Assembly (NCBI GenBank): GCA_945862535.1
Contig: CAMAYG010000003.1
Location: forward strand, 57,413 to 121,412
Source of the DNA: Rickettsia typhi
GTDB lineage: Bacteria; Pseudomonadota; Alphaproteobacteria; Rickettsiales; UBA1997
Direction: 5' to 3'
DNA: 64,000 bases
Shown: piece by piece, positions 1 through 64,000 of the stretch
Position numbering within the stretch: position 1 is the first letter of the stretch
Layout: every line of letters begins with the position of its first letter
The notes under the pieces: model-generated
What the model was told of the DNA's origin: nothing
Database searches by the model: none
What the model saw: the letters and a program-made list of their open reading frames with translations, nothing else
Translations under genes and position numbers: made by a program

Positions 1-2
1 CA

Positions 3-197
3 ATTCTTATGATTAACAATCGCGAGATTATTGCCATTAGGGGCTATTCGCCAATTTTGCCATTCGAATTTCAGGCCCCGATTTTTGTTGTAATATTTGT
101 TTTTTTTGTTTTTGGATTTTTATGCGGTTATTTATTATTTGGTGTCAAAACTATTTCTAAGAAAATTTTTCGTAAAAAAAATCTTTTAAAGAAGTAA
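3..197 (+). CDS. LapA-domain membrane protein, C-terminal part
   Basis: The reading frame is open to the left edge, so only the C-terminal part of the gene is here. The visible residues show a conserved-looking N-x-x-I/V pattern, a proline-containing turn (SPILPFEFQAP), then one transmembrane helix ending in GFLCGYLLFG and a lysine-rich cytoplasmic tail. This is the layout of the LapA/DUF1049 domain, small inner-membrane proteins linked to lipopolysaccharide assembly in other proteobacteria. An ATG lies at position 9, but the family has another helix upstream, so it is probably internal. Family assignment rests on pattern only. Confidence 0.6.
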   Translation: MLMINNREIIAIRGYSPILPFEFQAPIFVVIFVFFVFGFLCGYLLFGVKTISKKIFRKKNLLKK

Positions 198-328
198 TTT
201 ATGTCATGTATTTAAGCATAGGAAATGGTGCGATGCTATTTTTATTAAATAATAATATTAGTTTCCTAGCGCGGCTAGAAAATCATGTTTTTTACTTAGC
301 ACAGCTTAAAAATAATATTTTGCCTAAG

Positions 329-357
329 GTGTCATTATTTAGTGGAAATACTATAAC
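329..357 (+). promoter_or_regulatory. candidate promoter for nusA-infB
   Basis: GTGTCA (329-334) and TATAAC (352-357) are spaced by 17 bp, matching four and five of six consensus sigma-70 positions. They lie about 85 bp before nusA. The 198-442 gap otherwise holds no convincing gene; a 53-codon open frame at 206-367 is too short and featureless to call. Weak evidence. Confidence 0.3.
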
Positions 358-442
358 ATTTGCTTGATTTATAAGATTAGGCAATTAAAATGCACCTTTA
401 TTTGATTTCTTAAATTTATATCAATCCATAATCAGTCAAACG

Positions 443-1732
443 ATGGTAAATAATCTTAGTGTTCTTGGTAGTAAGGAAATTCTATTGGTTGCCGAAAATA
501 TTGCTCACGAAAAAGGCATTTCTCCTCAGGAAATTGTCGAAGCAATGGAAGAGGGTATTAAAATGGCCGCTAAAAAAAAATATGGTCATCACTTGGCGAT
601 AGAGTGTAAAATAGACCGTAAAAGCGGTATTATTAAGCTTTTTAATAATTTAGAGGTTGTAGAAAATGAAAATTTTGAAGACTTCGACAGCAGAACTCAA
701 ATTGTTTTAAAAGATGCAAAGTTGCAAAACGATGAAGCGGAAATTGGTGATTATATCTCTAGAGAATTGCCCCCGATAGATCTAAACAGAGTTGTTGTTC
801 AGGTTGCTCGTAGTGAAATTTTTAAAAAAGTGCGGGAAGCTGAAAAGAATAAGGAATACAAAGATTTTCATAAAAGAATTGGCGATGTTGTTAGTGCTTT
901 GGTAAAAAAAGTTGGTATTAAAAATGTGGTTATGGAGGTAGATGGTTACGAAGCTGTCTTACATGAAAGTGGCATCATACCTAGGGAAAATTTTAAAGTT
1001 GGCGACCGTGTCCGTGTTTATGTCGAAGATGTTCGTCGCGAGATGATTGGTGCCCAGATCTTCCTCTCAAGAACACACCAAAACTTTTTGGTAAAATTGT
1101 TCGAGCAGGAAGTTCCAGAATTAGGCGATGGCAATATTGAAGTAAAGGCTGTTGCCCGCGATCCGGGTTCGAGGGCAAAAATTGCCATCTACTCCAGAAG
1201 AGAAGACATAGATATTATTGGTGCCTTTATTGGTATTCGTGGTAGCAGGGTTCAGTCTGTTAGTTCGGAATTGCGAGGCGAAAAAATTGATATTATTAAA
1301 TATTCTTCAAATGTTGCTGAAATGGTAATAAACTCCCTTACCCCAGCAAAAATCAACAAGGTAATTGTTGATGAAGAAAATAAATTAATCGAAGTTGTTG
1401 TTGCGGAAGATCAGCTTAGTTTAGCTATCGGCAGAGGTGGGCAAAATGTTAAACTTGCCTCAAGGTTAATTAATTATAGGATTGATGTTATTACCGACGA
1501 TCAAGAATCTTTAAGAAGAACCACAGAATTTAATCAAGCTTCGGAGTTGTTTATTTCTGCCCTAGATGTCGAGGAGATGATAGCTAATCTATTAGCCTCG
1601 GAAGGGTTTTTGTCGATAGAGGATATTGCTAATTCAGAAATTAATGAAATAGCGGTAATTGAAGGTTTTGATGAAGAGGTAGCTTCCGAAATAAAAAGAA
1701 GAGCCGAAGATTATTTGCACAAAAACAATTAG
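443..1732 (+). CDS. nusA: transcription termination/antitermination factor NusA
   Basis: NusA binds RNA polymerase and nascent RNA and modulates pausing, termination and antitermination. The 429-residue product shows the N-terminal polymerase-binding domain, an S1 domain (about residues 135-205), the SRTHQNFL segment that leads into the KH domains, and KH2 with AIGRGGQNVKLAS. The C-terminus keeps only one helix-hairpin-helix-like stretch (VIEGFDEEVASEIKRRAED), so it is shorter than the roughly 495-residue E. coli protein with its two acidic repeats. It heads a nusA-infB unit. The usual upstream rimP is not present, and no Shine-Dalgarno motif precedes the ATG. Confidence 0.96.
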   Translation: MVNNLSVLGSKEILLVAENIAHEKGISPQEIVEAMEEGIKMAAKKKYGHHLAIECKIDRKSGIIKLFNNLEVVENENFEDFDSRTQIVLKDAKLQNDEAEIGDYISRELPPIDLNRVVVQVARSEIFKKVREAEKNKEYKDFHKRIGDVVSALVKKVGIKNVVMEVDGYEAVLHESGIIPRENFKVGDRVRVYVEDVRREMIGAQIFLSRTHQNFLVKLFEQEVPELGDGNIEVKAVARDPGSRAKIAIYSRREDIDIIGAFIGIRGSRVQSVSSELRGEKIDIIKYSSNVAEMVINSLTPAKINKVIVDEENKLIEVVVAEDQLSLAIGRGGQNVKLASRLINYRIDVITDDQESLRRTTEFNQASELFISALDVEEMIANLLASEGFLSIEDIANSEINEIAVIEGFDEEVASEIKRRAEDYLHKNN

Positions 1733-1893
1733 AATTTCTTGAGATATCTTATCAATTGATTGATTAATGTAATTTAATAATGCAATCCAAATTAATGTAA
1801 TATATTAGGGGTTGGTAAAACTGACCGTGTTAACAGTAAAATTTTTATCGTTTTAACTTGCTAGCCTTTAATTAACAATGTAACACTTACCGT

Positions 1894-4794
1894 ATGAATA
1901 ATCAAGATAGCAAAAATAACCAAGAGAAAGGCAATCGCTCCACTCTTACCCTAAAAATTCGTGGCGATAACAACTCTGGCAATTCTAACACTAGTTCCGA
2001 GAAGAGAGCAGAGATGAAATCTAATGAAAAGTTCAACTCTTCTAGTAGGAATCGTGGAGTGCAAGTAACGATAAAAGGTAGAAAATCTGGTGCCGATATT
2101 GCAAAGAAAGGCAATAATTTTGGCAATATAGATTCTGGAAGCCTTAATGTAGACGAAATCAAGGCTCGCTATCTTGCGGTTTCTGGAGTTAATTCTGGTA
2201 ATTCTAGTAAAATAGACAATAACGATGCGGTTTTAAGATTAAAAAATAGCATTCGCAAGAAAGAAGGGCATAATCAATCTGCCAATAAAATCGAGGAAGT
2301 TAACGAGCCTCACTTAAAACACAGCGAAAATTCCGAGGATAATCATAATTTTGTTAGTGAAACAAATTCAGATGAAATTTGCGATGCAACACAAGAAGAA
2401 ATGTCTCGAAGCGAGTCAGTGGAAGAGTCTACAGGCTCTAATCAAGAATTAGAAAGTTCTGAAGTGATTGAAGTTAATAATCATCAAGAAGAAAACGGCA
2501 ATTTATTGTCTAGTGAAGAGCATAAAGAAGATTTAATAGAAAAGAGTCAAATTACACATTCTGTAACTAGTTTTACAACTAATAACCAAGGCAATCCTTT
2601 TGACAAAATTACTGCTGGTCGTAATTTAGCAAATAATGTCAATACCTTAGCAGTTAGTGATGAAAAAAAGAAAAAAACACCATTTAAGGTCGATCCTTTC
2701 GATGTTCGTAGTAAAATCAGGCAAAGCATTGAGACTAGTAATAAAGAGAAGCTAGAAAAAGAGAAGTTTTTGCAAGAAAAGAAAAATGCCGAAGAAAAGC
2801 AAAAACAAGAGCAAGTTCAGAAGACTAATGTTGAAAAAGAGTTAAAAAAACCTAAAACCCGTGCTGAAAATATTATTGCCGACGAAGAAGAGAAGAAGAA
2901 AAATAAATTTTCCAATAAAACTGAAAAAGTTAATACTAGAAAATTAACATATTTTATCGATAATGACGACGAAGATGGGTCGTTTAGAAAGAAAAAACGA
3001 AAATCACGACATGAAGCAAATAACAACGATAAAGAATATAAAAGAATTTCTCGAGAAGTTATATTGCCAGAGTTAATTCAAGTTGCCGATTTGGCAGACA
3101 GAATGTCGGAGAAGGTTGGTGATGTAGTGAAAAAGCTATTTTCAATGGGTATGGTTGCAACAAGCAATCAGGTTATAGATGCCGATACAGCAGAGTTGAT
3201 TATTAGTGAATTTGGCCATAGCTTTAAAAGAGTTCAATCTTCGGATGTTGAAAATGTTCTGGAAGAAGATAATGGAGAATTCGAATTACTACCAAGAGCT
3301 CCAGTAGTTACGATAATGGGGCATGTCGATCATGGCAAAACCTCGTTGCTCGATGCCTTAAGATCTACCGATGTTGCAAGTAGGGAGAGCGGAGGCATTA
3401 CTCAACATATTGGCGCTTCAAGAATTCAGCTAGAAAGCGGTCAATTCATTACTTTCCTTGACACCCCTGGTCACGAAGCTTTTACAGAGATGAGGTCTCG
3501 CGGTGCTAATGTTACCGATATTGTTGTTTTGGTTGTGGCGGCTGACGATGGAGTAAAAGAACAAACTATTGAAGCGATTAATCATGCCAAAGCTGCCAAT
3601 GTACCAATTATTATTGCTGTTAATAAGATAGATCGACCTGGTGCCGATCCTACTAGGGTAAAAAACGAATTATTGGCACATAATGTTGTTGCTGAAGATT
3701 TAGGTGGCGATTCTATTTTTATTGAAGTTTCGGCAAAGAAAAGAATCAACCTAGATAAACTCGAAGAGGCGATATTATTGCAAGCGGAAGTTTTAGAATT
3801 AAAAAGTCGTCATCATGGCAAGGCAAATGGTGTTGTAATAGAATCTCGTATCGATACTAATAATGGTGTTGTTGCGAGTATATTAGTGCAAAATGGTGTT
3901 TTAAATGTTGGCGACTTAATCGTTGTAGGAACTGCATATGGTAAAATAAGAAGAATGCTCGACGATAAAGGTAAATCTATTAAAGTCGCCACTCCTTCTG
4001 TTCCTGTAGAAATTATGGGTCTTGATATGGCTCCAAAAGCAGGCGATAAATTTGTTGAAGTCGAAGAAGAGAAGCAGGCTAGGGAAATAATTAGTTATCG
4101 TAGCCGTAAACTAAAAGATGAAAAGGTAATGAAAAATTCCGCCAGAACTACTGCTGAAATATTTAAAACCAGCGGAACGGACAGTTTGAAATATCTTAAT
4201 ATCATTATTAAGGGCGATGTCAATGGTTCGGTTGAGGCAATTCAGGGCTCTATTCTTAAATTATCTTCGGAAGAAGTGGCGATTAAAATAATCCATGCCG
4301 CTACTGGCGGCATTACTCAAAGCGATATTGCATTGGCCGCAGTTTCTGGTGCGGTAGTTATTGGCTTTAATGTCAGATCTAACAACGAAGCAAAAACATT
4401 AGCTGAAAATAAAAATATCGATGTTCGCTATTATTCGATAATATACAACTTGGTCGATGAGTTAAAGCTGTTGCTTTCTGGCATGTTAAGCCCAATACAC
4501 ACCGAAAATTATCTTGGTTCGGCACAGATTAGGCAGGTGTTTAAAATTAGTGGACTTGGTAAGATTGCAGGTGGTTTCGTATTAGATGGTATTATAAAAA
4601 GAAATGCTAAGGTTAGATTGTTGCGCGATAATATTGTAATATTTGAAGGTATTTTAAAAACCCTTAAAAGATTCAAAGACGATGCAAAAGAAGTTAAAAC
4701 TGGCTTTGAATGTGGCTTCTCACTAGAAAATTACGACGATATTAAAGAGCAAGATGTTGTCGAATGTTTTGAAATAGTAGAGCAAAAACGTTAA
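1894..4794 (+). CDS. infB: translation initiation factor IF-2
   Basis: IF-2 is the GTPase that delivers initiator tRNA to the 30S subunit and promotes subunit joining. The 966-residue product begins with about 390 residues of charged, low-complexity linker rich in Asn, Ser, Glu and Lys, followed by the IF2N domain. The G domain carries G1 GHVDHGKT, G3 DTPGHEAF and G4 NKID, and domains II-IV follow through the C-terminus. It lies 161 bp after nusA, as in many bacteria, but rbfA, truB and rpsO do not follow; purF does. The long N-terminal linker is at the large end for the family. Confidence 0.97.
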   Translation: MNNQDSKNNQEKGNRSTLTLKIRGDNNSGNSNTSSEKRAEMKSNEKFNSSSRNRGVQVTIKGRKSGADIAKKGNNFGNIDSGSLNVDEIKARYLAVSGVNSGNSSKIDNNDAVLRLKNSIRKKEGHNQSANKIEEVNEPHLKHSENSEDNHNFVSETNSDEICDATQEEMSRSESVEESTGSNQELESSEVIEVNNHQEENGNLLSSEEHKEDLIEKSQITHSVTSFTTNNQGNPFDKITAGRNLANNVNTLAVSDEKKKKTPFKVDPFDVRSKIRQSIETSNKEKLEKEKFLQEKKNAEEKQKQEQVQKTNVEKELKKPKTRAENIIADEEEKKKNKFSNKTEKVNTRKLTYFIDNDDEDGSFRKKKRKSRHEANNNDKEYKRISREVILPELIQVADLADRMSEKVGDVVKKLFSMGMVATSNQVIDADTAELIISEFGHSFKRVQSSDVENVLEEDNGEFELLPRAPVVTIMGHVDHGKTSLLDALRSTDVASRESGGITQHIGASRIQLESGQFITFLDTPGHEAFTEMRSRGANVTDIVVLVVAADDGVKEQTIEAINHAKAANVPIIIAVNKIDRPGADPTRVKNELLAHNVVAEDLGGDSIFIEVSAKKRINLDKLEEAILLQAEVLELKSRHHGKANGVVIESRIDTNNGVVASILVQNGVLNVGDLIVVGTAYGKIRRMLDDKGKSIKVATPSVPVEIMGLDMAPKAGDKFVEVEEEKQAREIISYRSRKLKDEKVMKNSARTTAEIFKTSGTDSLKYLNIIIKGDVNGSVEAIQGSILKLSSEEVAIKIIHAATGGITQSDIALAAVSGAVVIGFNVRSNNEAKTLAENKNIDVRYYSIIYNLVDELKLLLSGMLSPIHTENYLGSAQIRQVFKISGLGKIAGGFVLDGIIKRNAKVRLLRDNIVIFEGILKTLKRFKDDAKEVKTGFECGFSLENYDDIKEQDVVECFEIVEQKR

Positions 4795-4821
4795 TAACTT
4801 TATATTATCCTAATTTAAAAA

Positions 4822-6225
4822 ATGATACCACTAGACAAAATGCACGAAGAATGCGGTGTTTTTGCAATTGTTAATTCTAACGATGCAGCAACTAATACTG
4901 CTCTTGGTTTGCATGCCTTGCAACATCGCGGTCAAGAAGCAGGGGGTATTGTTGTTATTGCTCCAGATAAAACTTTCAATATTCATCATTCCGATGGCTT
5001 AATTGCCGATAACTTTAACAGTCAAGAGGTTGTTAGTAAGCTTCAGGGGCGAACTGCAATTGGTCATGTTCGCTATTCTACTGCTGGTAAAAAAACAGCC
5101 CGTAACTATCAGCCGATATTTGCCGAATTAAATCTTGGCCCTATTGCCATTGCTCATAATGGCAATTTAACTAATGCAATCAAGCTTCGCAACGACTTAA
5201 TTAATCGCGGAGCAATATTTCAATCTACTATGGATACCGAAGTAATTATTCATTTGATTGCTCTTAGTAAAAAAAATAATCTTTTAGAAAAAATTATCGA
5301 TGCGGTATCGCAAATTGAAGGGGCTTTTTCTTTGGTTATTCTTAGTTCAGGCGGAGTTTTTGCAATTAGAGATTCTCACGGAGTTAGGCCTCTATCGTTA
5401 GGGAGAGTTGGTGATTCTTGGGTTGTGGCATCGGAAACTTGTGCTCTAGACATTATTGGTGCGAGTTTTGTTCGCGATGTTGAAAAGGGTGAAATGCTAT
5501 TTATTAGCAACGATCCGCAAAATAAACCTCAGTCTTCCTTTCCTTTTGTTGTTAAGAAAAGCAAGTTCTGTATCTTTGAATTTGTTTATTTTTCTCGTCC
5601 CGATAGCACAATAGACAGTAAAAATGTTTATCAGATGCGAAAAAATATTGGTATGGAATTGGCAAGAGAGGTTGTGATTGATGCCGATGTTGTGGTGCCA
5701 GTGCCAGATTCTGGAGTGGCGGCGGCAATTGGCTATGCTAATCAATCTAATATTCCTTTTGAGTTAGGAATTATTAGGAATCACTATGTAGGTCGCACCT
5801 TTATCGAGCCTACCGAAAAAATTCGTAATTTTGGGGTAAAATTAAAGCATAATGCCAATTCAATAGTTATTCGCAACAAGAGAGTAATTTTAATTGACGA
5901 CAGCATCGTTCGTGGCACTACTTCGAAGAAGATAGTTCAAATGATTCGCGATGCTGGTGCTCTAGAGGTTCATTTGGTTATTGCCTCTCCGCCAACAATT
6001 TCGCCTTGTTTTTATGGTGTAGATACTCCAAACAAAGAAGCTCTTATTGCCTCTAAACACTCGGTCGACGAAGTAGCAAAGATTATCGGTGTAGATACAT
6101 TGCATTATCTAAGTATTGACGGTTTGTATCGTGCAATTCTTAACAATCCTCGCAATGATAACGAACCACAATTTTGCGATGCCTGTTTCTCCGATCAATA
6201 CCCCATTACCTTAACCGATAAATAA
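4822..6225 (+). CDS. purF: amidophosphoribosyltransferase
   Basis: PurF makes 5-phosphoribosylamine from PRPP and glutamine, the first committed step of purine synthesis. The start gives a ten-residue propeptide ending in MHEE before Cys11, the expected N-terminal nucleophile after processing. The glutaminase fold shows GHVRYST and AHNGNL. The PRPP-binding loop is VILIDDSIVRGTT. Cysteines in KFCIFEFVYF, SPCFYG and CDAC fit the four [4Fe-4S] ligands of the Bacillus-type enzyme. The 467-residue length is normal. De novo purine synthesis is absent from many obligate intracellular Rickettsiales, so this gene is informative about lifestyle. It sits 28 bp after infB. Confidence 0.97.
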   Translation: MIPLDKMHEECGVFAIVNSNDAATNTALGLHALQHRGQEAGGIVVIAPDKTFNIHHSDGLIADNFNSQEVVSKLQGRTAIGHVRYSTAGKKTARNYQPIFAELNLGPIAIAHNGNLTNAIKLRNDLINRGAIFQSTMDTEVIIHLIALSKKNNLLEKIIDAVSQIEGAFSLVILSSGGVFAIRDSHGVRPLSLGRVGDSWVVASETCALDIIGASFVRDVEKGEMLFISNDPQNKPQSSFPFVVKKSKFCIFEFVYFSRPDSTIDSKNVYQMRKNIGMELAREVVIDADVVVPVPDSGVAAAIGYANQSNIPFELGIIRNHYVGRTFIEPTEKIRNFGVKLKHNANSIVIRNKRVILIDDSIVRGTTSKKIVQMIRDAGALEVHLVIASPPTISPCFYGVDTPNKEALIASKHSVDEVAKIIGVDTLHYLSIDGLYRAILNNPRNDNEPQFCDACFSDQYPITLTDK

Positions 6226-6252
6226 AATAATTTACTCTTTTATTCTTAAAAA

Positions 6253-6849
6253 ATGTTCGGTTTATCGTTGTTCGAATTTATAATTATTCTTATTGTGGCA
6301 ACAATTGTTATTAAGCCAAAAGATATGCCAGAAGTGGTTTATTTTGTGGCAAAACTAGCAATACGTTTGCGTCGCTTTCTTAGTGGTATCAAAGCGAAAT
6401 ATCAAAAATTTGAAGATGAAATTGGTTTAGCAAAAATAAAAGAAACAATTAATCAAGAATTACTACTGGAAGACTTAGAAAAACAACACAAAACCAGTGT
6501 TAACAATGCTTTAAACGGCCAAATATTTCACGAGATTCAGCAAGATAAAGCTACTTCAATCGCTAATAACCAAGATTCTCTCTCTTTAGAAATTATCGAA
6601 GAAGAATCTTTCGACAGCAATTTAAACCAGAATAATCAGCAGTTATTCTTAGAATTAAAAAACAAATTAATTATCGATGATAATGTTTTGATTGTCGATG
6701 TTTATGGGCAGAGCCACCTTATTCCTCAAGGTCATATCGCCAAGAATAAAAATTTTCTTGAACTGGTCGAGCTTAAAGAAATTGCCGAACTAAATTGCAA
6801 CAATCTTGAAAGTCAGAAAAATCAGCTAAAAAACGATGAAAAAGATTGA
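6253..6849 (+). CDS. tatB: Sec-independent protein translocase subunit TatB
   Basis: TatB binds twin-arginine signal peptides with TatC in the inner membrane. The N-terminus MFGLSLFEFIIILIVATIVI is the single membrane helix, followed by the KPKDMPEV hinge and an amphipathic helix with RLRRFLSGI, all typical of TatB rather than TatA. The remaining roughly 110 residues are acidic and Gln/Asn-rich with little conservation. No tatC or tatA is adjacent. The gene lies 27 bp after purF and probably shares its transcript. Confidence 0.85.
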   Translation: MFGLSLFEFIIILIVATIVIKPKDMPEVVYFVAKLAIRLRRFLSGIKAKYQKFEDEIGLAKIKETINQELLLEDLEKQHKTSVNNALNGQIFHEIQQDKATSIANNQDSLSLEIIEEESFDSNLNQNNQQLFLELKNKLIIDDNVLIVDVYGQSHLIPQGHIAKNKNFLELVELKEIAELNCNNLESQKNQLKNDEKD

Positions 6850-6929
6850 GAATTTGAAAAATAGCTTTTAAATTATATTAATAAATTTTTACTTTAAACT
6901 ATCAAAAATCTAATAATCAAAAACTTAAA

Positions 6930-8243
6930 ATGACTCAAATAAAAAGCCCCACCTCCTCTAGTGCTAATTCTATTGAAATTGCAAAAATTAGAGTGGCAAA
7001 TTGTCAAAAATCTTCATTAACTGTTGCTGTAGATAAAATGCAAGATGTTGAAACTGTCTCTTTAGGGGTTTTTGTTAATACTGGTAGCCGTAATGAAACC
7101 GCAAAAAATAACGGCATTTCGCACTTTTTAGAGCATATGGCTTTTAAGGGCACAAAAAAAAGAACCGCTTTAGCAATTGCCGAAGAAATTGAAGCAATTG
7201 GTGGCTATATCAATGCTTACACCTCTCGCGAAAAAACCGTTTATTATGTTAAAATCCTTAAAAAACACCTTGAATTTGCTGTAGAATTTTTGTCGGACAT
7301 TATTCAAAATTCAACTTTCGATAAAATAGAGCTAGAAAAAGAAAGAGGAGTGATTTTACAAGAAATTGCAATGACAAACGACTCTCCCGATGACATTGTT
7401 TTTGATTATTTTCAAAATGCGGCTTTTGAAAAACAGCCAATTGGTCGCTCGATTCTAGGGCCAGAAAGCAATATCAAAAAATTCCAACAACAAGATTTTT
7501 TTGACTATGTCAATTCTCAATATAATGTTGATAACATCGCCATTAGTGCGGCCGGAGCAACAAATATTGCAGAATTATCTACTCTTGTTGCTAAATATTT
7601 TACCAATCTTAATTTGGGTAAGGCAAAAAAATCTGTCGATGCTAAATATTGCGGGGGCGAATTTCGTAAGCAAAAAAAACTTGAGCAGAATAATATCTTA
7701 GTGGGCTTTAAGGCTTTTGGCTATAAGGATGCTCGCTATTATCAATTGCAAATGTTGGCAATGATTCTAGGATCTGGAATGTCATCGCGACTTTTTCAAG
7801 AAATACGAGAAAAAAGGGGTTTGGCTTATTCTATTTATGCCTTTAATCAATGCTATAGAGACTGTGGAGTATTTACCGTTTATGCAGGAACTTCGCCAGA
7901 AAAAACCAATGAATTGCTTGAGGCAACAATAATGGAAATCAAAAAAATTACCAATAATATTACTGAAGCGGAAGTGAATAAGGTAAAAACTCAATTTGAA
8001 TCCTCTATTTTAATGGCAAAAGAAAGCACTAGTGGTAGGATGCAAAAATTAGGCAATAACTTACTTGATTTTGGCAGATATATCGACAGCAATCATATTC
8101 TTAGCGAGGTTAATAAAATTACAGTAGAGCAATTGCAAGAGCTTGCTTGTGAAATATTTTTTAGCAACAAGCCAAGTTTTGCAATGGTTGGCAATAAAAA
8201 TAGCGCTATGTCTTTTGACGAAATAACAACAAAACTTAACTAG
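6930..8243 (+). CDS. M16 family zinc metalloprotease (processing-peptidase-like)
   Basis: This is a 437-residue member of the pitrilysin/mitochondrial processing peptidase family, which cleaves peptides or presequences with a zinc ion. The inverted zinc motif HFLEH is present near residue 64, and the distal glutamate lies in ERGVILQEIAM. The C-terminal half has the REKRGLAYSIYAF segment typical of MPP-beta-like bacterial homologues. There is no obvious signal peptide, so a cytoplasmic or periplasm-independent role is possible; the substrate cannot be told from sequence. It follows tatB by 80 bp. Confidence 0.92.
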   Translation: MTQIKSPTSSSANSIEIAKIRVANCQKSSLTVAVDKMQDVETVSLGVFVNTGSRNETAKNNGISHFLEHMAFKGTKKRTALAIAEEIEAIGGYINAYTSREKTVYYVKILKKHLEFAVEFLSDIIQNSTFDKIELEKERGVILQEIAMTNDSPDDIVFDYFQNAAFEKQPIGRSILGPESNIKKFQQQDFFDYVNSQYNVDNIAISAAGATNIAELSTLVAKYFTNLNLGKAKKSVDAKYCGGEFRKQKKLEQNNILVGFKAFGYKDARYYQLQMLAMILGSGMSSRLFQEIREKRGLAYSIYAFNQCYRDCGVFTVYAGTSPEKTNELLEATIMEIKKITNNITEAEVNKVKTQFESSILMAKESTSGRMQKLGNNLLDFGRYIDSNHILSEVNKITVEQLQELACEIFFSNKPSFAMVGNKNSAMSFDEITTKLN

Positions 8244-8289
8244 GCTATTGCCAGAATAACGAGCTAGAGGTAAGTTTTGCTTTATGCCG

Positions 8290-8310
8290 AGGTTTTTTGG
8301 CTAAAAACCT
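8290..8310 (+). terminator. weak hairpin after the M16 gene
   Basis: AGGTTTTT (8290-8297) and AAAAACCT (8303-8310) form a perfect 8-bp stem with a 5-nt loop, 46 bp after the M16 protease stop. No clear T-tract follows, so it is at best a weak terminator. It lies in the 325-bp gene-free stretch 8244-8568. Confidence 0.3.
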
Positions 8311-8385
8311 TTGAAAATAAAAATCTTTGAAAAGCCTTGGTCACATTGTTATAAATTTTTTAATTTAATCGATGGAGTTTGCAAG

Positions 8386-8404
8386 AAAAACAAGTCTTGT
8401 TTTT
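8386..8404. promoter_or_regulatory. 19-bp perfect palindrome upstream of guaB
   Basis: AAAAACAAG and CTTGTTTTT flank a single central T, giving an exact palindrome about 165 bp before guaB. It could be an operator or a bidirectional terminator (A-tract on one side, T-tract on the other). A possible promoter follows (TTGCAA, 17 bp, TAAGAT near 8420-8450). The function is not known. Confidence 0.3.
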
Positions 8405-8553
8405 ATGTAATTTACTTTGCAATAAATTTATCTTGCATTTAAGATATTATTAACTTAGTTTTTAGAATATTTATAACTAATTTTAGTAATCAAAATTCTT
8501 AAGCAAAATTCTTTAATTTCAATATATTGAAGAGGTGAGTTAAGAATTATTAA

Positions 8554-10161
<1,608 letters not shown>

Positions 10162-10175
10162 AATTGCAAAGTTTA

Positions 10176-11063
10176 ATGATTAAATTTATCGCTACAAAAG
10201 TTTTATCTGCTAGTCAATTTTTGTCGCACAAAGTTATTGGACCGATAATTTACCTAATGCAAAAAACCTTTTTTGAACTAGCTTCATATGTCTTGGTAAT
10301 TACTTTCGCCATCATAAAAGTTACAAAAAGTATTCAAGGTGCAATTGCTTTTCATTTAATATTGTTGTTAATTTTTCTTTTGATTTTTCTTAATTCTTGT
10401 GCAAAAACTCAATTAGAAAAAGCCACCACTCCCGCTCAAGAATACCATAAGGGACTAGCTTTGTTAGCAAAGAAAAACTACGAAGAAGCGGCGGAAGTAT
10501 TTGAAAAAATAGAAGATAATTTCCCGTTTTCAGCAATTGCAATTAAATCGCACTTGGTTGCTGTTTATTGTTATTATCAAATACAAGAATATGTAAAAGC
10601 AATTGCTATTGCCGAATCTTTTATTCCAACCCACCCAAATAGCGACTTTACCCCTTATATGCTTTACATGAAGGGCTTGTCTTATTATCAGCAAATCACC
10701 AATATTAAGAGAGCTCAAGATATGGCATTGCAAGCAAATTTGTCGTTTTACGAATTAAACAACCGTTTTCCTTATTCAATATATCGATCCGATGCCGAAG
10801 AAAAAATTATAATTACCAACGAATATCTCGCCGGATCAAAGCTCGAAATCGCCAGATATCAAATGAGCAGTAAAAACCTTGTCGGAGCAATTACAAACCT
10901 TCAATATGTTGTCAAATATTTTGGTAATTCTGCCCAAGTGCCAGAGGCATATTTTCGAATACTAGAAATATATCGTTATCTCGACATGAAAAAGGAAGCT
11001 CGAACCCTAGAAGATATTATCAAAAAAGATTTTGCTAATAGTCAGTGGGCAAAAATGTTGTAA
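10176..11063 (+). CDS. bamD: outer membrane assembly lipoprotein BamD
   Basis: BamD is the essential lipoprotein partner of BamA in beta-barrel insertion. A strongly hydrophobic stretch ends in the lipobox LNSC, after which tetratricopeptide repeats follow (YHKGLALLAKKNYEEAA, KSHLVAVYCYYQ and others). The reading frame extends upstream with about 70 residues before the lipobox, unusually long for a lipoprotein signal. ATG 10176, ATG 10257 and several non-ATG starts are possible; the first ATG is listed because it has the A-rich context of this genome. The gene begins 14 bp after guaB, an unusual pairing. Confidence 0.85.
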   Translation: MIKFIATKVLSASQFLSHKVIGPIIYLMQKTFFELASYVLVITFAIIKVTKSIQGAIAFHLILLLIFLLIFLNSCAKTQLEKATTPAQEYHKGLALLAKKNYEEAAEVFEKIEDNFPFSAIAIKSHLVAVYCYYQIQEYVKAIAIAESFIPTHPNSDFTPYMLYMKGLSYYQQITNIKRAQDMALQANLSFYELNNRFPYSIYRSDAEEKIIITNEYLAGSKLEIARYQMSSKNLVGAITNLQYVVKYFGNSAQVPEAYFRILEIYRYLDMKKEARTLEDIIKKDFANSQWAKML

Positions 11064-11088
11064 TGCTGTAATAGTTAATAAATAACAT

Positions 11089-12852
11089 ATGAAAAAGAAA
11101 ATATTTAAAATCGCTGTATTAATATTAATTTGGAAGGTAATTTTTGTTGCGGGATTGCTATTTTATTATAGCTATGATATGCCAGATTTCAGCAGTCTTG
11201 ATCTTAAAACCAATAAGCCAAAAGTGCAGTTTTTCGACAGAAACCATCAGAAAATATTTGTTTTTGGCGAAGAATATCGTCAATTTGCTAATTACCATCA
11301 GTTGCCAGTAAATTTAATTAATGCTGTTGTGGCAACGGAAGATCGTCGATTTTTTAAGCATTTCGGCTTTGATGCAATCGGGATAATGCGGGCTATTTTT
11401 GTTAATAGCGAAGCGGGAAGAATTGTTCAGGGAGGTAGCACCATAACTCAACAATTGGCAAAAATTTCCTTTCTTAAGCCAGAAAGAACAATAAAAAGGA
11501 AGGTTCAAGAGTTGCTACTTGCGATTGAGATAGAAAAAAAGCTTACCAAGGAAGAAATAATCACTAATTACCTAAATCGTGCCTATTTTGGTTCGGGAAA
11601 TTATGGTGTTGTCAATGCTGCTCGTTTTTATTTTAATAAAAATGTTAGCAATCTTAATTTAAACGAATCGGCAATGCTCGCCGGAATTCTTAAGGCTCCT
11701 TCAAAACTATCGCCAAAAGTTAATCCAGAACTTGCCAATCAAAGAAAAAATGTTGTCATTCAGAATCTAATAAACGAAAAATATCTCGACAAAGATAAGC
11801 AAAAAAATCTTACTAAAAATATTAAATACAACAATTCTAACGAACAAAGCCTCTATTTTGTTGATGCGGTTCGCGAAGAATTGCAACAAAAATTCATCCC
11901 AATAATTGGCAATCGTAATGTTGCGGTAGAAACAACCCTAGATCTATCTCTGCAAAAGAAATTTATTAAAATCACTACCGATTTTGTCAATCAGCATCCG
12001 CAACATTTTTCAACAGATAGTTCGCCAGATTTAACCACTCAAATAGCCGTTGTAGCAATTAATCGTCAGGGTGAAGTTGTGTCAATGATTGGCGGTATAG
12101 ATTATCAACAAAGCCAGTTTAATCGAGCAATAAAAGCTAAAAGACAAGTTGGCTCTCTTTTTAAAACAATTCTATATTTAGCTGCTTTTGAACAAGGTCT
12201 TAACAACGACGAAATATTTGACGATCGTAAAACCAATATTGGTGGCTGGTCTCCAGATAATCATAATCACCAATATCAAGGAGAAATAACCCTTGACAAA
12301 GCATTTGCTCAGTCAATTAATTCTGTGGCGGTGCAACTAGCAATGATTGTTGGTAATCAAAAAATCATCGAAACAGCAAAAAATCTTGGATTAAATTACG
12401 ATTTTCCAAATGATGATGCGACAATTGCTTTGGGAACTGGCTCTTTTAGTCTGTTCGATTTTACAAAGCTATATGCAACAATTGCTAACGACGGTAAATT
12501 GCTAGAGCCTTATTTGATAAAGAAAATCAATAACGATGATGGTATTTTGCTTTTTGAAAACTTATCACAAGAAAAGAGTTCTGCGATTAATATCGATTCA
12601 ATCGAAAAAATTAGACAATCTCTTAGCTTGGTTATTAGTGATGGCACGGCAAAAAATGCTAAAATAAAATCAGATGCATTTGGTAAAACTGGCACCAGTC
12701 AGAGCTACCGCGATGCTTGGTTTATTGGCTTCGATAATAATCTAACGATAGGAATTTGGATGGGTAACGACAACAATAAGCCAACCAAAGGTATCAGCGG
12801 CGGAACCCTTCCTGCTAAATTATTTGCCAATTTAATTGCTGTTTCTGCATAA
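11089..12852 (+). CDS. class A penicillin-binding protein, PBP1A-like
   Basis: This bifunctional enzyme polymerises and crosslinks peptidoglycan outside the inner membrane. An N-terminal anchor helix precedes the GT51 transglycosylase domain, with EDRRFFKHFG, QGGSTITQQLAK and NRAYFGSGNYGV. The transpeptidase domain shows the serine motif SLFK, the SIN motif and KTGTS. At 587 residues it is shorter than E. coli PBP1A (about 850) and seems to lack the extra OB-like domain. With FtsW and the M23 peptidase elsewhere in the window it shows that the cell wall is made. Confidence 0.93.
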   Translation: MKKKIFKIAVLILIWKVIFVAGLLFYYSYDMPDFSSLDLKTNKPKVQFFDRNHQKIFVFGEEYRQFANYHQLPVNLINAVVATEDRRFFKHFGFDAIGIMRAIFVNSEAGRIVQGGSTITQQLAKISFLKPERTIKRKVQELLLAIEIEKKLTKEEIITNYLNRAYFGSGNYGVVNAARFYFNKNVSNLNLNESAMLAGILKAPSKLSPKVNPELANQRKNVVIQNLINEKYLDKDKQKNLTKNIKYNNSNEQSLYFVDAVREELQQKFIPIIGNRNVAVETTLDLSLQKKFIKITTDFVNQHPQHFSTDSSPDLTTQIAVVAINRQGEVVSMIGGIDYQQSQFNRAIKAKRQVGSLFKTILYLAAFEQGLNNDEIFDDRKTNIGGWSPDNHNHQYQGEITLDKAFAQSINSVAVQLAMIVGNQKIIETAKNLGLNYDFPNDDATIALGTGSFSLFDFTKLYATIANDGKLLEPYLIKKINNDDGILLFENLSQEKSSAINIDSIEKIRQSLSLVISDGTAKNAKIKSDAFGKTGTSQSYRDAWFIGFDNNLTIGIWMGNDNNKPTKGISGGTLPAKLFANLIAVSA

Positions 12853-12873
12853 AGCTTCTCTGCTTAGCGGAAA

Positions 12874-12910
12874 TATTACAATGTGCTATCTCTTCTTGTA
12901 ATAATTTTTT
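12874..12910 (+). terminator. rho-independent terminator after the PBP gene
   Basis: TATTACAA (12874-12881) pairs perfectly with TTGTAATA (12896-12903) across a 14-nt loop, followed by ATTTTTT. It lies 22 bp after the penicillin-binding protein stop and before sucC, which is the right place for a terminator. Confidence 0.6.
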
Positions 12911-13038
12911 ATAGAATTTTTTTTAATTTTGTTGTTGATTTTCTTAGTTTTCTGTTTAGATTGATTGCAAACAAGTATTTAACATTTTTTTTGTTGGTAC
13001 TTTTGCATTTATTTAATCAATTTTCACATCTTATTTCA

Positions 13039-14223
13039 ATGAATATTCACGAATATCAGGCAAAGCAATTACTTAAAAGCTTTGGAGTTCCGGTTCCCGA
13101 AGGTCATGCTGCTTTTTCAGTGCCAGAAGCGGTAGAGGCTGCTAAATCACTAGAGGCATCGGGTTCTAAGGTTTTTGTAGTTAAGGCCCAGATTCATGCT
13201 GGCGGTCGCGGTAAGGCTGGCGGTGTAAAAGTTGTCAAAACTATCGATGAAGTCCGCGAAAAATCTTCGCAAATCTTAGGTGCAACATTAGTTACTCATC
13301 AAACAGGTCCAGAGGGCAGGTTAGTTAAAAGGCTTTACATCGAAGCTGGCTCTAACATTGTTAAGGAATATTATTTATCTGCGGTTGTAGATCGTAAAAA
13401 TAAGACCATAGTATTTATGGCTTCCACAGAAGGTGGTGTAGAAATAGAAGAAGTTGCTGTCGAACATCCAGAAAAAATCATTACTGCAGTTGTCGATATT
13501 GCTACTGGTATTCAGCCTTGCCATTGCCGTAAAATGGCTTTTGCCTTAGGTTTAAAGGGCGACCTAATTAAACAATTCACCAAAGTTGTTTTTGGTATAT
13601 ATCGTGCATTTATCGAATGCGATGCTTCGCAGATAGAAATCAATCCTTTAGTTGTCACTGCGGAAGGAGAGGTTATTGCTCTTGATGCCAAAATTAACTT
13701 CGACGACAATGCTCTTCACCGTCACGAAAAAATCAGATCAATGCGCGATCTTGACGAAGAAGATCCTCTAGAAATTGAAGCCTCTAAGTTCGACCTTAAT
13801 TATGTTAAAATGGATGGTAAAATTGGTTGTATGGTCAATGGTGCAGGGTTAGCAATGGCAACAATGGACATAATTAAACTTTACGGCTCTTCACCTGCTA
13901 ACTTCCTCGATGTTGGTGGTGGTGCAACCCGCGAAAAAGTAACCGCTGCATTTAAAATCATTCTTTCCGACCCTAATGTTAAGGGAATATTGGTTAATAT
14001 TTTTGGTGGAATTATGAGATGCGACATTATTGCTAACGGTATTTTAGAAGCTGCAAAAGAGGTTCATCTGAGTGTGCCATTGGTGGTAAGGCTAGAAGGA
14101 ACGAATGTTGAACTAGGAAAGGAAATTCTTGCCAAATCTGGTTTGTCAATCATTGCTGCGAACGATCTTGATGATGCGGCACAAAAGATTGTATCGGCGA
14201 TAGAAATCAATCAAATGTCTTAA
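13039..14223 (+). CDS. sucC: succinyl-CoA synthetase (ADP-forming) beta subunit
   Basis: SucC and SucD interconvert succinyl-CoA and succinate with substrate-level phosphorylation. The start at [12 protein letters not shown] is the family consensus; the frame is open 52 codons further upstream but that part is hydrophobic and does not belong. The ATP-grasp domain shows [15 protein letters not shown], and the ligase domain carries [13 protein letters not shown] and LDVGGGA. The 394-residue length fits. sucD follows 29 bp later. Confidence 0.97.
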
Positions 14224-14252
14224 TTTACTCAATAATTTAAAAAATAATCAAA

Positions 14253-15140
14253 ATGTCAGTTCTTGTTAACAAAAATACCAAAGTAATTTGTCAGGGTTTT
14301 ACTGGTTCCCAAGGAACATTTCATTCCGAGCAGGCGATTGCATATGGCACAAAAATGGTTGGCGGAGTAACTCCCGGCAAAGGTGGTAGCACTCATCTTA
14401 ATTTGCCAGTTTTTGATACTGTGTTTCAGGCAAAACAACTAACTAATTGCGATGCTTCTGTTATTTATGTTCCGCCTGCTTTTGCTGCCGATGCAATTAT
14501 CGAAGCAATAGATGCAGAAATTGCTCTAATCGTTTGCATTACCGAAGGAATTCCTGTAATCGATATGGTCAAGGTAAAAAAAGCTCTAATTGGCTCTAAA
14601 TCTAGGCTTATTGGCCCTAACTGCCCTGGTGTTATTACGCCGGGTGAATGTAAGATTGGTATTATGCCTGGGCATATTCATCAAAGAGGAAAAGTTGGTA
14701 TTGTTTCTCGCTCTGGAACTTTAACCTATGAAGCTGTTCATCAGACTACTCGTGCTGGACTAGGTCAAAGCACCTGTATTGGTATTGGCGGAGACCCTGT
14801 TAATGGCACTAATTTTATTGATGCTCTAGATATGTTCTTGTCCGATCCAGAAACCGAAGCAATGATTATGATTGGCGAAATCGGAGGATCGGACGAAGAA
14901 GATGCTGCGGAATTTTTAAAACTCGAAGCAAAAAAAGGCAGAAAAAAACCTACAGTTGGGTTTATTGCTGGCATAACAGCCCCTCCTGGTAGAAGAATGG
15001 GCCATGCTGGAGCAATTATTGCTGGTGGTAAAGGTGGTGCAGAAGATAAAATCGAGGCAATGAAATCTGCTGGAATATCTGTTGCTGCAAGCCCTGCCAA
15101 AATGGGAGAAGCTATGATGAATCTACTAAAATCAAAATAA
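14253..15140 (+). CDS. sucD: succinyl-CoA synthetase alpha subunit
   Basis: The alpha subunit binds CoA and carries the phosphohistidine. Visible motifs are the CoA-binding [14 protein letters not shown] near the N-terminus, [16 protein letters not shown] in the middle, and [10 protein letters not shown], which holds the histidine that is phosphorylated. The 295-residue length is standard. It forms a two-gene unit with sucC, and no Shine-Dalgarno motif is present in the 29-bp gap, so translation starts without one inside an operon. Confidence 0.98.
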
Positions 15141-15215
15141 ATCTATAAAGTAGCGGTCCCGTTTTATTTGGCTATTGCTTTGTATCTTATTAATTATTGA
15201 AATTTATTTAATATA

Positions 15216-15242
15216 TTGACTCGGTAGCCAAATATTTACAAT
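15216..15242 (+). promoter_or_regulatory. candidate recA promoter
   Basis: TTGACT (15216-15221) and TACAAT (15237-15242) match five of six bases each but are only 15 bp apart. They lie about 125 bp before recA, in the 226-bp gap after sucD. No clear SOS box of the alphaproteobacterial type (GAAC-N7-GAAC) or the LexA type was seen around them. Confidence 0.35.
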
Positions 15243-15366
15243 GTTAAATCTTAATAATTATTTCTGCTAATTGTAATTATTAATTGTTTTAACTTTTTAC
15301 ACCAAAGTTTTTAACGAAAATTTAAACACTATCGTTAAAATTTAATTAACCTTAAAATAAAACAAA

Positions 15367-16428
15367 ATGACACCTCAAGAAGATCGTAAAAAAGCACTAG
15401 ATGCCGCTCTTTCACAAATCGACAAACAATTTGGCAAGGGTTCGGCAATGAAATTTGGTCAAAGACCAGTTGTTGATGTAGATGTAATACCTTCGGGCTC
15501 TATTGCCCTAGACATTGCTCTTGGGGTTGGGGGCTATCCAAGAGGTAGAATAATAGAAATTTATGGTCCAGAATCTTCTGGCAAAACTACTCTTACCCTA
15601 CATGCCATCTCCGAGGCTCAAAGAAAAGGCTTATCTTGTGCTTTTATCGATGCAGAACATGCTTTCGACCCAACATATGCCAAAAATCTTAAAATTAACC
15701 TAGAAGAATTAATAATATCTCAGCCAGACAATGGAGAGGCGGCTCTTGAAATTGCCGATACTCTAGTTCGTTCTGGTGCTATAGATCTAATAGTCATCGA
15801 CTCTGTTGCTGCACTTGTTCCGCAAGTTGAATTAGAAGGTGGAATGGCAGATAATCAAATGGGCTTGCAAGCAAGACTAATGAGTAAAGCTCTAAGAAAA
15901 CTTACTTCCACAGTTTCTAAGGCCAATGCAACAATCATATTTATTAATCAAATAAGAATGAAGATTGGTGTAATGTTTGGCTCGCCAGAAACGACAACAG
16001 GTGGTAATTCTTTAAAATTCTATGCCTCTGTTCGTCTCGACATTAGAAGGGGAACGGCAATCAAAGATCAGGAAGAAGTTTTAGGCAATGAAACCAAGGT
16101 AAAGGTTGTCAAAAACAAAGTTGCTCCGCCTTTTAAAACTGCGGATTTTGAAATTATCTACGGTGAAGGAATATCATATATTGGTGAATTAATCGATCTT
16201 GCTACTAAAATAGATGCTGTCGAGAAATCTGGTTCTTGGTATGCTTATAAAGGCAATAAAATTGGCCAAGGCAAGGATAATGTTAAGGCTTTCTTAAGAG
16301 AAAATCCTAAAATTGTTGCCGATATAGATGCTGAGGTTCGTTTAAAATACGGATTGCCAGCATTTAAGAGAAGCTTTAATAACGATGTTCCTCAAGAAAA
16401 TATCGAAAAGAAAAAGAAAGAAGCATAA
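15367..16428 (+). CDS. recA: recombinase RecA
   Basis: RecA forms filaments on single-stranded DNA for homologous recombination and repair. Walker A is GPESSGKTT at residues 67-75; loop L2 with [14 protein letters not shown] and [14 protein letters not shown] is intact. Length (353) is normal, with a lysine-rich end rather than the acidic tail of E. coli RecA. The ATG context is AACAAAATG without a ribosome-binding motif. aroC follows after 20 bp, so the two may be co-transcribed. Confidence 0.98.
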
Positions 16429-16448
16429 TAATTAACTAAAATCTTACG

Positions 16449-17543
16449 ATGAGTAATTCTTTTGGCGAGTTATTTTGTTTTACTACTTGGGGTGAAAGCC
16501 ACGGTAAGGCAATTGGTTGTGTTATCGATGGCTGTCCTTCCTTAATAGACTTAAACTGCAACGATATACAATTCTTTTTAAACAAAAGAAGGCCGGGGCA
16601 GTCTAAGTTTACGACACAAAGACAAGAAGAAGATAAAGTAGAAATTTTATCTGGAGTTTTTGAGGGCAAAACTACAGGCACCCCAATTAGTTTAATTATC
16701 TACAATCAAGATCAAAGAAGCGACGATTACGGCGATATTGCAACAAAATTTCGTCCATCTCATGCCGATTATTCCTATTTTACAAAATATGGCATTCGCG
16801 ATTATCGTGGTGGTGGCAGGTCTTCGGCACGAGAAACTGCAATGCGAGTTGCCGCTGGAGCCGTTGCCAGAAAAGTTATTTCTAGCCAATTATTAAAAAA
16901 CAATATTACCTCTCTGCCAAAAATAAATGCCTATATTACTCAAATTGGCGATAAAAAAATTAATCATAAAAATTTCAATTTACTCGAAATAGACAATAAC
17001 GATTTCTTTGTTCCAGATTCTAATGCAGTCGAAGAATTTGCTCGATATTTAACTGAAATTCGTAAAAAAGGCGATTCTGTTGGTGCCATGATTGAGATTT
17101 TAGTGCAAGACATGCCTATATCGCTAGGAGAGCCAATTTACAACAAGCTTGATGCCAAAATTGCCTCTGCAATTATGGGGATAAATGCTGTTAAATCTGT
17201 AGAAATTGGTGCAGGAATATCTGTCGCTTCCTCATTAGGAAGTAATTTGGCCGACGAAATGTGGTATGATAGTCAAAAAAAACTACAATTTGCCAGCAAT
17301 AACTCTGGTGGTGTTACGGGCGGAATTTCAACAGGTCAAGATCTAATTATTCGTTGTGCAATAAAGCCTACTAGCTCGATTCTGGTTCCTCGTCGCACTA
17401 TCGATGTCAATGGCAATAATACCGAAGTTATTACTAAAGGCAGGCACGATCCTTGTGTTGGTATTAGAGCCGTTCCTGTGGTCGAGGCAATGATAGCTTG
17501 TGTCCTGGCAGATTTTATAATGTTAAACTCTTCTCGCTATTAA
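16449..17543 (+). CDS. aroC: chorismate synthase
   Basis: AroC makes chorismate from EPSP with reduced FMN, the last step of the shikimate pathway. Signatures are GESHGKAIG near the N-terminus, the [15 protein letters not shown] segment, and [17 protein letters not shown] in the middle, with [13 protein letters not shown] near the end. The 364-residue length is as expected. A retained shikimate enzyme argues that aromatic compounds can be made in this organism, which is unusual among obligate intracellular Rickettsiales. Confidence 0.97.
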
Positions 17544-17575
17544 AATTATATTAAAACAAATTATATTAAAGCAAA

Positions 17576-18835
17576 ATGGCAAAAGAAGTATTGCAAAATG
17601 TTAGAGGAACCAAAGATCTCTTTGGCTATGACTTATTAATATTTAATAAAATTATCGATATCGCAAGGCTTTTATCTACCCAATTCGCTTACCAAGAATT
17701 GCAAACTCCAATTTTTGAATTTAGCGAAGTTTTTGAGCGAAATCTTGGCGAATCTTCCGATGTTATTAGTAAAGAAGTTTATAAATTTTTAGATCGTGGC
17801 GATAATTTTTTAACATTAAGGCCAGAATTTACCGCTTCCGTTGTTCGTGCTTTAATCTCAAATCACGAGCTTCAACAAAGAATTCCAGCAAAGTTCTTCT
17901 CTTGGGGCCCTTTATTTCGTTATGATCGTCCGCAAAGAGGCAGGCAAAGACAATTCAATCAAATCAACTTTGAAAATTTTGGCGATGATTCTATTTATTC
18001 CGATGTTGAAGGGTTAATGCTTGCTAAACAGATATTAGATTCGCTCAAAATAAAGAATTCCGAGGTTAAGTTATTTATCAATTCTCTTGGCTCTAAAGAG
18101 GCAAAAGATAAATTCTCTATTGCATTGCAAGATTTTTTTCAGCAATATTATCACGATTTATCTTCCGACTCTCAGAGAAGAATCGCCACTAATCCAATAA
18201 GAATACTCGATTCTAAAAATGCAAAAGACATAGAAATATCGAAGGAAGCACCAAAAATTAACAGCTTTTTTGATACAGAATCCACTAAAAGGTTTCACGA
18301 TCTTCAGAATCTTCTAACAAAAACAGGAATAGATTTTACTGTTGCAGAAAATTTAGTTCGTGGCCTTGATTATTACACCTCTACAGTATTTGAATTTGTC
18401 AGCAATTACCAATCTGCACAAAATACCATTATTGCTGGAGGTAGATATAACAATCTTGTAGAGCAGATGGGATTTAAATCTTTGCCTGCTTTTGGTTTTG
18501 CTGCTGGTTTGGAAAGGTTAGCTTTGGAAACAGGGCAAGATGTTTTTTTTCAAAATAAAAATATAATTTTTATTGCCTATATTACTGAAGACCAGCAGGA
18601 TTTTGCCTTTAATTTAGTTTCAAAATTAAGAAAAGAATCTTTTTGTGTCGATTTTGTTGCTAATCTAAGCTTTAAAAAGCAATTAAAAATTGCCAATAAT
18701 ACAGAGGCGAATTGGTTAATTTTGGTCGGAGAAGATGAGTTGCTTGAAAATAAAATAACAGTAAAAAATTTAACAACAGGAAGTCAGGTTAAGTTGGATA
18801 TCGATAGCTTGTTATTTTTTTTAAAAAATAATTGA
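17576..18835 (+). CDS. hisS: histidyl-tRNA synthetase
   Basis: HisS charges tRNA-His. Class II motifs are visible: motif 2 region RYDRPQRGRQRQFNQ, the histidine-binding GLDYYTSTVFEF, and motif 3 with GFAAGLERL. RPEFTASVVRA is the HisA-like segment. The C-terminal anticodon-binding domain begins near residue 320. At 419 residues it is complete. It starts 32 bp after aroC with a context of AAAGCAAAATG. Confidence 0.97.
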   Translation: MAKEVLQNVRGTKDLFGYDLLIFNKIIDIARLLSTQFAYQELQTPIFEFSEVFERNLGESSDVISKEVYKFLDRGDNFLTLRPEFTASVVRALISNHELQQRIPAKFFSWGPLFRYDRPQRGRQRQFNQINFENFGDDSIYSDVEGLMLAKQILDSLKIKNSEVKLFINSLGSKEAKDKFSIALQDFFQQYYHDLSSDSQRRIATNPIRILDSKNAKDIEISKEAPKINSFFDTESTKRFHDLQNLLTKTGIDFTVAENLVRGLDYYTSTVFEFVSNYQSAQNTIIAGGRYNNLVEQMGFKSLPAFGFAAGLERLALETGQDVFFQNKNIIFIAYITEDQQDFAFNLVSKLRKESFCVDFVANLSFKKQLKIANNTEANWLILVGEDELLENKITVKNLTTGSQVKLDIDSLLFFLKNN

Positions 18836-18937
18836 TAAATAATTATGTTGCATTATGATGTTTTAGTTGCATAATATTGCAAAATTCTACTTTAATAATT
18901 AGTAATCGATACAATATAAACCCTTTCTTGAAAATTA

Positions 18938-21900
18938 ATGATATTATATACTGCTAAAATCATTAAAAAACTGCTAAACGATGCTCCGCTTAAGTCTAGG
19001 GGCGTTGAAATCAAAATTATTACTTTTTTTATTATAAAGTTTATTTTGCTTTTATCGTTTTTAAAAATTGCAACACTAGATAATGGTTTTGTTATTGATG
19101 CCTCGGCCCAGACTAGCACTCTGCCGTCTTGTCTAGATACAACAACTCCTAATTTTAGTAAAGAAAACTATAATTGTCAGCTGTTTTTACACGGCTTAAT
19201 GGACAATGGCCTTATTTACCCCGCTAGCTCTAAAACTCTCAGTGCAACTAATCAAAGAATACTACTCGATCTAAAAAAGAATGACTATCACGATAAGTCA
19301 ATAAGTACAGTTGTTAGTAGCTTCGCCAACAATAAAGACTCTGGACTAACCCTAATGTCTTGCATAGCTTTTAAAAAACAAAATCCATCTTTAAATGCTA
19401 AGCCCAGAATTAACTGTTTAGATCTTGCTGATATGCCTTTGTGCAATGATGTTGAAAAATTAGATCTTAAAAACTGTGTTAAAGAATGTGTTAGCAAAGA
19501 CAGTGCAGGTGTTTATTATAAGATAGATGATTATATTAAAAATCACAATCAAAGCTGTGTCGCATTTCTCGATACCGCAGTTTCGATACTAAAAGAAGCT
19601 TGTGAAAAGATTAATACCAATAGTCCCATTGATGATTGCGCTGAATATAGGAGGATTATTGAGAAAACTAACAAATTTACCACAAGAAAATGTCATCAGT
19701 TGGCAGAAGGTGTTACAATTCAAGAAGGTGTTAATTGTGAAAAGCTTCAATGTAACTTATTAACTCCTGGAGAAATTATATCTTATCAAAAAAAAGAATG
19801 TCTACTTTCAGACAGTAGCAGTTCACCTCCTAGTTCCATTGCTAAAGGATGTGATTTTTCAAAAGCTTGTAATACCAAAGATGCGCAAAGACTAAATAAT
19901 AAATTATTATGCGATGTTATTACAGATAAAAAGTCGGTAGAATATGATTCTTGTTTATCTCAGCAATCTAAATTAAAATGTTATCAGTTTTCTAGTGCTC
20001 AATTATATGCCTCTGCCTTTGGCTATTATTTAAATGTTTGTGAATTGCATAGTTGTGATTCTAATCTTACTAGTGTTACACAAACTAACTTGTGGCTAGA
20101 TAGTGAAAATGTTATAGAAAAGGATGATATCAACAGAAACTATGTAAAAAACTATTACAAAAATATCGCAGGCTCTAAAGTAAGTAGTATTGAAGACTTA
20201 GGAAGTAAAACCACTTTGAGAGGAATTATTGCAAAATTAAAATTTCCCAATGTTATAGATCCTGATCCTCAGATTGTTGCATGCGAGCCAAACTCAAAAA
20301 TTTTTAGTATTGGTTATAGTTGTACTAGCTCTTCAAAGCCACCAGAATGCGGAGGTGAAGCATGTAATAACAATATATGTTATGCCACAACGGACTGTTC
20401 AAAGCCTATTAATATTAACAATATTTTGTGTTCTGGTAATGAAAGCAAGGTTTTTCAGAAAGATTATTTCGACGATCGTTATAATGGAGAGCCTTATCTT
20501 CACTCGAATTTTCATCGCCCAGCTCCAAAAAACGAGGCATATTGTAATAAAGTCACCTCTACTGATTTAAACCTATCATGTAGCAATTTAGAAGATTGTA
20601 AAAACAAATCTGGTGGTGCATTTGCTTTTCGCTTTAAATCTAGTAGCAATGATTGTTCTGTTCCTATTTCTAATATTTTTCAATTCGAATGCTTAGATAC
20701 TACGAAAGATATAGTTTCAGATGGTGTAAATAGAACAGCTTCAACAAATCCTAGCATAGCAGAGGCTGGACATTGTAGTAATTTAAGTCCTAGGGATTAC
20801 TTAGGTAGAGATAAAGATAGTTACGGTAAATGTTGCAAAGCAGGAACTACTGTTCAACATAAGAAGATTGACATATATCACGACGGCTACATTCCTGGTG
20901 AGGATGTATTTTGGAATACATCGGAACTTTATTCTCCTAAAGTTAAAAATAAGAAATGCGATTGGGGCTTTAATGAGTATGCTATGAGCGTTCCTTCTCC
21001 TATTGGCGGTTTATGTGGACATGAGAGTCTTTTAGGTGCTGAGCCCTCTGATGATGTTGCTTATTTTGAGGGTTATCCCCAGCTACTTTATGACGACGGG
21101 AAAGTTAAATACAAAGTCAAAATTTGTGTTAGAAGATCTCACTCAACAAGACCAAGCACCTGCGGTAGCAGATACTGCAAAACTTGGTGCACTGTTACAA
21201 AAGGCTGGCCAGCACAGGTGTGCGAACAATATTGTGGTTTTGAAGAATGCAAAGATTTGGTAGTTGATGCTAGCAACCCAACAGAATGCAATCCTGCTGA
21301 CGAAGAAAAAATGAATACACTGATGAATACATATGATGTTAACGAAAAATGTGCTGCTAATATTAGGCTTCATAAAGGGGCTAGCGGCTATAGAGTTCGT
21401 GCTCTAAAATTTCGCAACAAGATATGCGGTGTTCTTGACTACACTGGAGTTGCGGGTTACGATGCCAATTTTTTAAGTAGCCAACATAAAGTTGAGTTAA
21501 CAGCTAAAGAAAAGAGGTTGTTTTGTAATTACAACGAAGGAGGCTCCAATAGCGATTTGGCATCAAATTGTGTTAAAAAGAGCTCTGTATGTATTAGCGG
21601 AGTTTTAGATTCTAGTGGCGATAAATGTGTCGGAGGATATGACTCGTTGCAATATTCAGGGCTTCTTAAGCCATGGAGACAGAAGGCTGTTATACCTTTT
21701 TCTTTATCAAATGGTGCAACTAAAACTGAAAACGGCATTACCGTAAAGGGCTTTTATGATTATGTGGGTAGGTTTCACGAAGAGATGCCATGTGCTCCAG
21801 TGCCAAGATTAATATCGCCGCCAAAAATGTATAATCTGGCAAATATTGATAATTCTTATCGAATATTCGACATACCACTCTTTGCCACGGTTCTAAACGG

Positions 21901-24900
21901 AACCGAAGCTTCGTTTCATAACCCAAAGATAAAAGTAACATATGGATTTAGTGAGTTTGTTTTGCAACTTTCTCCTTATTTACAGCAAGGAGTTTCTTTG
22001 CCAATTGAAGATCCAAAGACAGATAAAGACGGAACTGACTCTTCTCCGAACCCTCTTAATAATGTTTTAGACAGCTTCGCAGAGATGGATAATGCAAATA
22101 AAAATTGTAACGACTACAAAAATGCATTTGTAAAGAAATACAATGCTTTAAACTCTGCTAGTAAAGTTGCAAAATCATGCAACTCAACTGATTTTGATAA
22201 ATATATTAAATTTAATTTAGGACTTTATGTTAATCCCGACGAAACATTGGATGCTAATAAAATATATTACAACAATTATTACGACACCTTTTCGGTTAAC
22301 GATCCTCAAAAACCTGAACTATTAAGGATTGCTCAGGTTTCATCTTATCCCGATATTAAAGATACCAATGCAATAAGTAAAACACTTTTTAATATAAATG
22401 ATACCGATAAGATTGTACCAACTTTTGCCAATAATGGCTCTAATACTCAGCCAACGGAAATATTACTAAAAACAATCACGGTTGGCGGTGTTGCGATTGG
22501 TGGCAATAACCCAAGAACGGCAACACTATTCTTAAGAAAAGAATATAATAGTAGGCCAGAAATATGTTTAATGCGTCGCTTCTTAAATAAAGATAATAAT
22601 CATCAAGACATTAAGGTTAGGTGTTTTCCTAGAAAAATTACCGATGTCAAATTTATTACATATGAAAAAACTTCTGGTGTTGCTGGTGTTAATGTCGATG
22701 ATAACAAATACGGTCAAGGTGAATATAAAATTGAAGATGGTAAGGTTGTAGAAATTACCCCAACTATATATGGCCATAAAAAGATTTTTTTCCGCTTCTT
22801 TGACATCAATACTAAAAGTTACTCTAGCGAATATTATCTCGACAATGTTAATTATGGCACTAGTAATTGCGGTCTTATTAAAACTAATTCTGATGGAACA
22901 ACAGACACAGATCTTCTAGCTTCTTTAGCTAGTGAAAAATACCAAGTTTGCAGCGAGAGAAGTGAATGTTCTAGGTTTTTTAATGAATGTACCGCAAATA
23001 CAATACAAAATCACCGTAAGAGTCAATTGGGTACGGTTATTTTTTACGATTATATAGCGGCATCTTGCCAATCTTTGCAAGAGAGCTGTTTGTCAAAATA
23101 TGGTTTATCGAAATATGAAAATATCTTTGAGATTGTTTACAATAAATATCGTACCGCTGTTCCCATTAAGTTAAAATCAAATATTAACTACGGTTTCTTT
23201 AACGAAATATGTTTGAGTGGCAAATCGATAGAGCACTTATTAAAAGAAGATGTCGTTGCTTATAAAGTCGATTCGGGGCTAGGAAAGTGTATAACACAAG
23301 AAAGCACGGATAAATGTAAGGCATATGGAGGCAATGGCAAGGATTGCAATTGTTTAAAAACTCTCATCTCTTCCAATGATTCTAATTACAATGCTTATGG
23401 CGGAAAAGAGGTAGTTAATAGAAAAATTACTCCTCGCGAAGCTGGTCTTTGTGTTGATATTCCGTTGCCTCCTTATTGTCCTGCGGTTAATTATCTTGAT
23501 TTTAATCTAGATAAAACAGATCTACTATTCTCCTTCCCTTCTGGCTATGATTTTAACGTTAACGGTAATAACCAAAGAGATGAATCTAATTCTTCTCTTG
23601 GACCAGTCTTAATGCCCGATTCTAATAAATTAAATGTATCCAGATTAATAAAATACGGTGTTAGTGAATTAATAGATATTGAGCATTACAACCGCAACTT
23701 CGATAAAGATTTGGCAACTAAAGATAAATATCAACTTTATAATCATGCTAATTTTCCAAACGCCTTTCCAGCGATGGTTGCGGTTAAAGGATCTTGCCAA
23801 GGTTATTGGAAGAAGGAATTGGTAAAAGGTAAATCAATTTCCCCCGTTGCAGATTGTGTGTTTCAAGAAAAGTCAGAGCTTGGCAAGTGGGAAAATGTAA
23901 CTGGTAAGTGCATAAGAAAAACTTGTCAGGCTGTTGATATTGCCGCTAATTCTGGTGTGCTATATAGTCAGAAGAATTATTATATTGTTAATAAGGAATC
24001 TTACAATGGGTTGTTTCAATTAGATTACGGATCTTCTTACAGTATTGCAAATAGCGAGTTAGGAGCTGATAACGACGAAAGTAAAGGAAGCTCCAATGGT
24101 TTTGCAACTTGGAGAAAGGTCGATGTTATGGACTTTGACTTTAATGTCGAGGCAACTGCATGTATTCCGGGTTACAGAGAAGTCGATTCTATGTCTTACT
24201 ATGAAATACATGATCGTCCACTTAATTTCCCTGAGGTTGATTTAAAGTTTCTAAAAGAAATTACAAGTTATAGTAATGGTAAAAATCCTGTAAGAATATG
24301 CTCTCCTCATGCATTTGCTGAGGAGGGATTCTGGAAAAACGATCATTTGATTGGGGAGTTTTATGGAAGTGTTAAGATTAATCAGAATTTTGGCACTAGT
24401 GTTCCATCTAACTATGCTGTTTATCGCGGTAATTCAATACAAAATCAATGTCTTCGTATTTACTGTCCGCTACTTTCTTCGGATGATGATGATATGGCAG
24501 ATTTAAGATACCTAAGAGGTGCTGAATTTAAAGGCAAAGAAGGCTTATCTAATAAGGAGTTAAGTTACCCAGCTTCGAAAGCCACAGATCCTAGTTACTA
24601 TGAAAAATATTATGGTGTCTGTCGTGAGGATAAGCATTTTTACAAGAACGGCAATGCCGATCCTTACAGAACTTGCGACAACTTTGGTAATTGGGGCCCT
24701 GTCATTAACCCTTGTATTAATAAATGTGATGCTATTAGTGATGCCGATGCTGAAGAGGGAGGCAATGGCAATGCGGAATGGGTTGAAGGTAAAATTGAGC
24801 CAGGATTTGCTCAATTGGTAGAGGGTAGCTGTTTACCTGGCTTTGTTCCTTATCCATATTCCCCTCCTAGAATTTTTGCTAAATGTATTCATGACGCTAC

Positions 24901-27013
24901 CTATGTATATGATAAAAAACAACCTATGAATTTTAATTTTAACTGCTACAAACTTGATTCGCAAGGTGAGCTTGATGAATATGGTGATTTGATGTTAAGA
25001 GTTGAGCAAAGTTTAGCAAGCAGCACAATAGATAACAAAATAGATGTGAATATTTCCACTGAATTAGTCAAGAAAGCAGGTTATGAAATTAGTAAAAGCG
25101 ATCCAAAAAATAATATTCCTTCTGGTTTATTGTTTTCTAATGCCGAAAATCCTTTAGTTGAAAGCTATAACCCAACAAATGGTTATATAAAAACTGGTCT
25201 TTATTCTTCAAAACCAATAAGAGCTTGTGCTTCTATTGAAAGAAAAAAACCAGATGGTTCAGTCGATTATCTTACTAGGTGGATAGCTCCACTTTCATCT
25301 TGCATTAGCGGTTGCCCTGGGGGAATTTTAATGTCATATGACACATCAAATCCTAAAGTTGTTATAGATTCTAGAATTAATGCTGGAATAACCTCGCATT
25401 ATTCAAATTTATTAAAGAAGACAGTTTATCTAAAATGGCCTAGTGTAAAATTTGGCTCAAGAGTTGTTATGCATGGAAATGTTAGGTTTAACACTAGCGA
25501 GAATGGCAAGGTATTCTTAATTCCAACAGCTTATTCTCCCAAGACTAATCACGAAAACAATCTAGACTTTACAAAATATGAAAAAGACCTAAGGGGGAAA
25601 AGTGATGATAACACAGGCTCTTATGTTGTTTCTAGAAAGTGCAATGATGAGGGTAATGATAAGGGTGTGTGGAGCGATCCTGTTGTTGGTTGCGGAACAT
25701 TTGATTCTGATGATAAATATTTCACTATGTCAAATTATTCTAATCACAAAGTATCAGAAAGCACCATCCCTCCTTCACTTGTTAGTGATCACGAATTTAT
25801 ACAGGATGTTGACACTAAGCCAAATGGTGGCACAGATTATAACCCTCAAAATTACATTATTGGTCAAAAATATTACGAAGAAGACAAAATTAAAGTGGAG
25901 TTAAGAGGATTTTGTAATGCTAAGAATAATTACTACCCTAAGACACAATATATATATGGCACAGGTACGGATCTAAATCATATTATTAGTAGAACAGAAA
26001 ATCCTTTGCCACAATTTTACTGTAAAGCACAATTTACCACTGCTCCATCGACGGACTTTCCTACTAATAGTGTGATAGACGGTTCCTATTTTGATTTTGT
26101 TGATAGTAATAATAAATGCCAGATTTATTGCAGTTTTGAAAGTCAGTCAGGCCAGCTTCGTGCTAATATGACTGATGCCAAGGTTGTTATTAATTCAGAA
26201 CTCGATGTAATTAACAAGAATCGTCGCTTTGAAGCTGGTCAAAAGACCAATGTTTCGAATCAAGGATATAGTGATGGAGCTTATGAGACAGATACTGTTA
26301 GGCTGTTTAAATGTGATTCTCGTTATACTTCTGCAGAACTTTCTTCTCCTTCTGAGGAAATTAACGATCAACTAACTTTATTAACTGATAATGACTATAT
26401 ATTAACAAATAATAAAGATATTCTTTGTGGCAATAATAAACTTAAAACGCCGTCAACTCGTCAGATTGCCAGTTCTTCTAAAAAATTCAATGCCAAAATT
26501 CCTTATGCTGTTTGTGGTGCCGATGGTAATTTCGACTTTAACCAAGGGCAGAAATGCGATCAGCAATGCCTAGGTTGTAATTTTGCGAATCTAAATAATA
26601 GCAACTTTAAAATTCTTGATACGAGTGTCGTGTCCACTTCTTGTTCTTCTTGGCCAATAAATTTTGAAGGTGCGAAAATAATGGATAAACTGAAGGAGGC
26701 TGACGGAAGTCTTTTGTCTAGTGATGGTGTAAGGAAATGTTACTACGGAAGTACCCAGCAAAGCGGTTACTGTGGCGGTTATGGCTATGAAATGTTCGTA
26801 AGAGTAGCGTACGACTTATTTTGTTACGATGGGATAATTAATGCTACTGTAGTTAGCCGTCGTGATGGAACCTGTGCCAACAATAATAGTTATTATTATC
26901 ATGGTGCGTATGGCTCTTGGCCATGGACTAAAGACAAGTGTGATTCTTCTTATGGAGCCGATACTAACTGTTGGTATGGTGGTAATACTTTTGGTAAGAT
27001 GGAGGATAAATAA
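18938..27013 (+). CDS. giant cysteine-rich exported protein, function unknown
   Basis: A single uninterrupted 2691-codon frame. The N-terminus has a basic region, a hydrophobic helix at about residues 26-46 and a likely signal-peptidase site in DASAQ near residue 58, so it is probably exported by Sec. By hand count there are about 107 cysteines, spread through the whole length and often paired (CKTWC, CEQYC, CLRIYC, CINKC, CQIYC, CDQQC), which suggests many disulphides outside the cytoplasm. The C-terminal third repeats a loose module with a Gly-x-Trp followed by Cys (GKWENVTGKC, GNWGPVINPC, GVWSDPVVGC). This recalls sushi-like or rickettsial VirB6-associated Cys-rich segments, but no VirB6 membrane block is seen. 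It is flanked by ordinary metabolic genes. Size and composition suggest a surface or secreted factor; function is not known. Confidence 0.9.
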   Translation: MILYTAKIIKKLLNDAPLKSRGVEIKIITFFIIKFILLLSFLKIATLDNGFVIDASAQTSTLPSCLDTTTPNFSKENYNCQLFLHGLMDNGLIYPASSKTLSATNQRILLDLKKNDYHDKSISTVVSSFANNKDSGLTLMSCIAFKKQNPSLNAKPRINCLDLADMPLCNDVEKLDLKNCVKECVSKDSAGVYYKIDDYIKNHNQSCVAFLDTAVSILKEACEKINTNSPIDDCAEYRRIIEKTNKFTTRKCHQLAEGVTIQEGVNCEKLQCNLLTPGEIISYQKKECLLSDSSSSPPSSIAKGCDFSKACNTKDAQRLNNKLLCDVITDKKSVEYDSCLSQQSKLKCYQFSSAQLYASAFGYYLNVCELHSCDSNLTSVTQTNLWLDSENVIEKDDINRNYVKNYYKNIAGSKVSSIEDLGSKTTLRGIIAKLKFPNVIDPDPQIVACEPNSKIFSIGYSCTSSSKPPECGGEACNNNICYATTDCSKPININNILCSGNESKVFQKDYFDDRYNGEPYLHSNFHRPAPKNEAYCNKVTSTDLNLSCSNLEDCKNKSGGAFAFRFKSSSNDCSVPISNIFQFECLDTTKDIVSDGVNRTASTNPSIAEAGHCSNLSPRDYLGRDKDSYGKCCKAGTTVQHKKIDIYHDGYIPGEDVFWNTSELYSPKVKNKKCDWGFNEYAMSVPSPIGGLCGHESLLGAEPSDDVAYFEGYPQLLYDDGKVKYKVKICVRRSHSTRPSTCGSRYCKTWCTVTKGWPAQVCEQYCGFEECKDLVVDASNPTECNPADEEKMNTLMNTYDVNEKCAANIRLHKGASGYRVRALKFRNKICGVLDYTGVAGYDANFLSSQHKVELTAKEKRLFCNYNEGGSNSDLASNCVKKSSVCISGVLDSSGDKCVGGYDSLQYSGLLKPWRQKAVIPFSLSNGATKTENGITVKGFYDYVGRFHEEMPCAPVPRLISPPKMYNLANIDNSYRIFDIPLFATVLNGTEASFHNPKIKVTYGFSEFVLQLSPYLQQGVSLPIEDPKTDKDGTDSSPNPLNNVLDSFAEMDNANKNCNDYKNAFVKKYNALNSASKVAKSCNSTDFDKYIKFNLGLYVNPDETLDANKIYYNNYYDTFSVNDPQKPELLRIAQVSSYPDIKDTNAISKTLFNINDTDKIVPTFANNGSNTQPTEILLKTITVGGVAIGGNNPRTATLFLRKEYNSRPEICLMRRFLNKDNNHQDIKVRCFPRKITDVKFITYEKTSGVAGVNVDDNKYGQGEYKIEDGKVVEITPTIYGHKKIFFRFFDINTKSYSSEYYLDNVNYGTSNCGLIKTNSDGTTDTDLLASLASEKYQVCSERSECSRFFNECTANTIQNHRKSQLGTVIFYDYIAASCQSLQESCLSKYGLSKYENIFEIVYNKYRTAVPIKLKSNINYGFFNEICLSGKSIEHLLKEDVVAYKVDSGLGKCITQESTDKCKAYGGNGKDCNCLKTLISSNDSNYNAYGGKEVVNRKITPREAGLCVDIPLPPYCPAVNYLDFNLDKTDLLFSFPSGYDFNVNGNNQRDESNSSLGPVLMPDSNKLNVSRLIKYGVSELIDIEHYNRNFDKDLATKDKYQLYNHANFPNAFPAMVAVKGSCQGYWKKELVKGKSISPVADCVFQEKSELGKWENVTGKCIRKTCQAVDIAANSGVLYSQKNYYIVNKESYNGLFQLDYGSSYSIANSELGADNDESKGSSNGFATWRKVDVMDFDFNVEATACIPGYREVDSMSYYEIHDRPLNFPEVDLKFLKEITSYSNGKNPVRICSPHAFAEEGFWKNDHLIGEFYGSVKINQNFGTSVPSNYAVYRGNSIQNQCLRIYCPLLSSDDDDMADLRYLRGAEFKGKEGLSNKELSYPASKATDPSYYEKYYGVCREDKHFYKNGNADPYRTCDNFGNWGPVINPCINKCDAISDADAEEGGNGNAEWVEGKIEPGFAQLVEGSCLPGFVPYPYSPPRIFAKCIHDATYVYDKKQPMNFNFNCYKLDSQGELDEYGDLMLRVEQSLASSTIDNKIDVNISTELVKKAGYEISKSDPKNNIPSGLLFSNAENPLVESYNPTNGYIKTGLYSSKPIRACASIERKKPDGSVDYLTRWIAPLSSCISGCPGGILMSYDTSNPKVVIDSRINAGITSHYSNLLKKTVYLKWPSVKFGSRVVMHGNVRFNTSENGKVFLIPTAYSPKTNHENNLDFTKYEKDLRGKSDDNTGSYVVSRKCNDEGNDKGVWSDPVVGCGTFDSDDKYFTMSNYSNHKVSESTIPPSLVSDHEFIQDVDTKPNGGTDYNPQNYIIGQKYYEEDKIKVELRGFCNAKNNYYPKTQYIYGTGTDLNHIISRTENPLPQFYCKAQFTTAPSTDFPTNSVIDGSYFDFVDSNNKCQIYCSFESQSGQLRANMTDAKVVINSELDVINKNRRFEAGQKTNVSNQGYSDGAYETDTVRLFKCDSRYTSAELSSPSEEINDQLTLLTDNDYILTNNKDILCGNNKLKTPSTRQIASSSKKFNAKIPYAVCGADGNFDFNQGQKCDQQCLGCNFANLNNSNFKILDTSVVSTSCSSWPINFEGAKIMDKLKEADGSLLSSDGVRKCYYGSTQQSGYCGGYGYEMFVRVAYDLFCYDGIINATVVSRRDGTCANNNSYYYHGAYGSWPWTKDKCDSSYGADTNCWYGGNTFGKMEDK

Positions 27014-27100
27014 ATCATGTAAAGTTTATCTTTGCATCTATCTATCTATATTTAAATTTTCAATTTAACTTTAATTTTAATAACCTTAAATACAAAAAAT

Positions 27101-28213
27101 ATGCTAATAGCAATTCCTAGGGAAATTAAAAATCACGAATATCGTGTTGGTGCAACTCCGGCTGGGGTTGCTGAATTAGTTGGTGCTGGACATCGGGTTT
27201 TAGTAGAAACTAATGCTGGAACAAGCATTGGCTTCGACGATTCGCAATATTTGGAAGCTGGGGCAATTATTGCTAGCGATGCCAAAGAGATATTTGCGAA
27301 AGGCGAGATAATTCTTAAAGTCAAAGAATTGCAATCAAGTGAATGCGATCTGGTTAAAAAAGGGCAGGTAATCTTCTCCTATTTCCATTTGGCTGCAGAG
27401 CCCGAGCTTACTAAAAAGTTGATTGAAACTAAAGCAACGGCAATTGCTTTTGAAACAGTAACCGCAAATGATGGAACATTGCCACTTTTAGCACCAATGA
27501 GTGAAGTTGCAGGTAAGCTTTCGATTCAGGCAGGGGCAAGAGCCTTAGAAAAATCGCAACAGGGCAGAGGGGTTTTGCTTGGCGGTGTTCCAGGAGTAGA
27601 AAGAGCGACGGTGGTAATTTTGGGTGGCGGAGTTTCTGGCACCAATGCCGCAAAGGTTGCTATTGGCTTTGGAGCAAAAGTTATAATAATGGATAAATCA
27701 TTGCCAAGAATGCGATATTTAAGCGATATTTTTGCTAATCAATGCGAAGTTTTATATGCCTCGAAGCAGAATATCGAGAAATCTGTTTTGGTTGCAGATT
27801 TAGTAATTGGTGCGGTGCTTATCCCGGGGGCTTCGGCACCAAAATTAGTTTCTCTCGATTTAGTTCGTAAAATGAAAAAGGGAGCGGCAATGGTCGATAT
27901 TTCAATCGATCAGGGCGGTTGTTTTGAAACTAGTCGTCCAACCTCACATAGCGAACCAACTTATTTGGTCGACGGAGTAGTTCATTATTGTGTAACCAAT
28001 ATGCCGGGTGCGGTTGCGAGAACCTCGACTCAAGCCCTAGAAAATTCAACCCTACCTTTTACTTTGCAAATCGCTAATTTAGGGTTAGTGAAAGCATTAA
28101 AAAATAATCATCATCTAATGAACGGGCTAAATGTTTATGATGGCAAAATTACCCACAAGCAAGTTGCCGAGTCATTAAATTATCAATATCATCAGCCAGA
28201 TCTACTATTTTAG
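27101..28213 (+). CDS. ald: alanine dehydrogenase
   Basis: Ald reversibly converts L-alanine to pyruvate and ammonia with NAD. The N-terminus MLIAIPREIKNHEYRVGATP is highly typical. The Rossmann loop is ILGGGVSGTNAAKVAIG, and the substrate region YFHLAAEPELT is intact. The 370-residue length is normal. The gene lies 87 bp after the giant gene and 9 bp before proB, so ald and proB probably form one transcript that handles alanine and glutamate/proline carbon. Confidence 0.96.
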   Translation: MLIAIPREIKNHEYRVGATPAGVAELVGAGHRVLVETNAGTSIGFDDSQYLEAGAIIASDAKEIFAKGEIILKVKELQSSECDLVKKGQVIFSYFHLAAEPELTKKLIETKATAIAFETVTANDGTLPLLAPMSEVAGKLSIQAGARALEKSQQGRGVLLGGVPGVERATVVILGGGVSGTNAAKVAIGFGAKVIIMDKSLPRMRYLSDIFANQCEVLYASKQNIEKSVLVADLVIGAVLIPGASAPKLVSLDLVRKMKKGAAMVDISIDQGGCFETSRPTSHSEPTYLVDGVVHYCVTNMPGAVARTSTQALENSTLPFTLQIANLGLVKALKNNHHLMNGLNVYDGKITHKQVAESLNYQYHQPDLLF

Positions 28214-28222
28214 CCTAATAAA

Positions 28223-29488
28223 ATGCAAAGTTTTATTAATCCATATTTTATCAATAAATCTCGTATTGTCATTAAAATTGGCTCGTCTTTATTGGTTAGG
28301 GACGGTGAATTTAACTTTACTTGGCTAGAAAGCTTGGCTTCAGACATTGCAGAGCTAATAAATAGCAACATTGCTCCAGAAGTTGTTATTGTAACTTCTG
28401 GAGCTGTTGCTATTGGCAAAGAATCGTTAAAAAATTACAATACAAATAAAAAGCTTTCAATTGCCGAAAAGCAGGCCTCTGCCGCCATAGGTCAAATTAG
28501 CCTTATGAGTAATTATCATCAAATTTTTGCCAAAGCTCAGCTTAATGTGGCTCAAATTCTATTAAGTGCTACAGATTGTAATTTGCGGAAAAGTTATCAA
28601 AATACTTGCAACACTATCAAAACCCTAATTTCTAGCCAGTTTATCCCTATTATTAACGAAAACGACTCTGTTGCTACCGAAGAAATTAAAATTGGCGATA
28701 ACGATCGTTTAGCGGCAAGGGTTGCTCAAATGATCGATGCCGATTTGCTAATCTTATTTTCCGATATCGACGGGCTTTACAGTGAAAACCCCAATAACAA
28801 CCCTAAGGCCAATTTTATTTCTGTGGTTGAAAAAATTAATTTGCGGGTCGAGTCGATGGCTCAGGGATCGAGCTCTAGTGTTGGCACTGGTGGCATGGTA
28901 ACCAAAATTATTGCTGCTAAAATGGCAACTGTCAATTATTGCAGTGTTATCATTACTAGCGGTATTGAAAATAATGCCTTAAGCAAATTAGTAAAATCTC
29001 GCTTTAATGTTGAAAATATTAATGCCGACAACATATGTCTTGAAGCAGAAAATAGCAACAATAATGCAGAGGAACATAAGGAAAGAAGCCAAGATAGTAA
29101 AAAATTTACCATTTTTCTAGCTAATAAACAGAAACCGCTAAAATCTTCCCGTAAAATTAGCAAAAGCAAGAAAAATTGGCTTTCTGGGCTAATTAGTGCA
29201 AAAGGTAGTTTGCTTATTAATGATTGTGCGGTTTTGGCGATGAAGAGCGGAAAAAATAGCCTCTTGCCAATTGGAGTAACGGCAGTGGAGGGTAATTTTA
29301 AGAGTGGCGAAGTGGTGTTTATTAAAAATGCAGAAGGCAAGCATTTAGGTAATGGCATTGTTAATTATGATAGCGATATCGTTGGCGATATTATTAAGAA
29401 GAACAGCGAAGAAATTAGCGAAATAGTTGGTTTTGGCAAAAAAACCATCCTTATTAATGCTGAATATATGGTAATTTTTAGTAAATAA
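28223..29488 (+). CDS. proB: glutamate 5-kinase with PUA domain
   Basis: ProB phosphorylates glutamate as the first step of proline synthesis. The amino-acid kinase domain begins with SRIVIKIGSSLLV; NENDSVATEEI and GDNDRLAARVA bind substrate and nucleotide, and GTGGMVTK is present. A C-terminal PUA domain follows from about residue 330 (GSLLINDCAVLAM). Between the two lies a polar Asn/Glu/Lys-rich insert of roughly 50 residues, longer than in E. coli, making 421 residues. proA is not in the window. Confidence 0.93.
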   Translation: MQSFINPYFINKSRIVIKIGSSLLVRDGEFNFTWLESLASDIAELINSNIAPEVVIVTSGAVAIGKESLKNYNTNKKLSIAEKQASAAIGQISLMSNYHQIFAKAQLNVAQILLSATDCNLRKSYQNTCNTIKTLISSQFIPIINENDSVATEEIKIGDNDRLAARVAQMIDADLLILFSDIDGLYSENPNNNPKANFISVVEKINLRVESMAQGSSSSVGTGGMVTKIIAAKMATVNYCSVIITSGIENNALSKLVKSRFNVENINADNICLEAENSNNNAEEHKERSQDSKKFTIFLANKQKPLKSSRKISKSKKNWLSGLISAKGSLLINDCAVLAMKSGKNSLLPIGVTAVEGNFKSGEVVFIKNAEGKHLGNGIVNYDSDIVGDIIKKNSEEISEIVGFGKKTILINAEYMVIFSK

Positions 29489-29497
29489 TAACTTTAA

Positions 29498-29819
29498 CTA
29501 GCCAAGACCCTTATTTATGGCAATAAAACTTTGATGATTTTTGTTTTATTCAACTTGCTCAAAAACTCACTTTATTACAAAGCCAAGATCGATATTTGGT
29601 TAGATAATGATAAAAAATGCCTATATTTCAAGGATAATGGAGTTGGAATCCCAAAGGATCAATTAGAATCAATTTTTGATAGCTTCTTCACCTCAAATAA
29701 AAAGGGTGGAGCTGGTTTTAGGCTTACAATTTTGCAAAAGAGTTGTGAAGGCTTTTGGAGGTGATATTTCTTGCAAGTCAAATGAGGGCGAATTTACAGA
29801 GTTTGTTCTAAATTTTTGA
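29498..29819 (+). pseudogene. frameshifted C-terminal remnant of a LqsS/LuxQ-like histidine kinase
   Basis: Only the ATPase end of a sensor histidine kinase remains. The N box appears as FVLFNLLKNSLYY, the G1 box as DNGVGIP, then IFDSFFTSNKKGGAG. The frame then stops at 29764. Shifting by +1 near 29712-29720 restores the expected continuation LGL-FCKRVVKAFGGD, CKSNEGEFTEFVLNF and a stop at 29817-29819. So there is at least one frameshift, and no sensor, dimerisation or receiver domain upstream. The pattern resembles hybrid kinases related to Legionella LqsS. It lies between proB and a restriction-modification system. Confidence 0.75.
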
Positions 29820-29843
29820 ATAAAAAAGATGATAAATAAGGTT

Positions 29844-29882
29844 AATGATTTAAACTAAAAACCAGTGTTTGAATCATTTTTT
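29844..29882 (+). terminator. rho-independent terminator before the restriction-modification genes
   Basis: AATGATTTAAAC (29844-29855) pairs with GTTTGAATCATT (29867-29878), a 12-bp stem with one U-G wobble and an 11-nt loop, followed directly by TTTT. It would end transcripts from proB and the kinase remnant and insulate the methylase. Confidence 0.6.
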
Positions 29883-29911
29883 AAAAATGTAGAAACTAAA
29901 AATATGTAATC

Positions 29912-31492
29912 ATGACAAAAAGAAATTACAAAATTGACTCAACCGCAAACATAATCACCATGCAAAAAACTCAAAAGATTTATAATGAAATAAACAATCA
30001 GTATAAATTAATAGATGATGATACCAAGCAATCAGAGGGTGTAGTATACACACCTCAATACATTGCAAAGTATATAGTAGAAAATACTATAAATATTAAT
30101 GATACAGATATATACAATAAGAAAATTCTAGATCCATGTGTTGGAGGTGGAATTTTTATAATTGAGTTACTATCGTTTTTCTATAAAGAAAAAATTGATT
30201 TAAAAATAATTATACCAAATATTTATGGCTTTGATATAAATAATAACAGAGTCGTTGAGGCAAATCACAATATTAAAAATTATCTAAAATCTATTAATAT
30301 AGATGTTGATCAATTAAATATTGTAAAGCAGGATTTTCTTAAATTTAAGAATCAATCATTTGATTACATTATAGGCAACCCACCCTATGTAAACTCTCAC
30401 AAGTTACCAAATGATGTAAGGCAATCATTAAAAACTGATTTTGCTACTACAAAACTAGGAAATGGAAATATTTTTTATGCCTTTGTAGAAAAAAGTCTAA
30501 GTTTAATAAATTGCAATAAATCAAAAATAGGATTTATCATACCAAATAATTTACTATATATTAAGTCTGCCCAGAAACTAAGAGAGTTTTTATCAGAAGG
30601 AAGTTTTATAAACAAGATAGTTGATTTTAATTTAAACTTACCGTTTAAGCCAATTAGGACATACAATGCTATTGTTTTGTTAAGTAAAAATAATAAATCC
30701 GTTGAATTTGCTAGTTTAGATAAGAGTGATAATATAGAGGAAGCATTAAATAAATGTCAATTTGATACAATAAGTTATAAAAATCTTAGTAAAAGTGCTT
30801 GGCACTTACTAAGTCAGGATAAGGTGCAAAGGATAAGATCGTTGGAAAATCCATTTTTTAGATTGGGAGACTTTATAAAGACTGGCATAGCAACATTAAA
30901 AGACGAAGTTTATATCGTTGATAATCGTGATGGAGATTATCTAAATAAAAATGTTGATGGAGTGGAATATAAAATAGAAAAAAATATAACAAAAAATTTC
31001 TATAAAATTCCCGAAGTAAAGGATGTGAGTAACATGATTGCTTATAGAAAAAGAATTATTTACCCATATAAAAGAATAAATGGCACCATTAAACTAATGG
31101 ATGAAAAGGAATTAGGAGATAATTATCCACTTGCCTATAAATACCTTCTTTCACAAAAAAATAAGTTACTAAGTAGAGATAGTGGAAAAATACCCGTGAA
31201 CGAATGGTATAAATATGGAAGAAGTCAGGGGTTAAATATAAATAATAATTTTAAAATCTTCTTTAAGACATTTAACAATAAGCCAGAATTTTATTTATCA
31301 GACACTAATGATTGCTTATTTTCAAATGGTTATTGTGTAGAAATTTCTAATGGAGATCAAATTAAAGATTTTTTAAAAAAATTAAATTCAGAGTCATTGG
31401 ATTTTTACATAAAAAATACTAGCTATGCTATTGAGGGCGGATATTACTGTTATCAGAAAAAATATTTAGAGAATTTTAGTATTGAATTTTAA
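29912..31492 (+). CDS. type II DNA adenine-N6 methyltransferase (gamma class)
   Basis: A 526-residue methylase that would protect the host at its recognition site. EGVVYTPQYIAKYIV precedes motif I DPCVGGGIF (about residues 74-82), and the catalytic motif IV is IIGNPPYV (about residue 155). The C-terminal half has the TaqI-type specificity-domain segment TGIATLKDEVYIV. Codon and base use differ by eye from neighbours, with many ATA and AGA codons and lower GC. It overlaps no other gene and its partner starts 8 bp downstream. The recognition sequence cannot be inferred. Confidence 0.9.
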   Translation: MTKRNYKIDSTANIITMQKTQKIYNEINNQYKLIDDDTKQSEGVVYTPQYIAKYIVENTININDTDIYNKKILDPCVGGGIFIIELLSFFYKEKIDLKIIIPNIYGFDINNNRVVEANHNIKNYLKSINIDVDQLNIVKQDFLKFKNQSFDYIIGNPPYVNSHKLPNDVRQSLKTDFATTKLGNGNIFYAFVEKSLSLINCNKSKIGFIIPNNLLYIKSAQKLREFLSEGSFINKIVDFNLNLPFKPIRTYNAIVLLSKNNKSVEFASLDKSDNIEEALNKCQFDTISYKNLSKSAWHLLSQDKVQRIRSLENPFFRLGDFIKTGIATLKDEVYIVDNRDGDYLNKNVDGVEYKIEKNITKNFYKIPEVKDVSNMIAYRKRIIYPYKRINGTIKLMDEKELGDNYPLAYKYLLSQKNKLLSRDSGKIPVNEWYKYGRSQGLNINNNFKIFFKTFNNKPEFYLSDTNDCLFSNGYCVEISNGDQIKDFLKKLNSESLDFYIKNTSYAIEGGYYCYQKKYLENFSIEF

Positions 31493-31500
31493 TATAAAAA

Positions 31501-32361
31501 ATGTGCATTTTAGAAAAAAATATAATTAAGTTTAGAGAAGCTACTGAGCAATGTATAGTCAAAAGCGGCTATATCAATAAAGATGGGTTATTTAAAAAAA
31601 GCAACAATGGGCATGAAGCATTGGGTTCTTTTATAAGATCACAAATACCAATAGGATATATACACGAAGCAATTAAGGAGGTTTTTGTTAAAACATACAA
31701 GATAGATGAAAATAGAATATATCCACCACTTGGGAAAAGTAAGCCAGAGTTGAAAGTCGTAGGTAAATTAAAAGAAAAAGATCAAGATATCTGCATAGTA
31801 CCCAATAACATTGACAAAACATCGTCAAGCGTTAGTACATATATGGGAATTAAGCAGGATAAATTGGGTATTTCGTATTTAAAACATACCTTAATTTTAA
31901 ATGTAAGAAGTCAAATTGTTAGTATTGCAAAGAATACGGATACAATTTTAGAGCGTACTTTTGCAGAGCCAGTAAACTTGAATTTAAGGAACGATGAAAT
32001 AATTCTTGGAGAATTCTTTTTATTGCCCATCAGTGAGATTAATATTAGTTGTGCGAGAAATAATCAAAAAGGCTATAAGAATATTTCAAATTATATAATT
32101 GAAAAATATATAAACTTTTTTACAGCAATTAGAGATAAGGAAAATAAAACGCAAAATGAAAAAATAGTTTCTTATAGTGAGTGCTGCTTAATATTAGTTG
32201 ATTTAAGCAGAAATAATCCAAAAATATATAAAACTACCCAAGAACTTATAGATGACGGCTTTGTAAGCGATGGTTTTGATAAAGAGATAAATCAATTATA
32301 TTTCTATAATGTTATAAAAAATCTTTATGATAAATATCTAAATATTTATTCTGGTGATTGA
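31501..32361 (+). CDS. putative type II restriction endonuclease
   Basis: A 286-residue protein translated just after the methylase, the usual arrangement for a type II system. The segment VRSQIVSIAKNTDTILERTF and the following GEFFLLP recall a family of restriction endonucleases, as best I can recognise it. Charged residues in GKSKPELKVVGKLKEKDQDI could be part of a PD-(D/E)XK site, but I cannot assign catalytic residues with confidence. Base composition is the same low-GC type as the methylase, suggesting joint acquisition. Alternatives are a specificity or accessory subunit. Confidence 0.65.
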   Translation: MCILEKNIIKFREATEQCIVKSGYINKDGLFKKSNNGHEALGSFIRSQIPIGYIHEAIKEVFVKTYKIDENRIYPPLGKSKPELKVVGKLKEKDQDICIVPNNIDKTSSSVSTYMGIKQDKLGISYLKHTLILNVRSQIVSIAKNTDTILERTFAEPVNLNLRNDEIILGEFFLLPISEINISCARNNQKGYKNISNYIIEKYINFFTAIRDKENKTQNEKIVSYSECCLILVDLSRNNPKIYKTTQELIDDGFVSDGFDKEINQLYFYNVIKNLYDKYLNIYSGD

Positions 32362-32387
32362 TTCGTAGATATATAATCAAAGATGTA

Positions 32388-32549
32388 ATGAAACGAAGCC
32401 AGCCCAAATATTTTTCAGATCACTTAAAAATAGACAAAGCCAAACTTAAAGAACTTGGTGTTTCCGACCCTCCCCTTCCCTGGATTGCCGAAGAGCCAAT
32501 TTATTGTCTTTTCGAAGGCGGGGTAAGAAATTTTTTAATAACTTTTTAA
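32388..32549 (+). pseudogene. short N-terminal gene fragment of unknown family
   Basis: A 53-codon frame starting MKRSQPKYFSDHLKIDKAKL. The first 33 or so residues look like the beginning of a larger protein (FSDHxKIDKxxLxxLGxxDP), after which the sequence degenerates and runs into GC-rich repeats. The most economical reading is a truncated gene at the right end of the restriction-modification insertion. A real small protein is possible. Confidence 0.3.
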
Positions 32550-32580
32550 TAACATTGGGACTAAAGTTGTGATGAGTTTT

Positions 32581-32640
32581 CTAACCCTTCCCCGAAATTG
32601 CTAGCAATTTAGACCCTCCCGGGAAGGGGCGGGTTATTAG
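32581..32640. repeat. GC-rich imperfect palindrome
   Basis: A 60-bp element whose ends (CTAACCCTTCCCC and GGGAAGGGGCGGGTTATTAG) are imperfectly complementary and whose inner part contains a perfect 16-bp palindrome AAATTGCTAGCAATTT at 32595-32610, plus CCCTCCCGGGAAGGG-type symmetry. It is far richer in GC than its surroundings and non-coding. It looks like a foreign repeat or small mobile palindrome. Confidence 0.55.
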
Positions 32641-32693
32641 ATCGAGCTTTTATTGCCGTAAAACCGCCCCAGTCGTTATCTTCGTACTCACCC

Positions 32694-32811
32694 CACCGTC
32701 ACCTCCGCACAAGTTGCAGGATCTATGGTAATAAAATCAACACTAAACGGAACTTCGCTAAAATGTATTTAGGAATCTGTGGATCCTGCGACTTCGCGCA
32801 GGATGACGGTG
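32694..32811. repeat. dispersed palindromic repeat, copy 1
   Basis: Starts CACCGTC and ends GACGGTG. The left arm reads GCACAAGTTGCAGGATC and the right arm GGATCCTGCGACTTCGCGCAGG, giving a long-stem hairpin around an AT-rich linker containing ATAAAATCAA and TTCGCTAAAATGTATTTA. The same linker and arms recur at 32918 and 63849. No coding potential. It resembles the hairpin repeats with CATCCTG cores common in Rickettsiales and other genomes. Confidence 0.8.
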
Positions 32812-32917
32812 TGGGAGTGTCGTTATTAACTATGGATACTAGCGAAGTTAGCGGGCGAGGGTGATGATGGAAGGTTTTAGGTAGTTAAAATTAAGAGGGG
32901 AGGGTTGGAAACGTTAT

Positions 32918-32987
32918 GTCACCTCCGCACAAGTTGCAGGATCTATGGTAATAAAATCAACAAAAAACAAACCTTCGCTAAATTGTA
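32918..32987. repeat. dispersed palindromic repeat, copy 2 (left half only)
   Basis: The first 43 bases or so, from GTCACCTCCGCACAAG through ATAAAATCAAC, are identical to copy 1. The linker then diverges slightly and the right arm is missing. The half copy ends next to the 3' end of the PpiC-like gene at 33005, so insertion or deletion happened close to that gene's stop. Confidence 0.75.
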
Positions 32988-33004
32988 ATTTTCTGAAAAT
33001 AATA

Positions 33005-34381
33005 TCAATCTTTTGTTGGATTATTCTCTTTTTTATCGTTTTCTGCCTTGGGATTATCTTGCTTTTCTAGTTCCTTTTCTTTGTCTTTTGTCTTTTCCTT
33101 AGCTTTTTCGCTTGAAACCTTTTTCTTTAACTCTTCTTTGTTTGATTCGCTATTTACTTGGTTTTCTATCTTTTGTTGGTCTTTTTTCTTTTCTTTATTT
33201 TCTGGCTTTTTACTTTCTGGCTTTTCGGCTTGTTCTTCGGTGGTTTTTTCTGCAGATTGTTCGGAATGGTTAGCTTTTTCGATGCTTGGTTTTGTTTTTT
33301 TTGTTTCGGTCTTTAGTGGTTCTTTTGGCTTTAGTGGAAGATGTTTTTGGTTGCTTTCTTTACTGTCTTCAGCTTTACTTTCTTCGTTATTTATTAGAGG
33401 CTTTATGCTATTAATATTTTCCTTTAGATCGATAATGTTTTGGTTAGGGTTTTCGATATTCTTTATTTCCTGCTTATATTCGTAAGATTTAATGAAAATC
33501 TTGATATCGCTATCGTTTTTATGGTAGAGATTATTGATTGTTTTGTCGATTAGTTTCTGCTTGATTTGATCGCGACTCTCTTCAAAGCTAGGCATTTTTT
33601 GGTTTTTGGTTTCTTCGAGTTGAATGATTGTCCATTTTTCGCTTATGAGCAACGGAGCACTAAATTGTTTCGTCGACATCGCTTTTAATATTTTAACAAT
33701 GTCTCTTAATATTTTCTGCTCTTCGTTTTGTTGCTTGTTTATGGTTATTGGATGCAGATTAATGAAATCGTTTTTACTGGCTGGATTTGTTATTTCGAAT
33801 TTTTCTTTCTCTGTTAGAATGTGGAATTTATTTGCATCATCTTGATTTTGAAACAAAATTAGATTGTAAGAAAAGATCTGTTGCCTCTCTAACTCTTGTT
33901 TTATCGATTGATATTCCTTAAGGAGTTCGTTGTTATTTGTTGTTTTTTCCGTTAGGTGCTTGAGATATAGTCTATACACCTCTTCCTGATTTTTAATTGC
34001 CAGCTCTGTTGCGATTTCTGGTATTTTTGTAAATTGTTCCTTTTTTGCCTGATAGACGGCCTCTTTTTCTAGATAAATCGTTTTGATCGCTTGTTTTAAA
34101 ATATTTTCTGGTATTTCTGATAGTGATAAATTGGCAATTTTACCATATTGCTGAGGATTCTGAATTGCTATTTGGTTGATTTTATGCCGTAACTCTTGAT
34201 AGCTAATTGTTCTTCCGCCAATTTCGGCAACTATTTCGTGGTAGTTATTAAATTTTGCTATAAAATTTCGATTAAGAACTAAAAAGATTAGTATTAGAGA
34301 CGATATAATGGCAAGGTTTTTAATAATCTTTCTTTTTTTAGAATGGTTATTAATGGGCTTTTGATAATTGTAATTAAGCAA
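33005..34381 (-). CDS. membrane-anchored PpiC/SurA-like peptidylprolyl isomerase
   Basis: A 458-residue protein with a basic N-terminus, one membrane helix (about residues 24-40), a SurA-type N domain beginning VAEIGGRTISYQELRHKI, and a parvulin-like region ending FSAPLLISEKWTIIQLEE followed by SFEESRDQIKQKL. The C-terminal 150 residues are a Lys/Glu-rich low-complexity tail with many KE repeats. The architecture suggests a periplasmic folding factor held to the inner membrane. The PPIase domain is poorly conserved, so it may act as a chaperone only. Two repeat copies lie just after its stop. Confidence 0.75.
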   Translation of the reverse strand: MLNYNYQKPINNHSKKRKIIKNLAIISSLILIFLVLNRNFIAKFNNYHEIVAEIGGRTISYQELRHKINQIAIQNPQQYGKIANLSLSEIPENILKQAIKTIYLEKEAVYQAKKEQFTKIPEIATELAIKNQEEVYRLYLKHLTEKTTNNNELLKEYQSIKQELERQQIFSYNLILFQNQDDANKFHILTEKEKFEITNPASKNDFINLHPITINKQQNEEQKILRDIVKILKAMSTKQFSAPLLISEKWTIIQLEETKNQKMPSFEESRDQIKQKLIDKTINNLYHKNDSDIKIFIKSYEYKQEIKNIENPNQNIIDLKENINSIKPLINNEESKAEDSKESNQKHLPLKPKEPLKTETKKTKPSIEKANHSEQSAEKTTEEQAEKPESKKPENKEKKKDQQKIENQVNSESNKEELKKKVSSEKAKEKTKDKEKELEKQDNPKAENDKKENNPTKD

Positions 34382-34410
34382 GATATTATTGTTTTTGGTT
34401 GTTAATGTTG

Positions 34411-34920
34411 TTAATTTTCACTTTCAGTTAAATGAAGGCTTCTACCATGTTTTTCAATGGTAAGCCACCTTGTTTTAGCCCTAATACGGCGAGATTCTAT
34501 CCTGTTTCTTAGATCTTGAGTTCTGTTTTGGACAACTACTCTTTGACCCCAGTTTTTTTGCTGATTTAGCGAACCAGATTGATTTAAATTTAAAGGGTCA
34601 TTTGGTTTTTTGCTGACAATCAATGAAGAATTACGAGAGTTATTTATGGCAATTTGACGGTTCTTCTCGTGTAGACGGCGATGATGCATTATGATGTTGT
34701 CGACAAACCATCTGTGCCTTTGATTTATAGCTCTTCTTCTTAATCTTAGGTTGCCACGATTGACTCTCGACATGCTTCTTGGTACTCTAGCATGATGTCG
34801 CATCGAATGAAGTAGCATATGAGTACCAACTTCTCGAACGATAACAGGGTTAGCGGTTATTACATTGGCAAGATATATTGATAAAGCATGTATTGTGCTT
34901 GGTAGCGTTAAATAGAGCAT
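34411..34920 (-). CDS. unknown Arg/His-rich basic protein
   Basis: A 169-residue frame with no family I recognise. Residues 1-30 are moderately hydrophobic (LPSTIHALSIYLANVITANP). The remainder is very rich in Arg and His (RHHARVPR, RLRRRAIN, MHHRRLHEK), so the protein would be strongly basic. It could bind nucleic acid or membrane surfaces, but nothing in the sequence decides this. It lies between the PpiC-like gene (30 bp away) and a possible 35-codon gene. It does not overlap other genes, which supports it as real. Confidence 0.55.
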   Translation of the reverse strand: MLYLTLPSTIHALSIYLANVITANPVIVREVGTHMLLHSMRHHARVPRSMSRVNRGNLRLRRRAINQRHRWFVDNIIMHHRRLHEKNRQIAINNSRNSSLIVSKKPNDPLNLNQSGSLNQQKNWGQRVVVQNRTQDLRNRIESRRIRAKTRWLTIEKHGRSLHLTESEN

Positions 34921-34932
34921 CTTATGTAATCT

Positions 34933-35040
34933 TTAGAAATTAGCTTGATAACCTATTGTTTTAAAAAACTGAATTGGTGATTCATTTACAATGCTGTTTT
35001 GATTTGGGTTATCTGTAATTTCTCTTGCGATTAGATTCAT
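34933..35040 (-). CDS. possible 35-residue small protein
   Basis: A short frame beginning MNLIAREITDN and ending GYQANF, followed 12 bp later by the start of the Arg/His-rich protein. The ATG has the AACAAAATG context seen at many genuine starts in this window, and codon use resembles the neighbours. It may be a small protein or a leader peptide for the next gene. Its size makes the call uncertain. The rest of the 34921-35117 gap shows nothing else. Confidence 0.35.
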   Translation of the reverse strand: MNLIAREITDNPNQNSIVNESPIQFFKTIGYQANF

Positions 35041-35117
35041 TTTGTTGATTTAATGGGTAAAATTTAGACATTTCAATTATTAAAAAATTAATTAAAATTG
35101 TCAAAGAAAATTTGAAA

Positions 35118-36266
35118 CTAATTTTTTATTAACTTCAAATTACCATAATCAATATTTTGGTGATAGTTTCTTTTGGTAAAAGCTAGAATAAGGCCAAAAC
35201 ATATCGACATCGATATCATAGAAGATCCGCCATAGCTGATAAAAGGAAGTGTCATGCCTTTAGTGGGTAATAAATTTAGGCTAACCCCAATATTTACAAC
35301 GGTTTGCATTGTAAATTCGGTTATTAAACCTATTAAGCAAAGATAGGTAAAGTTGTCTTTTTCGGTTAATATTTTGTAAAAGATATGCCTAATGAAATAG
35401 CAAAATATTAAAACCAACACCAAGCAAGATAAGATACCAAATTCTTCGCCAATTACTGCAAAGATAAAGTCTGTATGAGCATCGGGAATAAAGTTTTTAA
35501 CAATGCCATTGCCAGGACCGTTGCCAATGAGGGATCCGTTCACAAAAGCATCATTCGCTTTTTCTACCTGATAATTTTTTGCCGATCCGCTACTAAGAAA
35601 GGTAATGATCCTTTCTTTTACATGGGGAAATAGGTTATATGCCAAGAGCAACACTCCGCTTACAATAGGCACGAAAACTGCAAATAAAAACAAAGGAATG
35701 CCGTAACAAAATATTTGAACCAGCCATATTGCTAGAAAGGTAAGGCTCATGCCAAGATCTGGTTGCATGATTATTAGTAGAAATAATGTAGATATTAATA
35801 GGAATGATTTTAGATATCTTTTTATGAAGCCTTTGTGAAATGAGTAAACATTAGAGAGGAGCGTTGCATTATATACCACAAAGAATGTTTTGGCAAATTC
35901 CGATGGCTGAATGCTTAATCCGGCAATACTTATCCATCTCTTAGATCCTTTTGCTTCTGAGCCAAATATTAATACTATTAGCAGTACAAAACAAGAAAGA
36001 GTAATGCCTATAAGGCCAATTTTTTTTATTTGACTAATATTGGCAAAGGATATTGTTATCATAAGAGGGATGGCAATAGCAATGAAAAAAGCTTGTTTTT
36101 TGATAAAAAATAGCCTGTCTACCTCTATTCTGCTGGCAATTGATGGACTAGAGCTGATTGTCATTATGAAGCCAAATGCAATCAAGAAAAAGGCAATGCT
36201 TAGGGTTGTTTTGTCGACATTATAAAGCCAAGATCTGATACCTCTATATTGTTCTTTGTTTATCAT
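35118..36266 (-). CDS. ftsW: septal peptidoglycan polymerase FtsW
   Basis: FtsW is a SEDS glycosyltransferase that polymerises septal peptidoglycan with a class B penicillin-binding protein. The 382-residue product has about ten membrane helices. GSEAKGSKRWISIAG followed by IQPSEFAK is characteristic of FtsW in alphaproteobacteria, and the C-terminus has LPFISYGGSSM. Its start codon overlaps the bactofilin stop as ATGA, so the two are translationally coupled. It is the last gene of an M23-bactofilin-ftsW operon rather than part of the usual dcw cluster. Confidence 0.93.
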   Translation of the reverse strand: MINKEQYRGIRSWLYNVDKTTLSIAFFLIAFGFIMTISSSPSIASRIEVDRLFFIKKQAFFIAIAIPLMITISFANISQIKKIGLIGITLSCFVLLIVLIFGSEAKGSKRWISIAGLSIQPSEFAKTFFVVYNATLLSNVYSFHKGFIKRYLKSFLLISTLFLLIIMQPDLGMSLTFLAIWLVQIFCYGIPLFLFAVFVPIVSGVLLLAYNLFPHVKERIITFLSSGSAKNYQVEKANDAFVNGSLIGNGPGNGIVKNFIPDAHTDFIFAVIGEEFGILSCLVLVLIFCYFIRHIFYKILTEKDNFTYLCLIGLITEFTMQTVVNIGVSLNLLPTKGMTLPFISYGGSSMISMSICFGLILAFTKRNYHQNIDYGNLKLIKN

Positions 36267-36790
36267 TTGCCAATTTGAATCTTGTTAAACTGACCATCGA
36301 CACTTGCTCCATCTTCTACTATTAATTTTTCATATGTAATTTTGCCTATAATTGTGGCATCTTGGCAGATTTGCAATTGATTTGTCTTTATTTCTCCTTC
36401 AAATTTACCTCTGATAACAATATTTTTTGCCTCTATTTCTCCTTCTACAAAGCCGTTGCTACGAATAACAACTTCATTTCCCTTGATTGATCCTTGAAAA
36501 TATCCATCTATTTCTATTAAGCTTTTTACCTCTATTTTGCCTGTTATTTTAATATCCTTGGCAAGAAAGCTAACCAAATTAGGCTTGTCGGTAATTTTTT
36601 TAAAATTACAAAGAACTTCCTTCATTGAAAAATTTTCTGCAATATGCTTGCAAGATTTTATAATTTTGCTAAAACCGCCACCGCTAGATAAATTTACCAG
36701 TAATTCTGATTTTGATTCTGATTTTGATTCTGCTTTAGAGTTGTTGTTGAAAAGATATTTATTGCTTAGATCTTGAAAAGTTTCTTTCAT
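36263..36790 (-). CDS. bactofilin cytoskeletal protein
   Basis: Bactofilins polymerise without nucleotides and localise wall enzymes. The 175-residue product has a polar N-terminal tail of about 70 residues and then the beta-helix core starting SFLAKDIKITGKIEV, with the repeating pattern GYFQGSIKG, GFVEGEIEAKNIVIRGKFEGEI typical of the family. It lies one base after the M23 peptidase stop and overlaps ftsW by 4 bp. The bactofilin-M23 pairing is known from other proteobacteria. Confidence 0.93.
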   Translation of the reverse strand: MKETFQDLSNKYLFNNNSKAESKSESKSELLVNLSSGGGFSKIIKSCKHIAENFSMKEVLCNFKKITDKPNLVSFLAKDIKITGKIEVKSLIEIDGYFQGSIKGNEVVIRSNGFVEGEIEAKNIVIRGKFEGEIKTNQLQICQDATIIGKITYEKLIVEDGASVDGQFNKIQIGK

Positions 36791-36791
36791 T

Positions 36792-38081
36792 TTAAATAAT
36801 GGTTAATTCTTTGTTGATAAAGTTTCCGGCTTCTAAGAATTTTCTTGGGTTAAGCGGAGTATTTTTGTATCTAACCTCGTAGTGCAAGTGGTCTCCGGTG
36901 CTTCTGCCGGTGCTTCCTTGATAGCCAATCACCTGACCTTTGGTTATTTTCTGCCCATTAGTTATAACAATTTTCGATAAATGGGCATAGCGAGTTGTAA
37001 TTCCTAGGCCGTGATTGATATCTATTGCATTGCCATAGTCACCAAAATGGCCAGCAAAAATAACGGTTCCGTCGTTGGCACTAAAAACAGGTTCATTTTT
37101 TCTGCCAACAAAGTCTAGTCCTTGGTGGGTTGCGGTATTACCTGTTATTGGGTCGAACCTACTGCCAAAACCGCTCGAAATATAGTAGTTTCGCATTGGA
37201 ATACTGGTTGGTATATAGTTTATAATTTTTTCAAGAAATATTAATTTGTCGATTTCGTTTTTAAAGTTTTTTGCTTCGGCATCTAGAAATTTGTTGATTT
37301 GTTTTTGGTTTAGGTTGTCGAATGAAGCTTTATTGTCTTCGTCTAGAAGAGGTCCGCCCTGACTTTTCATTAGAATATTTGATTCGTTAAGAGAGATTTC
37401 GGTTACTTTATTGCTTGGAATCTGCTCTTTTTTATTTGGCAAGCTATTTGATTCATTTGGTTTTTTAAAGCTTAATCCTGTTAGTTGTATTGCTCCTTCA
37501 ATTTTGCTTATGCGACTAGAAATGTTATTTTCTATTTTTGTTATTTGATCGTTAATTTGTGTGAGTTGATTAAGGTTTTCTTGCTCTTCTTTGTTGGTAA
37601 TTTTTTTTATTATGTTAATTATTTTGTTATTTTTTTGTTCGATATTTTTACTTTTGTTTTTTTCTACTATTGAAAAATATTGGTTTATTTTTTCGAGTTT
37701 AGCGTTCATGTTGTCAAACTCAGACTTAAAGTAGCTATTCATCGCTTGCAAGTTCTTAATTTCCTTGTTTTTGCTACTTATTAGGACATTTGAATTAATT
37801 GATTTATCGATGAAGTTTTCGAGGTAGCTAAAAACCAACAACACAACTACTAAGCACAAATATTGTATTTTCTTTGTAATTATAATGGTTTTGCTAGTGT
37901 TTTTGCTAATTATTACTAGGGTTCTTTCTTGAATTGTTTTTTTGCTAAAATCTAATAATTTGAATATTATAATTAGCATTACCTTAAAAATACTTAAGAT
38001 GATAAACTTTAAACCAAATATTGGAATTAAAAGTATTGTAGCCAGTTTTTTAAATGGATTTTTTTGCATATTTTGTTTCAT
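36792..38081 (-). CDS. M23 family LytM-type peptidoglycan endopeptidase
   Basis: A 429-residue envelope protein with a membrane helix near residue 80 (YLCLVVVLLVFSYL), a coiled-coil-like middle, and a C-terminal M23 domain. The zinc ligands appear as HQGLDFVG (H-x-x-x-D) and HLHYEV, with GFGSRFDPITG before them. All ligands are present, so it is likely active in cutting peptide crosslinks, unlike degenerate EnvC-type activators. It is first in the operon with bactofilin and ftsW, with a promoter about 270 bp upstream. Confidence 0.92.
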   Translation of the reverse strand: MKQNMQKNPFKKLATILLIPIFGLKFIILSIFKVMLIIIFKLLDFSKKTIQERTLVIISKNTSKTIIITKKIQYLCLVVVLLVFSYLENFIDKSINSNVLISSKNKEIKNLQAMNSYFKSEFDNMNAKLEKINQYFSIVEKNKSKNIEQKNNKIINIIKKITNKEEQENLNQLTQINDQITKIENNISSRISKIEGAIQLTGLSFKKPNESNSLPNKKEQIPSNKVTEISLNESNILMKSQGGPLLDEDNKASFDNLNQKQINKFLDAEAKNFKNEIDKLIFLEKIINYIPTSIPMRNYYISSGFGSRFDPITGNTATHQGLDFVGRKNEPVFSANDGTVIFAGHFGDYGNAIDINHGLGITTRYAHLSKIVITNGQKITKGQVIGYQGSTGRSTGDHLHYEVRYKNTPLNPRKFLEAGNFINKELTII

Positions 38082-38347
38082 CTGTTTGAATTAAAATCGG
38101 CAAAGTAAAGTTATCGTTTAAAATTTAGCTTCTGTATAGAAATAATAATGTTTTTATATGCTATATTGCTAAATTTTAATAATTAACAAACCTAACAACT
38201 TGTTAATATTTGATTTAATATTTTATCTGAGTTGGTTTTAGATAAAAATTAAAATATTATTGATATATTTAGTTGTTTTGCCGAAAAATAGTTAAAAATT
38301 CAATTGTCTTTTAAAAAGAATATCTTAAAATTTTTTGTTAGTTTTAA

Positions 38348-38375
38348 ATTATCAATTTTAATATTTTTAAGTCAA
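38348..38375 (-). promoter_or_regulatory. promoter for the M23-bactofilin-ftsW operon
   Basis: On the minus strand TTGACT (38370-38375) and GATAAT (38348-38353) are spaced by 16 bp, five of six matches each. They lie about 270 bp before the M23 start in the 427-bp divergent gap 38082-38508. The same TTGACT-16 architecture occurs before rpmG and rpsL. Confidence 0.5.
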
Positions 38376-38394
38376 GACAAAATATTTTATCTTG
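38373..38394. promoter_or_regulatory. near-perfect 22-bp palindrome overlapping the -35 box
   Basis: CAAGA and TCTTG flank an inner AAAATATTTT palindrome with a single mismatched pair. It overlaps the -35 element of the minus-strand promoter and lies 115 bp before rpmE, so it could be an operator acting in both directions. The regulator is unknown. Confidence 0.35.
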
Positions 38395-38508
38395 TGACTA
38401 AAATTTAAGGAAATTTTTATATTCTTATAAAATAAAGTTAAAAATTGTCAATGTTTAGCATTGCAATTGTCAAATTTTATCATTATTAATCTACAAAATC
38501 ATAAAGTA

Positions 38509-38835
38509 ATGAAAGCAGCTCCTAAAAACACTTCTCAGCAAAAGCCATCTACTCAGAAATCAAAATTTACCGTTGAAGTTGCTGAGCAACATCAAATTAC
38601 CGTCGTTATGACAGATGGCACAGAATTTACTACTCTTACCACTAATAAAAAGATTAAAGACAAGCTTATCTTAGATACTTGCCCAAAAAAACATCCAGCT
38701 TGGCAAGAAAGCAACGGTCAAAGCAAGGCAAATATTAATGACAAAAGAGTTAGTGACTTTAACAATAAATTTGGTAATTTTGGTGCTATAATGTCAGTAA
38801 AAGCCGAAGATACTGGTGATAAACCTAAAGAATAG
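38509..38835 (+). CDS. rpmE: 50S ribosomal protein L31
   Basis: The core VVMTDGTEFTTLTT, LILDTCPKKHPAWQ and the end VSDFNNKFGNFG are clear L31 signatures. The start is set at MKAAPKNTSQ; the frame is open 16 codons further but that part is not L31-like. The 108-residue product is longer than typical L31 because of an N-terminal extension of about 20 residues and a short C-terminal tail. Only one cysteine is present, so it is the zinc-free kind. Confidence 0.88.
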   Translation: MKAAPKNTSQQKPSTQKSKFTVEVAEQHQITVVMTDGTEFTTLTTNKKIKDKLILDTCPKKHPAWQESNGQSKANINDKRVSDFNNKFGNFGAIMSVKAEDTGDKPKE

Positions 38836-38868
38836 TTTAAATTTATAGATTCGCTAAATCATTAGATT

Positions 38869-39681
38869 TTGCTAAATTTATTAGTCCTTACGGGCTGGGG
38901 TCAAAAAACAGATTCTTTAAAAATAATCCTGTCTCGAGAGCTAAATGAAAAAACATCGATACATTTTTTTGATTACAGCCCGTTTAGAAGCTTTGAAGAC
39001 CTTTCTTGTGCCTTACTTTCTTTTGCGAAGCAGTATCATATCGAAGATTTTCAATATTGTTGCGGTTGGAGTTTGGGTGCCCAGCTATTACTTCGTTTAA
39101 CAAGCGATGGTATTATCAAACCAAGAAAAATAATAGTTTTAGCTCCGCCTTTTCAACTGGCAACAAAAGTTATTCCAATAAGCTTTATTTCAAAAATACC
39201 CAATCTCGATACTTCCCCATTAGAAGATTATGTAACAAATAATCAAGACATATGTATTGGCGATACTAAGATTAAGGCGGCAATGTCCGTCTTGCAATTC
39301 TCTCGTTTTTATGCTAATTTTGTTAATTCGCCAGATTCTACGGTGAAAACTTTTGCTGTATTGAATTCTTTAAACGATAGAAATAAAGACTTAATCATTG
39401 AGGGTTTAGACTTAGACTTTGATAAATTGCCATCTTGGAGATTTTGGCTAGAGTATTTAGCATCTAATTCTTGTGCTAATATTTCTATTTCTGCCGATGT
39501 TAAAGTGGTGATATTTCAAGGTGTTGGCGATATGGTGGTTCATTTTTCTCAAGCCGAGCTATTCCGAGATAGAATAGAAAATTTAGAAATTCAGTATTTA
39601 AAAGAATGCGGTCATGCCCCGCACCTTAGCTACACAACACTTATTAGTAATTTTATAGATAATGAATTTAGTATTGGTTAA
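38869..39681 (+). CDS. alpha/beta hydrolase, BioH/BioG-like
   Basis: A 270-residue hydrolase. The oxyanion segment LTGWGQ is near the N-terminus, the nucleophile elbow is GWSLGAQ, and the catalytic histidine is probably in CGHAPHL near the end. The arrangement matches pimeloyl-ACP methyl ester esterases of biotin synthesis, but no bio genes are nearby, so substrate is uncertain. The start is TTG at 38869 (an in-frame stop at 38863-38865 rules out a longer product). Its end overlaps the glycosyltransferase by 20 bp. Confidence 0.75.
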   Translation: MLNLLVLTGWGQKTDSLKIILSRELNEKTSIHFFDYSPFRSFEDLSCALLSFAKQYHIEDFQYCCGWSLGAQLLLRLTSDGIIKPRKIIVLAPPFQLATKVIPISFISKIPNLDTSPLEDYVTNNQDICIGDTKIKAAMSVLQFSRFYANFVNSPDSTVKTFAVLNSLNDRNKDLIIEGLDLDFDKLPSWRFWLEYLASNSCANISISADVKVVIFQGVGDMVVHFSQAELFRDRIENLEIQYLKECGHAPHLSYTTLISNFIDNEFSIG

Positions 39682-40594
39682 CAGAAAGGAAGAGCAAATT
39701 GCAGATTCTAGAGTGACTATTATTGTTGTTACTTTCAATAGTGAAAAAGTTATCATCAAGTCTTTATCTAGGCTGGATTCTACCAAATATCAAATTATTG
39801 TCGTCGATAACGGCAGTAGTGATTGTTGTTGCAGATTGGCAAAAGAGCATTTTCCAAATATAAAACTGTTAGAATTGGGTAGAAATATTGGCTACGGAAG
39901 GGCTAATAATGTTGCTTTAAGAGCGGTTAAAACGGAGTTTGCTATTATTCTCAATCCAGATGCTTTGATTGATGGTGATAATATCGAGTTACTTGTAAAG
40001 GCAATGGATTGCGATAATAACATAGCAATATCGGCACCTTTATTGCTAGATGGCGATGGTAGTGGCAATTTCTTTGATGTCTCTAAAAATAAGGCAGAAA
40101 AAATCTTAAGAAATAATTTGATTGCTGAAAAGGAAGATTTTTATGTGGTAAAATATTTAATTGGTGCGGTTTTGTGCCTCAGAATGTCGGTGTTTCGCCA
40201 AATTGGCTTTTTTAACGAAAAAATATTTCTTTATTATGAGGATGATGAAATTACTTGGAGAGCGATAAAATATGGCTATAATGCGGTAATATTAAAAAAT
40301 GCCGTGGCTTTTCATTTAGGTAGCGGGTCCTCAGGTTCTAGTTTAAGATTTTTATATAAAAGATTCTGGCATCGTGCATTTTCTAAATTTTGCTGGAAAG
40401 CCGAAAGGAAAGGGTTAAAACTAGCAAAAATCTCTGCCTATAAACTACTTATAATGTTTTTAATAAAATTCTTACTTAATCTGGCTTTTTTTAGAATTAA
40501 GAAAGCGGTAGAGTTTTTGGCTAGCGCCTCTGGAACATTTGCTTTTTTATTAGGGAAGGGAGCTTTTGATAAAAATGATAACCCTCGCGGCTAG
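39662..40594 (+). CDS. family 2 glycosyltransferase, rhamnosyltransferase-like
   Basis: A 310-residue GT2 enzyme likely to act on surface polysaccharide at the inner face of the membrane. TIIVVTFNSEKVI opens the GT-A fold, with VVDNGSSD and NPDALIDG (DxD-like) following, and YYEDDEITWRAIKYGY matches the acceptor-site segment of rhamnosyltransferases. The C-terminus has a hydrophobic, membrane-associating helix (LLIMFLIKFLLNLAF). It overlaps the hydrolase start-to-end and is probably co-transcribed. Confidence 0.85.
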   Translation: MNLVLVNRKEEQIADSRVTIIVVTFNSEKVIIKSLSRLDSTKYQIIVVDNGSSDCCCRLAKEHFPNIKLLELGRNIGYGRANNVALRAVKTEFAIILNPDALIDGDNIELLVKAMDCDNNIAISAPLLLDGDGSGNFFDVSKNKAEKILRNNLIAEKEDFYVVKYLIGAVLCLRMSVFRQIGFFNEKIFLYYEDDEITWRAIKYGYNAVILKNAVAFHLGSGSSGSSLRFLYKRFWHRAFSKFCWKAERKGLKLAKISAYKLLIMFLIKFLLNLAFFRIKKAVEFLASASGTFAFLLGKGAFDKNDNPRG

Positions 40595-40663
40595 TCATTT
40601 ATAGATATTTAAGGAGCTATATTATACTATTTTCACTAACTAACAGCACTTTATGAAAAATTT

Positions 40664-41320
40664 TTATTTTCCAGTAGTTATTTTTTGAAAATAACGGCAC
40701 AAATGTGAAATTTTACAAATTTCACATTGAGGTTTCCTTGCTTTGCAACAATATCTTCCGTGTAAAATCATTAAATGATGAGCTTCGACCTTAAATTTGT
40801 TGATAATATTTTTATTTAACTCTTTTTCGACGGCAATAAAGTTACTAGCTCCACTGCCTCGATAATTTTTTACCAATCCTAAGCGATTAGAAACCCGAAA
40901 AACATGAGTATCTACCGCAATAATCGGCATTTTATAGACACAATTTAAATAAACTCCCGCTGTTTTTCTGCCAACCCCCGGCAATTTACATAATTCTTCG
41001 AATTTACTAGGAATTTCTTCATTAAGACTTTCTATCAAAATGCTTGATAGCTTGATAATATTGCTAGCTTTGCCGTTATAAAGACCAAGAATTTTAATAT
41101 ATGATTTTAGATTATCTATTCCTAGTTGTAGAATTGCTTTTGGCGAATCTGCAACCAAAAACAACTTCTCCGTAGCTTTATTTACCATAATGTCAGTGCT
41201 TTGAGCAGACAGAATAATTGCCACCAATAGGCAGAAATTATTAGGATAGTTAAGTTCGGTTTTTGGATTTGGGTATTGTGTCGCCAGAATCGTAAAAATC
41301 TCTTCTTGGTATTTTGCCAT
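40664..41320 (-). CDS. nth: endonuclease III
   Basis: Nth removes oxidised pyrimidines and nicks the AP site. The helix-hairpin-helix LPGVGRKTAGVYL carries the catalytic lysine, and VDTHVFRVSNRLGL carries the catalytic aspartate. The C-terminal [4Fe-4S] loop C-x6-C-x2-C-x5-C is intact (CKARKPQCEICKISHLC). The 218-residue length is standard. Only 3 bp separate it from lptD, so it is the last gene of the yajC-secD-lptD-nth run. Confidence 0.97.
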   Translation of the reverse strand: MAKYQEEIFTILATQYPNPKTELNYPNNFCLLVAIILSAQSTDIMVNKATEKLFLVADSPKAILQLGIDNLKSYIKILGLYNGKASNIIKLSSILIESLNEEIPSKFEELCKLPGVGRKTAGVYLNCVYKMPIIAVDTHVFRVSNRLGLVKNYRGSGASNFIAVEKELNKNIINKFKVEAHHLMILHGRYCCKARKPQCEICKISHLCRYFQKITTGK

Positions 41321-41323
41321 TTT

Positions 41324-43501
41324 TTAAAGATTTTTAATTGCGATACTGAAATTAATTGAGGTTTGTGGCTTTAGTAAAGAGCTTTGATGGTTCTGGTTAA
41401 TTGCAATTCCCGATTCTACACAGCAACCAGAATAGTTAATACTAATTCCACGATTTATATTTCTTCCGATATCCATATCTCTCCTTATGATAAAGCCAAT
41501 ATTAATCTTTTTACTAATTTTTACATTACTATTGACTGATGCCTGATTTGCCCTAAAACTGTTGTTGTTGTTTTGATCTATTTTTAGGTAAGTAGCATTG
41601 AATGTTAAATTCTTTAATTGTGAGTTTATTATTAGTTCGTTAATGTCGTTTTTGTAATTAGATTCATTTAATTGAAAATTGTAATTAATGTCGAATAAAG
41701 AGTTCTTGTAATAGGTTTCGCCAATAATATTAGAAGTGCTGGCATTGAAGCCTCTAATTAGAATATCTTGGTTATTATTATTTTTTCTTATTGCCTGACC
41801 TAGGGTTATGCGATATTGATGACTGTTATGAAAAACTGAAGATCTTAAGGCATAGTTAATCCTTTGTCCAACTTCATTTCTATCTAGCCCGTAGACTCTG
41901 TCGTTGACAAAAAGATTATTAACGGTTAATTCGGAATTTATGCTATCTTGATTTGGCAAAGAGCTTAAATCTTTCTTGCTACTGCTCGATAATATGCTCG
42001 CCATTGGCTCTATTCTTATGGTGCTACCTTTATGGTTTTTGACTAGAGGCAAATGCCAGTAGATCGAAGATTCTGGGCGGTAATTTTGGTATTGTTGATT
42101 TTGACCCTTATCGACAGATTGTTGATAGACATCGCCTTGAATCTTGCCGCTAAAGTTAAAAATGTTTCCGTAGATATTTGCTGGCAATTCTAGTTTTGGA
42201 GTTAGTGATAAATGTTGATAATCCTGATATTTATTGCTTAAGTTGGCATATGTAGTCTCTAAGGATAATGTTTCGCGGTTTAACAATAGGCCATGTCTTT
42301 CGAAATAAGATTTGACAATTGGTAAAACGTTGTAATTTCCTAAGCTGTTTTGATTATCGAAGTTTTCAAGTTCTTGAATTCGCACTAGCTTTGCTGAATG
42401 ATATTCGTTATCTTTGATGTTATCAATATTGAAATATGATGTATTGTAGTTTAGGTAGTTAAAATAATAGTCGCGAAGGTAGTTTGCATCGGATAGCTCT
42501 TTAATATTAAAATCTAGAGCAGTGTTTTTAGTGAATTGAAAATTACCACTACTGGCAATATTCCACCTTATTTGGCTATTGGTTCTGGTTATTACTGTAA
42601 GATCGTTATTGTCTTTAACCTTATTATTAGCAACCTCGCCATTAATTTTATATAAGCCGTAGTTTGTAAAATGTCTAAATTCATTATTTAATATTAACTG
42701 ATTACCAAATGGGTAAAAAATTGGGCTTGTTGTAAGGTCGTAGTTTTTTGCCAAGTTAAAGTAATATGGAACATTGAAACCTAAGCCGAATCTACTATTT
42801 CTTAAATATGATGGAGTTAAGAAGCCACTTGTTTTTTTGTTTGGTGGCAGTGGTATGGTTAATTTTGGCAAATATAATAAAGGTGTGTCATAAATTTTTA
42901 TAACTACATTGTCGAATTTTGCCGTTGATTTTAACTGATTTACCAATAGTTTTTTTGCTGAAATCGTTATAAAATCCTTCTCTTTGCTCTCGATTCTTTT
43001 ACTGTTATCTATTGCGGGGTTTGGGCATATTGAAAAAAAGCCACTCTCTAATAGTAGTAGGTTTTTATTGATTTTTTGACCTTTTTGCGAAGAAATATAG
43101 GAGCCGTTATTAAGTATCATCTGGATATTTTCAAAGTCGCCTTTTTGAAAACTGTTGTTAATTCTGATGTTTTTGGCAAATAAATTGCCGATTTCAACAT
43201 TTTTTAGCAATATATTGTCTTGTGCCGTGATGATTTTAGTGTTTTGGTTGAAAATAATTTTATCGGAATATAATTTACCAATGTTATAGGTTATTTCTGC
43301 TTTGCCAGTTGCGGTTATTGTGGATAACTCGTTGTTAAATACTATATCATCTGCTTCGATTTTGATTGATGATTTTTTATTATGGTCTTTGTTTTCTGGG
43401 TTGTTGCTACTTAATGCTTCTGTTGTTGCAATCGTTATAGATAGTAGGAGTAATATTGCTAAATTATTAAGGTAAAATAAAAAAGCATATAATCGAGACA
43501 T
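41324..43501 (-). CDS. lptD: LPS-assembly protein LptD
   Basis: LptD is the outer-membrane beta-barrel that inserts lipopolysaccharide into the outer leaflet. The 725-residue product has a signal peptide (LAILLLLSITIATTEA), then an OstA-like jellyroll (IKIEADDIVFNNELSTITATGKAEI) and a long beta-rich barrel. PPNKKTSGFLTPSYLRNSRFGLG is the conserved junction between the two, split here to mark only its PPNKKTSGFLTPS part. Its presence means the cell has LPS or a related glycolipid, which some Rickettsiales have lost. Confidence 0.92.
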   Translation of the reverse strand: MSRLYAFLFYLNNLAILLLLSITIATTEALSSNNPENKDHNKKSSIKIEADDIVFNNELSTITATGKAEITYNIGKLYSDKIIFNQNTKIITAQDNILLKNVEIGNLFAKNIRINNSFQKGDFENIQMILNNGSYISSQKGQKINKNLLLLESGFFSICPNPAIDNSKRIESKEKDFITISAKKLLVNQLKSTAKFDNVVIKIYDTPLLYLPKLTIPLPPNKKTSGFLTPSYLRNSRFGLGFNVPYYFNLAKNYDLTTSPIFYPFGNQLILNNEFRHFTNYGLYKINGEVANNKVKDNNDLTVITRTNSQIRWNIASSGNFQFTKNTALDFNIKELSDANYLRDYYFNYLNYNTSYFNIDNIKDNEYHSAKLVRIQELENFDNQNSLGNYNVLPIVKSYFERHGLLLNRETLSLETTYANLSNKYQDYQHLSLTPKLELPANIYGNIFNFSGKIQGDVYQQSVDKGQNQQYQNYRPESSIYWHLPLVKNHKGSTIRIEPMASILSSSSKKDLSSLPNQDSINSELTVNNLFVNDRVYGLDRNEVGQRINYALRSSVFHNSHQYRITLGQAIRKNNNNQDILIRGFNASTSNIIGETYYKNSLFDINYNFQLNESNYKNDINELIINSQLKNLTFNATYLKIDQNNNNSFRANQASVNSNVKISKKINIGFIIRRDMDIGRNINRGISINYSGCCVESGIAINQNHQSSLLKPQTSINFSIAIKNL

Positions 43502-43548
43502 TATTAAATTTAAGTTTTCTTGATTACGGAGAATGTTGTTTTGCTAAA

Positions 43549-45111
43549 TTATTTGGCTAGCTTTTTTAACCTTGATGAATTTTTTAAATAGATAGCACTA
43601 AGCATTCTTGTTAGCAATATTGAAGAGAACATTGAGGTTAAGATTCCTATTGAGAGTGTAACTGCAAATCCTTTAACGGCACCACTGCCGAATAAATATA
43701 AGAAAAAAGCCACGATTAAGGTTGTTATATTTGAGTCGACAATTGTTCTTAAGGCGTTGCTAAAGCCATATTCAAAGACTTTTAGTAGGTTTAGCTTGCG
43801 ATTCACTTCGTTCCTCAGTTCTTCCTTGATTCTTTCGAAGATGAGAACATTGGCATCGACAGCAATACCCATAGTTAAAACAATACCAGCTATTCCCGGT
43901 AGGGTAAGTGTTGCTCCTATTAGAGCTAGAGCGGTTATGATAGAGCAAACATTAACTATCATACCAATATTGGCTATTACTCCAAATTTACCATAGAAGA
44001 TAATCATGAATATCGCAACAAATATTACCCCAGCAATTGCTGCCATGGTGCCACTTTTAATCGAATCTGCACCTAAAGAAGGACCAACTATTTTTTCCTC
44101 GACTATTTCTAGTGGTGCAGGCAGTGCCCCGGCTCGCAATAATAAGGATATTTCGTTAACTTCTAGTGAAGTGAAAGAGCCAGTAATAACCCCAGAGCCC
44201 TGATTGATAACGGTATTAATTCTTGGTGCGGTAATTATTTGGTTGTCGAGCACTATAGCAAAAATTCTGCCAATATTGTCTTTGGTTATTTGGGCAAATT
44301 TTCTTGCCCCGATGTTGTTAAATTTAAAGGAAACAGCTGGAGCTCCTTCGAAATAGGTCGGTTGTGCATCTACGAGTAAATCTCCACTCAATATTACTTG
44401 TTTTTCTATTATAATTTGATTACCGCTTTGATCGGTTAGCTTCTCTTCATTTGTTGAGATATTTTGTTTTTCGCTAACAAAATGGAAGGTCATTTTTGCT
44501 GTTTTCCCAATAGCATTTTTTAATTCTTGATTGCTGTTTACTGCATTATATTTACCTTCGCCTTCGTAATGAGGGACTTGCAGTAATATGTAGTGATCTC
44601 CTTGTGCATGAATTATTGGCTCTTTAGTGCCGTTCTCATCGATTCTTCTGCGAAGAATTTCCGATGATTGTTGGATTAGTTTGTTTTTGATTTTGATAAT
44701 TTGGCTATCACTAAAATAGATAATTATATTTTGGTTCTGCTCTTCTATTTCTAGGTTGCTGTTAATGGACTTAACGATATTTTTTATTTCTTTAAGATCT
44801 TTTGGGTCGAGACTTTTAATGGCGATTTGATTTTTGCTGGTAATGATTGGGCTGGCCTTGATGATTTTTTGCCTCAATTCGTTTTTTAACTCTTCTTGAA
44901 TATTTGCGATTTGCTCTTTTAGGTGGTAGTCTGAATCTACTTTAATGAGCAGTTGCGAGCCTCCTTGTAAGTCTAGACCTAGGGAGATTTTTTTTAGTGG
45001 TAAATTAGAAAGTAAGGGGTGTTTTGGGAAAAAAGACGGCAGAGAGAACATTATTGTAAAAAGAGCTACAAAACTAATGATTAAAATTTTAGTTTTTGAA
45101 AAATTTAACAT
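43549..45111 (-). CDS. secD: protein translocase subunit SecD
   Basis: SecD assists late steps of Sec export using the proton gradient. The N-terminal helix is followed by LGLDLQGGSQLLIKVD and a large periplasmic domain. The C-terminal RND-type bundle has ALPAPLEIVEEKIVGPSLG and the IAVDANVLIFERIKEE motif. The 520-residue length is normal. secF does not follow; lptD does, 47 bp later. yajC lies 49 bp upstream, the usual partner. Confidence 0.97.
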   Translation of the reverse strand: MLNFSKTKILIISFVALFTIMFSLPSFFPKHPLLSNLPLKKISLGLDLQGGSQLLIKVDSDYHLKEQIANIQEELKNELRQKIIKASPIITSKNQIAIKSLDPKDLKEIKNIVKSINSNLEIEEQNQNIIIYFSDSQIIKIKNKLIQQSSEILRRRIDENGTKEPIIHAQGDHYILLQVPHYEGEGKYNAVNSNQELKNAIGKTAKMTFHFVSEKQNISTNEEKLTDQSGNQIIIEKQVILSGDLLVDAQPTYFEGAPAVSFKFNNIGARKFAQITKDNIGRIFAIVLDNQIITAPRINTVINQGSGVITGSFTSLEVNEISLLLRAGALPAPLEIVEEKIVGPSLGADSIKSGTMAAIAGVIFVAIFMIIFYGKFGVIANIGMIVNVCSIITALALIGATLTLPGIAGIVLTMGIAVDANVLIFERIKEELRNEVNRKLNLLKVFEYGFSNALRTIVDSNITTLIVAFFLYLFGSGAVKGFAVTLSIGILTSMFSSILLTRMLSAIYLKNSSRLKKLAK

Positions 45112-45160
45112 TTTTAAATGGATTTATAGGTAGAAGTTACTGCATTATTTAACATGTGAG

Positions 45161-45616
45161 CTACTTATTATTTTTTGCCTTTTTGCTGATTTTCTGAGGT
45201 TTTAGAGCCTTTTTTTCTAAGTTTAGGTTGTTGATTATTGCACTTTTTAATATTGTTATTTTTACATCGTCGGCAATTTTTAACTCGATGAAGTCTTCTT
45301 TAGAGCCTTCTTGATTGATTTTTACCGCAGTTACAACCCCAACTATTCCAGAATTTGTGATAACTTTTTCCCCAACTTTTGTTTGATTTACTAGTTCCTG
45401 ATGGTCTTTTTGCTTTTTAATACTTGGTCTTATTACCAGAAGATAGAATATTATAAATACAGCAATCATTGGAAAAAAGCTAACTATATCGAAGCTTTTA
45501 TTTTGAGATTTTATTGTATTTTCTTTGTTTACCACTACTTCTTTACTTGTCGTTAATGATGTAGTGTTTTCTTGAGCTTTTACCTCGTTGATAAAAAGTA
45601 AATTATTAGCAAGCAT
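45161..45616 (-). CDS. yajC: preprotein translocase subunit YajC
   Basis: YajC associates with SecDF in the inner membrane. The core is FFPMIAVFIIFYLLVIRPSI followed by KKQKDHQELVNQ, then VITNSGIVGVVTAV, all standard. There is an N-terminal extension with a weak hydrophobic start (MLANNLLFINEVKAQE) that could be a signal sequence, giving 151 residues compared with about 110 in E. coli. It begins the yajC-secD-lptD-nth group. Confidence 0.95.
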   Translation of the reverse strand: MLANNLLFINEVKAQENTTSLTTSKEVVVNKENTIKSQNKSFDIVSFFPMIAVFIIFYLLVIRPSIKKQKDHQELVNQTKVGEKVITNSGIVGVVTAVKINQEGSKEDFIELKIADDVKITILKSAIINNLNLEKKALKPQKISKKAKNNK

Positions 45617-45761
45617 TTTAAATAAAGAATTATTTTTTAGAGATTGATTTGCTTTTTTAGCAGAAATATTTATTTAACTAAGTGTTTTTCCCTAGTTTGT
45701 TGTTGCTAAATTGCTTTAGAGCCTTAGATAATTAAAGCCCTATTCATTTAGGTTTTTTAGT

Positions 45762-45956
45762 TTAGCTTGATAGTTTTTGTTCTTTAAACTCTACGTGTTT
45801 TCTTACTACGGGATCGTATTTACGGAAGATCATTTTTTCTTGTTTTTGTTTTGGATTTCGTCTGGCGAGGTAGAAAAAGCCAGTTCCTGCACTGCTAACC
45901 ATTTTAAATAAGATTGAGGATCTTTTTGCTTTTGAGGTTTTTTTTGAAGAAGCCAT
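45762..45956 (-). CDS. rpmG: 50S ribosomal protein L33
   Basis: A 64-residue L33. Family signatures are LVSSAGTGFFY-like (MVSSAGTGFFYLARRNP) and the C-terminal RKYDPVVRKHVEFKEQK. Zinc-binding cysteines are absent, as in most proteobacterial L33. The start ATG is preceded by AAATAAA and no Shine-Dalgarno motif. A good promoter lies about 155 bp upstream. Confidence 0.97.
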   Translation of the reverse strand: MASSKKTSKAKRSSILFKMVSSAGTGFFYLARRNPKQKQEKMIFRKYDPVVRKHVEFKEQKLSS

Positions 45957-46109
45957 TTTATTTTGTGTTCTATTTAATAAAAGCGATAAAGTAGATTGAT
46001 CGTTAGAAACAGATAATTAAAATGCTTTATTTTAGTAAGTGTTTCTAATGATTGTGCCTGAATTTGTGATTTTCGCAATTGATTCATTGCTTAATAAAAA
46101 TTTTAACAA

Positions 46110-46137
46110 AGAATAGGCTTGATATTTTTTTAGTCAA
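46110..46137 (-). promoter_or_regulatory. rpmG promoter
   Basis: On the minus strand TTGACT (46132-46137) and TATTCT (46110-46115) are separated by 16 bp of A-rich DNA. This is the best sigma-70-like match in the window and points toward rpmG, implying a leader of about 150 bases. Confidence 0.55.
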
Positions 46138-46190
46138 GCACTTATTTAGAAAAATTATCTGATCGCTATTGATTTAATTAGCTATTTTAA

Positions 46191-46218
46191 TTGACATTAA
46201 AAAATAATAATAAACAAT
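46191..46218 (+). promoter_or_regulatory. candidate gltA promoter
   Basis: A perfect TTGACA (46191-46196) is followed 16 bp later by AACAAT (46213-46218, four of six). It lies about 165 bp before gltA. The 425-bp gap 45957-46381 otherwise holds only the divergent rpmG promoter; no RNA gene was seen. Confidence 0.3.
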
Positions 46219-46381
46219 TTCTAGATTTATTGCAGTTATTATATATAGGTTGTTTAGCTTTGTTTTAGATGCTGAAAATCGATTTATATAACGATTACAC
46301 GGCAAATATTTTGCAGAAATTTTAACATATTTTTCGGTTTTGTAATATTTTTCAACAATCACTCAAAAAGTCAAAAAAGCT

Positions 46382-47701
46382 ATGAATCAAGATCCTCTAA
46401 ACAATAGTTATCATAAAAATTTTGCCACTCTAGAACTGCCCGATGGTAAGAAAATTAACCTTCCAATTCAAAAAGCCTCAGTTGGTCAGGATGTTATCGA
46501 TATAACTAATCTTTACAAAGAAACGGGAATGTTTACTTACGATCCGGGTTTCTTATCTACCGCTTCTTGCGAATCTAGAATTACTTTTATTGATGGCGAT
46601 GCTGGTTTATTACAGCATTCTGGCTATTCAATAGAAGAGTTGGCGAATCATAGTGAATATCTGGAGGTGGCTTATTTATTGTTAAATAGGCAGTTGCCAA
46701 ACATTACTCAATATCAAGAATTTAAAAATAAAATCAAAGCCCAGATGTTGGTTCATGAACAGCTAACGGTTCTTTATCGTGGCTTTCCTAGAAAGGCTCA
46801 TCCAATGGCAATTATGGTTGGTGCCGTTGCCTCTCTTTCTGCTTTTTATCACGAAAATGTTGATGTTAGACAAGAGCAAGGTCGTTTTGATGTTGCTTAC
46901 AAAATTATCGCGAAAATGCCAACTTTGGCTGCGATGGCCTATAAATATTCGATTGGCGAGCCAATAATATACCCAAGTCACGATCTTGGTTTCGCGGAAA
47001 ACTTCTTACATATGCTTTTTGCCAAACCGACCCATAAAATTAAAATTAGCCCAACAATTTCTAAAGCGATGGAGATGATATTCATTCTTCATGCCGATCA
47101 TGAGCAAAATGCCTCTACTTCAACGGTTAGGCTTGCTGGTTCTTCTGGCGCCAACCCTTTTGCCTGTATTGGTGCTGGCATTTCTTCGCTTTGGGGGCCT
47201 GCGCATGGCGGAGCAAATGAGGAAGTGATTGAAATGTTGCAGGAAATTGGCACTAAAGATAGAATACCGGAATATATCAAGAAAGCAAAAGACAAAAACG
47301 ATCCATTCAGATTAATGGGCTTTGGGCATAGGGTTTATAAAAACTACGATCCTCGTGCTGCGGTTTTAAAAAATGCTTGCGACCAAGTTCTGGAAGAGCT
47401 TGGGGTAAAAAACGATCCTCTTCTTAATATTGCAGTCGAGCTAGAAAAAATCGCTTTAAATGACGATTATTTTATCTCAAGAAAGCTTTTTCCTAATGTT
47501 GATTTTTATTCGGGCATTATTTATAAAGCCTTAGGTATTCCAACATCGTTATTTACAGTAATTTTTGCCGTTGCCCGTTCTGCTGGTTGGATTTCTCAAT
47601 GGAAAGAGATGATAGAAGACCCTTGTTTTAGAATAGGCAGACCAAGGCAACTCTACAAAGGAGAGACCGCCAGATCATATGTTTCAATAGACAACAGATA
47701 A
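46382..47701 (+). CDS. gltA: citrate synthase
   Basis: GltA condenses oxaloacetate and acetyl-CoA at the entry to the TCA cycle. The 439-residue type II enzyme shows [14 protein letters not shown] near the N-terminus, [15 protein letters not shown] with an active histidine, [25 protein letters not shown], and [15 protein letters not shown]. The NADH-sensitive Gram-negative layout is evident from the N-terminal domain. It is followed 45 bp later by the VirB4 gene. Confidence 0.98.
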
Positions 47702-47746
47702 AATATACCTTAATTATGTCATTATCAAATAAATACTTGCTAGTTT

Positions 47747-50308
47747 GTGAAAAATATTTTTAGTAAAATCTTAAATATTGGTGCACCTAAAAGAATAGCC
47801 GCAAGTTTCCCAGATCAAGATTTCTTGCCCTATGTTGCCCATTACAATTCCGAAACGATAATTAATAAAAACGGCGAGTTAATGCAGACCATTAGAGTGG
47901 TTGGCTTGCCGAAAGATGCATCGTTCGAGAATTTTGCTAATTTAAGAAATGTTGTTAGAAAATCTATTGCTAATAATCTCGACAAAATATCCACAAAAAT
48001 AGAAAAAGAAAATATTGCCTTTTGGTTTCATACAATTCGTCGCAGTAAAAATATTAGATCTAACCCCGATGAAGTGACAAATTATTTTGCCAGATATGTT
48101 GATGATAAATGGAACGAAGAATCTCTGTGGGAAAAGCAATTTGTTAACGAATTTTATATCACAATTGTGATTGGTGGTCTCGATTATTCTATTCGTAACT
48201 TAAAAGCCTTTCTGGGTTCTTTCTCGAAAAATAATGTTTTTAAGGTGCATCAGAGCCACCTCGATAAATCGTTAAAAATCCTAACCAGCTTAACCGATTC
48301 GGTCTTAGAAGATGTTAAAATATTTGGGGCAAAAAAACTTTGTATTTATGAATGGGAAGGTGTGTTATATTCTGAGCAGATGCGATTTTTTAGCAAAATT
48401 GTTAATTTATCTCAAGATCGCTACCCCCTTGGCTTTAAAGATATATCATATGATTTAGTTCGTTCTAAAATTGCCTTCGGAGATAGGGAAATAGAGGTTC
48501 ACAGTCTAGAAGACAAAAATTTTGCTGCAATTTTATCGATAAAAGAATATCAGGAAACAAAAATTGCCAATATTGACAACATAATGAGGTTACCAATTCA
48601 GTTTATAATTACTCAATTTTTTGATTTAAATATCAATCAAAAAGAGCTTGAGCAATATGAATATCAAGACTACATCCTTAAAATTAGTGGCGATGAAGAA
48701 TTTAGAGAGATTTCTGGTATTAAAGAATTTTTTACTGGCTTAAGAGATGGTGATAAGCCAAAATACAGCTCTTCCCAAACCACAATTATGGTTATTTCGA
48801 ACGAATTTGAAAAATTAAAAACCGATCTAATTAAAATTAACGATCTCCTTTCTGCTATCGGTCAGCTGGCAATTCGTGAGGAATTGTTTTTGGAGCATTG
48901 TTTTTGGTCTCAATTACCAGGTAATTTTTATACCGTGGCAAGAAAAAAAGTTGCAAATATTAAAAATATAGCTGGATTCGCTTGTCTTAATAGTTTCCCT
49001 AGTGGTAGCTTTGCAGGAAATGCTTGGGGAAGTGCCTTAACCATTATGCGAACAATCATCGATACCCCTTATTTCTTTAATTTTCACTATCTTAATAATG
49101 GCAATAATTTAATCGTTGCCGATATTAATAATAAACAAAGTTATCTAATTAATTTTCTAATAACTCAATCCTCAAGATTCAACCCCAGAATCTTCTATTT
49201 TACTAATAGTAGTTCGTCTTTACCAGTAACTAAAGCGATCGATGGAGATTTTTACAATGTGCAAAATTTAATTAAAGAAAAATCGATAGATTTGTTTAAT
49301 TATAGCAGTGCAAAAACTCATAACTTAATATTAACAGAGTTATTGATCTCTTTTGTTTACAGCTTAATATCGGAACAGCAGTCTCAATCTTTGCTCTCGG
49401 AGCTGAAATTTGCAGAGGTTATCATCAAGGATTCGGCAATATTTAAGAAAATTAATAGCTTTACAGATGTGGTAGAGTTATTTAATCGTGGCGAAACTAG
49501 AAATTTGCATCAGGCATTAACTAACAACTGGATAAAAGGCAATTTTGCTAATATTTTCAATACTGCAAATGATTTAGAAAAGGATAAAAAGAACCCAATT
49601 AATTGGCAAAAAAGATTCTTAACCTTTAATTTTGAAGAAACCTACAGTAAGAAAGACTTAACTGTGCCAATATTAATCAATTTAATGTCCTTTGTTATCG
49701 AGAACTCTTTTAACGATAACGAGCCAAAAATTATTGTCTTAGATTCAGTTACCGATCTTTTTATCGATAAATCGAGCTTAAAATTATTATCATTAATAAC
49801 GAAAATTGCTAAAGATGCCAATGTTGTCATTCTTGCTTCATATTACGATCGCAACGATTTGCCAAAATTTGTCGACATTAAACAAGTCTTTGGCAGTTTT
49901 GCAAATGAAATTTATGCAATAAATAGCTATGTTAATGCTAATCACAAGAATGTTTTTCGTCTAAGTGATGAAGAATTTTCGGCCCTGCAACAAATGGAAG
50001 ACGACAACTACTTCTTATTAAAATACGGTCAAACCTCACTTATGGTTAGTGCAATGATTAACAACAATCGAGATTTGGCTGAGTTCATCGAAGGGAGCCC
50101 TACTGCCGTAATGATTACCGAAGAGATTTTGGAAGATATCGCTAAAGTTAAAGGTGGCAAACCTTTTTCTTCGGATGAATGGGTTGGTGATGCAATTAAT
50201 ATCTTAGGAGAAATCCATCAAGAGGAACATAAATCAATGGTCGAAGAAGAAAGAAAAAGAAAGGTCGCAGAGCAACAAAGATTACAAAAATTTGATACCG
50301 GCATCTAG
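47747..50308 (+). CDS. virB4: VirB4-family type IV secretion protein, degenerate (VirB4-II type)
   Basis: VirB4 is the large hexameric ATPase of type IV secretion. This 853-residue protein keeps the overall fold: the N-terminal LPYVAHYNSETIINKNGELM, the PGNFYTVARKK segment and the RFNPRIFYF strand. However, where Walker A should be, the sequence is NLIVADINNKQSYL (about residues 452-466), without G-x4-GK-S/T. Walker B reads KIIVLDSVTDLF, with the catalytic Glu replaced by Ser. It therefore probably cannot hydrolyse ATP. Rickettsiales encode a second VirB4 with such losses. The start is GTG; a 15-codon frame from ATG 47716 overlaps it. No other vir genes are in the window. Confidence 0.85.
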   Translation: MKNIFSKILNIGAPKRIAASFPDQDFLPYVAHYNSETIINKNGELMQTIRVVGLPKDASFENFANLRNVVRKSIANNLDKISTKIEKENIAFWFHTIRRSKNIRSNPDEVTNYFARYVDDKWNEESLWEKQFVNEFYITIVIGGLDYSIRNLKAFLGSFSKNNVFKVHQSHLDKSLKILTSLTDSVLEDVKIFGAKKLCIYEWEGVLYSEQMRFFSKIVNLSQDRYPLGFKDISYDLVRSKIAFGDREIEVHSLEDKNFAAILSIKEYQETKIANIDNIMRLPIQFIITQFFDLNINQKELEQYEYQDYILKISGDEEFREISGIKEFFTGLRDGDKPKYSSSQTTIMVISNEFEKLKTDLIKINDLLSAIGQLAIREELFLEHCFWSQLPGNFYTVARKKVANIKNIAGFACLNSFPSGSFAGNAWGSALTIMRTIIDTPYFFNFHYLNNGNNLIVADINNKQSYLINFLITQSSRFNPRIFYFTNSSSSLPVTKAIDGDFYNVQNLIKEKSIDLFNYSSAKTHNLILTELLISFVYSLISEQQSQSLLSELKFAEVIIKDSAIFKKINSFTDVVELFNRGETRNLHQALTNNWIKGNFANIFNTANDLEKDKKNPINWQKRFLTFNFEETYSKKDLTVPILINLMSFVIENSFNDNEPKIIVLDSVTDLFIDKSSLKLLSLITKIAKDANVVILASYYDRNDLPKFVDIKQVFGSFANEIYAINSYVNANHKNVFRLSDEEFSALQQMEDDNYFLLKYGQTSLMVSAMINNNRDLAEFIEGSPTAVMITEEILEDIAKVKGGKPFSSDEWVGDAINILGEIHQEEHKSMVEEERKRKVAEQQRLQKFDTGI

Positions 50309-50365
50309 CGTAAAATATTTATCTCAATTATAAATAGCCTCAATTATAAAATTGCTATTTAAACA

Positions 50366-53300
50366 ATGCAACATTACAACATTAACAAAATCAACATTGC
50401 GGAGCTTTATTCTTGGGACGGTCTAGAGTCTTTTAATCAAAAATTTCTTAAATTTTTAACTACTAATTTCCCTAATTTAGCTAATAATAATTTTATTGAG
50501 CTAAAAAATAACATCGACAAAAATTTGAAATACCAAGATCGCAAATTGTTTCTTGATTTAGCTTTGGCAATAGAGGATTTTCTAGTTCAGTTTTTTTTAA
50601 TTGAGAAAGAGATAGATTCATTAAAAACTAAGCTAGCAGAATCTAATATAATTTATCGAGCAAAACGAGATTTCGTTCAAAGATGTGTTGCAAAAAAATA
50701 TCTTAATTTAGAATTTCACAATAGTTTTAACGAAGATTTCTGGACTAATTTTAATTACCAAGACCTACTTTTAGATTTAGATATCGATTGCAACCTAGAT
50801 ATATCTGGGCTGGAAATGGCATTGTCAAAAAAAATTATTAATATCTTAGATGTTAATGCCAATGTTTTTGAGAATTTAAAATCGTCAAATTTATCTAATA
50901 ATTCCAATAAATACCACCAAAAAGATTCTTTTATTAACGAAGGATGCACCAGATCGCATAGTCATTTAGCGGAAAGGCTGGTGCTTTATAGTATCTGGGC
51001 ATTATCAAGTGCAAGTGGTATCAAATTTCATCGCAGAGGTACATTATTTAAACTGCCACAAAAAATTGACTACCAAAAACTTATACCAGAAAAGATAGAA
51101 TTTAAAAAAAGATTAGGCTTTAGTTTAACTACCGAAAGCACTGCTGTGGATTTTGCAGTCGATCAGGCTCGATATTGCATTATTTGCGATAAACAAGGCA
51201 AAGACTCTTGTTCAAAGGGTTTATTTGACAAGGAAAACAAGATTACAAAAGACTTTTTTGGAGCAAATCTAGCTGGTTGCCCTCTAGAGCAGAAAATATC
51301 TGAAATGAATTTGCTATATTCTCAGTCAAAAATAATTGCCGCTTTAGCATTGATTTGCCTTGATAACCCCCTAGTAATAGCTACTGGAAATAGAATTTGC
51401 AACGATTGTAGCAAGTCTTGTATTTTTCAGAAGCAAGATGCTGTTGATATTCCGCAGATCGAGAGCAAGATTATTGAGCAAATATTAGCTTTGCCATATG
51501 GCTTTGAAATTTACTCGCTGTTAACAAAATGGAATCCGTTAAATTTCAACAAACCAACAATTGCTAAATATTCTGGTAATAGAATTATGACGGTTGGGGC
51601 AGGGGTTTCTGGCTTTACCTTGTCGCATTACTTATTAAATGCTGGGCATTTAGTATTGTTGGTTGATGGTTTAAAAATCGACAATATTGACGAGATTTTA
51701 AATTTAAGCGGTAGAGAAAGCCTATACGAACCTCCTGCAAATATATTGAGCTTCAAGCCAATAAAAGATGTTGCTAAAATTATGCCAAACCTTGAGAATC
51801 GTAGCATTAGCGGTTTTGGTGGTGTTGCCGAATATGGCATTACCGCTCGCTGGAATAAAAATTTTCTTACAATTATTCAAATAATGCTATTACGTCGTGC
51901 CAATTTTGCCATGATTGGCGGTATTAGATTTGGCTCGACAATAGACGATATTCTAGCCTTTAATTTTTATAAATTCGACCATATCGCTTTGGCTTTGGGG
52001 GCGGGTAAGCCAAAAATTGCTAAATTTCCTGATTATAATTTTGCTAAGGGAATGAGAATGGCATCGGATTTTCTTATGAATTTGCATCTTGGCGAAGCTT
52101 TTAAGCAAGATATTTTTAGCAATTTGCAAATTAGAATGCCAGCGATTGTTCTTGGTGGGGGCTTGACCGCTGTTGATAGTGCATGCGAGATAATGTCTTA
52201 TTATCAAAGGCAAGTAAAGAAATTTGCAATAAAAACCAAGGAAATCATTGCTAAAATTGGTGAAAAATCTTTTTGGGATAGTTTGAGTTTGGAGCAAAGT
52301 CAAATAGCCCGAGAGTTCTTGCAACATGCTTCTTGCGAAGATTTGCAAAAATATTTACAAGACAATAAAATGGTAACCCTTGCTTATCACAAGAAAATCA
52401 ATCTTAGCCCTGCCTATCGCAATAATCACAAGGAGCTAATTGAGGCAATTGCCGAGGGGGTTAACATTGAAGAAGAAGTTGTTGTTCTTTCGGTCGAGGT
52501 CGATAGTTTTGAGAATTTAACGGCAGTTAATGTTGAGAAATTTGATAGCCAACTACAAGCAAAATCTTGCTTCAAGAAAGATTGTCGTAGTTTATTAATT
52601 GCATATGGCACCGAGCCAAATATTACAATTGTTACTACAGATAAAGTCTTAATTCCGCTAGAGAGAATTTCGGAGAGAACTCCAGAGAAAACCGCTAAAA
52701 TAGCAGATAGCGATAAAGAAAAAGAAGGTTTTCAATATTTTGCAAATAGCAAATCGCCAGAAGTTTTGGCAACCTTAGTCGAATTTAAAGGAAAAGAATT
52801 TAATTTTATTACTAAATTTATTACAGAAACTGGGCAGTCAATTAGTTATATTGGCGATTTACACCCCGATTTTAATGGCAGTGTTGTAAAAGCAATGGCT
52901 AGTGCTAAATTGGCGGCAAGGCAAATCGAAGAATTATTACCGCTTAGAAACAACATTACTATCCAAGAAGAGAGGGTGAAGAGTTTAGATTACCATCATT
53001 TTTTCTCGATAATATTTAAAGATTTTGTGCCAAAAATTGTCTCGATATTGCCACGAAATTCCAAGGTTAGCGAATTGATTATCTGCTCTCCTTTACTTAC
53101 TCGCAACAGCAGTATTGCACAAATATTTAATTTTAAAAATCTGCGACATCTCGATTTTTCCTTTAATCAAAAAGATGGCAATATAAAAGATAGCGATATT
53201 AATTATCGCCTTAAAACCAAAAATGTCCCGATGACATTGCTAGATATCGATTACAGCAAGAATTATCTACATTTTATGATTTTAAATCAGGGGTTTTCAA

Positions 53301-54040
53301 CTAATTTCATTAACTCTTATCTTGGAAAACAGCTTAATGTGCCGTGTTTTTTAATGGGGCCGGGTGGCGGAGATTGGCAATTTCGTTCCGCAACCAAGAA
53401 TTTATTACTGGCAAGCGATCGGGGCAATCAGTCTATTGTGGCAATTGCTAAAAGCTTAAAAGAGAAAAAAGGTGAAAATACTATTTTATTTAATTTTCAG
53501 CCTTATCAGACACTGCAAGATATTATGGCAATATTAGAATTTGCCAAAGAGGTTATAATTTGTAATTATAACGAAGTAAGTTATGGTAATGGTTTAATTG
53601 CCGAATTGCAAAATAAGAATGTCGATATAAATATCTCGTTTTATCGTAATAATGTTGCCTCTTATCTTAAAGAAATTGCTGAGAATAGCGATGTTATTAG
53701 GGCAAAAATGCTAGAAATTGGCTATGTTTTTGCTATCGGCAATCAAGACTTTCTTTGGGAAATTTCGCAAATTTATCGCGCGGATTTAAAAAATATATTG
53801 GCAACAGATCACCTAGCAATTGCCAGTATCAATGCCCCAATGCAATGTATGATGAAGGGTATTTGTGCAACTTGCCTACAAAGAAGAAAAACCAGCAACG
53901 ACGAATGGGAATATTTTTATTCTTGTGCTAGTCAAGATCAGTCCTTGGCAGATTTCGATTTTCGTCAATTAAAATGGCGGTGCGAACAAAATAACCTACT
54001 CGCCAAGGTAAATCAATTAGCATTAGTTTATCGAAATTAG
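50366..54040 (+). CDS. GltD/PyrK-like fused FAD and iron-sulphur oxidoreductase
   Basis: A 1224-residue multi-domain enzyme. The first 190 or so residues are helical with no recognised domain. Two cysteine clusters follow (CIICDKQGKDSC with LAGCPLEQK, and CNDCSKSCIFQKQ) like the ferredoxin-type N domain of GltD. The FAD site is VGAGVSGFTLSHYLL and the NADPH site is LGGGLTAVDSACEI. The C-terminal 300 residues resemble dihydroorotate dehydrogenase electron-transfer subunit PyrK, with MGPGGG and the [2Fe-2S]-type MQCMMKGICATCLQ. It is not ordinary glutamate synthase small subunit. The electron acceptor is unknown. Its last 18 bp overlap the valS stop. Confidence 0.8.
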   Translation: MQHYNINKINIAELYSWDGLESFNQKFLKFLTTNFPNLANNNFIELKNNIDKNLKYQDRKLFLDLALAIEDFLVQFFLIEKEIDSLKTKLAESNIIYRAKRDFVQRCVAKKYLNLEFHNSFNEDFWTNFNYQDLLLDLDIDCNLDISGLEMALSKKIINILDVNANVFENLKSSNLSNNSNKYHQKDSFINEGCTRSHSHLAERLVLYSIWALSSASGIKFHRRGTLFKLPQKIDYQKLIPEKIEFKKRLGFSLTTESTAVDFAVDQARYCIICDKQGKDSCSKGLFDKENKITKDFFGANLAGCPLEQKISEMNLLYSQSKIIAALALICLDNPLVIATGNRICNDCSKSCIFQKQDAVDIPQIESKIIEQILALPYGFEIYSLLTKWNPLNFNKPTIAKYSGNRIMTVGAGVSGFTLSHYLLNAGHLVLLVDGLKIDNIDEILNLSGRESLYEPPANILSFKPIKDVAKIMPNLENRSISGFGGVAEYGITARWNKNFLTIIQIMLLRRANFAMIGGIRFGSTIDDILAFNFYKFDHIALALGAGKPKIAKFPDYNFAKGMRMASDFLMNLHLGEAFKQDIFSNLQIRMPAIVLGGGLTAVDSACEIMSYYQRQVKKFAIKTKEIIAKIGEKSFWDSLSLEQSQIAREFLQHASCEDLQKYLQDNKMVTLAYHKKINLSPAYRNNHKELIEAIAEGVNIEEEVVVLSVEVDSFENLTAVNVEKFDSQLQAKSCFKKDCRSLLIAYGTEPNITIVTTDKVLIPLERISERTPEKTAKIADSDKEKEGFQYFANSKSPEVLATLVEFKGKEFNFITKFITETGQSISYIGDLHPDFNGSVVKAMASAKLAARQIEELLPLRNNITIQEERVKSLDYHHFFSIIFKDFVPKIVSILPRNSKVSELIICSPLLTRNSSIAQIFNFKNLRHLDFSFNQKDGNIKDSDINYRLKTKNVPMTLLDIDYSKNYLHFMILNQGFSTNFINSYLGKQLNVPCFLMGPGGGDWQFRSATKNLLLASDRGNQSIVAIAKSLKEKKGENTILFNFQPYQTLQDIMAILEFAKEVIICNYNEVSYGNGLIAELQNKNVDINISFYRNNVASYLKEIAENSDVIRAKMLEIGYVFAIGNQDFLWEISQIYRADLKNILATDHLAIASINAPMQCMMKGICATCLQRRKTSNDEWEYFYSCASQDQSLADFDFRQLKWRCEQNNLLAKVNQLALVYRN

Positions 54041-56653
54041 CAATTCTGGCGATTCGCTAATATTAAAGCTAGTAACATTGCAGACATTTTTTAGATCGTC
54101 GATAAAGTTTTGTAAAATTCTAGCATTATCTGGGTTGCAACCAATATTTACTGTTGGAATTGTGGTCTTTAGCGATAGATTATTTTCCGATTTCCATTTT
54201 CGGACCCTTGCGATGATTTCAAAGGTTATTTCTCCGCCGGCTTTGAGATCTGCCAATTCGCTCTTCGTAATAGTTAAATTATAAGCTTTGGCGCAATTGC
54301 CAAGGGCATTTATTGAGTTATTTTTGGCAAATTCTTCTGTAAATAGGGTGCTGTAAATTTCTTCGCATAAATGAGGAGTAAATGGAGCAAAAAGTTTTAA
54401 AATATTTTCAAGGCAATATTTAAGAGTAGTGATGGCACTTTGCTGTTGATTAGCGATTAATTGCTGTTCTTCTGGTGATAATTGGTTATTTAAGAGGTTT
54501 TCTGCCCATTTTTCTGCCTTTAGCCCGTAGCTACGAACTTTACAAATTTCAAGGTAATTGTCGCAGAAGTCGTTCCAAAAAAAGTTTTCGACAATTTCGC
54601 GGGCTTTGGCATAAGCAAAATTAGTAAATTCTTGCTCGTAACTTTTGATTGTTTGGTTTAATTTGTGCAAAATTAATAAATCGAAACTGCAAAACACTTT
54701 AGCATTAATATCTATAACATCAAAGTTCATCGAAGAGAATTTGGCAGCATTAAAAATTTTGGTAAGAAGTTTCTGCCCAATCTTAAAAACGTCTTCACTA
54801 TAAGCGGTGTCTGCACCAAGGTGCGAAGTTGCGGCCCAATAACGGACGACATCGGAGCCTTTTTCTTCTATTAAGGATTGTGGAGTGATAACATTGCCCT
54901 TAGATTTGCTCATTTTAGTTTTGTCGGAAGCAAGGCACCAGCCAGAAATCATTAGATTCTGCCACGGCAGAACCCCAAGATGGAAATTTGCTTTAACAAT
55001 AGTATAAAATGCCCAAGTTCTAATAATTTCATGTGCCTGCGGTCTTAAATCGGCAGGAAATAGCTTATTAAAGCTGTTATTAGTTGAAAAGTTAAATTTG
55101 TCGTTAATTCCTTTGGCGGTAATTTGTGGAGTTAAAGAAGATGTTGCCCAAGTGTCCATAATATCTGTTTCGGCAATAACTTCTTCTGCATCATAGCCTA
55201 AAGGTAAATCGACTGCCGGGTCTACGGGCAGTTGAGATTGGCTTGCAATAATCACTTTTCCTTCTTCACCCTTTCTTTTAGAAAACCACAACGGGAATTT
55301 AACACCAAAAAACCTTTGGCGAGATATGCACCAATCCCATGCAAGCCCTTCTATCCATTGCTCTAGCCTGATTTGCATATATTCAGGAAACCATTTGGCT
55401 TGCTTAACCTTGCTTTGCAACTCTTCCTTGTGATTTAGGATTTTAATAAACCATTGTGATGTTGGCAATATTTCAATAGGGACTCCAGATCTTTCGGCAC
55501 ATTTAACAATATGGATTATGGCGGTTTCTTTGGTTAATTTATTTGCCTCTTTAAGTTTGTTGATATTTTTTTCCTTGGCTTCTTTAATGCTAAGATCGTT
55601 GATTTTACCGTTTTGGCTAAGGATTATTTTTAGCGGTAATTGATGTTTTCTCCACCACCTGATATCTGTTTCGTCGCCAAAAGTGCAACACATTACCGCC
55701 CCAGTTCCTTTGTCTATTTGCACGAGCTGGTCGGCGATTATTGGTATTTCTTGATTATTGATTGGGTTAATGGCGGTGCTACCTGTTAGCCCTTCGTTAT
55801 TAGCATTTAACTCTTTTGTGATTAACGATTTAAATCTTTCGTCGTGAGGATTTATCATGATTGCAACACAGGCTTCGATTAATTCTGGCCTTGTTGTCAT
55901 TATTGTTAGATCTTGCTTATTTTGCGATAGTTGAAAGTTAATTTCATACATTTTGCCTTCGATTTCCTTGTCGATTAGGTCTGCCTGAGCTAAAGCGGTT
56001 TTGTCGGCAATGTCGAAAAATACTGGTTCACTCTTCTTTTCGACAAGATTTTTCTCGAATAAATCGATAAAAGAAGCCTGAGATATTTTCTGGACTTCTG
56101 GCGAAATGGTTTGATATTTTAAATTCCAATCTACCGAGAGGGCAATTGAATTAAATAGGTTTTCGAATTGTTCTTCGGCATCAAAAACCACCTCTTTGCA
56201 CTTGGCAACAAAAGAGCCTTTGCCGTTTTTTTCTTCGTAGATACTGGCCTTTTCGCCAATAATTTTTTCGACCAATCTTTCTGTTGGTAGACCGTTGTCG
56301 TCGAAACCAATAGGATAGCAAATATCTTTGCCCTGCATCCGCCAAAAACGGGCAATGAAATCTGCCTGAGTGTAGGAAAATATATGCCCCATGTGCAATA
56401 AGCCAGAAACCGTTGGCGGTGGAGTATCGATAACAAAGGTTTTGTCTCGCGGTTGGTTATTGTTAAAAGAATAGATTTTATGATCTTGCCAGTATTTTTG
56501 CCATTTCTTTTCGTTAATTTGATGTTGATATTTTGCGGGCAACTGATTTGGTTTTATATTTTCTGCCCTTGGGTTTTCTGCCCTTGGGTTTTCTGCCCTT
56601 GGGTTTTCTGCCGTTAGATTATTTGCAGTTAGATTTTTTTGTTGAGTTGTCAT
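54023..56653 (-). CDS. valS: valyl-tRNA synthetase, archaeal-type rickettsial lineage
   Basis: ValS charges tRNA-Val and edits threonine. The HIGH motif is GLLHMGH (after TPPPTVS), and KMSKSKGNVI is the KMSKS loop. FDDNGLPTERLVE, CISRQRFFGVKFP and RPQAHEIIRTWAFY are typical of the archaeal-genre ValRS known from Rickettsia, which lacks the C-terminal coiled coil of E. coli ValS. The start is well fixed because no other Met lies before HMGH. The N-terminus holds five 5-residue repeats (NLTAN, NLTAE, NPRAE x3). Length 876. Confidence 0.97.
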   Translation of the reverse strand: MTTQQKNLTANNLTAENPRAENPRAENPRAENIKPNQLPAKYQHQINEKKWQKYWQDHKIYSFNNNQPRDKTFVIDTPPPTVSGLLHMGHIFSYTQADFIARFWRMQGKDICYPIGFDDNGLPTERLVEKIIGEKASIYEEKNGKGSFVAKCKEVVFDAEEQFENLFNSIALSVDWNLKYQTISPEVQKISQASFIDLFEKNLVEKKSEPVFFDIADKTALAQADLIDKEIEGKMYEINFQLSQNKQDLTIMTTRPELIEACVAIMINPHDERFKSLITKELNANNEGLTGSTAINPINNQEIPIIADQLVQIDKGTGAVMCCTFGDETDIRWWRKHQLPLKIILSQNGKINDLSIKEAKEKNINKLKEANKLTKETAIIHIVKCAERSGVPIEILPTSQWFIKILNHKEELQSKVKQAKWFPEYMQIRLEQWIEGLAWDWCISRQRFFGVKFPLWFSKRKGEEGKVIIASQSQLPVDPAVDLPLGYDAEEVIAETDIMDTWATSSLTPQITAKGINDKFNFSTNNSFNKLFPADLRPQAHEIIRTWAFYTIVKANFHLGVLPWQNLMISGWCLASDKTKMSKSKGNVITPQSLIEEKGSDVVRYWAATSHLGADTAYSEDVFKIGQKLLTKIFNAAKFSSMNFDVIDINAKVFCSFDLLILHKLNQTIKSYEQEFTNFAYAKAREIVENFFWNDFCDNYLEICKVRSYGLKAEKWAENLLNNQLSPEEQQLIANQQQSAITTLKYCLENILKLFAPFTPHLCEEIYSTLFTEEFAKNNSINALGNCAKAYNLTITKSELADLKAGGEITFEIIARVRKWKSENNLSLKTTIPTVNIGCNPDNARILQNFIDDLKNVCNVTSFNISESPELLISIN
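56559..56633 (-). repeat. 15-bp in-frame tandem repeat in valS
   Basis: Three exact copies of a 15-bp unit (TTTTCTGCCCTTGGG on the plus strand) at 56559-56603 are followed by two diverged copies to 56633. The unit is a multiple of three, so copy number changes lengthen or shorten the valyl-tRNA synthetase N-terminus by five residues (NPRAE) without a frameshift. Confidence 0.9.
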
Positions 56654-56672
56654 GAGTTGATTCAGAGTGGTT

Positions 56673-57692
56673 TTAATTAGACATTTCGAGCATTTTAATC
56701 AATGGCTTCTTGGCATCTGCAATTTCTTGGTCGCTAAGCTCTATTAGACCGCCAAATGGCGAGTTGTTGCCGTATTTTAATACTGCATAGATTTTTTCGA
56801 TATTATTTAATTGCATATGGGGGCAATTATTGCAAAGGGTGCAACCTGCACTGTCGATAAATTTGCAATCGTAAAATTTACCATCTGGATTGCCTTTTTT
56901 CATTTGGTGCAAGATTTGCGGCTCGGTCAGGACGATAAATTCTTTTCCTTGGTGGTCTTTAGTAAATTGCAACAAGGAAGAAGTCGAGCCAATGTGATTG
57001 GCATAATTTAGTAAATGCTCTGGACATTCGGGATGGGCGATAATTAGGGCATTTGGATGGGCCACGGAAAGCCTGATTAACTCTTTTTCGCTAAATTGTT
57101 CGTGAACCATGCAACTGCCATTCCATAAAATTAGTTCTCGATTAGTCTTTTTTGCAAGATATCTGCCAAGATGTTGGTCTGGGGCAAAGATAATCTGTTG
57201 TTCTGGCGGTATTTGATTAATGATTTTTTCGGCATTGCTCGAAGTGACGATTATGTCGGACATTGCTTTGATTTTTGCAGAGCAATTAATATAGCTAATA
57301 ACTATTGCCTGCGGATAGCGATTCTTGAAAATTTGAAATTGCTTTGGCGGGCAAGAGCTTTCTAGGCTACAGCCAGCATTAAAATCTGGGATTAATACAT
57401 CTTTTTCTGGCGATAATATTTTGGCAACTTCGGCCATAAATTTTACTCCGCAGAATAAGATCTTTTGAGCTTTGTTATTGGAAGCTTTGCGAGATAAGTC
57501 TAGCGAGTCGCCAATGAAATCTGCGAGGTCTTGTATAGTGCTATTTTGGTAGTAATGGGCAAGAATTATGATGTTTTCTTGTTCCTTGATTCTGTTAATT
57601 TCTGCGACAAGGTCGATTTTGGCAGTTTCTTTTTTAAGTTCTTCGATTGAGATCTTGCTTTTGTTGTTGTTAATATTGGCTTGAATTGACAT
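56673..57692 (-). CDS. nadA: quinolinate synthase
   Basis: NadA makes quinolinate from iminoaspartate and DHAP in NAD synthesis. IILAHYYQNSTIQDLADFIGDSL opens the first domain (its first part is shown by ILAHYYQ and GDSL). Three cysteine ligands of the [4Fe-4S] cluster are likely in CGVKFM, the GSCMVHE/HPECP region and CTLCNNCPHM. The start at MSIQANINN lies 10 bp after trpS; an upstream ATG would overlap trpS by 53 bp. The 339-residue length fits. De novo NAD synthesis is often lost in intracellular Rickettsiales. Confidence 0.95.
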   Translation of the reverse strand: MSIQANINNNKSKISIEELKKETAKIDLVAEINRIKEQENIIILAHYYQNSTIQDLADFIGDSLDLSRKASNNKAQKILFCGVKFMAEVAKILSPEKDVLIPDFNAGCSLESSCPPKQFQIFKNRYPQAIVISYINCSAKIKAMSDIIVTSSNAEKIINQIPPEQQIIFAPDQHLGRYLAKKTNRELILWNGSCMVHEQFSEKELIRLSVAHPNALIIAHPECPEHLLNYANHIGSTSSLLQFTKDHQGKEFIVLTEPQILHQMKKGNPDGKFYDCKFIDSAGCTLCNNCPHMQLNNIEKIYAVLKYGNNSPFGGLIELSDQEIADAKKPLIKMLEMSN

Positions 57693-57702
57693 ATCTAATT
57701 TA

Positions 57703-58746
57703 TTAAATTTTAAAACCAATAATATCGTGAATATTTTGCAGTTGTTGATTAGCAAATATCGAGGCTTTTTTACTACCTTCGCTAATTATTTCTTTGATAT
57801 ATTGAGGTTCTTGAAGAAGTTGGTTAATTTTGGTGCGAATTGGTGCTATTTTTGCGATTATTACTTCGGCAAGATCGTTCTTAAATTTAGCATATCCAAG
57901 ATTTTGATATTTATTGGCAATATCTTGCGGGTTTTCGCCATTCAAGGCTGAAAAAATATTGATTAAATTGTCGATTTCGCTCTTGCTGTTGGTGTATTCT
58001 ATGATTCCGCTAGAATCGGTTTTAGCTTTTTTGATTTTTTTAATTATCAGATCGTCGCTGTCGCAAAGATTTATTCGAGATAAATCGCTAATATCGGATT
58101 TGCTCATTTTTTTACTGCAATCTTGCAAAGACATAATTCTGGAGTTCGACTGCATAATTAAAGGCTCGGGTACCTTAAAATATTCTGTTTGATATAAGTG
58201 GTTAAAAGCAACAGCAATATCGCGGGCTAATTCAAGATGTTGCTTTTGATCTGCCCCAACTGGCACAAAATTGGCATTATAGAGCAAAATATCGGCCGCC
58301 ATTAATACTGGGTAGGCAAAAAGCCCAAGATTTTCGTTATTTGATTGCAGTCTTTTCTCTTTGAATTGAGTCATGCGATTAAGCCAGCCAAGCGGTGTGA
58401 TGCAAGATAACAGCCAAGCTAATTCGCTATGGGCAGATATTTTACTCTGTAAAAAAATTGTAATTTTTAGCGGATCGAGCCCACAAGCTAAATAAGTTGC
58501 GATTGTTAGCTTTATGTCGTTGTTAAGATTGGTGGATTTTTGAGGAATAGTAATGGCATGTAAATTCATGATACCAAAAAAACATTGGTAATCGTTTTGC
58601 ATTTTGAGCCAATTGCCAATTGCTCCCAAGTAATTACCAAGATGCAAATTGCCATTTGGTTGAGCCCCAGACAAGACAACTTTCAAGGCAATTTTGTTGT
58701 CTAGATTCATGTTATTATTTGTGGTGTTGCTAATGCCAGAATTCAT
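57703..58746 (-). CDS. trpS: tryptophanyl-tRNA synthetase
   Basis: TrpS charges tRNA-Trp. The class I signature is SGAQPNGNLHLGNYLGA, and KKMSKS is the second motif. GADQKQHLELARDIA binds tryptophan and adenylate. The 347-residue length is a little over the usual 335 because of a short polar N-terminal extension; the true start may be the internal Met of MNLDNK at residue 13. It ends 10 bp before nadA. Confidence 0.96.
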   Translation of the reverse strand: MNSGISNTTNNNMNLDNKIALKVVLSGAQPNGNLHLGNYLGAIGNWLKMQNDYQCFFGIMNLHAITIPQKSTNLNNDIKLTIATYLACGLDPLKITIFLQSKISAHSELAWLLSCITPLGWLNRMTQFKEKRLQSNNENLGLFAYPVLMAADILLYNANFVPVGADQKQHLELARDIAVAFNHLYQTEYFKVPEPLIMQSNSRIMSLQDCSKKMSKSDISDLSRINLCDSDDLIIKKIKKAKTDSSGIIEYTNSKSEIDNLINIFSALNGENPQDIANKYQNLGYAKFKNDLAEVIIAKIAPIRTKINQLLQEPQYIKEIISEGSKKASIFANQQLQNIHDIIGFKI

Positions 58747-58848
58747 AATGTTGTTACAATATTTTGCTTAATTAATCGATGAGTTTTAAGTATCTTGATA
58801 GAATTTTATTTTTCAACAGCTAGACCAAATATTATTTTACTGATTTTG

Positions 58849-60141
58849 TTAAAAAGTTTTTTCAAATTTTTTGCGGATAAAAATTGCCGTAAAATTCAGC
58901 AAAATTAACATAATTAGCAAGAAAATAATTGCGGCAGCGGTTTTTTCGGCAAAGCCAAGATCTATGCTGTCCGACCAAAGATAGATTTGCACCGGTAGTG
59001 CCGTGGCTGGTTGCATAAAATTTGTTGGTAAGTCGATAATAAATGCCACCATTCCTATCATAAGCAGAGGTGCAGTTTCGCCAATTGCCCGTGAAACCGC
59101 TAATATTGTGCCTGTCATAATGCTTGGAATAGACAGTGGAAAAAGGTGATCGGTAATTAGTTGGCTTTTCGATGCCCCAATGCCAATTGCAGCATCGCGA
59201 AGATGTTTTGGAATGGATGATATTGCACTGCGAGTTGCAATGATAATAATTGGCAATACTAGCATTGCTAGAGTAATACCTGCCACCAAAGAAGATGCTC
59301 GGGGTAGGTGCATTATTTGTAAGTAAAAGGCTAAACCTAGAATGCCGTAAATAATTGATGGAATGGCGGCAAGATTATTAATTGAAATTTCTAGAAAATC
59401 GATAAATTTATTTTTAGGAGCAAATTCTTCGAGGTAAAAAGCCGACATTACTGCAATTGGAAAAGTGATGATAAGGCAAATAAATATAATGGCTAAAGAG
59501 CCAAATAAGCTGTTAAAAATCCCGACATTTTCTGGGTTAAGGGAATCGCCACCTTTTAAAAATTGCCAATTAACAGTGGTTTTTATTTGTTTATCATTGA
59601 TTAAATTTAAAATTAGTTGGATTTGCTGTTTGTTTAGGCCTTGTCCGTTGCGATATTTAAAAAATAGATCGACTTTCGACGAAGCAGTAAGCCAAATTTG
59701 ATGATTTGTTGCAGATTGATTTTTGAGAAAATCTGCACTTTTGTGATATTTGGCAATTTCTACTAGGGCATTTTTGCTAATTAATTGAAGAAAAATATCG
59801 ATTGAGCATTGGCAATCTTTTAATTCGGCCGAGAATCCTGATTTTATTGAGTTGCTTAGGATTGATCTGTAATATTCTATGGTTGTGTTATTGTCTTCTT
59901 CCTTGTTAATTTCTAGCTTTAAGGCGATTTTAGTAGTGAAGAAAGATTTGTAGCCCTTATGACAAATAGTTACCAAAATAACCAACAAAAAAGCCAAAGT
60001 GATAATGTTAGACATTTTGGCAATTATTGAAAATAGCCTTTCCTTCTTGTGTCTAAGTTTTAAATTAGCACTAATTTCTAGAGTATTTTTGTTGTTAAAA
60101 TTGTTAACAACCTCTTCTTTGCTTGATTGTTTATTAGCCAT
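58849..60141 (-). CDS. pstA: phosphate ABC transporter permease PstA
   Basis: PstA and PstC form the membrane channel of high-affinity phosphate import. The permease motif IGASKSQLITDHLFPLSIP (EAA loop) and SRAIGETAPLLMIG are present, with FYLEEFAPKNKF typical of PstA. A soluble N-terminal segment of roughly 170 residues (DUF3333-like) precedes the permease core, so the protein is 430 residues. It overlaps pstC by 8 bp, coupling their translation. pstS, pstB and phoU are not in the window. Confidence 0.95.
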   Translation of the reverse strand: MANKQSSKEEVVNNFNNKNTLEISANLKLRHKKERLFSIIAKMSNIITLAFLLVILVTICHKGYKSFFTTKIALKLEINKEEDNNTTIEYYRSILSNSIKSGFSAELKDCQCSIDIFLQLISKNALVEIAKYHKSADFLKNQSATNHQIWLTASSKVDLFFKYRNGQGLNKQQIQLILNLINDKQIKTTVNWQFLKGGDSLNPENVGIFNSLFGSLAIIFICLIITFPIAVMSAFYLEEFAPKNKFIDFLEISINNLAAIPSIIYGILGLAFYLQIMHLPRASSLVAGITLAMLVLPIIIIATRSAISSIPKHLRDAAIGIGASKSQLITDHLFPLSIPSIMTGTILAVSRAIGETAPLLMIGMVAFIIDLPTNFMQPATALPVQIYLWSDSIDLGFAEKTAAAIIFLLIMLILLNFTAIFIRKKFEKTF

Positions 60142-61333
60142 GTTTTTTTTTGTAATTTTTTATAATCGACAAAGCAAGAATATTAAAGCCAAAGGTTATT
60201 GCAAATAAAATAAAAGCCAAGGCAAAAGCGGCAAGGGTTTTTGGGCTATTAAAATGTTGATCGCCAGTAAGTAAGCTAACTATTTGGGCTGTGGCAGTGG
60301 TAACAGAATTAAGGGGGTTTATGGTCATTTTTGCGGTAAGACCTGCGGCCATAACCACAATCATTGTTTCGCCAATTGCCCGCGATATTGCTAATATTAT
60401 TGCTCCGGCAATATTTGGCATTGCTGCCGGAATAATAACTTTGCAAATCATTTCTGATTTTGTACTACCCATTGCCAAAGCCCCTTCTTGCAAAGCTTTT
60501 GGCACAGACCTAATTGCATCGTCTGTTAAAGATAAAATAAAGGGAATTATCATTACACCCATAACAATACCTGCGGCAAGAGCGCTTTCTGCTTCTATTG
60601 CAACATTAAAATTAGCAAAAAAATTTTTTAGCATCGGGCCAATAAATATTGCGGCAAAATAACCATAAACCACTGTTGGCACTCCCGCCAGTATTTCGAT
60701 GGTTGGCTTTAAGAAATTTCTGTGGTTTTTGTTACAATAAAAACATAGGTTAATTGCCCCCATGATGCCAATAGGTATTGCAATAGCAATAGCGACAAGG
60801 GTTATTATTAATGTTCCTAATAATACGGGCAGGGCCCCAAAAACTGCATCGCCAAGATTCTGTTCGCTATTTATTGCTACTTGCGGATTCCATTTGGTGC
60901 CAAGGATAAAGTCGAAAAAATTAATTATTTTAAAAAAGGCAAAAGCCTGCCTAACTATTGAAAACATTATAGCAATAGTGATAATAATGCCAACAGAGGC
61001 GCTAATTAATAGGATGATTTTAAAGTATTTTTCGAGATGTTTTTTGGCATTAAAATTATTGTAATATGCTATTAATAGATGGTAAAGAGAGAATATGGCA
61101 CATAAAGATAAGATAGTTTTTATTGCTAAATCGATATTGTTAAGAAATATTAAGAATACCGCACTCAAAGACCAAATGATAAGGCAGTAGCTATAATGCA
61201 GGGGTAGGGAGCTAAATTTAACAATAACAAGCTTTTTCCTTGCCTGAGAAATTATTTGCTCTTTGCCTATTTTGCGGTGCAATAAGATGGATAGTAATAT
61301 TGTAATAATTGCAAGAGTTAAAGTACTAATCAT
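60134..61333 (-). CDS. pstC: phosphate ABC transporter permease PstC
   Basis: The second phosphate-channel subunit. Its EAA loop is EGALAMGSTKSEMICKVIIP, followed by SRAIGETMIVVMAAG. GVPTVVYGYFA and several membrane helices are visible. About 120 residues with three extra helices precede the core, as in alphaproteobacterial PstC, giving 399 residues. It is the upstream gene of the pstC-pstA pair, 47 bp after pyrE's stop region and oriented the same way. Confidence 0.95.
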   Translation of the reverse strand: MISTLTLAIITILLSILLHRKIGKEQIISQARKKLVIVKFSSLPLHYSYCLIIWSLSAVFLIFLNNIDLAIKTILSLCAIFSLYHLLIAYYNNFNAKKHLEKYFKIILLISASVGIIITIAIMFSIVRQAFAFFKIINFFDFILGTKWNPQVAINSEQNLGDAVFGALPVLLGTLIITLVAIAIAIPIGIMGAINLCFYCNKNHRNFLKPTIEILAGVPTVVYGYFAAIFIGPMLKNFFANFNVAIEAESALAAGIVMGVMIIPFILSLTDDAIRSVPKALQEGALAMGSTKSEMICKVIIPAAMPNIAGAIILAISRAIGETMIVVMAAGLTAKMTINPLNSVTTATAQIVSLLTGDQHFNSPKTLAAFALAFILFAITFGFNILALSIIKNYKKKHG

Positions 61334-61380
61334 TTATTGAAATGTTGTTCAATTTACTTTGTTGCATTTTATCGAAGATA

Positions 61381-62016
61381 TTATTTAGTGCCTGTGGCAC
61401 TTGTTGTATCTGGAATTTTTGTTCTACTGCCGGGTTTTACTGGTGGAATCGATTCTAGATAAGGAGGGATTTTATTAGCCTCAAAGCTTTTTATTTCTAG
61501 ATTTAATAATGATATTATTGGAACATTAAGCTTTTTACTAATTTCTTTGTCGTTGCTACGATCGATAAGGCAAGCTTCGGCAATCACTTCCGCCCCAAAT
61601 TCTTGAGCGATTTTAAAGGTTTCAAGCGATGATTTGCCAGTTGTTATGACATCTTCCACTACCAAAACTTTTTGTTTCGGTAGAAGTTCAAAACCTCTTC
61701 TTAATTTGAATATTCCATCGACCCTTTCACAAAATATTGCTTGCAAACCAAGTTGCCTTGCCAATTCATAGCCAACAACAACACCACCCATTGCAGGGGA
61801 AAGAATAATGTCGAAACTGTTAGGTTGAAAGTTTTGGCGAATTTTTTCGGCAAGTAGAGAGCAGATAAGCGAGCTTCTTTGTGGGTCGGATAGTAGCTTT
61901 GCACATTGAATATAGCGATCGCTATGAAGACCAGAAGATAATATAAAGTGTCCTTCTAATATTGCTTTTGCTTCGATAAACTGATTTATGACGTCTTGAT
62001 TAGAATATTGTTTCAT
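61381..62016 (-). CDS. pyrE: orotate phosphoribosyltransferase
   Basis: PyrE adds PRPP-derived ribose phosphate to orotate in pyrimidine synthesis. The PRPP loop VLVVEDVITTGKS is intact, and FILSSGLHSDRYIQCAKL opens the orotate site. GGVVVGYELARQLG is typical of the group. The 211-residue product ends in a short polar tail. A RidA-like gene lies 25 bp upstream on the same strand. Confidence 0.96.
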   Translation of the reverse strand: MKQYSNQDVINQFIEAKAILEGHFILSSGLHSDRYIQCAKLLSDPQRSSLICSLLAEKIRQNFQPNSFDIILSPAMGGVVVGYELARQLGLQAIFCERVDGIFKLRRGFELLPKQKVLVVEDVITTGKSSLETFKIAQEFGAEVIAEACLIDRSNDKEISKKLNVPIISLLNLEIKSFEANKIPPYLESIPPVKPGSRTKIPDTTSATGTK

Positions 62017-62041
62017 TAATAACTTATTATTAATTTTTCAT

Positions 62042-62521
62042 TTAATTAATTTGAAATATTGCTTCAACCTCTACCGCAACTCCAAATGGTAAAGATCCGC
62101 AACCTACCGAAGCCCTAATATGCTTACCTTTTTCGCCAAAAATTTTAACCATTAGATCTGATGCTCCGTTGGCAACTTCTGAATGTTGAGTAAAATTTGG
62201 TTCGGCATTAATAAAAATTGACAATTTAACACATTGCTTGATGTCTTCTAGGGTAATGTTTTTGCTATTGCAGGCTGATTGTAGTTGTGCTAAAACATTT
62301 ATGGCACAATATTTTGCAGCTTCTTTTGCTTGTTCTGTGGTAATGGTTTCCCCTACTTTCCCAAGAAAAGATATTTTGCCGTCTATTGTGGGTAATTGCC
62401 CAGATATGAAAATTGTTTTTTCTGTGATAGTGAAACCGACATAATTAGCAACAGGAGCTGATGCTGTGGGGATTGTAATATCTAGTTCAACTAGTCTTTG
62501 AGCGATAGCAGTGAGAGTCAT
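62042..62521 (-). CDS. RidA/YjgF family protein
   Basis: A 159-residue protein of the RidA superfamily, the longer subgroup whose N-terminus reads RLVELDITIPTASAPVANYV. IFISGQLP, and near the end HIRASVGCGSLPFGVAVEVEA (written here as RASVGCGSLPFG), match the ligand pocket. The arginine of the canonical RidA active site seems present in RASVG. RidA proteins hydrolyse reactive enamines/imines, but members of this subgroup are poorly characterised. It sits between rpsG and pyrE. Confidence 0.88.
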   Translation of the reverse strand: MTLTAIAQRLVELDITIPTASAPVANYVGFTITEKTIFISGQLPTIDGKISFLGKVGETITTEQAKEAAKYCAINVLAQLQSACNSKNITLEDIKQCVKLSIFINAEPNFTQHSEVANGASDLMVKIFGEKGKHIRASVGCGSLPFGVAVEVEAIFQIN

Positions 62522-62622
62522 GATATCGATATTAATTGTTAATTAGATTATAGGATAGCAATTTCATAATTAGGTGAATTGTGGCAATTTCGCAGATTAT
62601 TATTTGATTTTGGTGTTCTTAG

Positions 62623-62661
62623 CCTACTAGAAACAGCTAAATTTGTTATATTTCTAGTAGG
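62623..62661 (-). terminator. hairpin after rpsG
   Basis: CCTACTAGAAA (62623-62633) and TTTCTAGTAGG (62651-62661) form a perfect 11-bp stem with a 17-nt loop, 15 bp after the rpsG stop. No T-tract follows on the minus strand, so it may stabilise the transcript end or act with Rho rather than be an intrinsic terminator. Confidence 0.45.
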
Positions 62662-62676
62662 TTGGATGATGATTTA

Positions 62677-63144
62677 TTACCAGCGGAAGTGAGCAAAAGC
62701 TTTATTTGCTTCGGCCATTTTAAATACTTCTTCTTTCTTTTTCGCTGCCCAGCCTTTGTTTTCTAGAGATTCAAGAATTACAGTAGTAATTTTTTGAGCC
62801 AAAGACCTGCCATTCATGTTTTCAATAGATGTTTTAAGCCATTTTAATGCCAAGGCAGAAGAACGACGACTAGAAACTTCTACTGGTATTTGGTAGGTTG
62901 CTCCACCAATTCTACGAGATCTTACTTCGATCTTAGGGCTTACATTTTCTAGGGCTTCTTTGAATATTTCGATTGGACTTTTCTTGATTTTGTCTTCTAA
63001 TTTTTCGAAAGCTTCGTAGACTGCTTTTTCAACGACGGCTTTTTTACCGCCATTCATTAAGCGGTTGACGAATCTGGATACGATAACCTCGCCATATTTG
63101 GCATCGGGAATGATTTTTCTGATTTTTGCTGCTCTTCTTCTCAT
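62677..63144 (-). CDS. rpsG: 30S ribosomal protein S7
   Basis: S7 nucleates assembly of the 30S head and binds 16S rRNA. The N-terminus MRRRAAKIRKIIPDAKYGE, the VSRFVNRLMNGGKK segment and GGATYQIPVEVS are standard. The 155-residue length is normal. It follows rpsL by 64 bp, but fusA and tuf, which usually come next in the str operon, are replaced by a hairpin and the RidA-like gene. Confidence 0.98.
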   Translation of the reverse strand: MRRRAAKIRKIIPDAKYGEVIVSRFVNRLMNGGKKAVVEKAVYEAFEKLEDKIKKSPIEIFKEALENVSPKIEVRSRRIGGATYQIPVEVSSRRSSALALKWLKTSIENMNGRSLAQKITTVILESLENKGWAAKKKEEVFKMAEANKAFAHFRW

Positions 63145-63208
63145 GTTGTTGAATAATTTGTTAGTTAGCTATATTGATTAAATGTTTAATCTATCGATTT
63201 AGGTAAGA

Positions 63209-63580
63209 TTATTTAGGCTTTTGTGCACCGTATTTAGAGCGGGCTTGCTTACGATTTTTAACACCTTGAGTATCGAGAGAGCCACGAACGATATGGTAAC
63301 GAACACCAGGTAGATCTTTTACCCTTCCACCACGGATAGCAACAACAGAGTGTTCCTGAAGATTATGACCTTCACCAGGGATGTAGGCAATAACTTCGTA
63401 GCCATTGGTTAGTTTAATCCTTGCTACTTTCCTTAGGGCGGAGTTTGGTTTTTTTGGAGTTGTTGTATATACTCTAGTGCAGACACCTCTTTTTTGTGGG
63501 CAGGATTTCATTGCTGGAACCTTATTTTTTTTAACTTGTTTAACCCTTGCTTTTCTGACTAATTGATTAATTGTTGGCAT
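63209..63580 (-). CDS. rpsL: 30S ribosomal protein S12
   Basis: S12 shapes the decoding centre. [12 protein letters not shown] starts the protein; [16 protein letters not shown] has the lysine at the streptomycin-sensitive position, and [17 protein letters not shown] holds the conserved loop with the aspartate that is methylthiolated in many bacteria. The 123-residue length is normal. No Shine-Dalgarno motif is present; the ATG is preceded by TTAAAAAA. Confidence 0.98.
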
Positions 63581-63690
63581 TTTTTTAATAATGAATTAAG
63601 AAGATATAATTTTGCAGTAGTTAGTTAATACCCAGCACAGATAACTAACAAAGAAGCAATAAACTTGCAACTTGCAATTAGAAGCACCTA

Positions 63691-63718
63691 TTTTTAAGCA
63701 TTGTTTTTTTTAAGTCAA
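63691..63718 (-). promoter_or_regulatory. candidate rpsL promoter
   Basis: On the minus strand TTGACT (63713-63718) is followed after 16 bp of A-rich DNA by TAAAAA (63691-63696, four of six). It lies about 110 bp before rpsL. The same TTGACT-16 layout appears before rpmG and the M23 operon. Confidence 0.4.
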
Positions 63719-63790
63719 CAGTTTTTTATAGCTTTTATAATTTATTTACTGCCTCAGAATTGCCAATTAGAATTGCGACAGGCTCAAAAA

Positions 63791-63833
63791 CGGACTTTTC
63801 GCGGACTTTTCGCGGACTTTTCGCGGACTTTTC
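63791..63833. repeat. 11-bp tandem repeat, about four units
   Basis: The unit CGGACTTTTCG repeats at 63791-63801, 63802-63812 and 63813-63823, and a fourth copy ends one base short at 63833. Eleven is not a multiple of three and no gene crosses it convincingly. It lies 16 bp from the palindromic repeat copy 3. Confidence 0.9.
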
Positions 63834-63848
63834 TTTGTTAATAAAAAG

Positions 63849-64000
63849 CACCGTCATCCTGCACGAAGTTGCAGGATCTATGAGTAATAAAATCAATATT
63901 AAACAGCATTTCGTTAAAATGTATTTATAAATCCATGGATCCTGCAACTTCGCTTCGCTTCGTGCAGGATGACAAGCGAGAGAGTGCGAAGGTGACGGTG
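63849..64000. repeat. dispersed palindromic repeat, copy 3
   Basis: The left arm (63853-63878) and right arm (63938-63973) are complementary over 26 bp with a 10-base bulge in the right arm that duplicates CGCTTCGCTT. Each arm is itself a small hairpin (ATCCTGCA, 6-nt loop, TGCAGGAT). The AT-rich linker shares ATAAAATCAA and TTAAAATGTATTTA with copy 1. CACCGTC at 63849 and GACGGTG at the edge may mark outer ends, and the element may continue beyond the window. Confidence 0.85.

Follow-up and report, generated by a model that had tools for sequence, protein, structure and literature searches.

A giant cysteine-rich protein with diverged SCR-like modules as a candidate surface attachment protein in a family of Rickettsiales

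What does a single 8-kb gene for a giant cysteine-rich protein do among the housekeeping genes of a member of the Rickettsiales? In the window (the whole 64,000-nucleotide stretch of DNA that was analysed), the gene occupied positions 18938..27013 of the + strand as an open reading frame from ATG to TAA. The encoded protein contained 2691 residues with a calculated mass of 294 kDa and 107 cysteines, the first at residue 65 and the last at residue 2678, in agreement with the first-pass annotation, which had described a single 8-kb gene for a cysteine-rich protein of 2691 residues with about 107 cysteines. The longest open stretch in random DNA was 203 codons (20 Markov-1 windows of 64 kb). The frame was confirmed to be real and not an artefact, because orthologues with open frames were present in other genomes. 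The gene was flanked by hisS upstream (17576..18835, +) and by an alanine dehydrogenase gene downstream (27101..28213, +), which started 87 bp past the giant and was followed by the gene for an amino-acid kinase with a PUA domain (proB-like); the neighbours were thus housekeeping genes and not phage or vir genes, as first described. Elsewhere in the window, a VirB4-type ATPase gene was located at 47747-50308 (+), about 20 kb from the giant, and an Eco57I-type methylase gene followed by the gene for a 286-aa protein without a family was located at 29912-32361 (+), perhaps as a restriction-modification pair.

The first 58 residues (18938..19111, +) formed a signal-peptide-like N-terminus with a long n-region, and the N-termini of the orthologues were similar. 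Residues 27-45 were the sole segment over the hydropathy threshold, with no second hydrophobic segment in the protein, and were followed by the sequence DASAQ-TS. Both the signal peptide and the cleavage near DASAQ-TS were judged by eye from hydropathy and sequence, and the N-terminus is accordingly called a putative signal peptide. The same check of hydropathy and sequence showed that a pilin N-terminus was absent. No autotransporter β-barrel or TPS domain was matched in Pfam, the C-terminus was hydrophilic by eye, and no outer-membrane export signal was recognised with Pfam and hydropathy. Export through a type IV pilus or by type II secretion is possible because the genome contained a secretin, a T2SSF protein (PilC/GspF), a strong T2SSE match (PilB/GspE-type ATPase), and N_methyl pilin-like frames, two of which were over the cut-off. 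Giants of 3718-4516 aa in the loci L028, L029, L030, and L032 had one more hydrophobic stretch inside the protein, at around aa 1150-1420.

Searches with the window giant gave no family match in Pfam, NCBIfam, or PADLOC (E<=10) and no sequence match in the PDB (E<=1), and its two matches in PHROGs (E 0.63 and 0.76) were taken as noise. Profile searches in the PDB gave no match at E<=10 for the A4 profile and two unrelated matches for the A5 profile (E 0.62 and 1.4). A known enzyme, a defence protein, and a phage protein were rejected on this lack of a family match. Phage or plasmid cargo was rejected as well, since tblastn of aa 1595-2275 found no match in either collection and none of 49 pattern matches in viral contigs was confirmed. 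Behind the N-terminus, a cysteine-dense region (aa 59-690; 19112..21007, +) contained 37 cysteines, and a central region that was conserved in the orthologues (aa 691-1599; 21008..23734, +) contained 33. An AlphaFold2 model of aa 690-1600 had a pLDDT of 36.6 and provided no usable structure. The protein ended in a variable tail (aa 2261-2691; 25718..27010, +) with 16-23% mean identity to the orthologues. The earlier statement that no function could be assigned from the sequence stood for residues ~59-1600 but proved too pessimistic nearer the C-terminus, where the modules could be assigned to a known type.

Residues ~1600-2126 appear to consist of four chained, diverged, insertion-bearing SCR-like (sushi) modules. 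M0 (aa ~1600-1663; 23735..23926, +) had three assigned cysteines (1620, 1640, and 1658), and each of the next three modules had four: M1, with insertions (aa 1663-1843; 23924..24466, +; Cys 1663, 1742, 1788, and 1838), M2 (aa 1843-1930; 24464..24727, +; Cys 1843, 1895, 1913, and 1926), and M3, the weakest of the four, with a large insertion (aa 1930-2126; 24725..25315, +; Cys 1930, 1965, 2097, and 2122). The repeat pattern seen by eye in the alignment was C1 - GFA.W - C2 I.GF - P.R.C3 - D.LG.W - N.C4, followed by a short linker and the next C1. The 15 module cysteines and the next C1 (2126) were identical in every aligned orthologue except Cys 1640 (7/8). The combination of features that marks a sushi/SCR module was present: the cysteines, a tryptophan between C3 and C4 from M0 to M4, and linkers of 4-5 residues from C4 to the next C1. 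One or two further modules beyond M3 are possible: the second half of M4 (aa ~2221-2252, RKC...GVWSDPVVGC; 25598..25693, +), at ~38-42% hhalign probability only, and M5 (aa ~2521-2550; 26498..26587, +), at ~59-66% to M2 in three overlapping windows. When the modules were aligned to each other, hhalign gave 94% for M1-M2 (23 columns), 94% for M1-M3 (87 columns), 83% for M0-M2, and 52% for M0-M1, and detected no direct relation for M2-M3 (12%) or M0-M3 (1.4%). A sliding hhalign scan placed modules at aa ~1600-2130 but none in aa 61-1590.

The window giant did not reach the gathering score of Pfam PF00084 (Sushi). The predicted structure, which was poor, aligned M0-M2 best with the Eph-receptor CRD, CD55, CD46, and factor H. 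Eight giant-family members gave weak Pfam names, none of them in the window giant and all treated as leads: Ephrin_CRD in two (best 9.5e-7), HRM in two, Sushi in two (best 0.0089), and Crystall in one. Ephrin_CRD, HRM, and Sushi are all SCR-type folds. HRM was also named for the consensus of M2 (0.062) and of the pilin module described below (0.0058), whereas the consensus of M0 and of M1 received no Pfam name and that of M3 an unrelated one. A weak beta/gamma-crystallin match (E 0.003, below the cut-off) was located at residues 1524-1562 of L041, inside one orthologue. A strict half-module regular expression matched once, at aa 674-766 outside the modules, and a second half-module pattern matched twice, once in M2 (shuffle means 0.01 and 0.03 for the two patterns); neither was useful.

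The main link from the modules to Sushi was a protein of a relative. The profile of aa 1590-2275 (A2) matched positions 16605-16877 of contig C155 in genome G022 (E 1.5e-7), within a 1144-aa frame with 70 cysteines that was cut by the contig end (L143:1471-4902, -). This protein, which was taken as bacterial because a SIS-domain gene was present on the same contig, scored 1.6e-22 and 80.1 bits against Pfam Sushi (cut-off 20.7) over 8 stretches, and phmmer in the PDB found factor H, beta-2-glycoprotein I, and CD55 at E 3.5e-4 to 7.7e-3. Its cysteine spacings were 14-17 residues for C2-C3, 13-17 for C3-C4, and 4-5 for C4-C1'. A profile built from six modules of this protein gave hhalign probabilities of 56% for M1, 22% for M2, 2.4% for M0, and 0.9% for M3, with 34% for A4 as a whole, 77% for the pilin module, and <=2.1% for the controls, of which the VirB6 proteins are discussed below. 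These values suggest sushi kinship of M1 and of the pilin module and lend little to M0 and M3.

Related modules were also found in pilin-like proteins. In the window's genome, a pilin-like protein on contig C20 of G000 (L099:3499-4572, -; N_methyl below the cut-off) carried one SCR-like module as its C-terminus. Its relatives were detected in 52/62 genomes of the bacterial family at E<=1e-5, many of the weak matches covering the pilin N-terminus only. The scores of single-module HMMs against 10 pilin-like proteins were weak (best E 3.9e-4, M2), and hhalign was therefore used: the module profile of six such pilins matched M2 at 86%, A4 as a whole at 59%, M1 at 24%, M0 at 2.6%, and M3 at 0.8%, and the bodies of the six pilins matched the giant at <=0.3%. 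In G012, an A2 match (6.7e-4) overlapped the C-terminal end of the pilin match, and the frames of the two matches were equal in length. Several long pilin-like proteins were observed in addition. L140, L141, L142, and L144 encoded pilin-like proteins of ~1130-1620 aa with long extensions, two of them cut by contig ends, with 78 cysteines in L140 and 83 in L141. L084, L086, and L087, from other Rickettsiales families, encoded pilin-like proteins with weak Sushi, HRM, or Ephrin_CRD matches; fibrinogen_C was above the cut-off in L086 (G036), and LamG was below it in the matched frame of G091; in L084, the frame beside the pilin-like one (L084:210-3476) had LamG above the cut-off.

The giant itself belongs to an inherited family of giants. 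Relatives were detected by a protein search in 14/50 genomes including the window's own, which had one copy, and all 14 belonged to the same bacterial family. A contig scan with the single protein as query found nothing. The A2 profile matched 39/62 genomes of the family and 26 of the 32 good ones, in frames of up to 5330 aa. In most of the matched genomes the giant was encoded by a single frame. Across the order, 35/263 genomes were matched, only five of them outside the family and weakly (E 2.8e-7 to 9.9e-4): in G131 and G149 within frames of 2676 and 3195 aa, and in G091, G036, and G137 within frames of 943-1405 aa with pilin-like starts by eye. In a class-wide sample searched with A4, which included three other genomes of the order, 1/385 genomes was matched, the window's own. 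Two large frames from another Rickettsiales family gave weak core-profile matches: L085:1249-9261 (+), with 2671 aa, 72 cysteines, and no Pfam family at E<=1, and L088:6022-14001 (-), with at least 2660 aa and 56 cysteines.

The giant was located between murD and purE in 5/13 fetched regions, in two more it adjoined one of these genes at the end of the contig, and the order murD-giant-purE was also found in two further named loci (L035 is the same contig as G065). Pfam confirmed MlaD, DUF2155, Rpe, MurD, and PurE in L035; MurD and PurE in six other loci were identified by visual inspection and by comparison with L035 in an alignment. In other genomes the giant was beside a MotA/TolQ/ExbB-type gene (G002, the genus mate of the window's genome) or among other genes (G008, G013, G023, and G027). 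The family is inherited and shows no tie to vir or phage genes. The proposal of a novel system was overstated, since this is a family of one inherited gene and not a gene system. Public MAG contigs with a giant-family locus (L036, L041, and L042) were titled Rickettsia typhi or Rhizobium sp. Q54, and these species labels look wrong. The G006 giant was present as two adjacent frames (L024:6225-7643 and 7686-12704, +), and the adjoining murD frame contained ambiguous residues; it is either a split gene or an assembly error.

Over 21 pairs from 7 loci, with the G006 giant compared by its longer piece only, the giants were 29-51% identical, MurD 42-76%, and PurE 67-84%, and the giant had the lowest identity in every pair. 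Regions of the window giant were 16-38% identical to seven orthologues, lowest at the C-terminus. Mean conservation was 0.90 for cysteine (87 sites) and 0.82 for tryptophan (11 sites), compared with 0.07-0.45 for the other residues. Of 89 cysteine columns with at least 6 aligned orthologues, 65 were invariant and 72 were shared by at least 80% of the orthologues. Because the cysteines were 90% conserved at 16-38% regional identity, the alignment pattern is read as a selected disulphide scaffold with a free surface.

The giant probably serves attachment, as opposed to being a secretion channel or an enzyme. Its full description as a disulphide-braced, multi-domain, extracellular surface attachment protein has, in our estimate, a slightly better than even chance of being correct. 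The protein would be exported by Sec through the signal judged by eye, would fold by disulphide formation in the periplasm, and would be exposed at the outer membrane or beyond it, where the row of modules may form a stalk that binds proteins or glycans on the surfaces of protists, of prey, or of a matrix. The suggestion of a surface or adhesion factor in the first-pass annotation is thus retained, on the basis of the signal-peptide-like N-terminus, the disulphide scaffold, and the modules common to pilin-like proteins.

The same N-terminus, the only export signal recognised, would also fit a periplasmic structural or sequestering protein that stays within the cell envelope, and disulphides form in the periplasm. 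However, both the SCR modules and the context of pilin tips suggest a location outside the cell, the giant diverged fast relative to its neighbours, and 294 kDa is a high mass for a soluble protein of the periplasm, so that a periplasmic residence appears unlikely. We consider it similarly improbable that the giant is a type IV pilus tip adhesin of the PilY1 kind, seated on minor pilins with the same module and shown at the pilus tip. The module at the end of the pilin-like protein of the window's genome and the match of the six-pilin profile to M2 would be consistent with such an arrangement, as would the long pilin-like proteins with cysteine-rich extensions in relatives and the module pilins beside purE in 4 of the 7 giant loci that reached well past purE (L023, L027, L035, and L036, but not L024, L025, and L026). 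PF05567, the PilY1 family, was matched in 0/62 genomes, by which the PilY1 role could be vacant, but this absence is weak because the search matched no control genome. In opposition to a tip adhesin, giant and pilin did not co-occur among the 32 good genomes: at a pilin limit of E<=1e-5, both were present in 22, the giant only in 4, the pilin only in 6, and neither in 0, and at E<=1e-15, a limit picked after the table was seen, the numbers were 20, 6, 6, and 0. In two genera (g4 and g7), a pilin was matched in 0/9 genomes whereas the giant was kept in 6/9, with up to 4529 aa, and in the window's genome the two genes were on separate contigs. Since the giant occurred without the pilin in 4-6 of the 32 good genomes, the giant does not require the pilin as a partner; the pilin is kin of the giant in parts. 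A PilY1 homologue in the strict sense was rejected, as PF05567 was not matched in the window giant.

A contact-dependent or polymorphic toxin whose warhead would be the variable C-terminus is very doubtful. The last ~350 residues were the least conserved (16-20% mean identity), but searches of Pfam and NCBIfam/PADLOC found no toxin domain, and no RHS, TPS, or autotransporter family was matched in Pfam. The alanine dehydrogenase gene follows after 87 bp in the window, and purE was the next frame of at least 120 aa in the murD-purE loci (gap of ~0.4 kb in L035); the contact-killing role raised earlier found no support in these results. A VirB6/TrbL-type type IV secretion component can be practically dismissed: the five VirB6/TrbL proteins of the window's genome were likewise large and cysteine-containing (1007-2031 aa, 10-60 Cys), and phmmer of the giant against 12 proteins reached the VirB6 protein L083 at a non-significant E of 0.049, but the giant contained no membrane-spanning channel domain by hydropathy or by PF04610, the A4 and A5 profiles remained at noise level against the five (best E 0.35; set of 12, filters off), and the Sushi-module profile gave <=2.1% against three. 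Neither a known enzyme nor a VirB6-type channel, the two identities that the first-pass annotation had set against its proposal, was found, as no family and none of the five TrbL/VirB6 proteins was matched significantly. An attachment protein remains the preferred reading.

How deep-branching, aquatic Rickettsiales attach to their hosts is an open question, and this conserved protein with its SCR-like modules offers a concrete and testable candidate. Type IV pili and exoprotein-type adhesins were reported as host-attachment candidates in related Rickettsiales clades, and uncharacterised lineage-specific proteins were expected in attachment, according to the available text of a comparative study (PMC10847448). 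Minor pilins of type IV and Tad pili carry extra C-terminal domains at the tip, some with predicted disulphides, in the portion of PMC12075869 consulted. The giant family was not mentioned in the available portions of PMC9352585 and PMC11077975. No open-access PMC paper searched contained both "Rickettsiales" and "sushi repeat", and no title among the matches listed there reported sushi-type giants of Rickettsiales; the word "sushi" in PMC13083261 was the name of a laboratory. More broadly, an aquatic Rickettsiales lineage may possess a sushi-module attachment kit of single modules at pilin tips, cysteine-rich pilin extensions, and an exported giant of two to five thousand residues, whose modules would bind, and perhaps imitate, eukaryotic host surface receptors, and the giant and the pilins may dock via like modules; as a whole, this picture is speculative and rather unlikely. 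The candidate also raises the question of whether the putative sushi fold of these bacteria came from eukaryotes or arose by convergence.

Elsewhere, the sushi fold is characteristic of receptors of animals and of regulators of complement. Sushi/SCR/CCP proteins (PF00084; CD55, CD46, factor H, the Eph receptor CRD, and IL-15R alpha) are likewise built of chained cysteine modules, but the window giant is bacterial, falls below Pfam Sushi detection, has insertions between its cysteines (35-79 residues for C1-C2 and 18-132 for C2-C3), and is for the most part not built of such modules. With tip adhesins of the PilY1 or minor-pilin type it shares putative export, pilus parts in the genome, and a pilin-like protein with a related module, whereas it has no PilY1 match, no pilin N-terminus, and no co-occurrence with the pilin. 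The VirB6/TrbL giants of Rickettsiales are also large and cysteine-containing and have an exported part, as the window giant would, but the window giant differs from them in having neither a channel domain nor a significant profile match.
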